Source: Nitrospira sp.
GTDB lineage: Bacteria; Nitrospirota; Nitrospiria; Nitrospirales; Nitrospiraceae
DNA: 64,000 bases
Direction: 5' to 3'
Assembly (NCBI GenBank): GCA_029194665.1
Contig: JARFXO010000001.1
Location: forward strand, 62,001-126,000
Shown here: in pieces, positions 1-64,000 of the stretch
How the letters are laid out: each line of letters starts with the position of its first letter
Position numbering within the stretch: the first letter of the stretch is position 1
Program-made: the position numbers and the translations under genes
The notes under the pieces: model-generated
Database searches by the model: none
What the model was told of the DNA's origin: nothing
Seen by the model: the letters and a program-made list of their open reading frames with translations, nothing else

Positions 1-2
1 AG

Positions 3-629
3 GCGGTGGGATTAGCGGTGGTTTACGGCATTGTCACGGCGCATGGCGGTACCCTGGTGATTGAAAGCCAAATCGGCGCCGGTACGGTAGTATCGGCCTA
101 TTTTCCTGCTCTCCCGGCTTGTGGGCCATGGACGGCTCAGAAGGACGATCCGGTTCCCCATGGACACGAATGTGTTCTATTTGTCGATGACGAAGACTCC
201 GTTGTTCGATTAGGAAGAGAGCTGTTGGAATCCCTCGGCTACTATCCAGTGGTCTGTAGAACGGCTGCCGAAGCATTGGGACTCTTCCAGGCCGAACCCA
301 AGCGGTTCGACCTACTGATTACCGATCGGACGATGCCCGGCATGACTGGGGATCGTCTGGCTCGAGAATGTCGACGACTTCGACCGGATCTCCCTGTCAT
401 CCTCTGCACCGGGTCAAATGGTGTGTCTGGTCTGGACGATGCCTGGTCGCAGGGCGTGACGGAATGCCTCCCCAAACCGGTCACGTTGCACGAGCTGGCC
501 TATGCCATTCGCAAGGCATTGGATCAGGCTTCCGACTACCCGGAACCTGCGGGTGCGGCGGCCAACAGCGTTCCAGAACCATCGAGGATATCGATTGAGG
601 TGTCGGATGCCGTCGGTCCTCGTGATTGA
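3..629 (+). CDS. Hybrid sensor histidine kinase, C-terminal part (HATPase end plus receiver domain)
   Basis: The reading frame is open from the window edge, so the gene is 5'-partial. The first residues (GLAVVYGIVTAHGGTLVIES) match the end of a histidine-kinase ATP-binding domain. After a short linker a receiver domain follows from about residue 55, with the acidic pair in VLFVDDED, a phosphoacceptor Asp in LLITDRTMPGM and the conserved Lys in CLPKPVT. This is the normal layout of a hybrid kinase whose receiver is attached at the C terminus. The next gene, a free receiver protein, overlaps it by 23 bp, so the two are translationally coupled and probably form one phosphorelay. The input signal cannot be told because the sensor part lies outside the window. 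Confidence 0.88.
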   Translation, partial: AVGLAVVYGIVTAHGGTLVIESQIGAGTVVSAYFPALPACGPWTAQKDDPVPHGHECVLFVDDEDSVVRLGRELLESLGYYPVVCRTAAEALGLFQAEPKRFDLLITDRTMPGMTGDRLARECRRLRPDLPVILCTGSNGVSGLDDAWSQGVTECLPKPVTLHELAYAIRKALDQASDYPEPAGAAANSVPEPSRISIEVSDAVGPRD

Positions 630-978
630 TGATCAGGACCAAGTTCGTCAGGTCATCCGTGAAATATTGGAACAGGCCGGCTACGAGGTCGATGAGGCCG
701 GCAACGGGAAAGAGGGGCTTGACCGGTATCGGACGAGGTCGACGGATCTTGTCATCATGGATATTCTCATGCCGGACCAGGACGGACTAGAAACCATCAT
801 GACGCTCTGCCGGGAGTTTCCCGATGCTCGTGTTATTGCGATGACCGGGGGAAGTGATACGATCGGCATCCTCAATTTCTTGGACATCGCAAAAATGCTC
901 GGAGCCAGGCGGACCCTTCAAAAGCCGTTCGACCTGAACGTCCTGCTCGATACGGTTGCCGTCGAACTGACCCGCTAG
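607..978 (+). CDS. Single-domain response regulator (CheY-like receiver)
   Basis: This 123-residue protein is a stand-alone receiver domain: VLVIDDQDQVR holds the acidic pocket, VIMDILMPDQDG the phosphoacceptor Asp, the Thr lies in AMTGG and the Lys in LQKPFDL. There is no output domain. The frame is open further upstream, but the ATG at 607 is chosen because a GAGG motif lies just before it and the receiver fold begins immediately. The start lies inside the end of the preceding hybrid kinase gene, which indicates translational coupling. It probably accepts phosphate from that kinase; the downstream target is unknown. Confidence 0.88.
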   Translation: MPSVLVIDDQDQVRQVIREILEQAGYEVDEAGNGKEGLDRYRTRSTDLVIMDILMPDQDGLETIMTLCREFPDARVIAMTGGSDTIGILNFLDIAKMLGARRTLQKPFDLNVLLDTVAVELTR

Positions 979-1070
979 ACAACTCGCCGCGCACAGTCAA
1001 CCTTCTTCGCATTGACATCACGACAGGCTCCCGTCAGACTCCACCATTCCATGCTCGGATCAGACGTTTC

Positions 1071-1496
1071 ATGATATTTCTCAATCAGTTCTTAGGGACC
1101 CTCGTTGCCGCAGTCGGCTTCTGGCTCTTATGGGGAGGAAGCGTCTCCCCGGTCGTCGTGGTCGGATGGGCTCTGACCGCGTGGCTGTTCTTATGGTTCA
1201 TGACAGAGTCGATCACGGAACTATGGGCATGGGCTACCTTGTTGCTCGGCCTGGAAAGCTTTGCCTGGCCGTTGGTGCTGATGATTCAACTCAGAGGCCA
1301 GGCAGAATCACTTCCCGAATCTGAGATGGGAACGATCCTTTCGGCCGTCGTGCTGGGTCTCTTCTCATCCGTCTTCTGGATTTCGTTTTCTTACGGACTC
1401 TTTAAACGGGCACGTAAGCTGACTACGTCTGTACATGCGGAGCAGGCTGCGACAGAGCCGATTTCTCGGGCGAAGAAAAAGAGGAAGGGCGCCTAA
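1071..1496 (+). CDS. Small integral membrane protein of unknown function
   Basis: A 141-residue protein with four hydrophobic stretches at about residues 5-23, 27-44, 50-72 and 88-111, so probably four membrane helices. A basic tail at the C terminus (RAKKKRKGA) suggests a cytoplasmic end. I do not recognise the family. It follows the receiver gene after a 92-bp gap and ends 2 bp from the convergent priA-like gene. No catalytic motif is visible. The frame fits the local GC-rich codon use, which supports a real gene. Confidence 0.6.
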   Translation: MIFLNQFLGTLVAAVGFWLLWGGSVSPVVVVGWALTAWLFLWFMTESITELWAWATLLLGLESFAWPLVLMIQLRGQAESLPESEMGTILSAVVLGLFSSVFWISFSYGLFKRARKLTTSVHAEQAATEPISRAKKKRKGA

Positions 1497-1498
1497 CC

Positions 1499-3760
1499 TC
1501 ATCCATTCTCGATCGGGTCAATGTCGACAATGAATTTGATCCGTCCCTTGCGGTACTCCCGCTCCATTTTCTGGACGGATTCATGGATCCGTCGGCTGAG
1601 GGCGGTGACAGAAGTTCCCTTTACCAAGATGCGATACTGCTGACGGCCTTTTGGACGCCGACGTGTGGCCGGCACCGGACCTAAAATATGCAGAGGCTCC
1701 TGGTCACTGGAATTCTGTTCAAGGTCCGCACTCCATCGCTTAGCAGCCTCCTCGACCATCCTAAGGTCTTTGCCGATTACCGAAAGCTCAGCTAATCGAC
1801 AGACGGGCGGATAATGAAGAAGCCGGCGTGCGGCGAGTTCTTCATCGTAAAATTGAGTGGGTTCTCCTGAGATCAAGGCCTGTACGGTATGATGTGTAGG
1901 AAGGCGAGTCTGCACGATGACTCGTCCTCCGGTGGGCGCTGGATATGCCAGGTCGGCAGCATCAACCAGCAGGTGATAGGTGCGTTCCGCTGCACGAAAG
2001 TCCGAGATATGCAACCCGGAGTCTGCTTGAAGGATCCCCACCAAGCTGTAGCAGGACAGCGGCTCTCCATGAAACAGCGCTTGGGTCCCGATGAGAACAT
2101 CCCACGCGCCCGACTTGGCCCCTTCCCACAGGGCATGCGCCGACGCGGAACGCCGGAGTGTGTCGCCATCGAGGCGGGCGATTTTGGCCTGTGGGAATAG
2201 GCGGCGAACGTCGGCTTCAACTCGCTCGGTGCCCTCACCAATAGGACGTATACGAGGCGTTCGGCACAAAGGGCAGAGATCAGGCAATGGACTTGCCCTG
2301 CCACAGTAACGACACCTGAGACTGGTGGCCTCACGATAATAGGTAAGCGCCACGTTACAGGAATCGCACCGAGGAACCCAGCTACAGTCTCTACAAGCCA
2401 AGGTCCCGGCATAACCTTTCCTATTGAGGAAGAGGAGGATCTTGGTATGGTCCTGTAGCGCGTCGTGCATCGCTCGGATGAGTTTGTGACTGAGAAGAGT
2501 GCCTGCAGCCTCGTTGCGAAGGTCAACGAGTTCAATCGTAGGTCGAAGGACAACTTCTTGTGGGACATGGTGGATCTCAGCCTCGGGATCGAACCTCGCT
2601 TCAAGGGATGGGTGAGCCGAGGCCAGTACAACGAGCGCCCGTTCGCTCTCAGCTCTCAAATAGGCGACTTCTCTGGCATGATAGCGAGGCTCCTGCGGTT
2701 CTTTCAGGGCAGGGTCCTCTTCGTTTTCCACCCAGATCAGCCCGATCGACCGAAGTGGCGAGAATATGGCTGAACGGGTTCCGACGACTACCGAGTGAAC
2801 CTGTTCCTGACCCTGTTGCCATCGATTCGATTCTGAAGGTGGGCGTGCGAAGGTTACTTGGAGGTCCGTGAGTCTAGAGAGCACCTGTTTTAACCAGGAT
2901 GCTCTCACGACCTCGCCGGTGAGAACGAGAGTGGATTTCTTCATGGAGTGTGCTTGCTGAATAGCGTCCACAAGCCGACTGAGTCGGTGTTCCCACGGGG
3001 CATGGAGGACGAGTTTCCTCATGTGGTTGTTGTGAAGGCACTGGGAGACGCGCGCTTTCCAGGAGGCATCGACCTCCGGAAGCCTGTCAGCGGGCAGAAT
3101 CCCCTCCACCGGCGTTCGACGATCATGCTTGTCCAAAGTGAGCCTCCCATGCGGCGCTTGGAGTCGGACGTCGGCATTGGTCGAAGGCACGAGCTCGATC
3201 CACGACTTGCTGATGAGGGCATCGATTCCCCGCAGAACTTTTCGCTGCCGAGTGGGCTGAAGTGTCGAGGAGAGGAGTCCTGGAGTTCGTCGGGCAATTC
3301 GGTCGAGCATCGGCCTCAGATCGTCTGGACAGAGACCGGTTTTCAAGGCCGCGCGGCCCTGCGCAGTGGCTACGTATCGGGTGGGAGGAGGATTTTGCGT
3401 TGCGATTGCAGGCAATATGAGCCGGAGACACTGGCCCCAGGGTGCAACGTAATATTCCGCGACCTTGCGAGATAGTTCGAACAGCGACGTAGGCAGGCTT
3501 GAATCGCGATCTAGAGAGCGGATCTCTTTAATGGAACCGGACTTTATTTCGGCTGCAAGGTGGTCACTCAGCGAGATGACGACCCCTTCCAGCACCGTAC
3601 GTCCAAACGGGACCAGGACGCGACGCCCTATGGCGATGGTCTGAGCTAAGGCAGGAGGGACGAGATAGGTGAAGGATTTTGCGATATGACGGGGCACGAT
3701 AACTTCTGCATAGAGTGCCTCCGTTCGACGAGGAAGTGTCGAGGTCTCATCGGAAGCCAT
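1499..3760 (-). CDS. priA: PriA-family primosomal protein N' with degenerate helicase motifs
   Basis: About 753 residues, the normal PriA length. The N-terminal DNA-binding region (YAEVIVPRHIAKSFTYLVP) and the eight-cysteine zinc region (CRDCSWVPRCDSC, then LRCRYCG and LCPLC, about residues 453-500) are well kept. The motif VGILQADSGL typical of PriA is also present. The ATPase motifs are not. Where family members have a GxxGSGKT Walker A loop this protein reads LVLHAPWEHRLSRL (about residue 247). The DEEH box reads VENEED (about residue 342), and the motif VI segment QVAGRAGR is replaced by DAADLAYPAPTGGR (about residue 600). It is therefore probably not an active helicase, though it may still bind forks and load partners. 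The frame is open upstream to 3862; the start at 3760 gives the usual PriA N terminus. Confidence 0.85.
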   Translation of the reverse strand: MASDETSTLPRRTEALYAEVIVPRHIAKSFTYLVPPALAQTIAIGRRVLVPFGRTVLEGVVISLSDHLAAEIKSGSIKEIRSLDRDSSLPTSLFELSRKVAEYYVAPWGQCLRLILPAIATQNPPPTRYVATAQGRAALKTGLCPDDLRPMLDRIARRTPGLLSSTLQPTRQRKVLRGIDALISKSWIELVPSTNADVRLQAPHGRLTLDKHDRRTPVEGILPADRLPEVDASWKARVSQCLHNNHMRKLVLHAPWEHRLSRLVDAIQQAHSMKKSTLVLTGEVVRASWLKQVLSRLTDLQVTFARPPSESNRWQQGQEQVHSVVVGTRSAIFSPLRSIGLIWVENEEDPALKEPQEPRYHAREVAYLRAESERALVVLASAHPSLEARFDPEAEIHHVPQEVVLRPTIELVDLRNEAAGTLLSHKLIRAMHDALQDHTKILLFLNRKGYAGTLACRDCSWVPRCDSCNVALTYYREATSLRCRYCGRASPLPDLCPLCRTPRIRPIGEGTERVEADVRRLFPQAKIARLDGDTLRRSASAHALWEGAKSGAWDVLIGTQALFHGEPLSCYSLVGILQADSGLHISDFRAAERTYHLLVDAADLAYPAPTGGRVIVQTRLPTHHTVQALISGEPTQFYDEELAARRLLHYPPVCRLAELSVIGKDLRMVEEAAKRWSADLEQNSSDQEPLHILGPVPATRRRPKGRQQYRILVKGTSVTALSRRIHESVQKMEREYRKGRIKFIVDIDPIENG

Positions 3761-4144
3761 GCCGCATTCTAGCAGTCCGGAAATGCGAAGGATACCGATC
3801 ACATCGGCGCCCGCGGCCTGGAACCTACCCGGTTGGCCAAAGCCGTTGTCTGAGGAATCCAAATGTCCAGTGCATCGTCCATTCTAATACGCTAGGGAAA
3901 CACCCTCATTCTCAACCTCGGGAGGTTAATGAGTTGTGTCTCTCGCTGTTCCGAGAGAGCAGAGAAACACAAGAGTTGTTCCCGAGCCTGTTTGAGCTTC
4001 ATCTGAAGAGTGCCAAGCCGCGAGGCCAAGGCTGCCTTGCCCCCTTACGCTGACGCAGATGATCTACCGTGAACCTGCTGCCTTGAGCGGCTAATCAACT
4101 TTGCGGTATGGTACCCATCCGATCTCCTACTTAGGGCGACTCGG
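3761..4144. other. Divergent intergenic region between priA-like and TIR genes
   Basis: These 384 bp separate two divergently read genes, and no convincing ORF lies here. A possible promoter for the TIR operon is TTGAGC at 4083-4088 with TATGGT at 4107-4112 (spacer 18), which would start transcription about 25 bp before the TIR start codon. Nothing else was recognised. Confidence 0.35.
4083..4112 (+). promoter_or_regulatory. Candidate -35/-10 promoter of the TIR-TPR operon
   Basis: The boxes are TTGAGC, an 18-bp spacer and TATGGT. The match to the sigma-70 consensus is moderate. The position just upstream of the start codon at 4145 is suitable, but single matches of this quality also occur by chance. 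Confidence 0.25.
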
Positions 4145-5080
4145 ATGCCGACCGTCTTCCTCAGCTATTCCCGCGCTGACCTGCCGCTTATCGAGCAGCT
4201 TGAGGGGCAACTCACGACACATACCGGGATTTCCATCTGGCGCGATCAGGACAAAATCTACGGCGGGCAGAAATGGCCGAAGGTCTTAGGTGAAGCCATC
4301 GCCGATCAAGACGTATTTCTCCTCGCCTGGTCCAAAAACTCAGCCGCGTCCCATTTCGTGGAGTTCGAATGGTGTACGGCGATCGCGCTCAAGAAGACGA
4401 TCGTCCCTTGCCTTCTTGACGATACACCGCTTGCCTCGTCGCTCAAGGCATTCCATGGGTATCGTCTCAATCATGCGACTGGACTGATCCAGTCCTTGCG
4501 AGGCGCACCGCTTGCCGATGTGCAAAGACGGGAACCGGTTCTTCGCAAGCTCAACGACATCACTGCAACAGAAGCGACGGCCGTGCTCGAACAGGCCAAG
4601 TCCGTCTTTGCCCAACAGCAGTGGACGGTGCAGGGGAACCTTTACCAGGCCGGTGGCGATATCCACATTCACAATGAGCCCTCGACCGCGAGCGTTGCCG
4701 GAAAAACCAAGCCGCTCGTCGAGAGATGGCAGGCCTGGGCTGGCTTGGCCGTCGCGATTCTGACTGCCGTGACACTCCTCTTGGATCTTCCATCGAAGTG
4801 GGGCGGGCGACCTCCGCCAGCCGCACTGTTGGAGCAAGAACTGTCGGGGACCGTGCTGGACGAGGCGACCGGCGAGCCTCTACGGGATGTGGTCGTCTCC
4901 CTGCCTGATTTCGACATGAAGAAACTGACCGACCGTGATGGATCCTTCCGTTTTCGGGTCACGAAAGAAAAGCAGGCCCGGATCAAATTTACGGCGCAGA
5001 AGGAGGGGTACAAGACCTACTCAAACTACGCCACCTTGGGGAACACTGACCTCAGTTTTCCCATGGAGAAGAGTGAGTAA
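4145..5080 (+). CDS. Membrane-anchored TIR-domain protein with C-terminal carboxypeptidase-regulatory-like domain
   Basis: The protein has 311 residues. Residues 1-110 are a TIR domain: the start MPTVFLSYSRAD is the typical first strand and box, and SHFVEFEW (residues 69-76) carries the Glu expected at the catalytic position of NAD-cleaving TIR enzymes (E75). A short motif GDIHIHN near residue 171 is followed by a single hydrophobic helix at about 198-215. Residues 232-311 (SGTVLDEATGEPLRDVVVSL onward) resemble a carboxypeptidase-regulatory-like beta-sandwich. This suggests a cytoplasmic TIR tethered to the inner membrane with a periplasmic sensor or binding domain. The stop codon overlaps the start of the TPR gene (TAATG), so the two are coupled. 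Bacterial TIR proteins often act in anti-phage immunity by depleting NAD+. That role is inference here. Confidence 0.82.
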   Translation: MPTVFLSYSRADLPLIEQLEGQLTTHTGISIWRDQDKIYGGQKWPKVLGEAIADQDVFLLAWSKNSAASHFVEFEWCTAIALKKTIVPCLLDDTPLASSLKAFHGYRLNHATGLIQSLRGAPLADVQRREPVLRKLNDITATEATAVLEQAKSVFAQQQWTVQGNLYQAGGDIHIHNEPSTASVAGKTKPLVERWQAWAGLAVAILTAVTLLLDLPSKWGGRPPPAALLEQELSGTVLDEATGEPLRDVVVSLPDFDMKKLTDRDGSFRFRVTKEKQARIKFTAQKEGYKTYSNYATLGNTDLSFPMEKSE

Positions 5081-7143
5081 TGCGCACAGGCACCTGCATT
5101 GTCGTGCTGACATTAGTACTCCTGAGTCTGGAGGGATTTGCTCGTGCTGAGAACTGGCTACAGGGCCAAGTATTCGAAAACCACGGCAACACGAAAAAGC
5201 CGGCACTCGGCGCACAGGTCTGGATCGTGAACGTCGGCAATCCCTTTTTCACGAAACTCGATGGTGGCTATCGTGTGCTGGTACCCGATGCCTATCGGGT
5301 CGGGCAAACCATCGTGCTCTACGTCAAGCGCAAGGGGTGGGCCATTGCCACGCCAATCGGTGGAAAAGTGGAGCTAAAGGAAGATTTCAAAAGTGACATT
5401 TTTCTCTTGCCGGAACCGTCTCCGGAATTTCTGTCGCCTGCACAACTCGACAAGCTCCTTGAGAGGCTGCCGGAAAAGCTGAAGAGCCAGGTCAAACCCG
5501 ATGTCAAAGAAGGAAGTACAGATCCGGAGCAGGTGGTGAGGGAGTATGCGACCGAACATGGGCTTCCAGAGCAAGAGGTCCTCGCCAATGTTGCGGCCCT
5601 CGTGAAGCAATACGAGCAATCGAGCGACTTGGGCAAGCAGTGCCTTGCCGCGGTCTATCAAAAGAACTTGAAACAGGCTGCTACACGGTGCGAGCAGAAT
5701 GCGACCAGCAAGGTGGACTTGCTCAAGAAAAAGCGTCAGGAGGTCGAGGCCCTTTCTAAGAGCCAGTTAAAGAGCGACCGGTCAGTTGAACCCTCGTTCG
5801 TATATGAATCAGGCGAAATCATTCTCGTGACAGACCGGGCTATGCAATTACGGGCCGATCCCGAGCCACGAGCTAGTCGTGACACGCTGTTTGTGGAAGC
5901 TGGTCCGGGTAAGTCCACACCAGCCCAGATCGAAGAAGGGCGACGTCAGCTGATTAAGCTCACGGAAGAAGTGGTAGGCGAATTCAAGTCTACGGGCGAC
6001 ACCTATTACGCCAACTACCAATTCGACAAGGCACTTGTTTCATACAATGAAGGCCTCAGCTACGTTGAGAAAAAGGATCTCCCAACCCTCTGGGCGGACA
6101 TGCAGTGGACTATTGGCCTGGCTGATTGGCAAATCGGCATCCGCACGAAAGAGGCCGCCATTCAGGAAAATTTAGCCGAAGCAGTGAACAGATACAAAGA
6201 GGCACAGTCAGTTTATACACAGTCCGCGTTTCCAGAGGCCTGGGCTGCAATCGAGAACAATCTCGGCGCCGTGCTGAGCGAGCAAGGCATTCGCACCGGC
6301 GGCGAGAAAGGCACCCGCTTGCTCGCCCAGGCTGTCGCGGCCTATCGCGCCGCGCTCACGGTCCGTACGAAAGAGCAGCTCCCGCAAGACTGGGCCACGA
6401 CCCAGAACAATCTCGGCGCCGTGCTGAGGGAGCAAGGCACCCGCACCGGCGGCGAGGCCGGCACGCAGCTCCTCGCCCAGGCCGTCGCGGCCTATCGCGC
6501 CGCGCTCGAGATTCGCACTAGAGAACACTTACCGGAAGGCTGGGCTCAAACCCATAACAACTTGGCAAAATCCGCGCTTGCGCTTGAAGACTGGCCAACC
6601 GCAGCCGAGTCTTATCGTAATGTGCTGACGCTGTATCCGGACTACAACGAGGCTTATCAGATAACGAATGGCGTCTATCATGACAAACTCTTCGCGTACA
6701 CATCGGCCTTTGAATTATCGAAACAATGGTTGGACCGGCACCCAGCGGATGTGTCCGCCCAGGCCAATTTTGCTGAAGCGCACCTAACGACAGGGCGCTA
6801 TGGAGAAGCCGAACACCGTCTTGGAGAACTGCTGAAGAAACCTGACCTCGATCCCAATGCTTGGGCTGGGCTTCGCATCGTGGATGTTGTCACAGCTCTC
6901 GCCCTGAAGAAGGCCAACATCGTTCCTCAGAAGCTACAAGAGCTCCGCACATTCGTCTCAGGGCAACCGGAGAGTTTTCATCCTGACTGGAGTTTTGACG
7001 GAACGACACACTTTGTCCAGACCGAGCAGGTCTTCGCACCCCACCGCGCTTGGCTCATGGAGCTGTTCGCGGTTGTGAAGTCCAAGGACCGCGCCGCGCT
7101 CCTGGCGGCCCTGGATCACGTGCAGTCCAGCTTTAAACCTTGA
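5080..7143 (+). CDS. Secreted TPR-repeat protein coupled to the TIR gene
   Basis: The protein has 687 residues. A Sec signal peptide at 1-23 (hydrophobic IVVLTLVLLSLEG, cleavage after FARA) indicates export. The next hundred residues (WLQGQVFENHG...) resemble the beta-sandwich seen at the C terminus of the TIR partner. A Glu/Lys-rich region follows, then TPR-like helices from about residue 300 to 600. Within these, two almost identical 50-residue units begin NNLGAV at residues 393 and 443. The start codon overlaps the stop of the TIR gene by one base, so stoichiometric co-expression is likely. It may sense or scaffold something in the periplasm and transmit to the TIR membrane protein. No enzymatic motif is seen, and the pair is not one I recognise as a described system. 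Confidence 0.78.
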   Translation: MRTGTCIVVLTLVLLSLEGFARAENWLQGQVFENHGNTKKPALGAQVWIVNVGNPFFTKLDGGYRVLVPDAYRVGQTIVLYVKRKGWAIATPIGGKVELKEDFKSDIFLLPEPSPEFLSPAQLDKLLERLPEKLKSQVKPDVKEGSTDPEQVVREYATEHGLPEQEVLANVAALVKQYEQSSDLGKQCLAAVYQKNLKQAATRCEQNATSKVDLLKKKRQEVEALSKSQLKSDRSVEPSFVYESGEIILVTDRAMQLRADPEPRASRDTLFVEAGPGKSTPAQIEEGRRQLIKLTEEVVGEFKSTGDTYYANYQFDKALVSYNEGLSYVEKKDLPTLWADMQWTIGLADWQIGIRTKEAAIQENLAEAVNRYKEAQSVYTQSAFPEAWAAIENNLGAVLSEQGIRTGGEKGTRLLAQAVAAYRAALTVRTKEQLPQDWATTQNNLGAVLREQGTRTGGEAGTQLLAQAVAAYRAALEIRTREHLPEGWAQTHNNLAKSALALEDWPTAAESYRNVLTLYPDYNEAYQITNGVYHDKLFAYTSAFELSKQWLDRHPADVSAQANFAEAHLTTGRYGEAEHRLGELLKKPDLDPNAWAGLRIVDVVTALALKKANIVPQKLQELRTFVSGQPESFHPDWSFDGTTHFVQTEQVFAPHRAWLMELFAVVKSKDRAALLAALDHVQSSFKP
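6256..6555 (+). repeat. Two tandem 150-bp repeats inside the TPR gene
   Basis: Units 6256-6405 and 6406-6555 encode consecutive 50-residue TPR-like units starting NNLGAV. They are close to identical at DNA level over most of their length, which implies recent unit duplication and likely copy-number variation between strains. Confidence 0.75.
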
Positions 7144-7204
7144 GGCCATTAAAACAGGTAAGGATGTGCTTTTAGTATTGCGCCCCGAAAGTTCTTGTTG
7201 TAAT

Positions 7205-7218
7205 CCGTTCGCCCTGAG
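7205..7218. repeat. Left part of a REP-like palindrome interrupted by the insertion sequence
   Basis: CCGTTCGCCCTGAG is the first half of a common REP-like motif. Its continuation, AGCTTGTCGAAGGGC, is found at 8648-8662 on the other side of the insertion sequence, so the two joined directly before insertion. Confidence 0.7.
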
Positions 7219-7309
7219 ACCTGTATGATGGATGTCTGGTGTCAGAACACGTCCTCTTTCGTGAGTATGATGGTGCATGGAATCGCCATGGTGCGAAGGA
7301 GGACGTCAA

Positions 7310-8467
7310 ATGGGAAGCCAAACTATTGTTCCCCGGGACTACGATGTGTTTGCTGGATTGGATGTGGATAAGCGGAGTATCTCGGTGACCTTTACGGATC
7401 ACCAAGGCGTGAGTCGATCGATGCAGATTCCGTACAGTGTCGAGCATCTGTTGGCCTACGTGGGCAAGCACTTTGCGGGCCAAAAAGTCGCCTACGCGTA
7501 TGAGGTGGGCCCCACGGGCTACGGCTTGTATGATCGGTTGGTGGCCGCTGGCGCTCCCTGCGTGGTGGCCGCTCCGTCGATGATCCCCAAAGCGCCTGGG
7601 CAGCGAGTGAAGACCAATCGGCTGGACAGTCGGGGGCTGGCGGAGACGCTGCGGGGAGGACAATTGAAGAGCATTCATGTGCCCGCGCCGCCCTATCGCG
7701 AATTGCGGCATCTCCCCCAACTGCGCGACACGTTTGTCCGCGAGCTGGTCGGCATGAAGCTGCGCATCAAAGCCCTGTTGCTCCTGGAAGGGCTTGCGTT
7801 TCCCCCGGCCCCAGCGGGCAGCTAGTGGTCGTGCCTGGTGAAGCAGCAACTCCGCCAGCTGGCCTGCTCGGGGGCGGTGCGTTTTAAGCTGGATCAGTTG
7901 CTCGACAGTGTAGCGTTTCATGAACAGCAGGTCGTGAAGACGACCAAGGAGATCCGCCGCTACTGTCAGTGTGATCCCGAGCTGTCCCGGTGCCTCGCGT
8001 TGCTGCGGACGATTCCGGGGATTGGATGGATCGTGGCCAGTCAGCTGGTGGCCAGGATCGGGGATTGGCGGGAACTGCGCCACGTCCGCCAACTGGGTGG
8101 GTTTCTGGGCGTGGTGCCCACCGAGCGCTCCACCGGATCGCATACCGATCGAGGCTCGATCACCCGCACAGGAGATAGTCGGTTGAGAAGTAAACTCATC
8201 CAGGCCGCGTGGTCGGCCATCCGCCAGGACGGCGAGCTGCGGGATTTTTACCGCTCGGTGTGTCGGACTCATCCGCGTCATCTGGCTGCGCGGGTCGCCA
8301 TTGTGGCGGTAGCGCGGAAGCTCACGACGCGCATCGCCGCGGTCTTGATGCAGCAGCGGCCGTATGTGGTCAGAGCAAGCGTGCAGGCGGGTCCTGTGGC
8401 CCAAGAGGAGACATCGCCCCAGGGAACGACTCGACGACTGGCAGAACCGGGAGGCTCGCACTCCTGA
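7310..8467 (+). pseudogene. IS110/IS1111 transposase interrupted by an in-frame amber codon
   Basis: The start at 7310 has a strong Shine-Dalgarno sequence (GAAGGAGGA, 7295-7303). The N-terminal part carries the DEDD RuvC-like domain: first Asp in FAGLDVDK, Glu in YAYEVGPTGYG, and the NRLDSRGLAE segment. The C-terminal part carries the Tnp_IS116/IS110 domain (LLRTIPGIGWIVASQL, then GGFLGVVPTERSTG with the catalytic Ser region). A TAG at 7823-7825 splits the two domains and the frame is the same on both sides. This is therefore a single nonsense change, not a frameshift. A GTG at 7838 could restart translation of the second half. The element is probably immobile unless the stop is read through or a functional copy exists elsewhere. 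Confidence 0.85.
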
Positions 8468-8647
8468 GGTTCGATGCTTGAGACAGAGATCCCGGGGCCT
8501 TGTGCCCGAGAGAGGGGCGCATTCCAAGTCAGTGTGACGGCCGTGTGCCGTGCCACGCATAGCAGCCAGTCTCTCTTTGGGCCGGAAGGACACGCAGATG
8601 ATAACCGAAAGAGGACTCCTCTATCGGCCACTTGACATCCACATAGC
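8468..8647 (+). ncRNA. Possible bridge-RNA region of the insertion sequence
   Basis: IS110-family elements encode a bridge RNA in their longer non-coding end, which in the IS1111 subgroup lies downstream of the transposase. Here the downstream end is about 180 nt. It contains GC-rich self-complementary stretches such as CCGGGGCCTTGTGCCCGAG. No loop was matched to the target by folding, so this is a prediction from position only. Confidence 0.3.
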
Positions 8648-8698
8648 AGCTTGTCGAAGGGCATGTGATTTCCGTTCGTGGTTCGACAAGCTCACCAT
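8648..8698. repeat. REP-like inverted pair, right part
   Basis: AGCTTGTCGAAGGGC at 8648-8662 and TTCGACAAGCTCACC from about 8682 are inverted copies able to form a hairpin, of the REP/BIME type often seen between genes. The insertion sequence interrupts the first member. The remaining 140 bp up to the FAD-protein gene show no further feature. Confidence 0.6.
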
Positions 8699-8837
8699 GA
8701 ACGTATTTCTGGGATGCATCACTAGGGTCTGGAATCTGTTCGATCCCTAGCTCCTCCGAGCGCCGTACATCCGATTTAAGGATGGTTCAGTTTATAATCC
8801 CTCACTACCCCCTTTCTGCACATCTAACGGTGGCCTG

Positions 8838-10055
8838 ATGCCCGAAACCATCTCAGTCCAATGCTGCATTGCCGGCGGAGGGCCTGCCGGAATGATGCTG
8901 GGCCTCCTGTTGGCTCGGGCCGGCGTCTCGGTGCTCGTCGTCGAAAAGCACGAAGATTTTCTGCGTGATTTTCGCGGCGACACCTTGCATCCCTCGACGT
9001 TGGAAATCATGCATGAGCTGGGGCTGCTCGAACGATTCCTTCGGTTGCCCCATCAGAAAGTGTCGCGGATCAACGCGCGGTTCGGAGATCCGGAGTTCAC
9101 GGTGGCGGATTTTTCTCATCTGCCGACCCAATGCCGCTACGTCGCCTTCATGCCGCAGTGGGACTTTCTCAACTTCCTCGTGGACGAGGGAAGCCGTTAT
9201 CCAACCTTTCAGATACGCATGAGCGCGGATGTGACGGATGTGATCGAGACCGGAGGTTCACTCGTAGGGCTTCGCGCTGAAACGCCGAAGGGATCGTTGG
9301 AAATTCGCGCCGCACTCGTCGTTGGGGCGGATGGCCGGGACTCGATTGTCCGCAAGAAAGCAGGACTATCTGTAGAAGAATTCGGCGCTCCGATGGATGT
9401 GCTCTGGTTCCGATTGTCGCGCAAGACCGAGGACCCGGTCGATCCGATGGGCCGCTTCGACGCTGGTCGGATCTTTATCATGCTGAACCGGGGTGACTAC
9501 TGGCAGTGCGGCTTCGTCATTGCCAAGGGAACACTGGGCGAGATTCGAGCGAGTGGCCTACCGCTATTCCGCGACAGTGTAGCGAGGCTGACCCCGTTTG
9601 TCGCAGGCCGCGTCCGCGAACTGCAAGACTGGGAAGGGATCAAATTGCTGACCGTTCAAGTCGATCGGTTGCGGCAGTGGTATGGGCCTGGACTGCTCTG
9701 TATCGGAGACGCGGCCCACGCCATGTCGCCGGTCGGGGGAGTGGGAATCAACCTGGCGATTCAAGACGCGGTGGCGGCGGCCAATCTGCTGGCCCAACCG
9801 TTGCGTGAAGGGCAAATGACCGAAGCGGATTTGGCCAAGGTGCAAGCCCGCCGTATGTGGCCTACCCAGTTGACGCAACGGGCCCAACTCATCGTCCAGA
9901 ACCGTGTCATCAGGCCTGTACTGGATAGTAAAGGTCCGCTGCCGGCTCCTTGGGCCCTCCGGCTCCTTGCGCGGTTCCCCTTTCTACGACGTATCCCCGC
10001 CAGAATGATCGGGCTTGGAGTCCGACCTGAGCATGTACGAACATCGGTCGGCTAA
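8838..10055 (+). CDS. FAD-dependent monooxygenase/oxidoreductase (UbiH/PHBH fold)
   Basis: The protein has 405 residues with the three signature motifs of the flavoprotein hydroxylase family. GGGPAG at residues 13-18 is the dinucleotide-binding loop followed by an acidic strand end (VLVVEKHED). LVVGADGRDSIVRK in the middle is the DG motif. LLCIGDAAHAMSPVGGVGIN near residue 290 binds the FAD ribityl chain. The family hydroxylates or oxidises aromatic or polyene substrates with NAD(P)H; the substrate cannot be told. The gene stands alone on the plus strand, convergent with a small protein gene 9 bp downstream. The usual family length is about 400, so it is complete. Confidence 0.85.
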   Translation: MPETISVQCCIAGGGPAGMMLGLLLARAGVSVLVVEKHEDFLRDFRGDTLHPSTLEIMHELGLLERFLRLPHQKVSRINARFGDPEFTVADFSHLPTQCRYVAFMPQWDFLNFLVDEGSRYPTFQIRMSADVTDVIETGGSLVGLRAETPKGSLEIRAALVVGADGRDSIVRKKAGLSVEEFGAPMDVLWFRLSRKTEDPVDPMGRFDAGRIFIMLNRGDYWQCGFVIAKGTLGEIRASGLPLFRDSVARLTPFVAGRVRELQDWEGIKLLTVQVDRLRQWYGPGLLCIGDAAHAMSPVGGVGINLAIQDAVAAANLLAQPLREGQMTEADLAKVQARRMWPTQLTQRAQLIVQNRVIRPVLDSKGPLPAPWALRLLARFPFLRRIPARMIGLGVRPEHVRTSVG

Positions 10056-10063
10056 AACCGCGC

Positions 10064-10231
10064 TCAGATCCCCAACTCTTCCGATAGCCGCACTTCCGAT
10101 TCGTCGAGGATCTCTTCTAGGCAAGTGAAGCAAGGGAAGGGAAAGCGATCGATGGGAATGGCGCAGACCTCCCCCACCGGCGATTCTTCCAGCGCCGGCC
10201 CGCCGCATTCCTTGTGAACCAAGACAAGCAT
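10064..10231 (-). CDS. Small Cys-containing protein, copy 1 (55 aa)
   Basis: A 55-residue ORF beginning MLVLVHKECGGPALEES, with Cys in KECGG, EVCAIP and a CFTC pair that could bind a metal ion. The acidic C terminus is LDESEVRLSEELGI. Its start overlaps the stop of the upstream hydrolase gene (TGATG), so it is coupled to it. A second copy with only four substitutions sits at 11812-11979 in the same relation to a hydrolase remnant. Conservation through many synonymous changes between the copies supports a real protein. The function is unknown; a small zinc-ribbon-like role is possible. Confidence 0.7.
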   Translation of the reverse strand: MLVLVHKECGGPALEESPVGEVCAIPIDRFPFPCFTCLEEILDESEVRLSEELGI

Positions 10232-10983
10232 CAGGTCTCCCTCAGCACTAGTCGGCGAACCAGCTCAATGTGTTCGGGACTACTGAGTCGATGGTCGCCA
10301 GGAATCAGGTGAAGTTCAAGCGGAAAATTCGGATCACGACGAAGCAGTTCATCGGCAAATCGACGGCTACCATCCGGTGAGATGACAGTGTCATGAAGGC
10401 CGTGAAGAATCGTCGTCTTCACTGGACGCAGATTGTCGAATGTCTTCGCCCAATAGGCTTCGCTCTCCTCCACCCACTTCCAGGAGAGCGGCCAATCCTT
10501 ATGCAACGGGTCATCATCCCATGGCATCCATCCGGCGGTATGCCAGTCGTGGAGCCGTTCCTTGGAGATGGTCTTGGTTCGTTCGCCCATCATGTTGAAC
10601 GCCGGCGCGATCAAGATCAGTTCTTCCACGAGGGGGAACTCCTGCGCGACCAGCCAGGCGATCCAACTACCGAGCGAATTACCGACTATAGTAATAGGCA
10701 TGCGGGGTCTAAAGGATTCCAGGACTGCGTGTGCATCGGCGACCCAAGCGGAAAGCGTATAGTCCGTGAACTGTCCTTCCGAATCGCCGAACCCGCGCAC
10801 GTCGTAACAACAGAATCCCCAACCCTTCTCCTGACACCACTGTGCCAACGCTTTGCTCTTGTTGCCCCAACGGTTGGACAGAAAACCGGTGATGAACAGA
10901 AGTTGCCGGGCTGTTCCCTCGGCGCGATCACCCTTGATGCGGTTGCCGTCGACACCGATAAGCTCGAAGTGCTGCATATTCAT
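10231..10983 (-). CDS. Alpha/beta hydrolase
   Basis: The protein has 250 residues and a serine-hydrolase fold. The nucleophile elbow is GNSLGS (about residues 100-105), the acid is probably the Asp in HGLHDTVISP and the catalytic His lies in GDHRLSSPEH near the C terminus. The oxyanion region is ITGFLSNRWG. It looks like a small-ester or acyl hydrolase of the palmitoyl-thioesterase/YqiA kind. The stop overlaps the start of the 55-residue Cys protein. The last 25 codons of this gene recur at 11979-12055, evidence of a local duplication. Confidence 0.8.
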   Translation of the reverse strand: MNMQHFELIGVDGNRIKGDRAEGTARQLLFITGFLSNRWGNKSKALAQWCQEKGWGFCCYDVRGFGDSEGQFTDYTLSAWVADAHAVLESFRPRMPITIVGNSLGSWIAWLVAQEFPLVEELILIAPAFNMMGERTKTISKERLHDWHTAGWMPWDDDPLHKDWPLSWKWVEESEAYWAKTFDNLRPVKTTILHGLHDTVISPDGSRRFADELLRRDPNFPLELHLIPGDHRLSSPEHIELVRRLVLRET

Positions 10984-11168
10984 GCTTCGAATACATTCCT
11001 TGGTAATTGCCGATCATGACATAGCACATGGTATGCCAGTGCCGGCAACGCAACAAGAGGCCGGCCGGCATTTCGACTCAAAGTCGGTCGGCCGTCCGCT
11101 CCGCGCTCGTCTTTCGTGGGTTGTTGGAGCCATTGACAACGCCTCCGGGTGTTGGTATCGTCTCCAAC

Positions 11169-11459
11169 GTGAAGGCCGTCGTGCTCATCCGCACGAGAAT
11201 CGTTTATTCCACTACCGCGTTCGCTGAGTTGGTACTTTGGCATCTTCCCAAACCGCTGGCGGGATGTACTCATCGCTTCAAATATCGGCTCGCCTACGTG
11301 GTAGATGGCACCTGCGTGCTTCGGTACGAGAACGGCAAGGGTGATCATCGTCACTACCGCGGGAAGGAACACCCCTATGCCTTCTCAGATCCAGAGACTC
11401 TGATTGCGGCATTTCAGACCGATATTGCGAGGTGGAACCATGAAAACCGTGATACTTGA
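11169..11459 (+). CDS. tumE: TumE-like toxin (DUF6516 family)
   Basis: About 96 residues from a GTG start at 11169. The frame is open further upstream, but recognisable similarity begins at VKAVVLIRTRIVY. The core FKYRLAYVVDGTCVLRYENG, followed by KGDHRHYRG and the end ALIAAFQTDIARW-like pattern (seen here as TLIAAFQTDIARW), is what I associate with TumE-family toxins. It overlaps the next gene by 20 bp, as expected for a toxin-antitoxin operon. It is probably a ribonuclease-type or growth-inhibiting toxin neutralised by the downstream protein. The assignment is from recall of the family pattern, not from a search. Confidence 0.65.
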   Translation: MKAVVLIRTRIVYSTTAFAELVLWHLPKPLAGCTHRFKYRLAYVVDGTCVLRYENGKGDHRHYRGKEHPYAFSDPETLIAAFQTDIARWNHENRDT

Positions 11460-11787
11460 TGTTCGCTCTCCATCCGATGCAATGGCCGAATTCCCACGTG
11501 CGTGGAAATCCCGTAAAGCACGACGCTCTGCGCGCATCAGTTTTGCCACTCCCGAGTTGCTGTGGCAGGTACTGACGGCCAAGCGATGGGAGCTGCTCAA
11601 GGCACTATGTGGAGCCGGACCCGTTTCTATTCGCGAGGCAGCCCGTCGAGTGCGCCGCGATGTGAAAGCCGTGCATGGTGATATCACGGCCCTCCTCTCG
11701 GCCGGGCTGCTCATCCGGACACCAGGTGCTGGCGTTGAGTTCCCATTTGAAGCCGTCAGGGTTGAGTTTCTACTGCAGGCTGCGTGA
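11440..11787 (+). CDS. tumA: TumA-like winged-helix antitoxin (HVO_A0114 family)
   Basis: A 115-residue protein. After an N-terminal segment (MKTVILDVRSPSD) comes a winged-helix region: LLWQVLTAKRWELLKAL, then SIREAARRVRRDVKAVHGDI as recognition helix and LLSAGLLIRTPGAG as wing. Such HVO_A0114-type DNA-binding proteins are the usual partners of TumE toxins. The start lies inside the toxin gene. It probably neutralises the toxin and represses the operon. The pair lies between two copies of a 240-bp duplicated segment. Confidence 0.68.
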   Translation: MKTVILDVRSPSDAMAEFPRAWKSRKARRSARISFATPELLWQVLTAKRWELLKALCGAGPVSIREAARRVRRDVKAVHGDITALLSAGLLIRTPGAGVEFPFEAVRVEFLLQAA

Positions 11788-11811
11788 CGGCTAGGCGGAA
11801 TTAGGCGCGAC

Positions 11812-11979
11812 CTAGATCCCTAGCTCTTCGGATAACCGCACTTCGGATTCGTCGAGGATTTCTTCCAGACAGGTAAAACAGGGAAAGGGAAAGCGGTTGA
11901 TGGGGATGGCGCAGACTTCGCCTATCAACGACTCCTCAAGGGCAGGGCCGCCGCATTCTTTGTGAATCAAGACCAACAT
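11812..11979 (-). CDS. Small Cys-containing protein, copy 2 (55 aa)
   Basis: This copy differs from the one at 10064-10231 at only four residues (for example MLVLIHKECGG and FPFNR-type changes), while the DNA differs at many third positions. All Cys residues and the CFTC pair are kept. It directly follows a truncated copy of the hydrolase end. The pattern of mostly silent changes indicates an old duplication under protein-level selection. Confidence 0.65.
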   Translation of the reverse strand: MLVLIHKECGGPALEESLIGEVCAIPINRFPFPCFTCLEEILDESEVRLSEELGI

Positions 11980-12055
11980 CAGACTTCCCTCAGCAGGAAT
12001 CGGCGAACCAGCTCAAAGTGTTCTGGGCTACTGAGTCGATGGTCGCCAGGAATGA
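11979..12055 (-). pseudogene. C-terminal remnant of a duplicated alpha/beta hydrolase
   Basis: The frame encodes IPGDHRLSSPEHFELVRRF and a few more residues, matching the end of the hydrolase at 10231-10983, and stops with the same TGATG overlap onto the small Cys-protein gene. Similarity ends abruptly near 12055, so the rest of the gene has been lost. Confidence 0.75.
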
Positions 12056-12085
12056 GCGCTGTGGTGAGCGCAATGGACTGCATGG

Positions 12086-12802
12086 TTACCCTTTGAGTGC
12101 TTTCATGATGAATGTGCTCAGTCGCCGTAGTACCGACTCAGGGATCTCATGCCTGCCGCGGAAGCTGTGCCACTCCACGGCAAGACCAGATTGAATCAGC
12201 GCGTCGCGGAGACGCTCCGCTCCGATGTATGGGAGGATGTCATCCTGGATACCGTGACTTTGGAACACCGGCAGTCCGTTGCGTTTCTGCATGAGAGAGC
12301 CCCAGACCGCTTGAGCCAGGAGGTTTCCGGAGAGCTGCACCAATCCTGCAAACGGATAGTCGGTATGGAGCACTGCGTCGCAGGTGAGCATCGCGCCCTG
12401 TGAAAACCCGCCGATGATTGTCTTCTTGTAATCAATCGAGAGCTGCCGAGGTAACTCTTTGAGAAAAACGAGCAACCGCTCACGTGCCAAGGCCAGGCCC
12501 TGCGGAATCTCCACCGACAGATCACGAATGCGACCGGCGACGCGATCTTCCTGGATCCTCGCGAAGTCGATGATCCACCAGGCGCGTGAATCGCCGTACC
12601 CCATATTGAGCGAGAGCGGGGCTTCGGGAAAGAGCCAGCGGGTGTTTGCGGGAACATCAATCACCTCAGCAAGGGGCACCAGATCGTCTCCGGGCGCGCC
12701 AAAGCCATGGAGGAGCATGACGACCGGCCCGGTACCGCCTCCATGACCGTCTGACCCGCCGACGAGTCGGACCTTCAATCCACCCAATAAGGTTTCTCGC
12801 AT
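12086..12802 (-). CDS. Phospholipase/carboxylesterase-family hydrolase
   Basis: The protein has 238 residues from the start at 12802. An upstream in-frame extension overlaps the neighbouring gene and is rejected. Features are HGFGAPGDD near the N terminus (oxyanion region), the nucleophile elbow GGFSQGAML, SHGIQDDILPY with the acid and RHEIP with the histidine. This is the set expected for the YpfH/acyl-protein-thioesterase group. It begins 11 bp after the stop of the large membrane-protein gene, so both are probably co-transcribed. Confidence 0.8.
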   Translation of the reverse strand: MRETLLGGLKVRLVGGSDGHGGGTGPVVMLLHGFGAPGDDLVPLAEVIDVPANTRWLFPEAPLSLNMGYGDSRAWWIIDFARIQEDRVAGRIRDLSVEIPQGLALARERLLVFLKELPRQLSIDYKKTIIGGFSQGAMLTCDAVLHTDYPFAGLVQLSGNLLAQAVWGSLMQKRNGLPVFQSHGIQDDILPYIGAERLRDALIQSGLAVEWHSFRGRHEIPESVLRRLSTFIMKALKG

Positions 12803-12813
12803 GTGAGTTCTCA

Positions 12814-15800
12814 CTAACTCAGATAGAGATACTGAAGGAACGCCACGAGGCCATAGAATGAAGATTCGACCACGGGTTGCTGCCATAAGGGCACAAAGGC
12901 GCCCTGGCCCACCGCCTCGATGTCTTCAATGACCTGACGGGTCAGCTTCACATCGCCATCGCTTGCCGCGCCGCGATCCAGCCCCTTCAGAACAGCGTGG
13001 TTGAGCCTCCTCAGAATGGCATGGCGCGCTTGCTCCGCTGCGCGGTACAGGAGCAGTGCCGCAGCCATCGCCAGCAGGACGTTGACCACCCATCCCACCA
13101 TCATCGTCAGGGGAAAATGCCAGTCGTCGAAATAACTATTGCGCGCCACCATCACGACGAGCAGGACGATGAAGGGATACCGCACGAGCCGATTGACGAC
13201 GTCGGTCCGCTGCGAAATCAGGTCGATCTTCATCAACTCCTGGGCTTTGACCATATTCTCCGGCCGCTGCCATTCGAGATGGTCCGTCAGGGCCGCGGGC
13301 CAGCCCTCCGTCACCTGATCCAGCGCGCCGATCCACCGCCGGCAGAGGAGGACGGCATCGAAGACGAACAGGTTGAGTCCCGCCAGGCAGACGAAACTGG
13401 CCAGCGCCAGCACCACATCTAGATGACAACTAAACAGCCCCCGGCAGGGGCCGGAAAAGTCTTCGGTCCCCATGACCTTCCAGAGCAGCATGAAGAGCAT
13501 GGCATAGACCGTCATGAGGATCAGCAGCCGCATGAGGCGGTTCAGCCCTGACCCGGCCTCACGGTAGAGCTGCCAGAGAGGGCCGGCCTGCATGTCGCTC
13601 TGCAGGCCGCGCGGGGACAGGCCCCATTGCACCGTCGTCAGGTATCGTCGCCATCGTTCTGGTTGTGCCTTGTTCGCCTCAAGCGCAAACCCATATCGTT
13701 CCGTCATGTGCTCCAGATTCGACCGGAGATTCCACCAGCCTTTGACCAGCAGAACCAGCGCCAGCAACGTGCCTAGGCCACGCAGTATTTCTGTCGGCCA
13801 CAGACTGACCCCTTCGAACCAGTAAAACGGCTCGCCCTGGTCGTGATCTCGCAGCAGCAGATCAAGCAGAACCTTGTCGACGACAAAGGCCAGTGCGAAG
13901 GCGCCTAGGGCGCCGAGTGCCAGCTCTCTTGTGTGCCGCGTCACCCACTGATGAGAGTCAGGTCTGGTCCAGCAGATGACGAAACCGATCAAGTAGGCCA
14001 GACCAGCGGTCCCATAGAGGGCTCCGGAGGGAGGACGTCGGCCGTTCGTCTGGGGATCGTGATTGGAGAGATCCACCCTGGGTGGATGGAGGGTGTACCC
14101 TTGTTCAATCGTGCCCACTGAGAGATCGATCGCGCCATGACGGCCGACTTCGAAGAGCCGGGGCGGTTCCTCCGCGCTGAACCACACGCGATCCGCCGTC
14201 AGATTCGCCTTGTAGCCGCAGGGTGACAAGGGTGTGTCGGCCACCGGCCGGCTCGCGGCCTCGGGAGGACAGGTGCGTAGCGGCCACACATGTCCCACCG
14301 CTTGAAGGATCGCGAAATAAGCGGAGGTTTGGTAGCTACTGCGAAAGGGCGGCACGTCACCCTGCAATAGGCCGTACAGTTCCAGCCCGTAGTGGGATGC
14401 CAGCACGAGATTCCTCGTCCAGTGGTAGTCCTCCGCATAGACCAGCCTGCTGTCGAGATCGGTCGTAAAGAATACGGCGTCAGGAAACCGCTCGCGCATG
14501 GCTTGTAGCACCAGCAACGCGTCGTAGGCGTCGCTGCCGAGGATGCCGATGGCCGCAACCGGCTTGAGCCCTGCTTCCTTGTCTCCTCCTTCACCCTCGG
14601 CCTTTAAATACTTCCTGAGATTGGCCTCTTCGGTCATATCCCGCTCGATGCGAGCGGCCAGACGTTGCGCATAGTCGAACTGGCTCGTCCCGACCGGCCG
14701 TTCAAGTATCTCATTCCCGAACAACGTGCCCTTGACTTGCTTCGTTGCACTCACCCTCGCCCCCTCGCCCTTGTCCCCGCCGGGAAGCTCTCCATCGAGT
14801 CCGCGAAGATAGCTGTAGCGCCGGATGTTGAGCTCGAGCTCGCGCGTCCCTGACGGGTTCCTGACCTGAAGATCGACCGCTTGATCATAGGTCGCACAAT
14901 CAGCTTGAATCCTTGCCAGGCGATCCGCCTCGATCGCCCGGTTGTCCTCGTCGGACCGATGGGCAATGCGACTGCAGACCGCCGCGGTGAATTCGACCGG
15001 CAGCACTCGACCGTAGAACGAATCCCATTCCCCAATCAGGACGATGGCATCACGCTCAAACTTGACCCGCCGTCGTTCAAGCTCCTGTATCATGGCCTCA
15101 AACAGATGATCGTCGGATCCGATGCTGTGTTTGAGCTCGATCCCGACCCGCAGCAGGATCCAGCAGAGCTCCGCCCGGCTTGCCCGGCTCGCGTCGGGCG
15201 AGGCGCATTCGGTGGATTCCGGCGGCTTGGGCCTGACGGTGATCCCTTGCGTCAGAAGCTTAGGCATGGCCGTGGCCCAGGGTGAATAGAGTTCAATGCG
15301 GCCGCCGTAGTTGGCCCAAATCACGTGTGCTTCCCGCCCTTGGACCGAGGCTGCGGCTTCTTCCAGGAGATTGCGGAAGGCCGAGGAGCTGCGCGGGCCG
15401 ACGATTTTGAACCGCACATGCTGCTCCCGCTGGAGATCCAGCAGCACCGTCCCGTCCTCAGACCTGCGGCAGACATGGCGTCCAATGGAGCTTTCGGTAC
15501 AGAGAATGGACTCTGTGAGCCGCCGAAGCGCGGCGATAGGGCGATCCCCAGCGATCTCGCTGCTGATCCACAGAACGAGGACCGCCTGGGCCCAAGTTGG
15601 TTCAAGCGAACAGGTGCGCAGCCCCTCTTCGTACCACTCGTACGGCAAGACCCGGCTTGCACCACTCTGGTCCCGCCAGACGATATACGACAGCTGATCT
15701 TCCTGCCGCGGTGCATAACAGGCCACGCCGAGGGCCGAGCCGATGGCGTAGCGATCACGGATGCGGCTTTCCCGGCTTTCTCCCGATGAGCCACCATCGG

Positions 15801-16143
15801 TCGCCACCAGCAGAACGGTGATGGGGCGTCCTTCAACCAGAGCGATCCTGTCATCCAGTTCTTGCCGGAGAACTCTGACCCGCTCCACATCGTCTTTCAC
15901 CTCCCCGCCCGCCGCCGTCAGGATGCCCTCGCCTATTGCCACGCGCCGCACGGCTTCCAGGGGGTCCTCCCACAGTCGAGCCTGCACCAAGCCTTCCGCC
16001 GGATGGGGCGCAGGCTGGCCCCCCAACGAGGGTGGCCTGGTGCTCTTCAGCGGCTGTTGGACGAGCAGCACTCCGGCAATCGCCAACCCCAGAGTAATCG
16101 TTCCCGCGACGGCTAGTTTGGAATCGCCTTGCTTCTTTGCCAT
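12814..16143 (-). CDS. Large membrane protein of unknown function (1109 aa)
   Basis: One N-terminal membrane helix (residues 10-29) is followed by a soluble region of about 650 residues. The C-terminal third has six or seven helices, among them YLIGFVICW, LALGALGAFALAFVV, LGTLLALVLLVKGWW, LILMTVYAMLFMLLW and FIVLLVVMVA. The soluble part has an Asp-rich NTPase-unlike segment near VLLVATDGGSSGESRES. Around residues 530-650 a region (IGILGSDAYDALLVLQAMRE, then VFFTTDLDSRLV and NLVLASHYG) resembles a type-1 periplasmic-binding fold. I do not recognise the family as a whole. The topology suggests a periplasmic or extracytoplasmic sensing domain on a membrane platform. It is co-directional with the esterase gene. 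Confidence 0.65.
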   Translation of the reverse strand: MAKKQGDSKLAVAGTITLGLAIAGVLLVQQPLKSTRPPSLGGQPAPHPAEGLVQARLWEDPLEAVRRVAIGEGILTAAGGEVKDDVERVRVLRQELDDRIALVEGRPITVLLVATDGGSSGESRESRIRDRYAIGSALGVACYAPRQEDQLSYIVWRDQSGASRVLPYEWYEEGLRTCSLEPTWAQAVLVLWISSEIAGDRPIAALRRLTESILCTESSIGRHVCRRSEDGTVLLDLQREQHVRFKIVGPRSSSAFRNLLEEAAASVQGREAHVIWANYGGRIELYSPWATAMPKLLTQGITVRPKPPESTECASPDASRASRAELCWILLRVGIELKHSIGSDDHLFEAMIQELERRRVKFERDAIVLIGEWDSFYGRVLPVEFTAAVCSRIAHRSDEDNRAIEADRLARIQADCATYDQAVDLQVRNPSGTRELELNIRRYSYLRGLDGELPGGDKGEGARVSATKQVKGTLFGNEILERPVGTSQFDYAQRLAARIERDMTEEANLRKYLKAEGEGGDKEAGLKPVAAIGILGSDAYDALLVLQAMRERFPDAVFFTTDLDSRLVYAEDYHWTRNLVLASHYGLELYGLLQGDVPPFRSSYQTSAYFAILQAVGHVWPLRTCPPEAASRPVADTPLSPCGYKANLTADRVWFSAEEPPRLFEVGRHGAIDLSVGTIEQGYTLHPPRVDLSNHDPQTNGRRPPSGALYGTAGLAYLIGFVICWTRPDSHQWVTRHTRELALGALGAFALAFVVDKVLLDLLLRDHDQGEPFYWFEGVSLWPTEILRGLGTLLALVLLVKGWWNLRSNLEHMTERYGFALEANKAQPERWRRYLTTVQWGLSPRGLQSDMQAGPLWQLYREAGSGLNRLMRLLILMTVYAMLFMLLWKVMGTEDFSGPCRGLFSCHLDVVLALASFVCLAGLNLFVFDAVLLCRRWIGALDQVTEGWPAALTDHLEWQRPENMVKAQELMKIDLISQRTDVVNRLVRYPFIVLLVVMVARNSYFDDWHFPLTMMVGWVVNVLLAMAAALLLYRAAEQARHAILRRLNHAVLKGLDRGAASDGDVKLTRQVIEDIEAVGQGAFVPLWQQPVVESSFYGLVAFLQYLYLS

Positions 16144-16281
16144 GTCTTCGGACCGTACAGGGGGAGAGGAGCCCCTATCCGTGACGGGGCGCCGACACTC
16201 TACAACAGACAGATCACAGAGGAAAGACGGAGATCGGGATCGCGGTGCCGTGACATCGCGCAGCGTAGGCTTACGCTCATC

Positions 16282-17757
16282 TTACGATGAACAACTTACA
16301 GCCAGATGCTTGCCCCAGTTCGGTGGAGGCAGGGCATAGGCTTCCATGCCCTGTTGATCGTTGAAAGGATCTTGGAGCAAAGTGAAGAGCCTGTCGATTT
16401 CGGAGAAATCCTTGTTCTGGGCCTTCTCAATCGCCGCCTGAGCAAGGTAGTTACGCAGCACATACTTGGGGTTCACACGATTCATACGGTCACGCCGCCC
16501 ATCGTCGCAGCTGCTCTCATTCCGCAGTCGATCCCGATAACGTCCAGCCCATTCGTCGAAACGGTCGCGGTTCAGGAACTGTTCACGCAATGTTTCGTTG
16601 GTTGCGCCGTCGTCCGTGGAGAACTCACTCAACGCCCTCAACACAATCGGATAATCCGCATGACTGCCTTGGAGGAGACCCAGAAAGTCGCGAATGAGTT
16701 CGTCGTCCTCTGTTCGCTCGTCCACCAAGCCGAATTTTGCCCGCATCCGTTTCAAATACTCCTGCTCGAATAGAGGGTGATAGGTCTCGAGGCCTGCCTT
16801 CAAAGCCTCTTTTTCAGCCAGCGGCAACAAGGCTTGCGCCAAGCAGCTCAGATTCCAGAGCCCGATATGGGGCTGCTGGTTGAAGGCATAGCGGCCGTTG
16901 TGGTCCGAGTGATTGCAGATGAAGCCTGCGTCGTAGTCGTCCATGAATCCGTATGGACCATAGTCCAGCGTCAGACCCAAGATCGACATATTGTCGGTAT
17001 TCATCACCCCGTGCGCCCAGCCGACAGCCTGCCATTGGGCGATCACCCTCGCGGTACGCTCGACGACTTCACCAAAGAAACGCACGTATCTGTCGTCGGC
17101 ATCGCGGAGATGGGGAAAATGCTGGTCGATCACATAGTCGGCCAGCGTTTTTAGATGATCATGTTGCTTCCGATAATAGAACACTTCGAACGTGCCGAAG
17201 CGGACATGGGTGGGCGCCATGCGGACCAGCATCGCGCCGGTTTCGAGCTGTTCCCGGTACACCTTGTCGTCGCTGCCGACGAGGCAAAGCGCCCGCGTGG
17301 TCGGAATACCGAGGCCGCTCATCGCGGCACAGCAGAGATACTCACGGATCGTGGAGCGCAGTACCGCCCGGCCGTCACCATCGCGCGAAAACGGCGTCAT
17401 GCCCGCGCCTTTGAGATGCAGATCCCACCGTTCCCCTTGTTCATTCTTCACCTCGCCGAGGAGAATCGCCCGTCCATCGCCGAGTTGAGGCACATAGACG
17501 CCGAACTGATGGCCGGAGTAGAGCATGGCAAGCGGCTCCATCCCCGGCGCCAAGGCACTCCCGCCGAAAAGCGCCGTGAACTCAGGTCGCGTAAGTTGCG
17601 TCGGATCAAGATCGATCAGTTCCGCTGCGGCTTGATTGGCATGAACCAGATAGGGAGGGGCGCTGAACGGAGTCGGATTCAACCGTGCGTAAAAGGCGTC
17701 GGGAAGACGGGCATAGGTGTTGTCGAAGGAGAGCGTTTCCAACGTGCGACGGATCAT
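16282..17757 (-). CDS. selO: Protein adenylyltransferase SelO (YdiU)
   Basis: The protein has 491 residues, the full length for bacterial SelO. Motifs include the start LSFDNTYARLPDAFY, MLYSGHQFGVYVPQLGDGRA, LHLKGAGMTPFSRDGDGRAV (substrate loop with the Lys), and WAHGVMNTDNMSILG with DYGPYGFMDDY (catalytic Asn and metal-binding Asp of the pseudokinase fold). SelO transfers AMP from ATP to proteins and is linked to redox stress. The protein ends in CSS; the Cys is at the position of the selenocysteine of the eukaryotic homologues. Confidence 0.95.
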   Translation of the reverse strand: MIRRTLETLSFDNTYARLPDAFYARLNPTPFSAPPYLVHANQAAAELIDLDPTQLTRPEFTALFGGSALAPGMEPLAMLYSGHQFGVYVPQLGDGRAILLGEVKNEQGERWDLHLKGAGMTPFSRDGDGRAVLRSTIREYLCCAAMSGLGIPTTRALCLVGSDDKVYREQLETGAMLVRMAPTHVRFGTFEVFYYRKQHDHLKTLADYVIDQHFPHLRDADDRYVRFFGEVVERTARVIAQWQAVGWAHGVMNTDNMSILGLTLDYGPYGFMDDYDAGFICNHSDHNGRYAFNQQPHIGLWNLSCLAQALLPLAEKEALKAGLETYHPLFEQEYLKRMRAKFGLVDERTEDDELIRDFLGLLQGSHADYPIVLRALSEFSTDDGATNETLREQFLNRDRFDEWAGRYRDRLRNESSCDDGRRDRMNRVNPKYVLRNYLAQAAIEKAQNKDFSEIDRLFTLLQDPFNDQQGMEAYALPPPNWGKHLAVSCSS

Positions 17758-17772
17758 GTATGTATGGTATCA

Positions 17773-17896
17773 GAGGATGCTGGAAAAGCTCATCCAGCAA
17801 GGCCGCAGCAAGCGAAAGGCCGAGGGCGTACGCGGTTGGTACGTTGAGGCCTTGAGCGATGCGAGAACGACGCTGGTGAGGTTTTGCAGCATCCTC
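17773..17896. repeat. Dispersed palindromic intergenic element
   Basis: This is a 124-bp segment with inverted ends: GAGGATGCTGGAAAAG at 17773-17788 and GTTTTGCAGCATCCTC at 17881-17896. The inside is GC-rich and partly self-complementary. It fills the whole gap between selO and the DUF2294 gene and ends 3 bp after the DUF2294 stop, so it may act as a terminator for that gene. It resembles palindromic elements I associate with Nitrospira genomes, which is unverified. Confidence 0.55.
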
Positions 17897-17899
17897 ATC

Positions 17900-18244
17900 T
17901 TAGCGGCTGCCGTTCTGGACATCCCGATCCATCGTAAAGACAAAGACTCGTTCTCCGAGCTGCACATCGATATCGGTGAAGAGACCTAAGATTTTGGCTC
18001 CGGTGATCTCGCTGACTTGTTCGCAAAGCTTATCACGACCCAGCGCGATCAACGTCTGTCGTAGACGCTTCACCATTTCAACACCCTCGGCAGTTTTCGC
18101 CAGCTGCCGCTCGGCCGGTGTGAGTACTCCCTTCAAGCGGACCACGACCAAGTCTCGCACCACAAATGCCCGGACCTCATCTGGGCCTCGCCCCAAGAAT
18201 TCCTGCTCGAATTTGATGATGGTATTGCGGACTGCGTTTTCCAT
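17900..18244 (-). CDS. DUF2294 family protein
   Basis: The protein has 114 residues. The pattern LGRGPDEVRAFVVRDLVVVR, then GVLTPAERQLAKTAEG and the end LFTDIDVQLGERVFVFTM match the DUF2294 family. Members are small proteins sometimes linked to sodium or manganese transport regulation; no firm function is known. The ATG at 18244 is chosen over an upstream one because GGGAAGG precedes it at a good distance and the family match begins there. It follows the HigA-like gene by 51 bp. Confidence 0.75.
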   Translation of the reverse strand: MENAVRNTIIKFEQEFLGRGPDEVRAFVVRDLVVVRLKGVLTPAERQLAKTAEGVEMVKRLRQTLIALGRDKLCEQVSEITGAKILGLFTDIDVQLGERVFVFTMDRDVQNGSR

Positions 18245-18295
18245 GAGTCCTTCCCGCACAATTATAGGATCGCGTGAGGGGGCGAACAAGTGCAC

Positions 18296-18610
18296 CTAGG
18301 AGGCAGACGTTGTGACCAAGATGGCCCGCCGTACTCGTGGTGCGCCGGCCTGCCGGGCTTGCCACAGGTCATAGGCTGCCTGCTTGGCCACCCACACATC
18401 GGCACGGCCTCCGTGTTTCATGCCAAGCCATCCTTCTAATCGCAGGGCCATTTCCGGAGAGATCGCGGCGCGGCCATTCAAGACGCGCGATAATGCGGCC
18501 CGGGTCACACCCAGTTGCGCCGCGGCTTGTGTCATGTTCAAGCCCAAAGCAGGCAGAATATCTTCCCTCAACGTTTCACCCGGGTGCGGCGGATTATGCA
18601 TTCGGCTCAT
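18296..18610 (-). CDS. higA: HigA-family antitoxin (XRE-type), apparently orphan
   Basis: The protein has 104 residues. It begins HNPPHPGETLREDILPALGL, typical of HigA addiction-module antidotes, and has an HTH (MTQAAAQLGVTRAALSRVLN) followed by AISPEMALRLEGWLG. In intact modules the HigB toxin precedes HigA. Here the 100 bp upstream have only a 35-codon ORF. The protein would bind its own operator and, where present, HigB. Confidence 0.82.
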   Translation of the reverse strand: MSRMHNPPHPGETLREDILPALGLNMTQAAAQLGVTRAALSRVLNGRAAISPEMALRLEGWLGMKHGGRADVWVAKQAAYDLWQARQAGAPRVRRAILVTTSAS

Positions 18611-18701
18611 GTCCTCTCATAAATGAACTGGCTTGCGAAATCTTCAGTGTTACTGAACCGCGTTCCCTCAAAGACTTATGTCGTATCACGCTTAAGAGCA
18701 T
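18594..18701 (-). pseudogene. Possible HigB toxin remnant
   Basis: A 35-codon frame directly upstream of the HigA-like gene reads VIRHKSLRERGSV near its start, which weakly recalls the HigB beginning (IRSFKHKGL...). It overlaps the HigA start. It may be a decayed toxin gene, but the match is short and could be chance. Confidence 0.2.
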
Positions 18702-18711
18702 CGGCAAAAGC

Positions 18712-20763
18712 CTAATCTAGGAGTGCCTTAATCAGTGCATCTTTCCCCTCAGTGAAATACTGAATGTTAATTTTGGTCACCATGTCATCGGACAGATCAT
18801 TCATCTGTTTTCTGGCCGAAACTGGGATCAGCAGAGTTGTCGCTCCCTTTTCCACCGCAAGCTCGGCGATGTTCACCGCGTTGTATACCGGATCGATGGA
18901 GCCTCCCAGGTTCAGCCCTCCCACGACTACTAGGCCGCCTTTGAGGCTCTTCTGTAACAGCGCCGAACACAGAGCTAACAATACGCCTACTCCAACGGAA
19001 GCCCCGGTTTTCGAAGAATCAAATGCACGCAACTGGGCAGAAAATTCATGCTCCCTAGGATCTCGATCTCCTACGAGTTCTTTGGCCCGTGCGTAGAGAT
19101 TCTGCTCGGCACAACGGACGCTTTCTTTGAACGGAGGGGGAGCCGGCTGATTCAATATCTTCACCCCGCTGCCCGGTCCTTCAGTCACATCAATGCGATA
19201 AAGGCCTGCATTGTCCTCCTGCGCGCCGGGAGAAATCACCCATACTTGTCCTGGTGGGAGTGGATCACTGCCGATGCTATCTTCGCTATAGAGCTCTGGT
19301 GTCGCGACAAATTTCTCCACCCCTTCTTCGCCCAAGGCATAGCTGAATTGGGTATTTCGAAACTCAGCTGAACCGATCCGCTTTTGCTGCTCTTTCACCC
19401 GACGGCGGCATTCGAGCGCCAACCGCAAGGCCCATTCGAGAAGTTCGTCTGAGACAGGAGTGTCCGGATTTGGCGACAGGAGTTTGACGAGTCCGCTCAC
19501 ACTCTTTTGAACGGCGGTTACATCCCGTCCACTGAGCGCGCCCCCCAAATGAACACGCCCCTGCAGCACATTTTGCCTGCTTTGGCGTCGCAACTGATTC
19601 CAACACTCGGACAAAAAATCACTGACTAATCCAAAATGATCGGTTAAGACATCTCGGTTGATTTTGGGGATGTCCCACCCTGGAAGATAGGAATGGAGTC
19701 GATCCATAAACGCGGTGTCATCACGCATCTCCTGCGGCAAAGGACCCAAAAGATGCCCGATCCGCTGCTGATGTTGCACATCGACGTCGAAATTGCCGAC
19801 CATCACGATCCCGCCATCAGCCCGGATACTTTCCTTGCCCCTGCTGAACTCGGCCGACTCCATGTAACCTTTCATGATGTTGACGCCGTCTTTCTGATCA
19901 AACGACACACCAGAAATCTCATCGAAACAGACGACGTCATACTGGCAGACTAAGCCTCGTTGGCCGCTGGCATTGTTCACGAACATCCTGGCGACCGTCG
20001 CCTTACCCCCTGAGATAAGATGCGCATAGGGAGAAATCTGCTGGAACAGATGGCTCTTGCCGGTTCCTCGCGGACCAAGTTCCACCATATTGTAATTTCG
20101 CTCCACAAATGGAACCATGCGCAAGATGCACATGTCCTGCGCTCGCGCGGACAGTTTCTGTGGTTCTAAGCCGACACTTCTGATAAAAAACTGCTTCCAT
20201 TCCTCGAGTGAGAACAACTCTCTGCCACGGTACAAAGTGGGCAGCACATCGCGCTTCGAAATCTGGATCTCCCGCAAAGATTCCACTCCAAAGGGACGGC
20301 CATTTCGCTCCTGCGCGATAGTGGGATCGTAGGTCAGCTCGACCTCGGCATAAAACCCGCCGGTGAGCATACGTTCGTTCGCATGAACCAATTCCGGGCT
20401 AATCCGCACATCCCTGAGCTGCAAACTGGGCAACGTGGCTAAAAAGGAATCTGTTGCAGCATCCAGTCGGGCCGTAATGAGATCAATGAGTTTGACGTGC
20501 CCCTTGTCTTTGGCCCGGGCCTTAAAAAGTTCGTGCTCGCCGGCTCGCACAGTCTTCTCTCCAAGCTGGCGCTCCACAATCTGTAGCCCCTCGCGGATTT
20601 CGTCCTCATCGACCGACGCGCAGTAGCGACCGAGCAGGAATTCCGCAACATAGGTGGGCACGGGATACTGCCCCTTGAACTTCCGGACGAGATCCTTGCG
20701 GACGACGTAGCCTTCAAAGGCCTTGGCTGCAATCTTGTCGAGCGCGTCAAGTTCCAGTGTCAT
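18712..20763 (-). CDS. brxL: BREX protein BrxL (AAA+ ATPase with Lon-like domain)
   Basis: The protein has 683 residues, the full length for BrxL. Walker A is GPRGTGKSH at about residue 230, Walker B VVCFDEISG at about 278, with an arginine-finger region near TAFMDRLHSYLPGW. The C-terminal domain is Lon-like (TGASVGVGVLLAL, about residue 589). The canonical Lon lysine position reads LGGSIDPVYNAVNIAELA with no Lys in the usual place, so protease activity is doubtful. BrxL binds DNA as a multimer and is needed for phage exclusion in type 1 BREX. The start overlaps the pglZ stop (ATGA). It is the last gene of the locus. Confidence 0.92.
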   Translation of the reverse strand: MTLELDALDKIAAKAFEGYVVRKDLVRKFKGQYPVPTYVAEFLLGRYCASVDEDEIREGLQIVERQLGEKTVRAGEHELFKARAKDKGHVKLIDLITARLDAATDSFLATLPSLQLRDVRISPELVHANERMLTGGFYAEVELTYDPTIAQERNGRPFGVESLREIQISKRDVLPTLYRGRELFSLEEWKQFFIRSVGLEPQKLSARAQDMCILRMVPFVERNYNMVELGPRGTGKSHLFQQISPYAHLISGGKATVARMFVNNASGQRGLVCQYDVVCFDEISGVSFDQKDGVNIMKGYMESAEFSRGKESIRADGGIVMVGNFDVDVQHQQRIGHLLGPLPQEMRDDTAFMDRLHSYLPGWDIPKINRDVLTDHFGLVSDFLSECWNQLRRQSRQNVLQGRVHLGGALSGRDVTAVQKSVSGLVKLLSPNPDTPVSDELLEWALRLALECRRRVKEQQKRIGSAEFRNTQFSYALGEEGVEKFVATPELYSEDSIGSDPLPPGQVWVISPGAQEDNAGLYRIDVTEGPGSGVKILNQPAPPPFKESVRCAEQNLYARAKELVGDRDPREHEFSAQLRAFDSSKTGASVGVGVLLALCSALLQKSLKGGLVVVGGLNLGGSIDPVYNAVNIAELAVEKGATTLLIPVSARKQMNDLSDDMVTKINIQYFTEGKDALIKALLD

Positions 20764-23099
20764 GGATTCTCTCCTAAGGTCGTAGGCGACGAATGGATGA
20801 CCTCATGAGATGCATTGAGAAGAACGATGGTAGCTTGTTTCCCAATATCGGCATCGTTCTCCAAGAAGACGACCACAGCCCTATCACTGCCGATGGTTTT
20901 CGGTTGTCTTCCAGTCAAGAACGAGGTGCTCGGATCACTCTGGCGCACTCGTACATCGACACTCAATCCCTCTGAAGAACCATCGACGGTAATCCGGCAT
21001 CGCGCTCCTGTCCAACGCGCATCAGCAAGTCTGGTTTCTTTTCTGGTCTGTTGTCCAGCTCGTACCGTCATGTGGAGGACAACCATTTCCTGTAATGAGA
21101 CGCCTCCATGCGAATACTCCATCCCAGCCTTAAAACACCCCGCGCCGGGCGGGACTACGACACGAACGGCATCATTCCACTGCCAGGCGAACTCCGGCAA
21201 GTTGGTGGCCACACCTGACTTGATGGCAGCACAGCGCCCCCACCGATGTTCTGCCAGATAGGCTTTCAGCTCCACCTTGGGCAAGCCACCGGGAAGCAGC
21301 AACCACCCGTGGTCCGTCACCACCTGAATTTCCGTCCAGCCGGCTTCGATCAATGAACGAATACGAATGGCCAGATCCCGAACTTCTCCTGCCACCGCAC
21401 GAGCCAGTTTCCAACCTTCGTTATGCCCTCGTTTGTCGAGCGTCCCGGCTTCCGTCCATGCTGAGCCGGTCGGGTCGCCAGTGTCCGCACCGCCCAATAC
21501 TTGCCATCCCTGTGCCGCGAGCGCCTGAACGAATCGATCTTGCGTGATGCGCTGCCCATTTTCCAAGGTCGGGGCGAACTCATCACTGATGTCACCATTT
21601 CGCAGCGTACTGACCAAGGGAGAGCACATGGGCTTCGCGGTTGCCGTGACGCTAGGAATCGGTGTCCAATCCCAATCGAGTGTCGCATCCAACCCTTCTT
21701 CACCGAGACGCTGTTGCAGCAACGTCGCGACATCAAACCGAAGCCCATCGGCAAACAGGACGACACGGCCCACAACCGGTATGTTCACAGCGTGACGTCG
21801 TGCGGGAGCTTTCCGAGTCGCTGCCAACAAATGTTGGAGATGTCGGGCTGTCGCCTCGAGCCAAGGCAAATACATGGCGCGCAATGCTCCGAGCACTGGC
21901 CCATGCTGATCGATGGCTTCGCAGGCTGCCATCACAGCAAGTGCTGCCGCATCGACTTCCCACGCTTGCTTCACATAAACCTCGGCAAACGCCTCGGCCG
22001 TCGGGCCGCCCGGTGGCTTCTGGCATAGTGCGGCCACCTTAGCTAGCGGTTCCAAGGCGACTGCTAATGGGCTTAATCCTAAAGCTCGCCACGGGTACTG
22101 CCGACGAACGCCGTGATGCCTCTCCAACTGCAGAATGTCATGAGCGGCTCTATCCAATGGCAGATTCGCCACAGCAGTGAGCGCTGCAGTAAGCTCACGC
22201 TCCTGCTGGTCATTGATCGAAGGCCATACTTCACCGGTGTCATACATCGAAGGGACCTTGGGTCCGGCACGTCGCAGCCATTCGACCACGCCCCGATAGT
22301 TGGAAGGCGCTTCGACGAACCGTTGCCACACCGCTGCCCAATGATTGTCTCGATTGGCAAGCAGCTCAACAGCTCGCATGGGGCCATCCTTTTCAGGGTC
22401 GAAACGATAATCGGCTTTGCATTGCTGGCAGAACGCATGCCACTCCGGACTACTGGTTCGCTTTCTGAATCCATCCGAATCATGGAGCCAACGCAAGATC
22501 AGTCCTACCGGGTCCGGCGCCATGAGTTCATTGAAGAAGTCAGCATCGAGCATTTTGCCCCGCAGATCGTCAATTCGCTCGTCCAAAAGTTTGGGCAGGG
22601 CGCGCAGTAGCGCATCCTGAGTCGCCTGATCACGAGGGACGTTCAGGCCCAGACCGCCATGATCGGAGACCAGAAAGGCGAACGGCGTCCACTCCTTGCC
22701 GTTTGGATGCAGCCAGAGCGCCCCGCGAAATTGCATCTCGGCCAAAGGGGCAAGATCCGAAGAAAGCGATTCAAGATCTCTAAGTTGGTCGTACTTCAAG
22801 TGAGGAAGATAAACAATTGGCGTCGTGCCAGTGGCCGGCGCTTCAGGGACGGTCCGCGCCTCGACGCAGCGCAGCCATAGAGCCGGCCCGCGACGTTCTG
22901 TCGGCGCGTAGGTTCCAAGAATGAACAGTTCCGACATGGACTTGGCTAGTTCAGGAATGATTGTCTCCCATAGCCGGTCTGGGTCTAGCCACAGCACCGC
23001 GCATGGGGCAACTTGATCTCCAGGCGCATAGGCCCGCGACACCCTGCGCAGGGTTTCGGCGAGGACTTCTGCGACCGTCAGATTGTCAGGAGCGCTCAT
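20760..23099 (-). CDS. pglZ: BREX phosphatase-like protein PglZ
   Basis: About 779 residues from the ATG at 23099, which overlaps the stop of the AbiEii-like gene by four bases; the longer frame starting further upstream lies inside that gene and is rejected. The alkaline-phosphatase-like domain is marked by VVLFADGLRFDVATLLQQ (about residue 448) and VVTDHGWLLLPGG (about residue 595), holding the metal-binding Asp and His residues. PglZ is a core BREX component that partners the PglX methyltransferase. Coupling to the AbiE-like gene upstream and brxL downstream puts all four in one transcript. Confidence 0.92.
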   Translation of the reverse strand: MSAPDNLTVAEVLAETLRRVSRAYAPGDQVAPCAVLWLDPDRLWETIIPELAKSMSELFILGTYAPTERRGPALWLRCVEARTVPEAPATGTTPIVYLPHLKYDQLRDLESLSSDLAPLAEMQFRGALWLHPNGKEWTPFAFLVSDHGGLGLNVPRDQATQDALLRALPKLLDERIDDLRGKMLDADFFNELMAPDPVGLILRWLHDSDGFRKRTSSPEWHAFCQQCKADYRFDPEKDGPMRAVELLANRDNHWAAVWQRFVEAPSNYRGVVEWLRRAGPKVPSMYDTGEVWPSINDQQERELTAALTAVANLPLDRAAHDILQLERHHGVRRQYPWRALGLSPLAVALEPLAKVAALCQKPPGGPTAEAFAEVYVKQAWEVDAAALAVMAACEAIDQHGPVLGALRAMYLPWLEATARHLQHLLAATRKAPARRHAVNIPVVGRVVLFADGLRFDVATLLQQRLGEEGLDATLDWDWTPIPSVTATAKPMCSPLVSTLRNGDISDEFAPTLENGQRITQDRFVQALAAQGWQVLGGADTGDPTGSAWTEAGTLDKRGHNEGWKLARAVAGEVRDLAIRIRSLIEAGWTEIQVVTDHGWLLLPGGLPKVELKAYLAEHRWGRCAAIKSGVATNLPEFAWQWNDAVRVVVPPGAGCFKAGMEYSHGGVSLQEMVVLHMTVRAGQQTRKETRLADARWTGARCRITVDGSSEGLSVDVRVRQSDPSTSFLTGRQPKTIGSDRAVVVFLENDADIGKQATIVLLNASHEVIHSSPTTLGENP

Positions 23100-24151
23100 A
23101 TGGCCTGCTCCGCCGGGGCTACATGGTGATCGTTGATCCGGCGCTCGAGCGCGCTCAAACCATTCAAAATTTCTTCCCATGGAGGATACACACCAAAGAT
23201 CATTGCCCGCATCTCGGCGTAGTCTTTCCGGAGCGCGGGCAAGCGGTCCTCTCGCGGAACAAGGTGAAAAGTCCCGGGTCGGGCTGTGTTGTAGCTCGCC
23301 CATGCCGAGGCAAAGAACAATCCCTTATGCCTGACGACACGGTCAAGAAGATCCAACCGAATCAACGCCTGCCGACCGATGTCATCTTGTGACAATCGGT
23401 AGAGGTCGTAATAATGCCTCGACACACGTTCTATCGGCGCCTTTTCTGCGGGGCGATGATAGTCGGCATGAAGGAGGGTCGCCTTTTCCCAAAAGGTCCT
23501 CACGGCCTCCATGGTGTTCACCGAGCAGGAGACAGCGATGCGAAATGCCTCGGGAAAGGCCTCGGCGGCATAGGATCGAATGACACGTTGCTCAGCCGGC
23601 CAATTGTCTGAACGCGCACCCAACTCCAGCCGGATCGCAGGGCGAATGTAGGATTCACTCTCTCCGGACAAGCCACTAGAAGGATAGGTAAAGATTACCG
23701 TCTGTGGATCGGCAGGATCGAGGGCAAGGTTCCATCCGGACGGACCGATCACGCGAGCAAAATCCTGCCGAAGTTCTGGGAGCAATTTGTTCTTGATGGT
23801 ACTCTGGCATGCGGACACGAGCGCATCAAGACGACGAGTCGATTCCTTCTTGCTGATCCCTGGTTCTTCTGGATCCCGGTCATCGGCAAATCCAAGATCT
23901 CGTCGGCTCAACGAGAGGTCCACATCTTCTGAAAACCGTTCGATGAGTTGATACGCCTTAGACAACGAGGTGCCTCCCTTGAAAATGAGCTGAGGTTGAA
24001 AGCGCATGACCTCAAAAACTCGTCGCAACGTCCAACAGACCCAGAAATCCTTTTCGATGATGACCGGTGACCGCGCCGGTTGCAACTGAGCGGTAGCCTG
24101 TTGAAATAAATCAGCGCGATCCTGTGGCGATGCCTGAGCCACGCCGTCCAT
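23096..24151 (-). CDS. AbiEii-like nucleotidyltransferase toxin
   Basis: The protein has 351 residues. The nucleotidyltransferase core is visible: IIEKDFWVCWTLRRVF, FKGGTSLSKAYQLI (residues about 57-70) and RFSEDVDLSL with the metal-binding acidic residues. A DPADPQTVIFTYPSS segment and RPAIRLELGARS follow. AbiEii toxins nucleotidylate tRNA or protein targets and cause abortive infection when not neutralised. The start overlaps the stop of the AbiEi-like gene (TAATG) and its own stop overlaps the pglZ start, so toxin synthesis is tied to that of BREX proteins. Confidence 0.87.
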   Translation of the reverse strand: MDGVAQASPQDRADLFQQATAQLQPARSPVIIEKDFWVCWTLRRVFEVMRFQPQLIFKGGTSLSKAYQLIERFSEDVDLSLSRRDLGFADDRDPEEPGISKKESTRRLDALVSACQSTIKNKLLPELRQDFARVIGPSGWNLALDPADPQTVIFTYPSSGLSGESESYIRPAIRLELGARSDNWPAEQRVIRSYAAEAFPEAFRIAVSCSVNTMEAVRTFWEKATLLHADYHRPAEKAPIERVSRHYYDLYRLSQDDIGRQALIRLDLLDRVVRHKGLFFASAWASYNTARPGTFHLVPREDRLPALRKDYAEMRAMIFGVYPPWEEILNGLSALERRINDHHVAPAEQAI

Positions 24152-24768
24152 TACCTGGCCTCTTTCACAATGATCTGATGCAGGACCGGCTTCATCCAGG
24201 CCGGGGCATGAGCGAGCGCCCGCGCAAGGTCAGCCCTGTCCCGTTTGTGGAGCACTGAGCGGAGCCGGGCGATCTTCTCAGGAGTCACTCCCGCCTTCCC
24301 GACATACCGCAGCGCCTGAAGAACCAGTGCGCTCACACGACCTGCCACATCCATGGTCTTGGGTCCCCGATTCAGGAGGCGAACCGAGTAAGGCCCCAGT
24401 GTCAGCGTCTTGGTTCGTCCGTTCGTGTAGTACGTAATTCTTGCGGGGACCTGAGTGGTGAGGCCGAGCAGGTTGGCGGCATAGGCGCCGGAGGGAACCA
24501 GCCGCAATCCATTCTTTTTGGCCCAGGCTTGGGCGAGTTCATCAGGCGATGGCACCGCCGACCGCTTGAGCAACGCGCTGGTGCGAGGCCAGGCGTACAG
24601 GCCTCGTCGAACCCGCAGAATACGACCCTCCCGGACCAACCGCGAGAGAGCTTGATCTACGGCAGCTCGAGACCCTAATTCTGTGAGGTCCTTGACGGAG
24701 ACGACCGCACCGGCCGACGATTCAAGTCTTGCTAGGAGCTTACGGGCAATGGGGTGAGAGACTTTCAT
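24151..24768 (-). CDS. AbiEi-like antitoxin/transcriptional regulator (DUF6088-type)
   Basis: The protein has 205 residues. An N-terminal winged helix (VKDLTELGSRAAVDQALSRL with wing REGRILRVRRGLYAWP) is followed by a domain with LVPSGAYAANLLGLTTQVPA and KTLTLGPYSVRLLNRG, as in AbiEi/DUF6088 proteins. These neutralise AbiEii and repress their own promoter by binding inverted repeats. A 30-bp palindrome lies 11 bp upstream of the start codon, in the right place for such an operator. The gene opens the second transcriptional unit of the BREX locus. Confidence 0.85.
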   Translation of the reverse strand: MKVSHPIARKLLARLESSAGAVVSVKDLTELGSRAAVDQALSRLVREGRILRVRRGLYAWPRTSALLKRSAVPSPDELAQAWAKKNGLRLVPSGAYAANLLGLTTQVPARITYYTNGRTKTLTLGPYSVRLLNRGPKTMDVAGRVSALVLQALRYVGKAGVTPEKIARLRSVLHKRDRADLARALAHAPAWMKPVLHQIIVKEAR

Positions 24769-24778
24769 GGCGATTTAA

Positions 24779-24808
24779 TGTCAGAAAAAGCGATCGTTTT
24801 TTCTGACA
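24779..24808. promoter_or_regulatory. 30-bp palindrome, probable AbiEi operator
   Basis: The arms are TGTCAGAAAAAGCGA and TCGTTTTTTCTGACA, inverted copies differing at one position. It lies in the 89-bp gap between pglX and the AbiEi-like gene, just upstream of the latter's start. Autoregulation by AbiEi through inverted repeats is known in the family. Binding here would control abiEi-abiEii-pglZ-brxL. Confidence 0.65.
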
Positions 24809-24857
24809 ATAGAGCGTCCGCTCCCGAATTGCAATATCTGCCTACCGAACACCCCCC

Positions 24858-27800
24858 TCATTTCTTGTGCAAGGAAGCGTTGGAATCGATCGAACGCCGA
24901 GCTTTTCTCTTTGCTTCGAGAGTCAGATGATGATCGTTTATGCGCTCCCCTTTGAAGATCTTGAACCAGGGAGCGCTGGTCACATCAGTTCCTCGATCTT
25001 TGTTCCACTTGATGTTCGGCTTGGCGCGTAAGATGCCAGCGCCTCTCTTTCCGACATCTCTCGCGCTCATGAAGGGACGGATGTTCAGTCGTATCCCGTC
25101 GTTCAGATCAGGGGCCCAGCCAATCGGTTGCTTCTCAATTGGCTTCCAGCGAACAAAGATGTCGTAGGGCGGTTCGCCTTTGAGGATATTCTCTAGCTCC
25201 TGCTGAAGTTCTTTTGCTGCCTGAAGCCGGGCATCACTGCCGGCCTCGCCGGCAGTGACTGCTGTCTTCTGACGACTGATCCAGTCACCGAGATACGAAT
25301 AGGTCAGCTTCTCCAGATTTGATTTGCTGAGCTGATGATAGTTCACCAGTGCGCTGAATCCATCTTTGCGGCCATCCCAGATGTGCCAGATGAACGGGCG
25401 ATGGTGAAAGAGTGCACAGTGTTGCTCGAAGAACCCATTCCGAAGCCAGTCTTCGAGTGACTTGCCGGCATGATCGACTTGTGCCAGGAGTTCAGCTTGC
25501 TTGGCCGCAGTCCATTCCGAGCAGTAGGCTGCAGCCAAAAGAGCACGTAGACGCTCCGCGGCTGGTTCCTCACCTTTGATGGCGGAGATACAGACAATCC
25601 CGTCGGAATCTGCGAACTTCTCCAAGCCTTCCTCGCCCAATGCTGGACAATCAGGGAAGCTGGAGCCAGTTTGGCGAGGCCATCGATAGCCGAGAAGCCT
25701 CGCGACAGCAACCTGGAGGGGATAGTCTGAGCCGTTAGGATGGCCGCTGAAGAGCCACTGAGTCGGGTTGCTGGAGAACGGTTTTGGCAATCCTTTCGGA
25801 TGATCCACACTCGCCACGCCCAGCCAACGGTGAAGGTCAAAAGGAACCTTCAGAAGTGTCGCTGGTGTAACACCTAACTTCTTGTCGAGTTTACGAACGA
25901 GAGCTGTGAAATCACTCGATGTACAAAATGCCCACAAGGCTAGTAAATGCCTGTCACTGGTTGGGACCAACACTGCTGTGTTCTGGTCGTAAAGCTCTCC
26001 AGTGTATAACGAGGCTGGGAGCTCGGCCATTCTACTTACCGCAATTCCCAATTTGCCGTATGCTGGATTCCCTAAACCTGGTCTGAGCATCCCGCGTCCA
26101 CCTGTGGACCAGTCAATTACTCTATCTCTTCCGCCATAAGTAATGGTCGACAAAACGGCCGACTGCATCCACCTCCAGCGATTCGTGATGGCAGGCAGCT
26201 CCGAGAAGAACCGCAACCATAATTCTTGATCTCCATTGACCACCCCCCGCGGAGACAGCGCGTACCTCCCCAAAAGGGTTGCACATTCGATCGCTTCCGA
26301 TGTTATGCGGATGTCAGGACTAGAAAGGTACGCTGTCTGGCTAACCCTTACTGGCTGTTGAGAGATGATACTTGCTAGCTTCTCCCTTGGGTCCTGGTTT
26401 TCTGAGACATCAATACAACATGCTTGCTCTTTTCCGTTGGGTCGGAGGTTGTTAAAGCACAACAGAGCAACGTTGACTACTTCGCCACCAATTGTTTCGA
26501 AAGCACCAGATCCTAACCACACTGCGAACATCAGACGCTGCCTTTTCAGGCATTCTTCACGCAGCACTTTGTAGCTGCCCAAGAAAAGCCAGTTTTGCGG
26601 TGTCACAAGTGCAGAAGACCCGTCAAAAGTGGTGAAGTCGAGGCAGCGCTCTACAAAGCAAGTAGCTAGATCTGCTTTAGCCTTGGGATGATGGCTTGCA
26701 CAATAGTTCTTGAGCTTGTCTTCTTGCTTTTTCTGTCCAAGGTAAGGCACGTTAGTTGCGACTAAAGTAAATTGGTCGGATAGAATTTCTGCTGCATGAG
26801 CCAAACCCTGTGCAGTCACAGCCAATTCGTGCCCTGTTTCATCCCTGCGTTCATTCTCCCGTTCCAACGCCTTTTGAAGCAGCGGTTGCAGTTCTTCGAA
26901 TTCTGCGCTGAGTAGATCGCCGCCAAACTTTCGAGGATCGATCAGGCTCCCCAACGTGGGTCCGTCCTTAAATACCTGATAGAGCCGTTCCATTCCTTCG
27001 CGCAGGCGTTGATTGCCATTGGCGAGCTTGGTCCAAGTCTCCAATTTCGTACGCGGCGCAAGGCCGGAACAGGCGAGGTTCAGCGGCAGAAGTTTTTGAA
27101 AGCCGGCGAGCTTCCAGGCCGCAAGCGCGAGATTAAATGCCGCAATCTGAGTGCAGCGGGCGTCCAATTCGAGGCCATAAAGGTTGTCTCGGAGTACAGC
27201 AACCACCGCCTCTTCAACGGTTAATCCTTCTTCAGCCATTCGCATGGCCACGAGGATCGGCAATTCCGCCACGAGGAAATGTCCGCTGCCCATGCAGGGG
27301 TCGAGAACACGAATCTCCTGTGCCGTCTCAGGCCAGCCGTCAAACGTGCCGGCAGCGGGATGCCAATCGCCATTCTCACTTTTGATGAACCGCAGGTAAG
27401 TCCACTCGACACCTGGGATCCCAGCCACCTTTCTCGCTTCTTCCTCAGTCTCAACCTTGAACTTGGTCGGATCTGCTTGTGCCAGCTTTCCCGCCCACCA
27501 GGCCCCAAGCGTGTTGTGCAATAGAGAGAGGACCATATAGTCCTCAGTGAAGAGCTGAGTAACCGGTGCCAGTTCGTCGGCTCCAATCTTTGTGCCCGAC
27601 TCGTTCACTTCCTCTTTTCGTTTGGCTTGCCAGAATTGGTAGACCCAGCCGAGCGAGTCGTCTGCAAGGAAAACTTCCGTCGGCAAACTCATCACGAACT
27701 GAATGAGCTGCTTACGGTCTTCAATAGGCAGGTCGATGCGGCCGGCTGGATCATCCGCCCGGAATATCTCTGGTAGTTCCTTCGCTGCAAACTTGGCCGC

Positions 27801-28199
27801 GACCGCCCAGCCATCTGGCAAATCAAGATTGGGCGCGAGTTCCTCACAGTCGTGAAGGGACACAGCGACGCCATGTTCGGGTGAGAGCAGCAGATTATTC
27901 TCGATTAAGAATCTGGCGAAGAGCAGACGATGCCACTGATCGTAGGCAACTTTTTCCTTGAGGTGTGTGATGTCATACGCGCCCTTCTTGGCACCGATTT
28001 CCTCGTCACCCAGTTGTCTCGCCTGTGCGCGAAGGGCTCGCCGAAGGAGGCGTTGCTCTTCATTCAGGTGCTTGTAGGGTTCCGGTTCGTGAACCGCCAA
28101 AGCTTCAAGCGCTTTACGTGCACCGACCTCGGCAGCTTCTCTCGCCTGCAAGACAGTCTTGCCGAGTTGCTTGCGAAGTTCCGATGAAAGGGCCTTCAT
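24858..28199 (-). CDS. pglX: BREX adenine-specific DNA methyltransferase PglX
   Basis: The protein has 1113 residues, close to the usual 1200. The SAM-binding motif VLDPCMGSGHFLVAELPIL lies at about residue 298. The catalytic motif IV reads TNVPYLG at about residue 483, where most amino-methyltransferases have NPPY. N-terminal helices and a long C-terminal target-recognition region make up the rest. PglX marks host DNA at an asymmetric site with N6-methyladenine and is required for BREX discrimination of self. The start overlaps the brxC stop by four bases. Base composition is like its neighbours. Confidence 0.93.
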   Translation of the reverse strand: MKALSSELRKQLGKTVLQAREAAEVGARKALEALAVHEPEPYKHLNEEQRLLRRALRAQARQLGDEEIGAKKGAYDITHLKEKVAYDQWHRLLFARFLIENNLLLSPEHGVAVSLHDCEELAPNLDLPDGWAVAAKFAAKELPEIFRADDPAGRIDLPIEDRKQLIQFVMSLPTEVFLADDSLGWVYQFWQAKRKEEVNESGTKIGADELAPVTQLFTEDYMVLSLLHNTLGAWWAGKLAQADPTKFKVETEEEARKVAGIPGVEWTYLRFIKSENGDWHPAAGTFDGWPETAQEIRVLDPCMGSGHFLVAELPILVAMRMAEEGLTVEEAVVAVLRDNLYGLELDARCTQIAAFNLALAAWKLAGFQKLLPLNLACSGLAPRTKLETWTKLANGNQRLREGMERLYQVFKDGPTLGSLIDPRKFGGDLLSAEFEELQPLLQKALERENERRDETGHELAVTAQGLAHAAEILSDQFTLVATNVPYLGQKKQEDKLKNYCASHHPKAKADLATCFVERCLDFTTFDGSSALVTPQNWLFLGSYKVLREECLKRQRLMFAVWLGSGAFETIGGEVVNVALLCFNNLRPNGKEQACCIDVSENQDPREKLASIISQQPVRVSQTAYLSSPDIRITSEAIECATLLGRYALSPRGVVNGDQELWLRFFSELPAITNRWRWMQSAVLSTITYGGRDRVIDWSTGGRGMLRPGLGNPAYGKLGIAVSRMAELPASLYTGELYDQNTAVLVPTSDRHLLALWAFCTSSDFTALVRKLDKKLGVTPATLLKVPFDLHRWLGVASVDHPKGLPKPFSSNPTQWLFSGHPNGSDYPLQVAVARLLGYRWPRQTGSSFPDCPALGEEGLEKFADSDGIVCISAIKGEEPAAERLRALLAAAYCSEWTAAKQAELLAQVDHAGKSLEDWLRNGFFEQHCALFHHRPFIWHIWDGRKDGFSALVNYHQLSKSNLEKLTYSYLGDWISRQKTAVTAGEAGSDARLQAAKELQQELENILKGEPPYDIFVRWKPIEKQPIGWAPDLNDGIRLNIRPFMSARDVGKRGAGILRAKPNIKWNKDRGTDVTSAPWFKIFKGERINDHHLTLEAKRKARRSIDSNASLHKK

Positions 28200-31100
28200 A
28201 GAATCACGGGGCCATCCTTGAGCTTCTCCGCAATCTGTTCCCTGGCGTCATCCAGCCACGCATCGAGTTCTGCTTCGTTCTTAATCGTGGCCGATGGCAA
28301 AGTGACCCGCACGGCCTTCGGCTCCAAGAGTCTGGTGGCTTCTTCCAGTGCACGGGTAAAACGTTGTGGAATCGCATCGAGCAGATTGCGTCGTTCTGAG
28401 AGAGAGCTATTCCGAAGGGCATTGAGAATGTCTTGTTCATTCCCCAGTGGCATCACGGCTGGCGGGGCGAGTTGGAAACGGGCCGCGAGTTCCTTCCGTT
28501 GATCAGTGCTCAAGCGCTTCCAGACATCTGATTGCGCAAGGCGCCTTTCTCCTGTTTCAAAGGCCGAGGTGACATCGGCTTGATGCTTCGTCATCGCCTC
28601 ACGAAGCTGCTGCGTTATCCTCTGAATGAGCGGAGGAACTGAGTCTGGTTCGTTTAACAGCGTGCGATTCCTTGCAATAGCCTGGATCGCTTCCGTCCAG
28701 CTCTTCGCCTCCGGTATATCACTCGCGAAACGATTGAACTCAAGAAGACGCTCCCACACCGGAATCCGCCTGGCGATCCTATCGCCGGCTTTCTTCCATG
28801 CAGTGATCAGGCCTTCAACCTCTACCTTCTTCCCATGAATCGCAAGGAGTTGCGCATTGCCACTGAGCATCTGGAGATCCTGGATTGCCTGTGTATCCGG
28901 TGGGGTTGGGCGCGGAGCCTCCCCTCCTGCGCTCTCCGCAAGGGCGAGTAGCTGTTTCAGGAACTCGACTGCTGCTGATGACCCTTCGCCATTCTTCGTG
29001 GTCACGCCGGCTTTCTGAAACAGCGCCTTGAGATCTAGCCGCTGCGTCACATTGAGCGGAGGGACATCCACATAGAAGTGCGCTGCTCCGATCTGGTTCT
29101 GTGGGAGGTCTTTGGTCTGAACCGGCTGGCCGTTGAGGGTTGCGCGGACATTCCCCGCCACCATGAGCGTATAGAGCGCGCCGTCCACCGCGTCCTGTGG
29201 CCAGCCGAATGGAGCTGACTTGTAGTAATCGCGGATGTCTTTCCCTTTCTTCCCAGCCCCGACCAGATCAAGCACCTGTCGGCAAACAGGATGGTGGCTG
29301 CTTTCCCCTCGGTATCCGATTTGCGCCAGTGCGCCCACATCGCCACCTCTCGCACGATTCACCACCTGGCCCCAATTAGCATGGTCCGCATCGCCGAATT
29401 TCGGGAAGAGTCGCACCAGTGATCCACTGCCGGCTTGCTCGACCTTATCGGCCAACTCGATGCCGGATGCTTCCTCACCACCACCGAGAAACACTTTTGA
29501 GCCGCCCACTATCTGATCCAGAAGTTCCTTTATCTTATGAGTGGCCACCGCCTGCTGCGTTTCCACCGCTTTTCTTGCCTCGATGGCCTCAGACGTCGTT
29601 ACGGCCCCATGTGCATTGAGCGTTTCATTTGCTGCCATCTCAGATGCAATGGCCTGTCGCAATTCCTCATGACACAGTCGCGGCAAGTAACCCAACAGCA
29701 TTGGGCTGTTTGTGCCCGCTGCACGCGCATCATTCACCACCGCTTTTTCTTCGTCATTCCATCCGTCACGCAACCAGATGGTGATTGCCTCTTTGCTTTC
29801 AGCTGGCTTTACGGTACTCAGCTCATGAATCAGTTTGTGTGTTTGATGTGATACTCCATGTTGCAACGAGACGGGTCGGAGTGCCTGCGCCACCGTATCA
29901 CGCAGTAGCTCATGACGCCTTCCGTTAATGCGTGCCTCATCGTTCAGAACACTGGTGCGGCGACGGTTGAAGTCATGAGTCCACTTCGCTCCCTCACGAG
30001 TCTGGAGTCGATATTCGTTCCCGACCAGCATGAGATGACCGGCATCCACCAGCTGCTTAAGCTGCTTCGGAATCTCTTGCCGGAATACAGCCCCATCTTT
30101 CACCAAATCCGAGATGAGGAGATCCGCCAAGGTTTCGGGGTTTGCACGAATGCCATCGTCAGCCCCTGGTGTCGTTGGCAATTTGTTAATGAGGAAGATC
30201 AACGCGCAGAGACGAGAGCGAAGCTCACCTTGCGGGGTCTTGTCGCGTTGCTTCTTGATGATCTCATCATATTCTCGCTCCAGTTCGCCCGTATTGAGGA
30301 GATCTGTCGCGATCTGGTCATAGATGAAATCCGCCGGGACAACTGTCCCAATGGGTTTCTCGGCCGTCTCTCTCGTCGCGTCGAAGACAATCTTCAACTG
30401 AGTGCGCAACTGCGCCGAAGTCCCTGAGTGGTCGGTATTGCGCAGCACCCGCTCCCAGAAACGTCTCCGTGTTGGCAAGAGCGGGTAATCGGGAATATAG
30501 AACGGCTCATCTGCATGAGTCGCAGCGAGTCTAGTGTTTTGAAGATGCCGGCTGATTTCGCCCTGATTGGCTTCTATGATGTTCCGGATGTGGTCCTCTC
30601 GCTCCGACTTCTTATGCAAGACCGTTTGGCGAATCACCGCCTCCACATCCGTATCGGAGAGTTGCACACGGACGGCGAAGCGAGCTTGCAGTCGGCCTAA
30701 ACTGGCCGTGGTCGTCAAAGCGGACTGACCGGTGCCCACGAGGAGAAGTCGTCGGTCGAGGCTTCTACAGCAATGCTCTGCGATTTCTTGCACATCCATC
30801 GCGCGGGGGATCTTCTCTCCGATGAACTGCTGAATTTCGTCTACAACGAACAAGGTACAGGGCAACTTTCCATCTTGACCAAACACTTGGCGAATCAGTT
30901 CGAGGCTTTCATTGATGGTCGGTGAGGTGCTGTCTGGGAATTCTGCTCGCAACGCGGCCTGGGCATTAGCCACCGTGCCATATTTTGGGTCCGCCTCTAG
31001 CAGCGCTTCTGCAAGCGGTGTCGAGAGCTTGAGGTTGCGGACTTCTTTCTGGAGGTTACGATTCTTCTGTTCGAGAGCAGTCTCAACCTTCTTCGCGAGC

Positions 31101-31633
31101 CCTGAACTGGACAACCATAAGAGAAACCTAGCCTGAGCCAGTGTTTCGGGTAGTCCAGCAGACCTCAGGACTAGCTGCACAAAGGCTAGGCGCACGTTAT
31201 CCATGGCACCAGCCCCCAAAGTTCCCGCTGCCGCGCGTAATCCACCGTGCGCTCGACTCCTATTAGTAAGCTCATTCAGTAGATCAGAAACTTCCGATGG
31301 GAGTTTGGCAAGTGATCGAGCGGTAGCGCCGTCTGAAAAGCGATAGTCCTCCCAGAGGTACCGCAACATTTTGACAAGATGCGACTTACCACTTCCAAAA
31401 AATCCACTGACCCAGACAGCTTTCTGCTCCTCTCGATTGAGTCCATCGAGATAGGCTTTCAGAATATGCTCAAGGCCGCGTGCATATTCCCCATCACACA
31501 CAAAGGTCTCTAACTCAAATCGCAGCGTCTTGATCTGCTCCGGGTCATTCTCGATCTCAGCAACTTTGGAGACGCCGTTGTTGAGCAACTCCGCTGTGAG
31601 GGGGTCACGCCAATAGATGTCCCGGTTTTTCAT
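28196..31633 (-). CDS. brxC: BREX P-loop ATPase BrxC
   Basis: The protein has 1145 residues. It begins MKNRDIYWRDPLTAELLNNG, with the Walker A motif GFFGSGKSHLVKML at about residues 78-91 and a Walker B-like LFVVDEIQQFIGEK near residue 265. BrxC is an ORC/Cdc6-type AAA ATPase conserved in BREX. ATGA overlaps with brxB upstream and pglX downstream indicate a tightly coupled operon. It is complete with no internal break. Confidence 0.93.
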   Translation of the reverse strand: MKNRDIYWRDPLTAELLNNGVSKVAEIENDPEQIKTLRFELETFVCDGEYARGLEHILKAYLDGLNREEQKAVWVSGFFGSGKSHLVKMLRYLWEDYRFSDGATARSLAKLPSEVSDLLNELTNRSRAHGGLRAAAGTLGAGAMDNVRLAFVQLVLRSAGLPETLAQARFLLWLSSSGLAKKVETALEQKNRNLQKEVRNLKLSTPLAEALLEADPKYGTVANAQAALRAEFPDSTSPTINESLELIRQVFGQDGKLPCTLFVVDEIQQFIGEKIPRAMDVQEIAEHCCRSLDRRLLLVGTGQSALTTTASLGRLQARFAVRVQLSDTDVEAVIRQTVLHKKSEREDHIRNIIEANQGEISRHLQNTRLAATHADEPFYIPDYPLLPTRRRFWERVLRNTDHSGTSAQLRTQLKIVFDATRETAEKPIGTVVPADFIYDQIATDLLNTGELEREYDEIIKKQRDKTPQGELRSRLCALIFLINKLPTTPGADDGIRANPETLADLLISDLVKDGAVFRQEIPKQLKQLVDAGHLMLVGNEYRLQTREGAKWTHDFNRRRTSVLNDEARINGRRHELLRDTVAQALRPVSLQHGVSHQTHKLIHELSTVKPAESKEAITIWLRDGWNDEEKAVVNDARAAGTNSPMLLGYLPRLCHEELRQAIASEMAANETLNAHGAVTTSEAIEARKAVETQQAVATHKIKELLDQIVGGSKVFLGGGEEASGIELADKVEQAGSGSLVRLFPKFGDADHANWGQVVNRARGGDVGALAQIGYRGESSHHPVCRQVLDLVGAGKKGKDIRDYYKSAPFGWPQDAVDGALYTLMVAGNVRATLNGQPVQTKDLPQNQIGAAHFYVDVPPLNVTQRLDLKALFQKAGVTTKNGEGSSAAVEFLKQLLALAESAGGEAPRPTPPDTQAIQDLQMLSGNAQLLAIHGKKVEVEGLITAWKKAGDRIARRIPVWERLLEFNRFASDIPEAKSWTEAIQAIARNRTLLNEPDSVPPLIQRITQQLREAMTKHQADVTSAFETGERRLAQSDVWKRLSTDQRKELAARFQLAPPAVMPLGNEQDILNALRNSSLSERRNLLDAIPQRFTRALEEATRLLEPKAVRVTLPSATIKNEAELDAWLDDAREQIAEKLKDGPVIL

Positions 31634-32187
31634 GATTTCAAGAAACTCTCCGTAGTGGTGATAGGAACCGCCATATAGTTAAATCCGTCTCGCGCATCCA
31701 TGAAGCGATAGCTATTGTGACGATACTCACCAGGGAACAAGACGAGCAGCCGACCGCGAATGGTAGCTTCCACTGCGTCAAGCAACCGCGCAACACGAAT
31801 AAAGTCAAAGAGGCTGCCAAGCCCCAGAACTGCCACAACTGCATTCAGATCAGCTTCCTCTGCAGTGCAGGCCTGCTGCACCCTCTCTACAGCAAGTTCT
31901 TCTAGATCCTGATGCGATGACAGGAACCGTGGTTCGGCGAAAATACCTTCGCGATATTCATGCTGCGAAAGCCATTCCGGTAGGAGCCTCGTGAGGTCTA
32001 CCTCCAACCACCCATGTGTAGCTGCGTGTGTCGCTGCCTCAAATTGTTGCAGGTTCGCTCTGACACGCCGCTCCTCGGCTGGAGGGTATACCGCAAACCA
32101 TATGCGTTGTTTGCCTGCGAGATTGGTTGCCCAAGGCAGGGACACTTGCCGCTGGTAATTTGCAATCAATCGATCGATGGCGTTCAT
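31630..32187 (-). CDS. brxB: BREX protein BrxB (DUF1788)
   Basis: The protein has 185 residues, typical for BrxB. Recognisable parts are VDLTRLLPEWLSQHEY, VVAVLGLGSLFDFIRVARLL and LLVLFPGEYRHNSYRFMDAR with the final DGFNYMAVPI. The family is a conserved small BREX component whose biochemical role is unsettled. It starts within the stop of the preceding 262-residue gene and its stop overlaps the brxC start. Confidence 0.9.
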   Translation of the reverse strand: MNAIDRLIANYQRQVSLPWATNLAGKQRIWFAVYPPAEERRVRANLQQFEAATHAATHGWLEVDLTRLLPEWLSQHEYREGIFAEPRFLSSHQDLEELAVERVQQACTAEEADLNAVVAVLGLGSLFDFIRVARLLDAVEATIRGRLLVLFPGEYRHNSYRFMDARDGFNYMAVPITTTESFLKS

Positions 32188-32972
32188 GACGACACGTGCT
32201 CAATTGCGGGCAAGCCGGGAAAGGTGAGCTCCACAATTTCTCCAACGGCTCGCATCGTGAGCAGTCCATGCCGATGCGCTTCCATCGCGCGCGATCGAGC
32301 TTGATCTGCACTTAAGTCGAGCAATCGACACCAAGGGTTAGTGAAAGACGCCGTTCCATGGATGCCCGCAACCTCTCCAAGCCATAACGCCATGGTCACT
32401 GTACTCACGGTTGGTTGTACCCGGCGGCGGACTTTGTGCGCCCGGCCAACTAGGTGGCCGGACTGTGTCCAGCTGGACGCCGCGTTGCGCGCAATCTTGT
32501 TCTGGTTCAGTTCTGAATATTGGCCAGGGAATACCTCAGCAATCGCGTTAGCCAAAGCTTCGGCGCTCACTTCCATCCCTTCGGGAACTGACGATATGGC
32601 CGGAGTGGTCGCACGGAGCAATGGGTCTCGGCTCCACGCGCAAAGCAATGCGAGCAGCGGGAGGCCTTGGGGATCGGCGAGATACAACCGCCGGAGAACA
32701 GCAAAGATAGGCACAGCCTCCGAAAGCCCGTACAGCTCACGCAGATGGCGAAATGATTTCTGCTTGGTGCTTTGTGTTCCTTTCCCGAGGACATTGGTCG
32801 TTAGTATGGCGGAGTGGTAACCATCAATGGGCGATCCAGGTGGCACGGCGTCGAGCAGGCATTGTAATTCAGGCAACATGAGGGTCCGACTACTATGGGA
32901 ACCACCAGGCGAGAATTTACAGCCCACCTGTTCTAAGTTGGTGATCTGTTCGGGAGTGAAAAAGTTGTCCAT
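32184..32972 (-). CDS. Unknown protein in the position normally held by brxA
   Basis: The protein has 262 residues. It begins MDNFFTPEQITNLEQVG and contains TTNVLGKGTQSTKQKSFRHL, LLALLCAWSRDPLLR, SSWTQSGHLVGRAH and an end LTMRAVGEIVELTFPGLPAI. It shows no DUF1819 (BrxA) signature that I can see and is longer than BrxA. It is the first gene of the BREX operon and overlaps brxB by four bases, so it is surely part of the locus. The predicted fold is mostly helical and may include winged-helix modules. It could be a distant BrxA analogue or a distinct subtype component. Confidence 0.7.
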   Translation of the reverse strand: MDNFFTPEQITNLEQVGCKFSPGGSHSSRTLMLPELQCLLDAVPPGSPIDGYHSAILTTNVLGKGTQSTKQKSFRHLRELYGLSEAVPIFAVLRRLYLADPQGLPLLALLCAWSRDPLLRATTPAISSVPEGMEVSAEALANAIAEVFPGQYSELNQNKIARNAASSWTQSGHLVGRAHKVRRRVQPTVSTVTMALWLGEVAGIHGTASFTNPWCRLLDLSADQARSRAMEAHRHGLLTMRAVGEIVELTFPGLPAIEHVSS

Positions 32973-33435
32973 GTTGCCCTTGTTACCAAATGAGATACTG
33001 ATCAGTCGCCGAAAAACTCGGAAAGGATACTCTTTTCAAGGCTCGAAATCACCGCGCTTTCTAAGAAGCCAGTATTTGTCATGCCCCCTCAGGGCTGCCG
33101 TTGCGCTGAAGCGTGAAAAGCCTAAATGAGCACGTTTTGGCGTCAATAGTTTCCTTCAACATACCTCTCGTCTTTGCACGGCCTACTGACTTAATTTGCA
33201 AAAGAGGTTTATCAGAATCATCTCATCTATTGATTTCTGAATGGAGCCGGCAATCCGATGGTCCGCTACCACGACCTCGAGACATTGCGCTCGGGAAATC
33301 GCTACGTTCATGCGGTTACGATCGTTCGCTGAAATAATCGTCCCCGAGAAGAATGCCAAGTATAAATGAACACATAGCTTTCCTCCTAATTCTTATGGAT
33401 CCGACGTTCGGCCGCCATACCAGGCACAAAGGACC
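32973..33435. other. Intergenic region upstream of the BREX operon
   Basis: These 463 bp contain no convincing gene and are AT-richer than the surroundings. They must hold the BREX promoter on the minus strand, but no clear -35/-10 pair or operator was identified by eye. Confidence 0.4.
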
Positions 33436-33867
33436 CTACCGTCCTTCAATTCTCCAGCCCGAACCGAATGGATTGTTCGGTGAATCGAGCTTGAGCCGGC
33501 TGCCCGCGCCATACTGGTTGTTGATCGAATCCTGCGCAAACGGCGGGCCATACCGGCCGTAGGGATTGCTCGTGGAGTCGGGATCGAATGGGTTCGCGCT
33601 CAGCTTGCCGCGATAGTTTCCCTGCTGATCGTAGAGCCGAGGAGCATCGGTCGCGAAGGGATTCGTGGCCGATTTATTGCTGAAGGGGCTGCCGTAGGGG
33701 CTGAAGCGGTTGTTGATGCCGTTCGGCGTGAAGGGGCTGCCTTTGCCGAATGGATTGGCGGTGGACTCGTAGAGAAACGGATTCGCACTGAGATTGCCGA
33801 GATCTTCCGCTCCGACGTGGGCCAAGGCCATTAGCAGCAGAACCATCAACGTTGTTGCAGCCTTCAT
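33436..33867 (-). CDS. Secreted Asn-Pro-Phe/Tyr repeat protein
   Basis: The protein has 143 residues from the ATG at 33867, preceded by GAGGAGGGAACG. A signal peptide (TTLMVLLLMALAHVGA) is followed by tandem degenerate units of about 12 residues such as LSANPFDPDSTSNPYGRYG, FAQDSINNQYGAGS and LDSPNNPFGSG. Asn, Pro, Gly and aromatic residues dominate. Similar repeat proteins occur widely in environmental bacteria as short exported proteins of unknown role, perhaps wall- or surface-associated. It stands alone on the minus strand, divergent from the carbon-pump operon. Confidence 0.7.
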   Translation of the reverse strand: MKAATTLMVLLLMALAHVGAEDLGNLSANPFLYESTANPFGKGSPFTPNGINNRFSPYGSPFSNKSATNPFATDAPRLYDQQGNYRGKLSANPFDPDSTSNPYGRYGPPFAQDSINNQYGAGSRLKLDSPNNPFGSGWRIEGR

Positions 33868-34340
33868 CGTTCCCTCCTCACACTTGCACGATTGCATCGC
33901 GCCGCCTTCATCAAGAATCAATGACCCATTCAAGGGTTAAGGATTCTCTGTATGCCACTCCTGCTCGTCACCCAGAGCCATCACGTGCCGGTTTATCAGA
34001 CGGGAGTTATTATACCGGTGGGTCGTGACAGAATAGGTCACAGGCCAAACAGATGTAATTCGCTGCAAATTTCAGTTACTTCGAATCGTGGAGAAAGGGA
34101 AAACGGGGATCAACATGACATCCGAGGTCACGGTGCGAGGAGCTTCTTGCTTCCCTCAGGACGAGGGTTAATTGGCGGACAGGCATATCGTCTTTTCATG
34201 TGGAATGCCATGATGTCGAAAGGGGAAGACCTGCCGCAGAAGTAATTATCCCGGTAGGCCTTTGTGTCCATCGCAGGACCAGCAGTGGGCCTTTCGGTTC
34301 GAACTCTCATGGAATGAAGCCCTCATCCGCTAGTTCAGGC
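33868..34340. other. Intergenic region between repeat protein and carbon-pump leader
   Basis: Nothing gene-like is supported in this stretch. The short open frames here have no ribosome-binding site or recognisable sequence. It should hold the promoter of the repeat-protein gene at its left end. Confidence 0.4.
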
Positions 34341-34367
34341 TTGACGCTATCCTTTGCACCATATTAT
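34341..34367 (+). promoter_or_regulatory. Candidate promoter of the inorganic-carbon pump operon
   Basis: TTGACG at 34341-34346 and TATTAT at 34362-34367 are 15 bp apart, which is short. The same arrangement (TTGACG, 15 bp, TATTAA) is found before the second NuoL-like gene at 36380-36406. The transcript would carry a leader of about 200 nt. Confidence 0.35.
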
Positions 34368-34395
34368 TCATGAAGCCATCAGCTACAGGGCCATG

Positions 34396-34555
34396 TTGTC
34401 CATCCCATGATTTTTAGTGGGACGGGCAAGAGCGCCTGATTCTTGGATGATGGGCCGTAGGGTGGCCGGCAGTTCGCACGAGTGGCCGGTCGCAGTACAA
34501 GCCAACCGGACATGCCTCGATCGCAAATCGAGCGTGCGGTTGGCTTTTGTGTTTT
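34396..34555 (+). ncRNA. Structured leader with terminator-like hairpin before the carbon-pump operon
   Basis: The first stem is TTGTCCATCCCA (34396-34407) paired with TGGGACGGGCAA (34418-34429), 12 positions with one wobble and one mismatch. A second, long stem is AAGCCAACCG (34499-34508) with CGGTTGGCTT (34537-34546), containing an inner CTCGAT/ATCGAG stem, and it runs into a T-rich tract (34543-34555). That looks like an intrinsic terminator 20 bp before the start codon of the first pump gene. No gene on this strand lies upstream that needs terminating, so attenuation or a riboswitch-like control is likely. A weak alternative pairing GGCCGGT/ACCGG could compete with the terminator. Confidence 0.5.
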
Positions 34556-34574
34556 CAGAATCCTTGAGGTGATG

Positions 34575-36275
34575 ATGTCGGCTGTGTTGCTTGTGCCGCT
34601 GCTTCCATTGGTGACCGCTCTTATCGTGAGCGTCGGTCCAGAAGCCACGCGCCACGCTCGCGCGAAGATCGCTGGCTGGCCGATCGGCGCGGCTTTCTGC
34701 GGCGCCATCGCCACGTTGTATGTGGTGGCCACGGAAGGCCCGATTACGCTTCGATTGTACGATCCGGTCGCGTCCACGGTGTTGGCCGTCCCGATCGGCC
34801 TCTACGTCGACCGGTTGAGCGCGATCATGATGGTGTTGATCTCGGGCATCGGCACGATCATTTACACCTTCTCCGTCGAGTATATGTACCAGGATTTGCA
34901 CGAGCGGCGGTATCTCGCCTTGATCGGGGTGGCCCTGTTTGTCCTCCTCTGCATGGTGTCCAGCGCGAATCTATTGATGTTGTTCATCCTCTGGCAGGTG
35001 CTGAGTTACCTCCTGTATCTCCTCGTCCACAATCATAGCCACCAAGAGACGCTGAAAAGTGCGTTTCGCACCTTCACGCTCTTGCGGGTCGGTGATGTCG
35101 CTTTCTTGGGCGGGACCGTGCTCGCATACTCGCTGTACGGCACGCTGGAATTTCCTGACCTCTTTGCCGTCGCCGTGCAATCGACGGCCACCGTGTCCCT
35201 GTTCCCTGGTCTCGAATTCAACGGGGCGACGGCAGTCACCTTGCTGCTCCTTGTCGGCGGAATGAGTAAGTCCGCTCAGTTTCCATTTTACGGCTGGCTT
35301 CCCCGCTATCTCTATGCCCCGACGTCCGTGACCGCCTTACTCCACGCGGGTATCATCAATGCCGCGGGCTTTCTCATCAATCGCCTCGCCCCGCTCTTTG
35401 GGATGAGCTCCACCACTCTGCACATCGCCCTCGTCATCGGGACGTTGACGGCTATTCTCGGCGCAACCATGATGCTGGTGCAAAACGACATCAAGAACAT
35501 GCTCGGTTTTTCGACGATCGGCCAAATGGGCTACATGGTCATGGAATGCGGCTTGGGAGCCTTCTCGTTGGCTGTGTTCCACCTGATCGCCCACGGTCTG
35601 TTCAAAGCGACGGTGTTCTTGTACAGCGGGAATGTCATTCACAAGGCGAGACAAGAACCGGTAGTCCCGCATCCAGGACAGGAGGCGAAAGAGGAAAGCT
35701 ATTCGCCTCTAACCTGGACGACGGGATTTCTCACGACCCTGCTGATTCCCTTGCTGATTCTATTTGCGACTAACGGCGTGTTACATATTCCACTGCTGGA
35801 GTCTCAGGGCACCGTGATTTTTCTCTTTTTCATCTGGATCACGTCCTCGCAAGCGATCTTGACGCTGACCCGCTTGCGGGCCGTCGCATCTTGGAAGGTG
35901 TCTGCGGCGATGCTGGTGACCCTTCTGTTCATCGTGTTTGTCTATCTGTTTGCCGTTGAATCGTTCACGGCGTTCCTGTATCCCAACCCCGACGAGGTTG
36001 CTTCATACTTCAAGGCCGGCGATCTTCCGGACTGGCTCTTCGACCTCCTGCTCGTGGCATCGACCATGGTGACGATTGGGGGCTGGATCTATCTGTACAT
36101 GAGGGCCCATGGCCGGACCCTGTGGACGCCGGCCTGGATTAACAGCGTCCGGTTTCACCTCTATGTGCTGTTCCTGAATCGACTCTATATGGACGCGATC
36201 CTCTATCGAGTCAGTCACACCCTCACATCCGCCATTCAACGCTTGGATAAGCGCGCCCGCGAACGCTCGATTTGA
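34575..36275 (+). CDS. dabB: NuoL-like proton-channel subunit of the inorganic-carbon pump, copy 1
   Basis: The protein has 566 residues with about 14 membrane helices. Core motifs of the NuoL/MrpA antiporter-like family are present: GLYVDRLSAIMMVLISGIGT, GGMSKSAQFPFYGWLPRYL, LLHAGIINAAGFLINRLAPL and DIKNMLGFSTIGQMGYM, with the buried Lys and His residues used for proton transfer. There is no fused complex I context. In DAB systems such a protein (DabB) couples ion flow to the DabA subunit for CO2/bicarbonate uptake. The ATG at 34575 is chosen for its spacing to GAGG at 34566-34569; 34572 is also possible. A close paralogue follows. Confidence 0.85.
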   Translation: MSAVLLVPLLPLVTALIVSVGPEATRHARAKIAGWPIGAAFCGAIATLYVVATEGPITLRLYDPVASTVLAVPIGLYVDRLSAIMMVLISGIGTIIYTFSVEYMYQDLHERRYLALIGVALFVLLCMVSSANLLMLFILWQVLSYLLYLLVHNHSHQETLKSAFRTFTLLRVGDVAFLGGTVLAYSLYGTLEFPDLFAVAVQSTATVSLFPGLEFNGATAVTLLLLVGGMSKSAQFPFYGWLPRYLYAPTSVTALLHAGIINAAGFLINRLAPLFGMSSTTLHIALVIGTLTAILGATMMLVQNDIKNMLGFSTIGQMGYMVMECGLGAFSLAVFHLIAHGLFKATVFLYSGNVIHKARQEPVVPHPGQEAKEESYSPLTWTTGFLTTLLIPLLILFATNGVLHIPLLESQGTVIFLFFIWITSSQAILTLTRLRAVASWKVSAAMLVTLLFIVFVYLFAVESFTAFLYPNPDEVASYFKAGDLPDWLFDLLLVASTMVTIGGWIYLYMRAHGRTLWTPAWINSVRFHLYVLFLNRLYMDAILYRVSHTLTSAIQRLDKRARERSI

Positions 36276-36490
36276 TCGGCACCGGCATGGCGACGTGGAG
36301 GTGAGATCGCAGCATCTCGGAAGACAGAGCGGCGAGGCGGACAACGGCGCATGAGGAGGGATCGGCGCCGAGTCTCTGCTTGACGAATAGAGAGAGCCCG
36401 TATTAATGGTTAGCCGCCCACCGTTGCGCGAGGTGGGCCTGGCGCCTGACTGAGAGAAGACGAAGGCTTTCAACCATCCGTGAGAATGCC
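36276..36490 (+). promoter_or_regulatory. Gap between the two NuoL-like genes with candidate promoter and hairpin
   Basis: TTGACG at 36380-36385 and TATTAA at 36401-36406 (spacer 15) repeat the boxes found before the first copy. A perfect 7-bp hairpin, GCCCACC (36416-36422) with GGTGGGC (36432-36438), lies between these and the start codon. There is no T-tract. The second copy may therefore be expressed separately. Confidence 0.35.
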
Positions 36491-38197
36491 ATGCTCCTGT
36501 CGTTCGTGCTAATTGTCCCGCTTCTCTTACTCATCGCCGCCGGCGTCGTGATGAGGGGTGGTGACACAACACGTTCCATCCACACGAAGGCTGCCGCCTG
36601 TCTCGTCGGTCTGGCCTTCTTGGGTGCCATCGGCACGCTGACCCTCGTCTCATCGCAGGGACCCGTCACCGTTCGGTTCTACGATCCTGCTTCCGTCGCA
36701 TCCTTCATTATTCCCATCGGTTTCTATGTCGATCGGCTGAGCGCGGTCATGATGACGTTGATCACCGGCGTCAGCACCATCATTTACTGCTACTCGACCG
36801 GCTACATGTACCAGGATCGTCATGCGCGCCGGTATCTCACCTTGATTTGTCTGACGGACTTCGTGTTGATCTGCATGGTCTCGAGCGGGAACCTCATGAT
36901 GCTGTTTCTCTTTTGGCAGCTCCTCAGCTACCTGCTCTACTTGCTCGCGCACAACCATGTGCATGCCGCGACGTTGGCCGGCGCGTTCAAAACGTTTACG
37001 CTGTTGCGTATCGCCGATACGGCGTTTCTTGCCGGCATTGTCCTCGCCTATCAACTCTACGGGACCCTCGAATTCCAAGAGCTGTTTGCAAGAGCGGCCG
37101 CCACGCCCATGACCCTCTCGATTCTGCCTGGGATGGATATCAACGCGACAACGGCGGTGACCTTGCTCTTCTTCATCGGCGCGATGGGCAAATCAGCTCA
37201 GTTTCCTCTGCATCTGTGGCTGCCGGGCTCGCTCTTCGCCCCCACCCCGGTCCACGCATTGTTGCACGCCGGCATCATCAACGCCGGAGGCTTTCTCATC
37301 AACCGACTCGCCCCGCTCTTCGGAATGAGTTCAGCCACGCTGCATCTGGCCTTTATCATCGGAACCCTGACGGCCACCCTTGGCGCCACAATGATGCTGG
37401 CGCAAACCGACATCAAGAAGACGCTCGGCTTCTCGACGATCGGCCAAATGGGTTACATGATCATGGAATGCGGCTTGGGAGCCTTTTCGCTGGCCGTGTT
37501 CCACTTGATCGCCCACGGATTGTTCAAGGCAACCGTCTTCTTGAATTGCGGCAACGTCATCCATAAGGCGCGACAGGAGCCCCATTTTCCCCATGTGGAC
37601 CATGAGGGCGAGGAGGTGGGATTCTCCCGCTTAACGTGGTCGACCGGCTTTGTGACGACACTCTTTATTCCGTTGGTTATCCTATTGGTCACGCACGGAG
37701 TCCTGCACATTCCGTTGCTGGAATCCCATGGAAACGTCATTATCCTGTTTTTCATCTGGATCACGTCATCGCAAGCGATCTTGACGCTCACGCGACTTCG
37801 CGCTGTGGCCTCATGGAAGGTCTCGTCCGCCATGTTGCTGACGCTCCTCTTCATCGTGTTCGTCTATCTGATCGCAGTCGGATCGTTCACGTCATTTCTC
37901 TACCCGAATCCGGAAGAGGTGGCCGCGTACTTCAAGGCCGCCGATCTCCCGGATTGGCTCTTCGACCTCATTGTCGTGATCGCCGCGCTCATGACGATCT
38001 TGGGCTGGACCTACCTGTACATGCGTGCCCACGGTCGGACGGTCTGGATGCCGGCCTGGATCGACGACATCAGAGCTCGGCTCTATACGGTGTTCCTGAA
38101 TCGGATCTACGCTGATGAGCTCTATCAGGTGATCGGTTCGATGGCAGCGCAACTGATTCATCGGATTGATAAGTTGGAACGCGGGTGGTCTCGATGA
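36491..38197 (+). CDS. dabB: NuoL-like proton-channel subunit of the inorganic-carbon pump, copy 2
   Basis: The protein has 568 residues and is closely similar to the preceding one over its whole length: GFYVDRLSAVMMTLITGVST, GAMGKSAQFPLHLWLPGSLF, LLHAGIINAGGFLINRLAPL and IKKTLGFSTIGQMGYM. It arose by gene duplication. The stop overlaps the start of the NuoM-like gene (ATGA). Two antiporter-like subunits beside one DabA suggest a pump with more than one ion pathway, or alternative partners. Confidence 0.85.
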   Translation: MLLSFVLIVPLLLLIAAGVVMRGGDTTRSIHTKAAACLVGLAFLGAIGTLTLVSSQGPVTVRFYDPASVASFIIPIGFYVDRLSAVMMTLITGVSTIIYCYSTGYMYQDRHARRYLTLICLTDFVLICMVSSGNLMMLFLFWQLLSYLLYLLAHNHVHAATLAGAFKTFTLLRIADTAFLAGIVLAYQLYGTLEFQELFARAAATPMTLSILPGMDINATTAVTLLFFIGAMGKSAQFPLHLWLPGSLFAPTPVHALLHAGIINAGGFLINRLAPLFGMSSATLHLAFIIGTLTATLGATMMLAQTDIKKTLGFSTIGQMGYMIMECGLGAFSLAVFHLIAHGLFKATVFLNCGNVIHKARQEPHFPHVDHEGEEVGFSRLTWSTGFVTTLFIPLVILLVTHGVLHIPLLESHGNVIILFFIWITSSQAILTLTRLRAVASWKVSSAMLLTLLFIVFVYLIAVGSFTSFLYPNPEEVAAYFKAADLPDWLFDLIVVIAALMTILGWTYLYMRAHGRTVWMPAWIDDIRARLYTVFLNRIYADELYQVIGSMAAQLIHRIDKLERGWSR

Positions 38198-39501
38198 CGG
38201 ATCTGCTCATACCATGGCTGTTGACCGGTGTTCCGTTTGTCGGTGCGCTCGTGTGTCTGGCCTGTTGGTCCGATCCCTACCGGGTGAGGATGTCCACGAT
38301 CGTCTGGTCCGTCATCAGCCTGGCGTCGATCGCCGGAGTTGCCGAATGGTTTCCGACTCCACCCGATGGTCTCTTACCGCTCTATTTGCTGCCGCTCGCA
38401 GCCGTGGTGTCCGCATTAGGCCAGCCGGTTCACGAAACCCATCGGCTCTCCTGGATCATGACCTTGGTCTTTCTCGGTTTGGGAATGGGCCTGCTCACCG
38501 CCGGGAATTCGGTCGGTCTGTTGTGCCTGATCTCGGTCATGCTGACCATCATGCTCCTCCTATACCGACACCACACCACGCTTTGGCCCATCTCCTGGTG
38601 GGGTATCGGCTGCTTCGCGGTCGCTGTCGGGGGCGCGGGACTTTCTCTCATGACGGGACCGCCTATCTCATCGGTGGCATCCTTGGCGACCTGTGCCGTG
38701 CTGTTGCCGCTCATGCCTTTTCATCATGGCTACCTCACAGCTCTGACCAGGCTGCCTGGTAGCTTGCCGTCGTTTATTGTGTTGCTGTTGCCGGTGCTGG
38801 GCCTTCACGAATTGGCGACAGCCATGCCGACGATGCCGGACGACTTTGTCGCGTTCATCAGCCTGGCGGCCCTGATTAGCGCTCTGTACGGTGCGATCAA
38901 GGCATTAGCCCAGTCGCGTGTCCGCCTCTTGGTCGGCTACGGCAGCGTCTCGTTCTTTTCGATCCTCTGGTGGTTTGTGGCTGGGGCCCACAGGGCGAAC
39001 GCGCGCGCGGCCGTCCTGGCCGGAGCAGTCGGTCTCGCGACGAGCGGATTGTTGGTGGCTTGGCAGGTGATCCGCACCAGATACGGCGATGATGTGGACC
39101 CGCAGGCCATCAGGGGCCTGGCCGCGGCGATGCCGAAATATGCGGTCTTGTTATCTCTGTTGGGTCTTGCGGCGATGGGAATTCCTCCCTTCGGGGTCTT
39201 CGCGGGGTTCATGGGGTTGCTGCTGACCGCTCCGCCCTTTTCAACGATCGGCCTGTTCATCGCGCTCGCGGCCTGGCTGGCCGCCTCGTGGTATATCATG
39301 CAGATGGTGCAACAGCTGCTCTTCGGCGCCCACCGGTCAGATTTGCGCTACGCGGATCTCCGTCATCCAGAATTTACTTCCCTGCTGATCGTGGTGCTGG
39401 CGTTGCTGGCGCTCGGCTTGGCCCCGACGAGCTTGTATGCGCCGGATCAGACTCCGAATGAGACTGCCGCTATGGAGCAACCTCTCTCATGGAACCGCTA
39501 G
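38194..39501 (+). CDS. Short NuoM/NuoN-like membrane subunit
   Basis: The protein has 435 residues and about 12 membrane helices. The C-terminal half keeps the pattern IRGLAAAMPKYAVLLSLLGL followed by AAMGIPPFGVFAGFMGLL, typical of NuoM/N-type subunits (GLPP...GF motif). The N-terminal half is poorly conserved. It is shorter than NuoM. It overlaps both neighbours by 4 and 13 bp, so it belongs to the pump operon and probably sits beside the NuoL-like proteins in the membrane complex. Confidence 0.75.
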   Translation: MTDLLIPWLLTGVPFVGALVCLACWSDPYRVRMSTIVWSVISLASIAGVAEWFPTPPDGLLPLYLLPLAAVVSALGQPVHETHRLSWIMTLVFLGLGMGLLTAGNSVGLLCLISVMLTIMLLLYRHHTTLWPISWWGIGCFAVAVGGAGLSLMTGPPISSVASLATCAVLLPLMPFHHGYLTALTRLPGSLPSFIVLLLPVLGLHELATAMPTMPDDFVAFISLAALISALYGAIKALAQSRVRLLVGYGSVSFFSILWWFVAGAHRANARAAVLAGAVGLATSGLLVAWQVIRTRYGDDVDPQAIRGLAAAMPKYAVLLSLLGLAAMGIPPFGVFAGFMGLLLTAPPFSTIGLFIALAAWLAASWYIMQMVQQLLFGAHRSDLRYADLRHPEFTSLLIVVLALLALGLAPTSLYAPDQTPNETAAMEQPLSWNR

Positions 39502-42500
39502 GGCACGTTCCTGACAGTGAATCCAGGCGAATGGAATTGCGCGGCGTCGTCCGCCTTGCGGGGGAAGTCATCGCGCAGTACTGGCCGATGCGGACCTTCG
39601 TGCACCACAATCCCTTGCACAGCATCGAATATTTGCCGTTTGAAGAAGCCGTCAAGCGAGGGAAGCAGTTTATGAACGGCAACGGCTACCTTCCCGGCCA
39701 TCTGTATCGTGAGTACCTCAAGACCGGTCGAATCCGCCCGACTCATCTCGATGACGCACTCCAGACGCGAGTCATCGATCGACCTGTGACCATCGGATCG
39801 CACCAGGTCACGCAGGGTTCGGTTTTGCGCACCTGTCTGGCTGAAGGACTTTGTGCTCCGGCCATCGAACCGCTTGACGATCAACTCGATGATCCCGACA
39901 GGCCGATGATCGAGGCCCTCGTCCGTAAGTTGGAGCTCGTCCTCCGTCCGTTCTCACTGGATGATCGAGTCCGCAAGGTCGTGGATGAGAACCAAGGCGC
40001 GCTGTGCCGATGGCTTACGCTTTCGCACTGGTGCGACGATACGCTCGGCACACAAATCGTCCCTCAGATCAATGAACAAATGATCAAGTGGTGCGGCGCC
40101 TTCCTGGACGAAGGTCATGCCACCTGGACCATGCCGGGTCGTGAAAAGGGTCTGTATGAAGCCTGGAAGGCCATGGCTTCCCACGAATGGTCTCCCTGTG
40201 GAATCAGAGATAGTTGCAGGAAGATCGCCCGGCTGCCGGACCATCCCGAAGACGCCCTCCTCGAACACCTGGATGCGATGGGGATTCCCTCCGATCTATT
40301 ACAAGATTACTTATCGTTACAATTGACCGCGCTGCCAGGCTGGGCCGGCTTCATCAAGTGGCGTGGAGAAGAACGTGACTACCCCTGGCAGCAAGCTTAC
40401 CCGGTCGGTCTCGTGAAGTTTCTGGCGATCCGTCTCTGGTACGCGCGAGAATTGGTCCAACAGACTTGCAAGGACCAGCTCGGCATCGACGGACGATACG
40501 AGTCCGTCATGGCCTATATGCGCGACTATCCAGAAGAATATTATCTCCGACGGCAGCGGGTGACAGGACGGTTGCCCGCTCTCTACGCCGAGGAAGTCGA
40601 CCGGCTCTCGCATCGGAAGGGGCATAACTGGAATGATGTCCTCGGGAGGTATCGTGCCGAAGTCATACCCCGTCTGCAGGCGGCCGTTCGTCGCGCGGCG
40701 GCGCGTCGACTTCTCGCCTTGGCCCGTTCATTGAACATTGATGCAACCGCTCTCGTCGAAAGTGTCCCTGCGGACCTCACGCAAGTCGTCGACTGGATGG
40801 AAGCGTTTCCCGAATCAGACCATGGACCGGTGTGGCTCAAGGCCCTGGAGGCTGGCTACCAGGAACAGTTGCTAGGACAATTACGCGCGCGTACTGAGAA
40901 GACCGCTCCCGCTGAGCCGGCGCGCCCGTCCTCACAATCGGTCTACTGTATCGACGTGCGCTCCGAACCGTTCCGTCGCCATCTCGAATCGGTCGGCCCA
41001 CATGAGACCTATGGTTTCGCCGGCTTCTTTGCCGCCTTCATACGCTATCGGGCTTGGGGAAAGGAGCATGATACCGAACAGTTCCCGGTGATCATGCGGG
41101 CGAAGAATGAGGTCCGGGAGGTTCCGCGCAGCTATCTCGATCAGAAGGTATCGCTGCACGCGGCGCGGGCCAAGTGGGTGCATGCGGGTCATACCCTCTT
41201 GCACGATCTGAAAGAAAATGTCGTGACCCCCTATGTTATGGTGGAATCGCTCGGCTGGTTTTACGGCTTGCCGATTTTCGGCAAGACATTGATTCCGGCC
41301 CTCTATCAGCGCTGGACCGCCTGGTTGCGACGCCTGTTCGTTCCCTCTCTGGCTACTACGTTGACGATAGACAAGCTGGCGCCTGGTGAAACGGCGGAAA
41401 TGCTCGAAACGGAACAACAGGCCGTGATCAGAGAGGCCTTACACGAGCAGCTCGGACTCCGGGGTTTCCGCATCACGCCCGCGCTTGTCGAAGGCTTGCG
41501 CCAGCGCGCGCTGACGGCGGACGGAGATCCGGAGCCGCCGATCGATGCGGAAGAGATTGAGCGGGTTGGACTGACGCCGGAGACGATCAACGCTTTTGTC
41601 GAAACCCTGCGGCGGCAATACGACCTGACGGCGCGATCGACGTCACGACACAGGGAACGGCTCACCAGGACCGGTTTCACCTTGGAAGAACAGGTCATGA
41701 CCGTCGATACGGCACTTCGTATGATGGGGCTGACCAAGAACTTCGCGCGACTCGTCCTCTTCTGCGCCCATGGGAGCACGTCGGACAACAATCCCTACGA
41801 ATCCGCGCTCGATTGCGGAGCCTGCGGCGGCAATGAGGGTAAGCCCAATGCACGTGCCCTCGCGGTGATGGCGAATAATCTCAAAGTCCGCGAGCGAATC
41901 GCCAAACATGGGATCGACATCCCATCCGATACGCATTTTCTCGCCGGTCAGATGGACACGACGACCGATGCCATACAGCTTTTCGACCTCGAAGACGCTC
42001 CGTCCACCCATCGCGCGGACATTGCTCGACTCCAAGAAGACCTCAAAGAAGCCTCCGCGCTCACTAGTCAAGAACGCTGTGGTCGTTTTCCCGATATCCA
42101 ACCAGGTGTCACGGAGAAGGAAGCCGAGGCGCATGTCCGCAGGCGGAGCGTGGACTGGAGTCAAGTCAGACCGGAATGGGGCCTGTCAAACAATACGTCG
42201 TTCCTCATCGGGCGGCGCGAACTGACGAAAGGCTTAGACCTGGGGGGCCGCGTCTTCCTGCAATCGTACGATTATCGAGAAGATCCTAGTAATCGACTGC
42301 TTGAAGTGTTGCTCACAGCCCCGCAGGTCGTGGCGCAGTGGATCAACATGGAACACTACTTTTCCGCGGTGGACAACGAGGTCTACGGCAGTGGGAGCAA
42401 GATCTACCATAATGTGGTTGGTCGGCTCGGGATCATGTCCGGGCCATGGAGCGATCTCCGGCTTGGATTAGCCAGACAAACCGTCATGAGCGGCGAAGGC

Positions 42501-42740
42501 GCGTACCACGAGCCGATGCGACTGTTGACGATCGTTGAGGTTCCACGGAAAGGAATCGAGAAACTCATTGCGCGCCATGAAATACTTCAGCACTATTATC
42601 ACAACGAGTGGGTCCATCTGGTGGTGCTCGATCCCGAGGACCGGGTTTGGTATCGCTATCGTCCCGATGGGACGTGGCACCCGATCGTAATAGCCTTAGA
42701 AGGGGCATCGGTTCGAGAAGGGATAGAAACCAGCCCGTGA
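39489..42740 (+). CDS. dabA: DabA-family inorganic-carbon transporter subunit (DUF2309)
   Basis: The protein has 1083 residues. The zinc site of DabA, distantly like a beta-carbonic anhydrase, can be seen: C487 and D489 in YCIDVRSEPFRRH, H761 in CAHGSTSDNNPYESALD and C776 in DCGACGG. The 15-residue spacing between the last two equals that of the characterised Halothiobacillus protein (from memory). DabA acts at the inner membrane with DabB, converting incoming CO2 to bicarbonate in an energy-coupled way. The start lies inside the end of the NuoM-like gene. A PII gene follows after 13 bp. The family size is usually 800-1100, so it is complete. Confidence 0.92.
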   Translation: MEPLGHVPDSESRRMELRGVVRLAGEVIAQYWPMRTFVHHNPLHSIEYLPFEEAVKRGKQFMNGNGYLPGHLYREYLKTGRIRPTHLDDALQTRVIDRPVTIGSHQVTQGSVLRTCLAEGLCAPAIEPLDDQLDDPDRPMIEALVRKLELVLRPFSLDDRVRKVVDENQGALCRWLTLSHWCDDTLGTQIVPQINEQMIKWCGAFLDEGHATWTMPGREKGLYEAWKAMASHEWSPCGIRDSCRKIARLPDHPEDALLEHLDAMGIPSDLLQDYLSLQLTALPGWAGFIKWRGEERDYPWQQAYPVGLVKFLAIRLWYARELVQQTCKDQLGIDGRYESVMAYMRDYPEEYYLRRQRVTGRLPALYAEEVDRLSHRKGHNWNDVLGRYRAEVIPRLQAAVRRAAARRLLALARSLNIDATALVESVPADLTQVVDWMEAFPESDHGPVWLKALEAGYQEQLLGQLRARTEKTAPAEPARPSSQSVYCIDVRSEPFRRHLESVGPHETYGFAGFFAAFIRYRAWGKEHDTEQFPVIMRAKNEVREVPRSYLDQKVSLHAARAKWVHAGHTLLHDLKENVVTPYVMVESLGWFYGLPIFGKTLIPALYQRWTAWLRRLFVPSLATTLTIDKLAPGETAEMLETEQQAVIREALHEQLGLRGFRITPALVEGLRQRALTADGDPEPPIDAEEIERVGLTPETINAFVETLRRQYDLTARSTSRHRERLTRTGFTLEEQVMTVDTALRMMGLTKNFARLVLFCAHGSTSDNNPYESALDCGACGGNEGKPNARALAVMANNLKVRERIAKHGIDIPSDTHFLAGQMDTTTDAIQLFDLEDAPSTHRADIARLQEDLKEASALTSQERCGRFPDIQPGVTEKEAEAHVRRRSVDWSQVRPEWGLSNNTSFLIGRRELTKGLDLGGRVFLQSYDYREDPSNRLLEVLLTAPQVVAQWINMEHYFSAVDNEVYGSGSKIYHNVVGRLGIMSGPWSDLRLGLARQTVMSGEGAYHEPMRLLTIVEVPRKGIEKLIARHEILQHYYHNEWVHLVVLDPEDRVWYRYRPDGTWHPIVIALEGASVREGIETSP

Positions 42741-42753
42741 AAGGAGTGTATTG

Positions 42754-43092
42754 ATGGGATTAACCTTGCATCAGATGAAGGAAATCCGCGTGATCGTCGC
42801 GGGAGAACACCGAGCGTTCGTCACCGATCTGTTGGATCGAGTGAAAGCGAGCGGCTACACGATTATCGGCAACGTGTCCGGAAAGGGTCACCACGGCGTG
42901 CGGGAGGCGCACTTCATGTCGAGCGAACAGGAGAGCCTCGAAATCATCTTGACCGTCGTGCCCGAAGACAAAGTCGAACCGATTCTCGCGGGTCTCCGTC
43001 CGCTCTTCGATCGGCATGCTGGACTTATGCTCGTCTCCGACGTGGCCGTGGGTAGGCAAGAATATTTCGGGAAGAAAGGCACTAAACCCTGA
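42754..43092 (+). CDS. PII-like regulatory protein of the carbon pump
   Basis: The protein has 112 residues. The ferredoxin-like PII fold is suggested by EIRVIVAGEHRAFVTDLLDR, then GYTIIGNVSGKGHHGVREAH (T-loop and start of B-loop region) and ILTVVPEDKVEPILAGLRPL. AAGGAG at 42741-42746 fixes the ATG at 42754. PII-like proteins are often encoded next to DabA and are thought to gate inorganic-carbon uptake by sensing adenine nucleotides or bicarbonate. The classic uridylylation Tyr context is not seen. Confidence 0.8.
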   Translation: MGLTLHQMKEIRVIVAGEHRAFVTDLLDRVKASGYTIIGNVSGKGHHGVREAHFMSSEQESLEIILTVVPEDKVEPILAGLRPLFDRHAGLMLVSDVAVGRQEYFGKKGTKP

Positions 43093-43093
43093 C

Positions 43094-43125
43094 GGCAAAG
43101 GCTCTGTTTGAGAAGAGCCGGCCGA
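43094..43125. terminator. Possible hairpin between convergent PII genes
   Basis: GGCTCT (43100-43105) and AGAGCC (43114-43119) form a short stem in the 134-bp gap between the pump operon and the convergent efflux operon. No T-tract follows, so the terminator role is weakly supported. Confidence 0.25.
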
Positions 43126-43226
43126 TTCGTCTATCAACCGGCAAGCCGCGAATCTGGCTCAGTCCTTTGATCCAACGGTCCAGCAGGTTGCTAGAGAGAC
43201 ACAGTATAGCTTTTCCGTCCACGACG

Positions 43227-43547
43227 CTACACATGCTCGTCACAAGGGAACGAAAAGACCTTGAGGGGAATCGGGGTGTCATGGGACGACGCTTTGCGTG
43301 TGGCATGCAGGGCTTGCAGCGCCGTGATCGCCTGATCGGCATGGTCGGAGGGGAGCACCGCAAAAATGATCGTATTGGTTTCGGGATTGAGGAAGGTCCC
43401 ATACACACGACCCGAGACCCCCTTTCCCAAGACGTTGCTCAGAACTGTGTAGGCCTTGACCCCGTTTCGCCCCAGGAGCTCCTCTAAGTCCCCTAACATC
43501 GAGTCTCGGGCCACAATGATGAGGGTTCTCATCTGCGTTTTATCCAT
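43227..43547 (-). CDS. PII-like protein linked to RND efflux operon, copy 1
   Basis: The protein has 106 residues: MRTLIIVARDSMLGDLEELL, then AYTVLSNVLGKGVSGRVYGT and TIIFAVLPSDHADQAITALQ. The shape fits the PII superfamily, in particular the small PII-like proteins found next to heavy-metal-type RND pumps (PII-NG group). It is the last gene of the permease-adaptor-outer-membrane-factor operon. The start at 43547 is supported by AGAAGGATGAG upstream. The paralogue at 53833-54153 differs at only six positions. Confidence 0.75.
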   Translation of the reverse strand: MDKTQMRTLIIVARDSMLGDLEELLGRNGVKAYTVLSNVLGKGVSGRVYGTFLNPETNTIIFAVLPSDHADQAITALQALHATRKASSHDTPIPLKVFSFPCDEHV

Positions 43548-43906
43548 CTGTTCTCATCCTTCTCGTCCGAATGGTTTGTGAGATCTGCCCTCTCCAACCC
43601 CCACGGGTGATTCCCCCTCCCGACCACCTATCTCAGTGCCGGTCTCAGTGCCGGTTCAGGGCTCAGTTTCTGGGCCAATGGACCACCATCTGTGCTCGTG
43701 GCCCCGCTCTATTACGGATAGGGGCCACGGTCCTGAGCGTCAGTCGAGGCGTTCTGGAGGCAATTAACTGAGCCATGGGTGGGCTCGAACTGGTGCTCTT
43801 CGCTGAGCCCGCTCGCCTTCCCTTCGTTCGTGCATCCGCTCTCGTGGGTTCCAGGCCAGCGACCCTGGTCCTGTTCTACCGCCGTGCAGGTTGCCGATGC
43901 AACCCC
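43548..43906. other. Gap between outer-membrane factor and PII-like genes, copy 1
   Basis: No gene is seen. An 8-bp perfect hairpin, GTGGCCCC (43698-43705) with GGGGCCAC (43721-43728), lies here. From 43824 on, the sequence is shared almost exactly with the second module. The part 43565-43823 is not. Confidence 0.45.
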
Positions 43907-45650
43907 TCATTGTTGCCGCACGGCGGGCTTGGTCAGATCGTTGTACAAATGGTTATTCTCGGGATGCCCCGCGATGATCCCGCCGGCCCCGCCGGCGGGA
44001 GTCGATTTGTCAATCTTGACATATTGGAACGTCCCAAACGGTTGAATCTGCTCGTCCGAGGGCAATTGCTGCCGGTTCCACCCGCCGCCCAGGGCGCGGA
44101 TGAGGGCGACGGAGGAGCGCAGCAGGTCGGCCTTGATTTGCACCGCGTCGATGCGCGCCAGCAGCGTCTGGAGCTCGGCGTAAATGACTTCCAAACTGGA
44201 CGCCAGCCCGCCCTGGTACAGTTCGATGGTGAGATTCTGCGTTTTGAAGTACGCGCCCACGGCGGCGTCCTGCCGATCGGCCGCGAGGGTCAGGCGGTTC
44301 GTCAGAGTCAAATTGTTCTCGACCTCGCGAAACGCGTTGAGCACGGTCGACCGGTACAGATCCTCCATTTCGCGATAGGCCGCCCAGGCCTGGTTCAATT
44401 GGGCGCGGCGATAGCCCCCTTGGAACACCGGGAGCGACACGGCGGCGCCATAGGCCCAGAAACTATTGGCCAGCTTGACCAGATTGAAGCCGTCTTCAAA
44501 GCCGCCATCCGCCCGAAACGCAAGGTTGGGAAAAAACGCGGCCCGGGCGATCCCGACGGCCCGGCTGGCCTGGGCCATCCGGCGCTCACTGCCCGCGATG
44601 TCGGGCCGGCGCTCCAGCAAGGTGGCGGGCAGGGTCCGCGGCACCGTAAAGCTGGCGACCTGCAGTTCGTTGATCGGGTCAATCGTAAAACTGGTCGGCG
44701 TCACATTGAGCAGGATGGCGATCGCCTGTTCCGTCACTTGCCGTTGGGCTTGCACCTGCGCGAGTTTCGTCTGGGTGCTGTAGTACAGCGATTCCACCCG
44801 GGCGACATCGAGGGCGGACGCGATCGCGCCGGCAAACTGAGATTTGACGAGGTCGAGCGTGCTTTTGTAGAGGTCGATCGATTGCACGTAGATGGCGGTC
44901 TGGGCGTCGAAGCCCCGGAGGAGCCAATAGTCCGTCCCCACCTCCGCTTGAAGGCTCAGGCGGGCGAGACCCCAGTCGGCGGCCCGTTCTTGAGCGCGGT
45001 AGGTCTCCACCTGGGCGGTATTGCGAAGCGCCGACCATAAATCATACTCCCAGGAGGCCAACCCACCCAGTTCCATCGTGGCTTGTTGCAACGGGCTATT
45101 TTCTGGACGAAAGAGGCGCTCAAACGACTGCCGGTTGTGGGACCCGCCGAACTCGATCCCGATCTGCGGCAGGTATTGCGCCCGGGCCTTCATCATGATG
45201 TTACGGGCCTGCACGAACCGCTCGGCGGCGGCCTGGAGGTCCGGATTGGCCTCCATGGCCTGCTCGACGAGCTTATTCAGCACCGGATCGTTATACGCTT
45301 TCCACCAATCCGGGCGCAGTTCCGTATCCGACGGAGTGGCCTCCACGAAGGGACTGGAGCCATGCCACGACGCCGGTACGACGTATTGCGGCGGCTCATA
45401 GGTCGGCGCCAGATTGGCGCGCGGTAACCAATCACTGCACGCCGGCAGCAGGAGCGCCACCAGTACCAGGCTGCAGCGCTCCAGGCATGCGCGAACAAGA
45501 CACAATGTCTCCGATCTCGTTGGTCTTCTCATGGGTACACAATCGCTCCAATCTCTCGACGCTCAAATGTCATAACGGCTTCGCCGATGAGTCTTGCTTG
45601 GGTGCGGCCGCTTCCGGTGCCCGCTTCTCGCCCGTGACGAGATCGTAGCC
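43824..45650. repeat. Near-identical block shared with 54335-56161
   Basis: About 1.83 kb containing the whole outer-membrane factor gene and the last 25 or so codons of the adaptor gene is almost base-for-base the same in both modules at a constant offset of 10511. Similarity falls sharply at both borders, which suggests gene conversion or a recent duplication. Confidence 0.85.
43907..45532 (-). CDS. RND outer-membrane factor lipoprotein (NodT/CusC type), copy 1
   Basis: The protein has 541 residues. A lipoprotein signal peptide ends at LVLVALLLPAC (Cys 32). The TolC-like body carries two repeats of coiled-coil helices, marked by QAAAERFVQARNIMMKARAQ, LNQAWAAYREMEDLYRSTVL and ASSLEVIYAELQTLLARIDA. 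It forms the outer-membrane channel of the tripartite pump. It lies 37 bp after the adaptor gene. Its twin at 54418-56043 differs only in a couple of residues near the signal peptide. Confidence 0.9.
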   Translation of the reverse strand: MRRPTRSETLCLVRACLERCSLVLVALLLPACSDWLPRANLAPTYEPPQYVVPASWHGSSPFVEATPSDTELRPDWWKAYNDPVLNKLVEQAMEANPDLQAAAERFVQARNIMMKARAQYLPQIGIEFGGSHNRQSFERLFRPENSPLQQATMELGGLASWEYDLWSALRNTAQVETYRAQERAADWGLARLSLQAEVGTDYWLLRGFDAQTAIYVQSIDLYKSTLDLVKSQFAGAIASALDVARVESLYYSTQTKLAQVQAQRQVTEQAIAILLNVTPTSFTIDPINELQVASFTVPRTLPATLLERRPDIAGSERRMAQASRAVGIARAAFFPNLAFRADGGFEDGFNLVKLANSFWAYGAAVSLPVFQGGYRRAQLNQAWAAYREMEDLYRSTVLNAFREVENNLTLTNRLTLAADRQDAAVGAYFKTQNLTIELYQGGLASSLEVIYAELQTLLARIDAVQIKADLLRSSVALIRALGGGWNRQQLPSDEQIQPFGTFQYVKIDKSTPAGGAGGIIAGHPENNHLYNDLTKPAVRQQ

Positions 45651-46796
45651 GGGAGCGGGTGTGACGATGCGCACCTTGGTGCCTTCGAGCAACGCGGCGC
45701 TGGGGTTGTTCACGATGCGGTCGCTGGTCGAAATCCCATCTGTTACTTCGACGGTGTTGTCGAGAATTCTGGCGACAGCAATCGGCTTGAAGTGCACCTG
45801 GTCGTCCTCCGTTACCACGGCCACCTGCGTGCCATGTTCCTGGAACACCATCGCGCTCGACGGAATCGTCAGCATCTTTTTTTCGACCGGCGCGGTGATA
45901 CGAACAGTCGCATACGATCCGGGCCAGAGGGCACGGTCATCGTTTTCGATCGTAAAGATCGTGACCGCAGTGCGTGTGCTCACATCGAATCCCTTGGCGA
46001 CAGTCAGAAACTGGGCCGTAAAATGCCGATTAGGAAATTGCGGTACGGTCACGTCGGCCGTCAAGCCAGGCTTCAGAAAAGGCCCGAACGTCTCCGGCAC
46101 ACTGACGAACAAGCGCATCTTGGTGACGTCGGCTACGGTAAAGAGGTCCCTGATGGCGCCTGCGCTTCCTTCCGGACTCGCTTCTTTATTGACATAGTTG
46201 CCGACGTTGATGTTGCGCGCGGTCACCACACCCTCAAAGGGGGCGACGATCGTCTTGAACCGGATCAGCGCCTCGAAGTTCCTGACGTTCTGTTCCGAAG
46301 CCTTGACTCGCGCCTGTTGTGCTTTTGCCTCTTGAACCTGCACCGAGATCGACTGCTCGGAGACCGCCTGATTTGGCCGCAACGCCACATAGCGTTTCGC
46401 GGTCAGTTCAGCCAGAACATACTTGGCGCGCTCGGTGTCAAGATCCGCCTTGGCTTGGGAATATTGTGCGTCGAGCGCCGGGGCGTTGATCTCAGCAAGG
46501 ACCTCGCCCTCTTTCACCTGTGCGCCGTAATCCTTGTGCCACATCTTCACATAACCGGAGACCTGCGCGAAGATCTGCGCCTCGTACCAGGCTTGTATAT
46601 TGCCGGGAAGCGTAATGGTGTCAGTCGCTTCGCCTGGACGCGCCTGCGTGAGGGCCACCGCCGGTATGGCGCGTTCAAGGGTGTTCACCTGCAACGCCGC
46701 AGCTGCTTGCTGCTCTCCATAGAATCGGTAGCCAATATAGAGCGTACACAAGAGAATGGCCACAACCACAATGCCTTTGCCACGTAAATTGTTCAT
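45570..46796 (-). CDS. RND periplasmic adaptor (membrane fusion protein), copy 1
   Basis: The protein has 408 residues. An N-terminal membrane anchor (GIVVVAILLCTLYIGYRFY) precedes the lipoyl half-motif IYAQVSGYVKMW-like segment (seen as IFAQVSGYVKMWHKDYGAQV). An alpha-helical hairpin follows (DLDTERAKYVLAELTAKRYV onward), then the second lipoyl half IVAPFEGVVTARNINVGNYV and beta-barrel domains. It bridges permease and outer-membrane channel. One base separates it from the permease stop. Its middle differs clearly from copy 2, while the last 25 or so residues are nearly the same. Confidence 0.9.
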   Translation of the reverse strand: MNNLRGKGIVVVAILLCTLYIGYRFYGEQQAAAALQVNTLERAIPAVALTQARPGEATDTITLPGNIQAWYEAQIFAQVSGYVKMWHKDYGAQVKEGEVLAEINAPALDAQYSQAKADLDTERAKYVLAELTAKRYVALRPNQAVSEQSISVQVQEAKAQQARVKASEQNVRNFEALIRFKTIVAPFEGVVTARNINVGNYVNKEASPEGSAGAIRDLFTVADVTKMRLFVSVPETFGPFLKPGLTADVTVPQFPNRHFTAQFLTVAKGFDVSTRTAVTIFTIENDDRALWPGSYATVRITAPVEKKMLTIPSSAMVFQEHGTQVAVVTEDDQVHFKPIAVARILDNTVEVTDGISTSDRIVNNPSAALLEGTKVRIVTPAPGYDLVTGEKRAPEAAAPKQDSSAKPL

Positions 46797-46797
46797 G

Positions 46798-49700
46798 TTA
46801 GATAGCCTCCTTTTGAGGAACGGTTCGTCGGTGATAGATCATGGCGTACACGCAGGGAACGAAAAACAGGGTGAACAGGGTCGCGACGGCCAGTCCGCCC
46901 ATCACGGCGCGACCAAGCGGCGCATTTGGTGAATTCCCCATCGACATCGGCAACATCCCGATGATCATGGCTGCGGCGGTCATGAGGACCGGTCGAATAC
47001 GAGCCGTGCCGGCCTCCAGGGCGGCTCGGAGCGCGTCGCCATGGGCGGCCAGCCGCTCGCGTGCGAAGGCGACGAGCAGGATCGAATTGGCCGTTGCGGT
47101 ACCCATGGTCATGATGGCCCCCATGAAAGCAGGGACGGAAATATTCGTATGGGTGGTGAAGAGCGCCCAAGCGATACCGGCCAAGGCGCCGAACAGGGCC
47201 GTCACGATGATGAGGGGATCAAGCCACGACTGGAAGTTGATGACGATGAGGAGGTACACCAGCACGACCGCGGCGATGAGACCGACGAACATTTCATGAA
47301 GGGCGTCGTGCATCAGCTCGGCCTGGCCGTGGATCTCGACGGCTGCGCTTTGGGGAGTCTCGTCTTTCATTTCATGGATCACCTTCTGGACATCCTCTAG
47401 AACTGAACCGAGGTCGCGTCCTTCGTTCGACACGTAGATGTCGTAGAGCGGCATGATATTTCCGTGAGTGATCACTCCCGGAGTTCCCATCGCTGAAATG
47501 TTGGCTAGGTTGCCGAGCAGTTGCACATCGTTGCCTTCCGATGAGTCGACATTAGAGTGAGTGACCGGAACGGTCATCAGATCTTTAATGCTGGTGAGTT
47601 GGGGTTGCGGTGTATAGACATTGATCCGATAGGACATGCCCGTCGTGCGATCGAGCCAATACTTTTGATCGACCTGTTGGCTGCCGGCGGTCGTCACAAG
47701 CATGTTGTTCCCGATGGCTGTCTGGTCCATGTCCATGCCGAGTGCGAACCTGCGATTGGCTTCGACGAGCATGGTCGGCGTGCGCATCGTTTGATGGACT
47801 ACCACGTTGCTGGCGCCGGGGATCTTGCGGAACTTGTCCGCCAATTTTTGGGCAAACTCATAGTTGGCGTACCGCTCCGGGCCGTTCACCTGCACGTCGA
47901 TCGGGGAAGGTGAACCGAAGTTAAGAATCTTGTCGGTCAGATCCGCAGGCTGGAACGTGAATTCGGTGCCCGGATAGCGCTCTTCCAGGCCCTTGCTGAG
48001 AATTCGTCGGTACTCCCACACCGGCGACTTTTCGTTCTTCAGGGCAATAGTCAGATCGCAATCTTGAGAGCCGATCGTCGGAGTCGGAATGAAGGCAAGG
48101 TTATGGGCCCCCACCGGCAGACCGCAATTACTGATGATGTCTTTGACCTGGCCCTTCAACATATCCTCGACGTCATGGGAGGCGAGCGAAGCGATGCGCC
48201 CGGCCGCCTCAAGGCGTGTGCCGAGCGGCGCCCGCATATGCATCTGCAGGATGCCTGACTTGACCTCGGGGAAGAACTCACGTCCGTTGTAGTAAAAGAG
48301 GATGAGAGATCCGGTCGCGATCACCATCGAGACGACGACGAAACGGCCACGATGGTTGATCGACTGTTCGAGCCGCGCCGTATACGAGTCACGGAACCGG
48401 TCGAAACCGCGCTGGAACGCGTCTTGGAAGCGAACAAAGGGATTCCGTGACGGTTTCCCTTCGGAGTGACCGCCGTGCGCCTGGTGTTCCCTCAAAATAT
48501 ATTTTGCCAATGTCGGCACCAAGGTGTACGTCAGGACGAATGAAGCCACTACTGCGATGATGACCGCTTTTGCCATCGGGGGAAACACCCAGCCGGATAC
48601 GCCGCTCAGATGGAACAGTGGGACCCAGACGATCGTAATGGCGAGTGTGGCAACGAAGGTTGGAAGTATGATCTGACCGGCGGCATCGAGGATCGCGGTC
48701 TCCACCGGTTTGCCCTCGGCGAGGTGGGTATCGATATTCTCGATCATGACCGCGGCATTGTCGACGAGAATGCCGACGGCCAAGGCCAATCCGCCCAAGG
48801 TCATGATGTTGATCGATTCCTCGAGCCAATGCAGGCCGATGAGGGCGCTGAGAATGGAAAGCGGGATTGACGTCAGAACGATGACGGTCGGCCGCCAGGA
48901 ACCCAGGAGCAGCAGGACGATGAGGCCGACCAGCGCAGCTGCGATCATCATCTCATGAAGCACATCGGCGATGGCCTCCTTGACGAAACTCGAGGCGTCG
49001 AGGATCATCTTGACCTTGACCCCCTGAGGCACGACCTTTTCAATGCGCGGGATCATTTCCCTGATCCCATCGACGACCTCCAAGGTAGATGCTTCGCTGC
49101 TCTTCATGACCACGATGATGACCGCTTGTTGACCGTCTACCAGCACACTGTTCGTTTGCACCCGGCCCGCGAGGCGCACCGACGCGACGTCGCGCAGATG
49201 AATGAAGGCATTGCCGTCTCGCTTGATCGGGATATCATCGAAATCCGTGATCTTCAATGGAGATGCGTTCGTCAATACGATCCAGTCGGTGGACTTAATC
49301 TTGATGTCACCACCGGGAAGCACGAGATTCTGCCTATCGAGAGCTTCATGGACGTCCGAGGGGGAGAGGTGCCGGGCAAGCAATTTCTGCTGGTCAAGGT
49401 TGACCATGACTTGCATATCCTGGCCGCCGTATGGGTGGGGCAGGATCGCGCCCGGTATCGTGACCAGCAAAGGACGGATCCGCATGATGCAGAGGTTATA
49501 GAGCTCCGCCGGGGTCAGCGTATCCGAAGTGACTTGCAACGTGGCCACCGGCACTTGGGACGGGAACAGACGCATGACCATAGGGGGAGAAATATCAGGC
49601 GGCAGCGCTTTAACGGCAGTTTGGGCGATTGCCGCGATATCTGCTTCGCTGCCGGCGAGATCGACTCCGTCCTGAAGAAAAATGTTGATGATGCTGAAAC

Positions 49701-49965
49701 CAAAGAACGAGTGGCTATGGATACGTTTGATCCCTTCTACAGTCGAGGTGAGGAAGCGCTCGAATACGAAGGTGATTCGTCCCTCGACATCCTGCGGCAT
49801 CAGTCCATCGTAGGCCCAGACGACGGAGCTGACAGGAATTTGGATAACCGGAAAGACGTCAGTCGGTGCCTCGAGGACCGCCATCGCCCCGAACACCACG
49901 ATAACGATCGCCAGCACAACGAATGTGTAGGGTCTGCGCAAGGCAATGTGGACTAGCTGTTTCAT
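46798..49965 (-). CDS. RND efflux permease, full length
   Basis: The protein has 1055 residues from the ATG at 49965, where the typical RND start MKQLVHIALRRPYTFVVLAI begins. Twelve membrane helices and two large periplasmic loops are present. In helix 4 the sequence is GILVDNAAVMIENID, so the pair equivalent to AcrB D407/D408 is D-N. In helix 10 GTATANSILLVAFAR has no Lys where AcrB has K940. The family exports drugs, metals or metabolites with proton motive force; the substrate is not predictable. It heads an operon with adaptor, outer-membrane factor and PII-like genes. Confidence 0.92.
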   Translation of the reverse strand: MKQLVHIALRRPYTFVVLAIVIVVFGAMAVLEAPTDVFPVIQIPVSSVVWAYDGLMPQDVEGRITFVFERFLTSTVEGIKRIHSHSFFGFSIINIFLQDGVDLAGSEADIAAIAQTAVKALPPDISPPMVMRLFPSQVPVATLQVTSDTLTPAELYNLCIMRIRPLLVTIPGAILPHPYGGQDMQVMVNLDQQKLLARHLSPSDVHEALDRQNLVLPGGDIKIKSTDWIVLTNASPLKITDFDDIPIKRDGNAFIHLRDVASVRLAGRVQTNSVLVDGQQAVIIVVMKSSEASTLEVVDGIREMIPRIEKVVPQGVKVKMILDASSFVKEAIADVLHEMMIAAALVGLIVLLLLGSWRPTVIVLTSIPLSILSALIGLHWLEESINIMTLGGLALAVGILVDNAAVMIENIDTHLAEGKPVETAILDAAGQIILPTFVATLAITIVWVPLFHLSGVSGWVFPPMAKAVIIAVVASFVLTYTLVPTLAKYILREHQAHGGHSEGKPSRNPFVRFQDAFQRGFDRFRDSYTARLEQSINHRGRFVVVSMVIATGSLILFYYNGREFFPEVKSGILQMHMRAPLGTRLEAAGRIASLASHDVEDMLKGQVKDIISNCGLPVGAHNLAFIPTPTIGSQDCDLTIALKNEKSPVWEYRRILSKGLEERYPGTEFTFQPADLTDKILNFGSPSPIDVQVNGPERYANYEFAQKLADKFRKIPGASNVVVHQTMRTPTMLVEANRRFALGMDMDQTAIGNNMLVTTAGSQQVDQKYWLDRTTGMSYRINVYTPQPQLTSIKDLMTVPVTHSNVDSSEGNDVQLLGNLANISAMGTPGVITHGNIMPLYDIYVSNEGRDLGSVLEDVQKVIHEMKDETPQSAAVEIHGQAELMHDALHEMFVGLIAAVVLVYLLIVINFQSWLDPLIIVTALFGALAGIAWALFTTHTNISVPAFMGAIMTMGTATANSILLVAFARERLAAHGDALRAALEAGTARIRPVLMTAAAMIIGMLPMSMGNSPNAPLGRAVMGGLAVATLFTLFFVPCVYAMIYHRRTVPQKEAI

Positions 49966-50738
49966 ATGAGAGGGCTCTCCATATATCGAAGTTATTATTC
50001 TGTCAGAAGTGTAAGTCCGCTTTGCGGCCTTCGAACTCACACTGTCCCACCTTGGTTTACCTGTCTTTAACCTCTATAGAACCTATTGCGAGACAAGAGC
50101 ATCGTCGAAAAGAAATTCCCAAACCATGGTTCATGACCGAACTACTTAGCAAGGTGTCTGCCTGGCATGCCATGACACACAAGCGTGCCAATTCGTTACA
50201 AATGAAACGTGTCACAATTGCACACTGTGTCAAAGGTATCCGGTCGTAATAAATAAGAGGCTCAATGAATGGACGACCGACTCAATATCTTAGCGGTTGT
50301 GTTGGCATTTTGCCCCGAGCGAGGTTCGCCTCATCGCCTTGAACTACGATCAGAAACACGAGCGAGAAGCAGTCTATTCATACCTGGGTTTATGCCTTCC
50401 CTGACGCACGAAAAGGCATCGATACCTGCGGCCGGTTAATGGAAACATGTGCGTGTTGAGAAGGTGCTGTACGTGCGATAACGCTCGTTTACCATGATTT
50501 ATACATTACGAACTATGCGTTGATCGTGAAGTTATCGCTTAATCAGTCATTGTTGAACGATGCTGTGTCAGGATCATGTTTTGCAGGTTGTGTCATTGTG
50601 GCATTGTCTGACTGTGCAGGAATACTGAGGTCAAAGAGCTAGATTCGCTTATTTTCAAATGACACAGTGACTTCCCAACTATAGAGCTGAAACAATGTCC
50701 TGTTACTTCAGCTAAGTAACTGGCTGGAGATACTCCGA
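49966..50738. other. Divergent regulatory region between RND operon 1 and kinase gene
   Basis: This 773-bp AT-richer gap has no gene. It contains repeated TGTGTCA/TGACACA heptamers listed separately. It must hold the promoters of both the RND operon and the kinase-regulator pair. No exact sigma-54 box (GG-N10-GC) was found on reading, so the target of the regulator is unresolved. Confidence 0.5.
50173..50670. promoter_or_regulatory. Cluster of TGTGTCA/TGACACA sites
   Basis: Exact heptamers lie at 50173-50179, 50226-50232, 50564-50570, 50589-50595 and 50660-50666, and a related GTGTCAC at 50209-50215. Chance would give about 0.1 such exact heptamers in this length. Two are part of longer inverted forms (CACTGTGTCA, TGACACAGTGA). 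The same motif as a perfect palindrome, GACACTGTGTC, is at 62399-62409 before the second regulator copy. It is a candidate binding site for the sigma-54 regulator. Confidence 0.55.
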
Positions 50739-52418
50739 ATGTCATCGAACCTATTACAGATGTATAAGTATAGGGAGGGAACGTTTGACGAGGGCGAGAT
50801 GTTCAAGAAGTGGTTCAAGTTCGACGGCATCATGGCTTGGTTCATCGTCACCGGAGCCATGCTTGTCGGACTGTCGATCAGCCTCATGACACTCCTTGAA
50901 AGCGACATCGTTAATCGGGCAGGAGCGGAAAATCGCCAGGTCGCGTTTCTGCGCATTTCCGAGTTCGTGGGCAATATGATCGGCAGGACAGGAGGAATCG
51001 AGGATGTGACCGTTCTTCAAGAACTGATCCAGGACGTCCGCGAGATCCGCCCTCGAATCCTGCGTCTCTCTGTGTTTGAAATCACGCCCTCATCCAGTTT
51101 CCTCATTGTGAGCACGGATCCGAATGTGCCACCTCAGACGTTAGACCGGCAGGAGCGAGCTGAGATCGAAGCGGGACGCCCGATCATGCAACTCGATGAA
51201 TCATCGGCAGAGCGGGCTTGGCGCATTACGGCCCCGATTGCGATCGACGGCAAAGTCGTCGGTGCGTTGCGTGGTCTGTTTTCGGTGCAGGAGTATGATG
51301 ATCTCATCAAGCAGGAAATCGAGCTGGCCAAAGGGATCGGCATCGGCGTCGTCCTCGTCGCATCGTTGACCTTTTTGCTGTTGATCCATGTCAAGATCCA
51401 TCGGCCGGTTCACCGACTCTTGTATGCCATGCAGAACGTGGAGGCTGGAGATCTATCCAGCCATGTAGCGACCACAGGCCCTGTTGAAATTCGAGAGGTG
51501 ACGGGTCAATTCAACCGCATGCTTGATCGCGTGCGAGAAGCCGGATTAGAGAAGGATCGTCTCCTGGATGAGATTCGGCATTTCAACCAGACGCTGCAGA
51601 AGCGGGTCGCAGAGGCCACAGCGGAGCTGCAGCGAGCCAACAGTGAGCTGGTCGAGGCGAGGCTCGCGGTGGAAGAAAGTCAACGATTGGCCGCTCTGGG
51701 AGAGTTGTCCGCCACAATGGCCCATGAATTGGGCAACCCATTAAACGCGCTCTCCGGCCATTTGCAAATGCTCACCCATGCCGGCGAATCCTCGAACCGG
51801 CAGCGACACCTTGCCGTCATTCGATCCGAGGTCGATCGCATGGTCGCAATCATCAGGCAGGTCTTGGATCAGACTCGTGTACGTCTCCGGTCGGCACCGA
51901 TCAACCTCAATGGCACCATCCAAGAAGTGTTGTCCCTGCTTTCACCGGATGTGCAAAAGCAGCGCGTGACGGTGAAGACGGACTTACAAGCGGATCTCCC
52001 GCCGGTCGCCGGCGACCCCCGTGCCTTGCATGGGCTGCTGTTCAACTTGGCCGTCAACGCCGTCCAGGCTATGCCGTCCGGTGGGAAATTGACCATCAGG
52101 ACGCACACCGTCTGCAGGACGGAGCTTCCAGGAACCGTTATCGTGAATGAAGGTGCGGTCGTCAACGGCACGGTGGTCCGCTTGACCATCGCCGACACCG
52201 GCAACGGGATTCCTCCTGAACACCTATCACGGATATTTGAGCCGTTTTTCACGACGCGACACGAGCAGGGCGGAACAGGACTTGGGTTGGCGATCTGCCA
52301 CCGCGTGGTGACGGACAGCGGCGGCAGCCTGGCCGTAAAGAGCGGGGTCGGACAGGGTACGGAGTTCACGGTGGACCTGCCTATGTGGAAAGAGCGGGAG
52401 ATCCGAAAACGCCCATGA
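50739..52418 (+). CDS. Sensor histidine kinase of the efflux module
   Basis: The protein has 559 residues: membrane helix 1 at about 31-54, a periplasmic sensor region of about 145 residues, helix 2 at about 197-218, then HAMP. The dimerisation domain LAALGELSATMAHELGNPLN has phospho-acceptor H329. The ATPase domain has NLAVNAVQAMPSGG (N box), IADTGNGIPPEHLSRIFEPF and GGTGLGLAICHRVV. It resembles NtrB/ZraS-type kinases that pair with sigma-54 regulators. A GGAG precedes the start at 9 bp. The stop overlaps the regulator gene by four bases. Confidence 0.9.
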   Translation: MSSNLLQMYKYREGTFDEGEMFKKWFKFDGIMAWFIVTGAMLVGLSISLMTLLESDIVNRAGAENRQVAFLRISEFVGNMIGRTGGIEDVTVLQELIQDVREIRPRILRLSVFEITPSSSFLIVSTDPNVPPQTLDRQERAEIEAGRPIMQLDESSAERAWRITAPIAIDGKVVGALRGLFSVQEYDDLIKQEIELAKGIGIGVVLVASLTFLLLIHVKIHRPVHRLLYAMQNVEAGDLSSHVATTGPVEIREVTGQFNRMLDRVREAGLEKDRLLDEIRHFNQTLQKRVAEATAELQRANSELVEARLAVEESQRLAALGELSATMAHELGNPLNALSGHLQMLTHAGESSNRQRHLAVIRSEVDRMVAIIRQVLDQTRVRLRSAPINLNGTIQEVLSLLSPDVQKQRVTVKTDLQADLPPVAGDPRALHGLLFNLAVNAVQAMPSGGKLTIRTHTVCRTELPGTVIVNEGAVVNGTVVRLTIADTGNGIPPEHLSRIFEPFFTTRHEQGGTGLGLAICHRVVTDSGGSLAVKSGVGQGTEFTVDLPMWKEREIRKRP

Positions 52419-53818
52419 GTGGCTTGCCTTCAATCCTGGTCGTGGATGACGACCAGCAGAATCGAGAGATGTTGGCCGAAGCCTTGAGCCAAGTCGGCTT
52501 TGACGTGGACATCGCCCGTGACGGCGCGGAAGCCCTGAACAAGGCCAATGAGGTGATGTACGATGCCGTCTTGAGCGACATCCGCATGGCCCCATTGTCC
52601 GGTTTGGATTTGTTGAATTCGTTCCGCAAGACTATGCCGGAGATGCCGATTGTCCTGTTGACCGCGTTCGGGTCCGTCGACACGGCGATCCAAGCCATGA
52701 AGCAAGGGGCTTATAATTACATCACCAAACCGGTCAATCTCGAAGAGCTCGTGTTCACCATGACGCGCGCCGTCGAGCACCGGCGCCTGATCGAGGACAA
52801 TCGGACGCTTCAGCGTGCGTTCAGTGAACGGCCGCGGACCGCCTCGTTGATCGGGCAAAGCAAGAAAATGGTCGAGGTGTTCAAACTCGTCGGACGAGTC
52901 TCTCGCAGCCGGACCGCCGTGTTGATTCAGGGGGAGAGCGGGACGGGCAAGGAACTCATCGCCCGCGCCATCCACGACAACAGCCCCCGGGCCACGCACC
53001 GGTTCGTCGCCGTGAACTGCAGTGCGATTCCCGACTCCTTGCTCGAAAGCGAGCTCTTCGGCCACATCAAGGGGTCGTTTACCGGGGCCCATATCTTACG
53101 GCGGGGCTTGCTGGAGGAGGCGAGCGGCGGGACCTTCTTCTTGGACGAAGTCGGCGATCTCTCGTCGGCTGGACAGGCCAAACTGCTGCGCGTCCTCCAG
53201 GAAGGAGAAGTCCGACGGATCGGGAGCAACGAGTCGGTACGGGTGGATGTGCGGATCATCGCCGCGTCGCGCCGGAATCTGGCCGACTTGATCGAGGCCG
53301 GTCGGTTTCGAGAGGATCTGCTCTATCGGCTGAACACGGTCAACATTTTCATCCCGCCGCTCCGGGAGCGGCCTGAAGACATTCCCTTACTGGCCGAGTT
53401 CTTTCTCGCCCGCTACGGCGATGAGAAGGAAGTTCCCGTCACGTCCTTTTCCCCTGCCGCGATGCGTGCGCTGACGGGCTATGCGTGGCCGGGCAATGTG
53501 CGTGAGTTAGAGCACGTCGTGGAACGGGCGGTGGCGCTGGCCTCGCACGCAATCCTCTCTATCGACGACCTGCCGCCCGAAGTCCTGCAGACTAACGGCA
53601 ATCATGGGGACCGCGTCGAGATTTTACCCGGCACACTCAAGGCTCTGCAGCGGGACCAGGTGCTCAAGATGCTGGAGTCCGCGCAGGGCAACAAGGAGCG
53701 GACGGCACGTTTACTCGGCATCAGTCGGCGTACGCTGTACCGGCTCCTCGACCGATACGGACTCGGCAAAACGCGGCTTTCGACCGAGGTCGATGTTTCG
53801 GATCCGACCGGTTCCTGA
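52415..53818 (+). CDS. Sigma-54-dependent response regulator (NtrC/ZraR type), copy 1
   Basis: The protein has 467 residues. The receiver domain has VVDDDQQNREM and phosphoacceptor D55 in LSDIRM. The AAA+ domain has Walker A GESGTGKE (about 173-180), the sigma-54 contact loop GSFTGA at 220-225 (GAFTGA in most relatives), Walker B GGTFFLDEVGDLS and an arginine-finger region. A Fis-type HTH lies at the end (RTARLLGISRRTLYRLLDRY). It activates sigma-54 promoters, probably those of the neighbouring RND operons. The ATG overlaps the kinase stop (ATGA). Confidence 0.93.
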   Translation: MSGLPSILVVDDDQQNREMLAEALSQVGFDVDIARDGAEALNKANEVMYDAVLSDIRMAPLSGLDLLNSFRKTMPEMPIVLLTAFGSVDTAIQAMKQGAYNYITKPVNLEELVFTMTRAVEHRRLIEDNRTLQRAFSERPRTASLIGQSKKMVEVFKLVGRVSRSRTAVLIQGESGTGKELIARAIHDNSPRATHRFVAVNCSAIPDSLLESELFGHIKGSFTGAHILRRGLLEEASGGTFFLDEVGDLSSAGQAKLLRVLQEGEVRRIGSNESVRVDVRIIAASRRNLADLIEAGRFREDLLYRLNTVNIFIPPLRERPEDIPLLAEFFLARYGDEKEVPVTSFSPAAMRALTGYAWPGNVRELEHVVERAVALASHAILSIDDLPPEVLQTNGNHGDRVEILPGTLKALQRDQVLKMLESAQGNKERTARLLGISRRTLYRLLDRYGLGKTRLSTEVDVSDPTGS

Positions 53819-53832
53819 TCCTGGGCGGTGCG

Positions 53833-54153
53833 TTACACATGCTCGTCACAAGGGAAGGAAAAGACCTTGAGGGGAATCGGGGTGTCATGGGACGACGCTT
53901 TGCGTGTGGCATGCAGGGCTTGCAGCGCGGTGATCGCCTGATCGGCATGGTCGGAGGGGAGGACCGCAAAAATGATCGTATTGGTGTCGGGGTTGAGGAA
54001 GGTCCCATACACACGACCCGAGACCCCCTTCCCCATGACGTTACTCAAGACCGTGTAGGCCTTGACCCCGTTTCGCTCCAGGAGGTCCTCTAAGTCCCCT
54101 AACATCGAGTCTCGGGCCACAATGATGAGGGTTCTCATCTGCGTGTTATCCAT
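53833..54153 (-). CDS. PII-like protein linked to RND efflux operon, copy 2
   Basis: The protein has 106 residues and is almost the same as copy 1, with changes such as LEDLLERNG and SNVMGKG. The DNA is also nearly identical over the gene, at an offset of 10606 that differs from that of the outer-membrane factor block. It is the last gene of the second RND operon and is convergent with the regulator gene 14 bp away. Confidence 0.75.
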   Translation of the reverse strand: MDNTQMRTLIIVARDSMLGDLEDLLERNGVKAYTVLSNVMGKGVSGRVYGTFLNPDTNTIIFAVLPSDHADQAITALQALHATRKASSHDTPIPLKVFSFPCDEHV

Positions 54154-54417
54154 CTGTTCTCATCCCTCCCGTCCGGATGCCACCCTCATGAGACCAGCCT
54201 CGTCCCGACCACCTATTTGAGTGCCGATTCGTGGCTCAGTTCCTGAATCAATGGATCACCATCTGTGCTCGTGGCCCTGCATTCGCCGAACAAGGTGCCT
54301 GCCTTAGTCACTTCGTTGTGAGACGTCCGCCTCGTCGTTCGTGCATCCGCTCTCGTGGGTTCCAGGCCAGCGACCCTGGTCCTGTTCTACCGCCGTGCAG
54401 GTTGCCGATGCAACCCC
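54154..54417. other. Gap between outer-membrane factor and PII-like genes, copy 2
   Basis: No gene is seen. It is 95 bp shorter than the corresponding gap in the first module. The part from 54335 on is shared almost exactly with 43824 onward; the rest is diverged. Confidence 0.45.
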
Positions 54418-56161
54418 TCATTGTTGCCGCACGGCGGGCTTGGTCAGATCGTTGTACAAATGGTTATTCTCGGGATGCCCCGCGATGATCCCGCCGGCCC
54501 CGCCGGCGGGAGTCGATTTGTCAATCTTGACATATTGGAACGTCCCAAACGGTTGAATCTGCTCGTCCGAGGGCAATTGCTGCCGGTTCCACCCGCCGCC
54601 CAGGGCGCGGATGAGGGCGACGGAGGAGCGCAGCAGGTCGGCCTTGATTTGCACCGCGTCGATGCGCGCCAGCAGCGTCTGGAGCTCGGCGTAAATGACT
54701 TCCAAACTGGACGCCAGCCCGCCCTGGTACAGTTCGATGGTGAGATTCTGCGTTTTGAAGTACGCGCCCACGGCGGCGTCCTGCCGATCGGCCGCGAGGG
54801 TCAGGCGGTTCGTCAGAGTCAAATTGTTCTCGACCTCGCGAAACGCGTTGAGCACGGTCGACCGGTACAGATCCTCCATTTCGCGATAGGCCGCCCAGGC
54901 CTGGTTCAATTGGGCGCGGCGATAGCCCCCTTGGAACACCGGGAGCGACACGGCGGCGCCATAGGCCCAGAAACTATTGGCCAGCTTGACCAGATTGAAG
55001 CCGTCTTCAAAGCCGCCATCCGCCCGAAACGCAAGGTTGGGAAAAAACGCGGCCCGGGCGATCCCGACGGCCCGGCTGGCCTGGGCCATCCGGCGCTCAC
55101 TGCCCGCGATGTCGGGCCGGCGCTCCAGCAAGGTGGCGGGCAGGGTCCGCGGCACCGTAAAGCTGGCGACCTGCAGTTCGTTGATCGGGTCAATCGTAAA
55201 ACTGGTCGGCGTCACATTGAGCAGGATGGCGATCGCCTGTTCCGTCACTTGCCGTTGGGCTTGCACCTGCGCGAGTTTCGTCTGGGTGCTGTAGTACAGC
55301 GATTCCACCCGGGCGACATCGAGGGCGGACGCGATCGCGCCGGCAAACTGAGATTTGACGAGGTCGAGCGTGCTTTTGTAGAGGTCGATCGATTGCACGT
55401 AGATGGCGGTCTGGGCGTCGAAGCCCCGGAGGAGCCAATAGTCCGTCCCCACCTCCGCTTGAAGGCTCAGGCGGGCGAGACCCCAGTCGGCGGCCCGTTC
55501 TTGAGCGCGGTAGGTCTCCACCTGGGCGGTATTGCGAAGCGCCGACCATAAATCATACTCCCAGGAGGCCAACCCACCCAGTTCCATCGTGGCTTGTTGC
55601 AACGGGCTATTTTCTGGACGAAAGAGGCGCTCAAACGACTGCCGGTTGTGGGACCCGCCGAACTCGATCCCGATCTGCGGCAGGTATTGCGCCCGGGCCT
55701 TCATCATGATGTTACGGGCCTGCACGAACCGCTCGGCGGCGGCCTGGAGGTCCGGATTGGCCTCCATGGCCTGCTCGACGAGCTTATTCAGCACCGGATC
55801 GTTATACGCTTTCCACCAATCCGGGCGCAGTTCCGTATCCGACGGAGTGGCCTCCACGAAGGGACTGGAGCCATGCCACGACGCCGGTACGACGTATTGC
55901 GGCGGCTCATAGGTCGGCGCCAGATTGGCGCGCGGTAACCAATCGCTGCACGCCGGCAGCAGGAGCGCCACCAGCACCAGGCTGCAGCGCTCCAGGCAGG
56001 CGCGCACAAGACACAATAGGTCCGATCTCGTTGGTCTTCTCATGGGTACACAATCGCTCCAATCTCTCGACGCTCAAATGTCATAACGGCTTCGACGATG
56101 AGTCTTGCTTGGGTGCGGCCGCTTCCGGTGCCGGCTTCTCGCCCGTGACGAGATCGTAGCC
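54335..56161. repeat. Near-identical block shared with 43824-45650
   Basis: This is the second copy of the 1.83-kb block. Beyond 56161, in the adaptor gene, similarity to the first module drops at once to that of ordinary paralogues. Confidence 0.85.
54418..56043 (-). CDS. RND outer-membrane factor lipoprotein (NodT/CusC type), copy 2
   Basis: The protein has 541 residues and is identical to copy 1 except for two residues near the N terminus (RSDLLCL against RSETLCL), including the lipobox Cys 32. The adaptor proteins of the two modules differ, so one channel type serves two distinct inner-membrane pumps. It begins 37 bp after the adaptor stop. Confidence 0.9.
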   Translation of the reverse strand: MRRPTRSDLLCLVRACLERCSLVLVALLLPACSDWLPRANLAPTYEPPQYVVPASWHGSSPFVEATPSDTELRPDWWKAYNDPVLNKLVEQAMEANPDLQAAAERFVQARNIMMKARAQYLPQIGIEFGGSHNRQSFERLFRPENSPLQQATMELGGLASWEYDLWSALRNTAQVETYRAQERAADWGLARLSLQAEVGTDYWLLRGFDAQTAIYVQSIDLYKSTLDLVKSQFAGAIASALDVARVESLYYSTQTKLAQVQAQRQVTEQAIAILLNVTPTSFTIDPINELQVASFTVPRTLPATLLERRPDIAGSERRMAQASRAVGIARAAFFPNLAFRADGGFEDGFNLVKLANSFWAYGAAVSLPVFQGGYRRAQLNQAWAAYREMEDLYRSTVLNAFREVENNLTLTNRLTLAADRQDAAVGAYFKTQNLTIELYQGGLASSLEVIYAELQTLLARIDAVQIKADLLRSSVALIRALGGGWNRQQLPSDEQIQPFGTFQYVKIDKSTPAGGAGGIIAGHPENNHLYNDLTKPAVRQQ

Positions 56162-57307
56162 TGCAGTAGGTGTGACGATGCGTACCTTGTTGCCCTCGAG
56201 CAATGCGGCGCTCGGGTTGTTCACGATGCGATCGTCGGGTGAAAGTCCCTCTTCAACCTCGACAATTTGATCCATGAGTTTACTAATCTTGATAGGTTTG
56301 AGGTGGATACGATCGTCCTCCGTTACCACGGCCACTTGTGTGCCTCGCTCCTGGAACACCAACGCAGTGGAGGGCATCGTGAAGGCTTGTCGGTCGATCG
56401 GCGCCGTCAGATGGACCTGGGCGTAGGAGCCGGGCCAGAGCGCTCGGTCCTCGTTGTCGATCGTGAACACGGTGGTGGCGGTGCGAGTGCCCACCTCGAA
56501 TCCCTTGGCAACGGTCAGAAACTGAAAGTCGAAATGTCGATGAGGCAATTGCGGCACGGTCACGTCGGCCTTCAGGCCCGGCTGGAGAAACGGTCCGAAC
56601 GCCTCCGGCACACTGACAAAGAGACGCAGCTTATCGACGACGGCGACTGTAAACAGGTTCGTTTTCGCATTGGGGGTACTGAGGTTGCCCTCCTTACTGA
56701 CCAAGTCGCCGACGTTGATGTTACGTTGGATGACGACACCGTCAAACGGCGCGATGATCTTCTTAAACCCAATGAACGCCTCGATGTTCTTGACCTTTTG
56801 CTCCGCTGCCTTGACCATCGCGCCCTGGGCTCTCATGTTTTGTTCCTGCACCGTGATCGACTGCTCGGACACCGCATGATTGGGGCGCAGCGCGATCCAG
56901 CGATTCGCGGTCACTTCGGCGAGCCGATATTTGGCGCGCTCGGATTCTAAATCCGCATGAGCCTGCCGAAATTCGGCGTCGAGATCCGGCGTGCTGATTT
57001 CGGCGAGGAGGTCGCCTGCCTTCACTGTGTCACCGTAGTCTTTGTGCCACATCTTCACATAGCCCGTGACGCGCGCGTAGATCGGCGCCTCGTACCAACC
57101 CACGATATTGCCGGGAAGCACAATGGTCTCGCTCCCCGGAAGCGGCTTGGGAGAAACGACCGCGACCGTGGGCACGGCCTCTTCGAGCGTCTTGTTGTGC
57201 AGCAAGGCGGCGTCGCTTTTGGCCTCTTGCATCCGATAGCCGAGGTAGGCTCCACAGACAATGACTGCTGCAATGATGATACGTGATCTAATGGATGTCA
57301 TAATCAT
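56081..57307 (-). CDS. RND periplasmic adaptor (membrane fusion protein), copy 2
   Basis: The protein has 408 residues: membrane anchor SRIIIAAVIVCGAYLGYRM, lipoyl half IYARVTGYVKMWHKDYGDTV, helical hairpin, second half IIAPFDGVVIQRNINVGDLV, then beta-barrel domains. It is a clear paralogue of copy 1, but diverged except for the last 25 or so residues. The start overlaps the stop of the permease C-half (ATGA), tying it to the split pump. Confidence 0.9.
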   Translation of the reverse strand: MIMTSIRSRIIIAAVIVCGAYLGYRMQEAKSDAALLHNKTLEEAVPTVAVVSPKPLPGSETIVLPGNIVGWYEAPIYARVTGYVKMWHKDYGDTVKAGDLLAEISTPDLDAEFRQAHADLESERAKYRLAEVTANRWIALRPNHAVSEQSITVQEQNMRAQGAMVKAAEQKVKNIEAFIGFKKIIAPFDGVVIQRNINVGDLVSKEGNLSTPNAKTNLFTVAVVDKLRLFVSVPEAFGPFLQPGLKADVTVPQLPHRHFDFQFLTVAKGFEVGTRTATTVFTIDNEDRALWPGSYAQVHLTAPIDRQAFTMPSTALVFQERGTQVAVVTEDDRIHLKPIKISKLMDQIVEVEEGLSPDDRIVNNPSAALLEGNKVRIVTPTAGYDLVTGEKPAPEAAAPKQDSSSKPL

Positions 57308-59004
57308 ATGATCTCCTTCGGTAGCTTAGCCGTACGCCGGCTGTAAACGATGGCATACACGCAGGGTACGAAAAACAGGGTGAAGAGCGTGGCCATGAGC
57401 AAGCCGCCGATGACGGCGCGACCCAATGGCGCGTTCTGTGAATAGCCCGTCGCCATGGGGACCATCCCGATAATCATGGCCGCGGCCGTCATGAGCACAG
57501 GACGGAACCTGGTCGTTCCGGCTTCGATCGCGGCCCGCAGCGCGTCGCCGTGCTCCTGGAGCATCTCGCGCGCATAGGACACCACGAGGATCGAGTTGGC
57601 GGTCCCTGTGCCCATGCACATGATGGCGCCGGTCAGCGCTGGCTCCGACAGACGCGTATGGGTGAGAAACAAGGCCCAGGCGATGCCTGCCAGCGCGCCG
57701 GGCAAGGCGGTAATGATGATGAAGGGATCGAGCCAGGATTGGAAATTGACGACGATCAACAGATAGATCAGCACGATCGCGGCGAGCAGCCCGAAGATCA
57801 GCTCAGAGTAGGCGTCCCGCATCAGCTGGGCTTGGCCGTGGATCTCAATTTCAGCCGTGCGGGGCTTCTCGTGCTTCAGACTCTCGGTAACCTTTTCAAC
57901 GTCCGCTAAAACGGCACCGAGGTCGCGCCCCTCAGTCGAGACATAGATGTCGAAGAGGGGCATGATGTTGCCGTGCGTGACGACGCCCGGCGTTCCCTCC
58001 ACCGAAAGGTCGGTCAAATTTCCTAGGAGTTGCACTTCGTTTGTGGTGGTATCGTTCCCTGAGTCGACCGGGACGGTCTTGAGGCTATTGACGCTATTGA
58101 TGAACGGCTGCGGCGTATAGACGTTGATCAGGTACGACATACCGGTTGAGGGATCAAGCCAGTAGACCTGATCCACTTGTTGGCTCCCGGCGGTCGTCAT
58201 GAGTAAGTTGTCGGCCATGTCCGACAGGGTTCTATTGACTCCGAGTCCGAACGTGCGGTCGCCTTCGACCATCATGGTCGGCGTGCGCATGGTTTGCTGG
58301 ATGACCACGTCTGTGGCGCCGGGGATGTCGCGATATTTGTCCATCAACTTCCGAGCAAACTCATAGCTGGCGTAGATGTCCGGGCCGTTGACCTGCACGT
58401 CGATCGGCGCGGGCGCGCCGAAGTTGAGAATCTTGGCGGTTAGATCGGACGGCTGAAACGTGAATTCGGTCCCCGGAAAGCGCTCCTTCAAGCCCTTACG
58501 GACGATCTGGCGGTACTCCCACACGGGAGACTTTTCGTCCTTCAAGAGGATCGTCAAATCACAATCCTGAGAGCCGACCGTCGGTGTCGGAATGAACGCG
58601 AGATTGTGCGGCCCGACCGGCAGACCGCAATTGCTGACGATGTTTTCGACTTGATCGGGCAACAGCTCTTCGATGGTGGCGGACACCAACGTGGCCAGAC
58701 GTCCGCTCACCTCGATGCGTGTGCCGAGCGGTGCCCGCATGTGCATTTGCAAGACCCCCGACCGGATCTCCGGGAAATAGTCGCGGCCGAGGAAGAAAAA
58801 TAAGCCCATCGAGGCTACCGCGATGACGAGTGAAACGGTGACGAAGACACGACGACGAGCGATCGCCCATTCCAACGAGGCGCCGTAGCGCTCGCGAAAC
58901 CGATTGAAATGGCGCTCGAAGTTCTTCTGAAAGCGGACGAAGATATTCGCCGATTGTTCCGCGCCTGGTTGTTCGTGGTGGTGGCCTTCATGCGGTTGCG
59001 ACAT
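57304..59004 (-). CDS. RND permease, C-terminal half of a split pump
   Basis: The protein has 566 residues and corresponds to the second half of the RND fold (helices 7-12 and second periplasmic loop): RVFVTVSLVIAVASMGLFFF, GNIMPLFDIYVSTEGRDL and GTGTANSILVVSYARE. It starts MSQPHEGHHHEQPG, a His-rich segment, at the cytoplasmic linker between halves. GAGGAG lies 5 bp before the ATG, a strong ribosome-binding site. It overlaps the end of the N-half gene by 17 bp in another frame. Both halves are intact, so a functional two-polypeptide permease is likely, as opposed to a decaying gene. Confidence 0.88.
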   Translation of the reverse strand: MSQPHEGHHHEQPGAEQSANIFVRFQKNFERHFNRFRERYGASLEWAIARRRVFVTVSLVIAVASMGLFFFLGRDYFPEIRSGVLQMHMRAPLGTRIEVSGRLATLVSATIEELLPDQVENIVSNCGLPVGPHNLAFIPTPTVGSQDCDLTILLKDEKSPVWEYRQIVRKGLKERFPGTEFTFQPSDLTAKILNFGAPAPIDVQVNGPDIYASYEFARKLMDKYRDIPGATDVVIQQTMRTPTMMVEGDRTFGLGVNRTLSDMADNLLMTTAGSQQVDQVYWLDPSTGMSYLINVYTPQPFINSVNSLKTVPVDSGNDTTTNEVQLLGNLTDLSVEGTPGVVTHGNIMPLFDIYVSTEGRDLGAVLADVEKVTESLKHEKPRTAEIEIHGQAQLMRDAYSELIFGLLAAIVLIYLLIVVNFQSWLDPFIIITALPGALAGIAWALFLTHTRLSEPALTGAIMCMGTGTANSILVVSYAREMLQEHGDALRAAIEAGTTRFRPVLMTAAAMIIGMVPMATGYSQNAPLGRAVIGGLLMATLFTLFFVPCVYAIVYSRRTAKLPKEII

Positions 59005-60460
59005 GGTGACTCCTCATCATATATTTTGCCATGGTGGGCACTAGTGTGAACGAAAGGATGAACGACGCGAGCATCGCGATCATGACGGCCTCCGCCATGG
59101 GCTTAAAGAGATAGCCGGAACTGCCGGTCAGCCCGAAGAGCGGGAGCCAGGCGATCGCGATGCAGAGCGTGGCGACGAGCGTCGGGACGACGATCTGATT
59201 GGCGGCGTCGATGATGGCCTGTTCCAGCGGCTTGCCCATCTCGAGATGGCGATCGATGTTTTCGATCATCACAGTTGCATCATCCACGAGGATCCCGACG
59301 GCCAGGGCCAGCCCGCCCAAGGTCATGACGTTGATCGTCTCCCCGAGCCAATGCAGGCCGATGATTGCGGTCAAGATGGACAGCGGGATCGACGTCCAGA
59401 CGATGACGGTGGCCCGCCAGGAGCCGAGCAACAGCAGCACAATGAGGCCGACCAGCGCGCCGGCGGTCAGCATTTCATGCAGCACGTCGGAGATCGCATC
59501 CTTGACGAAGGTCGAGGCGTCGTCCAAGAGCCGGATCTTCACGCTCTCCGGGACGACTTGCTCGGCCCGGGGAATCATCTTCTTGATCCCATCCACCACC
59601 GCCAGGGTCGAGGCCTCGGTGCTCTTCATGACGACGATGATGATGGTCTGCTTGCCTTTGACCAGCACCGCGTTCTGTTGCACTCGGCCCATGAGGCGCA
59701 CCGAGGCCACGTCGCGCAGATAGACGAACGCGTTGCCTTCCCGCTTGATCGGGATATTGGCGAACTCATCGATCTGCAACGGTGACGCATTCGACTGAAC
59801 GATCCAATCCGTCGTGTTGATCTTGATGTCGCCGGTGGGCAGCACGCGGTATTGCTTCATGAGGACATTGTGAATGTCGGACGGCGTGAGACTGCGGGCG
59901 AGCATTTTCTGTGGATCGAGGTTGACCATGACCTGCATATCCTGGCCCCCATAGGGATGCGGCAGGATGGCGCCGTTGACGGTCACGAGCAGCGGGCGGA
60001 TCCGCATGTAGGCGAGGTTGTAGAGCTCCGCAGGGGTCATACTGTCGGAGCTCACCTCCAGCATCGCCACGGGGATCGACGAGGGGGCGAGGCGCATGAT
60101 CATGGGCGGAGAAATGTCGGGCGGCAACGCTTTCACGACCGTCTGGGCAATAGCCGCGATGTCCGCTTCGGCCCGCCCCACGTCCACGCCGTCTTGGAGA
60201 TAGATATTGGTGATACTACTCCCGTAGTAGGAGTGGCTGTGCATGTACTTGATGCCTTCTACGGTGGCGGTCACGAACCGTTCGAACAGATACGTGATGC
60301 GGCCTTCCACCTGTTGCGGCAACAGGCCGGAGTAGATCCAGACGACGGAGGTGACCGGAATCAAGATATTCGGTAAGACATCGGTCGGCATGTGCTGAAC
60401 CGTCATCCCCCCGAACAGCACGATGAGGATCGACATCACCACGAAGGTGTACGGTCTGCG
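58957..60460. repeat. Tandem repeat copy A of the permease N-half
   Basis: This is a 1569-bp tandem unit shared with copy B at 60526-62029. The middle is essentially the same; small differences cluster at both ends. The left border lies inside codon 16 of the C-half ORF. Confidence 0.85.
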
Positions 60461-60487
60461 CAAGGCTATCGCGACGATCTGCTTCAT
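58988..60487 (-). CDS. RND permease, N-terminal half (copy A)
   Basis: The protein has 499 residues: MKQIVAIALRRPYTFVVMSI at the start, first periplasmic loop, helices 2-6 and the end LVPTMAKYMMRSHHVATA. In helix 4 GILVDDATVMIENIDRHL keeps both Asp residues, unlike the full-length pump of module 1. The stop lies inside the start region of the C-half gene. Its start is overlapped by a 29-codon stub ORF (ATGA), so translation is coupled from upstream. With the C-half it would build a complete RND protomer. Confidence 0.88.
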   Translation of the reverse strand: MKQIVAIALRRPYTFVVMSILIVLFGGMTVQHMPTDVLPNILIPVTSVVWIYSGLLPQQVEGRITYLFERFVTATVEGIKYMHSHSYYGSSITNIYLQDGVDVGRAEADIAAIAQTVVKALPPDISPPMIMRLAPSSIPVAMLEVSSDSMTPAELYNLAYMRIRPLLVTVNGAILPHPYGGQDMQVMVNLDPQKMLARSLTPSDIHNVLMKQYRVLPTGDIKINTTDWIVQSNASPLQIDEFANIPIKREGNAFVYLRDVASVRLMGRVQQNAVLVKGKQTIIIVVMKSTEASTLAVVDGIKKMIPRAEQVVPESVKIRLLDDASTFVKDAISDVLHEMLTAGALVGLIVLLLLGSWRATVIVWTSIPLSILTAIIGLHWLGETINVMTLGGLALAVGILVDDATVMIENIDRHLEMGKPLEQAIIDAANQIVVPTLVATLCIAIAWLPLFGLTGSSGYLFKPMAEAVMIAMLASFILSFTLVPTMAKYMMRSHHVATA

Positions 60488-60573
60488 CCTTCACCTGTGA
60501 CCTTCGTTAGGGACTTCCTCAAGGATTCCGCGCCTGGTTGTTCGTGGTGGTGGCCTTCATGCGGTTGCGACAT
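60484..60573 (-). pseudogene. 29-codon stub: fused beginning of a lost permease C-half
   Basis: The ORF starts MSQPHEGHHHEQPGAE exactly like the C-half gene, with the same GAGGAG ribosome-binding site. It then departs into SLRKSLTKVTGEG and stops, overlapping the next start codon by four bases. It is the junction left by duplication or deletion, and may be translated as a leader coupling the two N-half genes. Confidence 0.7.
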
Positions 60574-62029
60574 GGTGACTCCTCATCATATATTTCGCCA
60601 TGGTCGGCACCAATGTGCGCGAAAGGATGAACGACGCGATCATCGCGATCATGACGGCCTCCGCCATGGGCTTAAAGAGATAGCCGGAGGCACCGGTCAG
60701 CCCGAAGAGCGGGAGCCAGGCGATCGCGATGCAGAGCGTGGCGACGAGCGTCGGGACGACGATCTGATTGGCGGCGTCGATGATGGCCTGTTCCAGCGGC
60801 TTGCCCATCTCGAGATGGCGATCGATGTTTTCGATCATCACAGTTGCATCATCCACGAGGATCCCGACGGCCAGGGCCAGCCCGCCCAAGGTCATGACGT
60901 TGATCGTCTCCCCGAGCCAATGCAGGCCGATGATTGCGGTCAAGATGGACAGCGGGATCGACGTCCAGACGATGACGGTGGCCCGCCAGGAGCCGAGCAA
61001 CAGCAGCACAATGAGGCCGACCAGCGCGCCGGCGGTCAGCATTTCATGCAGCACGTCGGAGATCGCATCCTTGACGAAGGTCGAGGCGTCGTCCAAGAGC
61101 CGGATCTTCACGCTCTCCGGGACGACTTGCTCGGCCCGGGGAATCATCTTCTTGATCCCATCCACCACCGCCAGGGTCGAGGCCTCGGTGCTCTTCATGA
61201 CGACGATGATGATGGTCTGCTTGCCTTTGACCAGCACCGCGTTCTGTTGCACTCGGCCCATGAGGCGCACCGAGGCCACGTCGCGCAGATAGACGAACGC
61301 GTTGCCTTCCCGCTTGATCGGGATATTGGCGAACTCATCGATCTGCAACGGTGACGCATTCGACTGAACGATCCAATCCGTCGTGTTGATCTTGATGTCG
61401 CCGGTGGGCAGCACGCGGTATTGCTTCATGAGGACATTGTGAATGTCGGACGGCGTGAGACTGCGGGCGAGCATTTTCTGTGGATCGAGGTTGACCATGA
61501 CCTGCATATCCTGGCCCCCATAGGGATGCGGCAGGATGGCGCCGTTGACGGTCACGAGCAGCGGGCGGATCCGCATGTAGGCGAGGTTGTAGAGCTCCGC
61601 AGGGGTCATACTGTCGGAGCTCACCTCCAGCATCGCCACGGGGATCGACGAGGGGGCGAGGCGCATGATCATGGGCGGAGAAATGTCGGGCGGCAACGCT
61701 TTCACGACCGTCTGGGCAATAGCCGCGATGTCCGCTTCGGCCCGCCCCACGTCCACGCCGTCTTGGAGATAGATATTGGTGATACTACTCCCGTAGTAGG
61801 AGTGGCTGTGCATGTACTTGATGCCTTCTACGGTGGCGGTCACGAACCGTTCGAACAGATACGTGATGCGGCCTTCCACCTGTTGCGGCAACAGGCCGGA
61901 GTAGATCCAGACGACGGAGGTGACCGGAATGGTGATATTCGGGAAGACATCGGTCGGCATGTGCTGAACCGTCAGCCCCCCGAACAGCACGATGAGGATC
62001 GACATCACCACGAAGGTGTACGGTCTGCG
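60526..62029. repeat. Tandem repeat copy B of the permease N-half
   Basis: Same unit as 58957-60460, offset 1569. Differences lie near the ends, such as DVFPNITIPV against DVLPNILIPV, and FILSRTLVP against FILSFTLVP. Confidence 0.85.
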
Positions 62030-62056
62030 CAGAGCAATGAGAACGATCTTATTCAT
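60557..62056 (-). CDS. RND permease, extra N-terminal half (copy B)
   Basis: The protein has 499 residues, starting MNKIVLIALRRPYTFVVMSI and ending LVPTMAKYMMRSHHVATA. It is intact, with both helix-4 Asp residues (GILVDDATV). No second C-half follows it, only the 29-codon stub. It is the first gene of the second RND operon. It could form alternative protomers with the single C-half, or be a relict of a second split pump. The N-terminal 40 residues differ from copy A more than the rest does. Confidence 0.85.
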   Translation of the reverse strand: MNKIVLIALRRPYTFVVMSILIVLFGGLTVQHMPTDVFPNITIPVTSVVWIYSGLLPQQVEGRITYLFERFVTATVEGIKYMHSHSYYGSSITNIYLQDGVDVGRAEADIAAIAQTVVKALPPDISPPMIMRLAPSSIPVAMLEVSSDSMTPAELYNLAYMRIRPLLVTVNGAILPHPYGGQDMQVMVNLDPQKMLARSLTPSDIHNVLMKQYRVLPTGDIKINTTDWIVQSNASPLQIDEFANIPIKREGNAFVYLRDVASVRLMGRVQQNAVLVKGKQTIIIVVMKSTEASTLAVVDGIKKMIPRAEQVVPESVKIRLLDDASTFVKDAISDVLHEMLTAGALVGLIVLLLLGSWRATVIVWTSIPLSILTAIIGLHWLGETINVMTLGGLALAVGILVDDATVMIENIDRHLEMGKPLEQAIIDAANQIVVPTLVATLCIAIAWLPLFGLTGASGYLFKPMAEAVMIAMIASFILSRTLVPTMAKYMMRSHHVATA

Positions 62057-62398
62057 GCCAGATCCTCTTATTCTTTTTCGCGTTCATATTCATGGAACCA
62101 GTCTCTTAATCGGAACCATCGGAACCATAGGAGATTGCTTCTCAGGAAGGCCGCCGTTCACATTCATAAAGCTTGTGAGCGATCGAGCTTCAAATGAAAG
62201 ATGCAGCGTGCCCGCCGCCGATTCTTTCACCGATCTGTCCTGATCTACCACCGGCTTAATTGCGACAGGGTCATCTTGAATGCTGATCATGAGATCAATA
62301 CCGTGCAAAGTGTCTGCCTAACCTAGTGAAGTGCGCAGGTCGTACGAATTATGACAGTTGACGTAGTTTTCCTCGGAAAGAGTGAAACTCGATCAAAA

Positions 62399-62409
62399 GA
62401 CACTGTGTC
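62399..62409. promoter_or_regulatory. Perfect palindrome GACACTGTGTC
   Basis: It matches the TGTGTCA motif repeated upstream of the first kinase gene and extends it to a full inverted repeat. It is a likely binding site of the shared regulator. Confidence 0.45.
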
Positions 62410-62446
62410 AGGAACGCATAGGTGTGCCAAGATGACCTAGTCTGAG

Positions 62447-62469
62447 CGCATCCATCGACGATGGATGCG
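62447..62469. other. Ten-bp-stem hairpin with three-base loop
   Basis: CGCATCCATC and GATGGATGCG flank GAC. No T-tract follows. It may be an operator or an RNA structure; the role is unknown. Confidence 0.35.
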
Positions 62470-62973
62470 GAGCGATTCATCAAAAACGATTATTCGAATA
62501 AATGTGATCTTAGAGCGCGAGTAGATTGAGCAATCAATCGTGGAATTGTTCAGAAAAACATGTGTTTGTCTTTGAGGGTTGTGCTGTGAGCTGCCCTTCG
62601 GAATGATTCTGACAGAGGCTCCAGACGATCGTGAGAATAACTCCATCGTAAGTCGGAAACTGCACGTCTGTGGCGCGTAGAGACTCTCACTGAGAGAGTT
62701 GCGCTGCTTCGAGGCGAGGCAAAACGACAGACATGTGCGACTACGCCCTCTTCCACCCAGTAAGAAATCTCTGAGATCTATCAAGAGACATCATAATAAA
62801 TACAATTGCATGCTCGCTGAAAACCACTTGTGTGGATGCTCAAGGTCCTAGGGTTCCATCGAGGAGTATCGCTTGAGAGAGAGATCGACATGCGTAACGC
62901 ACGACATACACAGACTCTTGGCATGGCACGTGCTTAGAACAGGAATGAAGGAAATAGTGCTCTTGTGGATCAG

Positions 62974-63070
62974 TGGTAGCCTCGCCGTAAAGAGCGGGGT
63001 GAGACAGGGTACCGAGTTCACGGTGGACCTGCCTATGTGGAAGGAGCGGGAGATCCGGAAACGCCCATGA
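62974..63070 (+). pseudogene. Remnant of histidine kinase C terminus
   Basis: The frame encodes GSLAVKSGVRQGTEFTVDLP and the end MWKEREIRKRP, matching the last 30 or so codons of the kinase at 50739-52418; the rest of that gene is missing. The open frame extends upstream to 62873 with unrelated sequence. It ends in the same ATGA overlap with the regulator start, so a short leader peptide might still couple translation. Confidence 0.8.
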
Positions 63071-64000
63071 GTGGCTTGCCTTCAATCCTGGTCGTGGATG
63101 ACGATCAACAGAATCGAGAGATGTTGGCCGAAGCCTTGAGCCAAGTCGGCTTTGAGGTGGACATGGCCTGTGACGGCGCGGAAGCCCTGAGCAAAGCCAA
63201 TGAGGTGATGTACGATGCCGTCTTGAGCGACATCCGCATGACCCCATTGTCCGGTTTGGATCTGTTGGATTTTCTACGCAAGACTATGCCGGAGATGCCG
63301 ATTGTCCTGTTGACCGCGTTCGGGTCCGTCGACACGGCGATCCAAGCCATGAAGCAAGGGGCCTATAATTACATCACCAAACCGGTCAATCTCGAAGAAC
63401 TCGTGCTCACCATGACGCGCGCTGTCGAGTACCGGCGCCTGATCGAGGACAATCGGACGCTTCCACGTGCGTTCAGTGAACGGCCGCGGACCGCCTCGTT
63501 GATCGGGCAAAGCAAGAAACTGGTCGAGGTGTTCAAACTCGTCGGACGAGTCTCTCGCAGCCGAGCCTCCGTGTTGATTCAGGGGGAGAGCGGGACGGGC
63601 AAGGAACTCATCGCCCGCGCCATCCACGACAACAGCCCCCGGGCCACGCACCGGTTCGTCGCCGTGAACTGCAGTGCGATTCCCGACTCCTTGCTCGAAA
63701 GCGAGCTCTTCGGCCACATCAAGGGGTCGTTTACCGGAGCCCATATCTTGCGGCGGGGCTTGCTGGAGGAGGCGAGCGGCGGGACCTTCTTCTTGGACGA
63801 AGTCGGCGATCTCTCGTCGGTCGGGCAGGCCAAACTGCTGCGTGTCCTCCAGGAAGGAGAAATCCGACGGATCGGGAGCAACGAGTCGGTACAGGTGGAC
63901 GTGCGGGTCATCGCCGCGTCGCGCCGGAATCTGGCCGACTTGATCGAGGCCGGTCGGTTTCGAGAGGATCTCCTCTATCGGCTGAATACGGTCAACATTT
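63067..64000 (+). CDS. Sigma-54-dependent response regulator, copy 2 (cut by window end)
   Basis: 311 codons are visible before the window ends. The sequence is nearly the same as copy 1: receiver with VVDDDQQNREM and phosphoacceptor Asp in LSDIRM, Walker A GESGTGKE, loop GSFTGA, Walker B FLDEVGDLS. The scattered changes (for example LDFLRKTMPEM) keep all functional residues. Its own kinase is deleted, so it would depend on the kinase of the first module or another one. Confidence 0.9.
   Translation, partial: MSGLPSILVVDDDQQNREMLAEALSQVGFEVDMACDGAEALSKANEVMYDAVLSDIRMTPLSGLDLLDFLRKTMPEMPIVLLTAFGSVDTAIQAMKQGAYNYITKPVNLEELVLTMTRAVEYRRLIEDNRTLPRAFSERPRTASLIGQSKKLVEVFKLVGRVSRSRASVLIQGESGTGKELIARAIHDNSPRATHRFVAVNCSAIPDSLLESELFGHIKGSFTGAHILRRGLLEEASGGTFFLDEVGDLSSVGQAKLLRVLQEGEIRRIGSNESVQVDVRVIAASRRNLADLIEAGRFREDLLYRLNTVNI

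Follow-up and report, generated by a model that had tools for sequence, protein, structure and literature searches.

A TIR protein with a predicted membrane helix and its exported TPR partner form a conserved gene pair in Nitrospira, a candidate outside-in receptor-effector

The window analyzed here, a stretch of 64,000 nucleotides from a 4.8-Mb Nitrospira genome (G000), contains two overlapping genes that code for a TIR protein with a predicted membrane helix and for an exported TPR protein, and the same two genes recur side by side in related genomes. The pair is real and old and not a product of chance, because it has been kept across two families. We hold the chances evenly balanced that it is a two-component receptor-effector working from the outside of the cell inward. 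Such a receptor would most likely gather in response to a signal in the envelope and cleave NAD+, probably as a defense against phage. The features of the locus are the following.

4083..4112, plus strand: conserved leader with the promoter-like pair TTGAGC-18-TATGGT, from the alignment of locus copies
4145..5080, plus strand: gene 1 (ORF1), 311 aa, comprising TIR, linker, TM helix and carboxypeptidase-regulatory-like sandwich
4154..4453, plus strand: TIR domain of gene 1, residues 4-103 (Pfam TIR_2, E 4e-17)
4715..4783, plus strand: single predicted TM helix of gene 1, residues 191-213, with which hydropathy in 15 homologues agrees
4841..5035, plus strand: CarboxypepD_reg/transthyretin-like beta-sandwich of gene 1, predicted to lie outside, residues 233-297 (Pfam E 6e-8)
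5080..7143, plus strand: gene 2 (ORF2), 687 aa, the partner, predicted to be exported
5080..5148, plus strand: signal peptide of gene 2 as read from the sequence, residues 1-23, ending in ARA before EN
5149..5415, plus strand: N-terminal beta-sandwich of gene 2, homologous to that of gene 1 by profile-profile comparison, residues 24-112
5425..5781, plus strand: helical domain of gene 2, residues 116-234, followed by a disordered loop, residues 235-280
5920..6960, plus strand: TPR superhelix of gene 2, residues 281-627 (Pfam TPR_12/TPR_19, and a long superhelix in the structure model)
6240..6560, plus strand: two tandem TPR units of 150 bp in gene 2, their copy number varying among genomes
6550..7140, plus strand: conserved C-terminal region of gene 2, residues 491-687

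The preliminary description, made from the letters alone, had proposed a TIR domain with a catalytic-type Glu, one membrane helix and a beta-sandwich in gene 1, a one-base overlap, and an exported TPR protein that begins with a similar sandwich; domain searches, profile comparisons and structure models bore out each of these elements. Pfam finds TIR_2 and CarboxypepD_reg as the only domains of gene 1 and TPR as the only one of gene 2. In structural comparison (VIA-align), the gene 1 TIR matches known TIR structures with Z scores of 13-16 (SARM1 14.7, ThsB 14.8, SPARTA 14.5). Four of its residues, D34, S69, E73 and E75, are invariant across 14 aligned homologues, and a gapless alignment of the TIR profile with SARM1 sets E75 on the Glu of the DWVHKE motif, the catalytic E642 of SARM1. 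The solved sequence closest to the profile is that of Cat1 (E 6e-4), whose D33, S68 and E74 correspond, by motif spacing, to D34, S69 and E75 of gene 1. In Cat1, growth arrest is abolished by S68A and E74A, and NAD+ cleavage in vitro is lowered by D33A (PMC12162218). Because the alignment that HMMER makes with Cat1 has a gap of two residues, E73, which is also invariant, is a second catalytic candidate. The fold, the catalytic Glu and the surrounding active-site residues that mark the TIR-NADase effector class are all present, and the gene 1 TIR is probably NAD-cutting.

The sandwich of gene 1 is modeled with confidence (pLDDT ~94) and matches human carboxypeptidase D in its transthyretin-like domain (TM-score on the target 0.81); the linker between TIR and TM helix is of low confidence. 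A topology with the TIR inside and the sandwich and partner outside is predicted only. The reversed orientation of the helix is disfavored because no signal peptide lies ahead of the TIR domain and because a weak positive-inside bias makes basic residues commoner on the TIR side. Upstream, a leader of 50-60 bp with the promoter-like pair is common to the PriA-flanked and several of the EttA/HugZ-flanked copies of the locus; TTGAGC-18-TATGGT is a putative promoter that scored below the threshold of the consensus scan.

The stop codon of gene 1 and the start codon of gene 2 share exactly one base (TAATG), and every gene 2 homologue inspected opens with a hydrophobic N-terminal export signal. When compared by hhalign, the N-terminal segment of gene 2 matches the gene 1 sandwich with a probability of 93.9 and an E of 1.6e-7. 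This domain is barely visible to Pfam alone and is not resolved by the structure model (pLDDT ~30), and the assignment of its fold therefore rests on the profile comparison. The TPR array is extensible, going from the two 150-bp units of the window to about 14 in G084, with some units 91% alike (G108). Long partners keep the conserved C-terminal region in either family; a short partner of 435 aa, found in five genomes, lacks it along with most of the TPRs.

From these parts we infer a mechanism in which gene 1 would tether its TIR to the cytoplasmic membrane on the inside of the cell and display its small sandwich outside, where the related sandwich of gene 2 would probably dock; the extensible TPR superhelix would be the sensing part. 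Something that happens at the envelope, with adsorption of a phage or entry of its DNA as the most plausible candidates, might then bind or multimerize the TPR partner, causing the membrane proteins to cluster and their TIRs to align head to tail into a composite active site. Cleavage of NAD+ by this site would stop the growth of the infected cell, giving the pair an immune role. In the TIR NADases characterized to date, such as SpbK (PMC12847820) and Cat1 (PMC12162218), the composite active site forms when a sensor part brings the TIRs together.

The linkage of the two genes in other genomes, the absence of which the preliminary description had named as refuting it, proved to be complete: in each of the genomes of the order that have the partner (24 of 24), the TIR gene lies directly upstream, once as a fusion. 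These 24 belong to two families and were picked out from 235 genomes of the order by a partner profile built from the first 380 residues of gene 2; the profile detects 12 among 325 genomes sampled across the phylum, where the partner is confined to one order. Among 175 genomes of the family, close matches to the TIR gene were found in 23 and to the partner in 19. No match outside Nitrospira appeared in one scan of genomes and contigs, a search with a narrow coverage of the wider phyla. The two genes, where both are intact, overlap by 1, 4, 10 or 19 bases. In family genomes with a TIR gene that reaches the sandwich, the partner adjoins it or, in G070, is fused to it, a natural fusion that joins TIR, TM helix and sandwich to the TPR array. 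A second fusion, in G118, has no TM helix between TIR and partner and is frameshifted and decayed. At none of the 24 loci was the partner seen beside an effector other than TIR.

That the effector gene comes first and overlaps tightly with the gene of its partner, and that the partner was never seen without a TIR gene at the 24 loci, would also be expected of a self-killing pair akin to toxin-antitoxin systems, in which the partner holds the TIRs apart and inactive until its loss or displacement frees NAD+ cleavage. The toxin-type genes (HipA, HepT and PIN) that relatives carry at this site or close to it are in keeping with such a role. However, the 435-aa partner, shorn of most of its TPRs, is stable in its five genomes, and in G114 and G105 the TIR gene, open over the stretch seen, persists beside a broken partner. 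The partner is therefore not a strictly required antitoxin, and we consider this explanation unlikely.

The recurrent site occupied by the pair in Nitrospira has EttA/HugZ (or PriA, as in the window) on one side and an FAD monooxygenase with two alpha/beta hydrolases on the other. Pfam bears out the names of PriA and of the FAD monooxygenase, whereas the EttA and HugZ neighbors are presumably such, having been named by our own reading of the sequences. In relatives without the TIR gene, the same interval is either empty or holds one of several cargo genes, namely a Beta_protein gene matching PADLOC PD-Lambda-2_C (G079), GmrSD (G083), HipA (G104), HepT (G130) or an ABC exporter. Some loci carry such genes together with the pair, with a PIN toxin ahead of it in G114 and G284 and HipA after it in G107. 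The site is thus a variable one with conflict-type cargo and not a dense defense island. The preliminary description had proposed a search for co-occurrence of both genes near defense islands; the co-occurrence stands (24/24), but at most loci no classical island was found, the flanks being mostly housekeeping genes (EttA, PriA, FAD monooxygenase). In the window, a BREX cluster lies 11.6 kb from the pair, which is suggestive only.

That cluster (18712-32972) is type I-like, with BrxA, BrxB, BrxC, PglX, PglZ and BrxL, and has AbiEi/AbiEii inserted before PglZ (PADLOC); the listed ORFs of AbiEii and PglZ have ~200 bp in common. Directly after the pair, an IS110-family transposase (7277-8467) is split by an interruption into two ORFs (DEDD_Tnp_IS110 and Transposase_20). 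A 1109-aa membrane protein with no Pfam match (12817-16143) is kept beside the pair locus in relatives. Farther along are a DabA inorganic-carbon transporter subunit behind two NuoL-like genes (34482-42740), nearly identical duplicates of an outer-membrane-factor gene (43907-45532 and 54418-56043), and, in tandem, two N-terminal RND-pump halves that are almost identical (58988-60487 and 60557-62056). Elsewhere in the genome of the window, a second remnant of this TIR gene (residues 1-53) adjoins EttA at locus L102 (10013-10875; G000:C1:448012 onward), and after it come a kinase-like fragment and another TIR. Taken with L094/L095, this remnant suggests that recombination or inversion between the PriA site and the EttA site has its breakpoint at the 5' end of the TIR gene.

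The fixed chromosomal position amid housekeeping genes in many Nitrospira, along with the vertical-looking distribution of the pair within g27, a genus belonging to the second family, could point to a non-immune function in envelope-stress or aggregation signaling, with the TIR making an NAD-derived signal or serving as a scaffold in normal Nitrospira physiology. Against this, the patchy presence of the pair (about 20 of 79 genomes of the genus), its frequent decay, the constant effector joined to a fast-changing sensor and the defense cargo at the site are typical of conflict systems, and such a function seems to us rather improbable. Carriage of the pair by viruses or plasmids was also considered and rejected: the viral contigs searched encode no relative, and the plasmids searched have unrelated TIR proteins only and no partner.

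Stops or frameshifts interrupt the pair in G087, G095, G105, G114, G118 and G127, and TIR fragments occur in G067 and G073 and at another position in G000. In G127 (L091 27-3587), the partner is present in two tandem copies behind one frameshifted TIR gene. With so many copies broken, the system is evidently often dispensable. These interruptions and fragments are what might be left by a cassette on its way out, a module that recombination once spread and that now, mostly inactive, serves no function. Yet intact copies show a dN/dS of about 0.2 and the pair has persisted in both families, which makes this the case to which we give very little credence. The median pairwise dN/dS is 0.19 for gene 1 and 0.22 for gene 2, as against 0.026 for the neighboring EttA; purifying selection acts on both genes, and the sole region that is near neutral is the disordered loop of gene 2 (residues 235-280; dN/dS 0.9).

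The two proteins do not diverge evenly. Among the pairs of the Nitrospira family, the TIR half retains 66-93% identity, whereas between pair types the identity of the gene 1 sandwich falls to ~27-50% and that of the gene 2 sandwich to ~26-35%; between G000 and G108 the values are 88% for the TIR, 47% for the gene 1 sandwich and 34% for the gene 2 sandwich. The distances of the two sandwiches correlate closely (r 0.94-0.95), also when the TIR is accounted for (partial r 0.93-0.94), and none of 2000 permutations reached as high a value. A constant TIR-TM unit thus stands behind an outside cassette whose matched parts change together. The covariation alone does not imply contact between the sandwiches because both are adjacent on the DNA, and it can arise when neighboring segments move as a single block. 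This TIR type is found with other companions as well: at the same site with another outside domain (G126, L076), joined to a NACHT with many membrane segments (G104, G006), or joined to a second TIR. In the TIR-NACHT proteins with many C-terminal membrane segments (L087 7157-10066; L089 4143-7103), both the TIR and a linker motif are related to gene 1. Further membrane TIR proteins are encoded in G000 at 690-710 kb of C1 (L143 4417-13954), where a TIR-TM-beta protein after an exported 264-aa protein and a TIR-TM-FGE-sulfatase protein have exported trypsin-FGE proteins between them.

Placed among known systems, the TIR effector is of a known kind; what appears new is the sensing side, with its two genes and its predicted passage through the membrane. 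PADLOC and NCBIfam give only weak, TIR-level matches for gene 1 and none for the partner; membership of a catalogued defense family was rejected, as the matches in PADLOC, NCBIfam and Pfam are at the level of domains only. The mainly open-access literature searched yielded no description of a bacterial TIR with an exported TPR partner, and the earlier impression that no described system has this architecture has held in both databases and literature. With Thoeris ThsB and TIR-SAVED (PADLOC), gene 1 has only the TIR domain in common (E 3e-5 and 1.5e-7); no SIR2, macro or caspase effector and no SAVED/CD-NTase component is seen in the overlap-linked operon, and its predicted topology differs. 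The gene lists of the homologous loci, read by eye, likewise contain no ThsA-type effector (SIR2-SLOG, TM-macro or caspase) beside the TIR. SpbK and other single-protein bacterial TIR NADases share the catalytic-Glu TIR, and SpbK becomes active by self-association when its sensor is clustered; unlike the pair, it senses the phage portal in the cytoplasm and has neither a membrane sensor nor an exported partner (PMC12847820). Cat1, a CRISPR-associated TIR, differs in its CARF sensor for cyclic oligoadenylate and in forming a soluble filament (PMC12162218). The STAND/TPR and ternary conflict systems described by Kaur, Aravind and colleagues (PMC7159879, PMC8195603) resemble the pair in their interchangeable effectors, superstructure-forming repeats and variable sensors. 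In contrast to these, the pair has no NTPase (Pfam finds no NACHT/NB-ARC or other NTPase domain in either protein) and would signal across the membrane.

Sensing takes place in the cytoplasm in the bacterial TIR immune proteins that served for comparison (Thoeris ThsB, SpbK, Cat1, SPARTA and the CBASS TIR). We advance only tentatively, as a possibility with the balance against it, the wider proposal of a bacterial family of Toll-like transmembrane innate immune receptors, in which a constant TIR NADase would be combined with interchangeable, length-expandable periplasmic sandwich/TPR co-receptors that sense products of phages or rivals before genome entry. If true, TIR death triggered from the periplasm would become testable in bacteria, and the constant effector with its variable, matched sensors would supply natural chimeras for mapping recognition. 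An analogy may be drawn with the Toll and TLR proteins of animals, as a comparison of how the systems might work that claims no common descent. These have an ectodomain outside, a single TM helix, a TIR inside and a soluble outside cofactor (MD-2 for TLR4 and Spaetzle for Toll), a layout like the one predicted for the pair. The two differ in that the TIR of the pair is N-terminal and keeps its active-site residues, and its ectodomain is a carboxypeptidase-regulatory-like sandwich instead of an LRR. An operon that passes an outside signal via one TM helix to a TIR NADase would, if so confirmed, represent a prokaryotic counterpart of the Toll-type topology.
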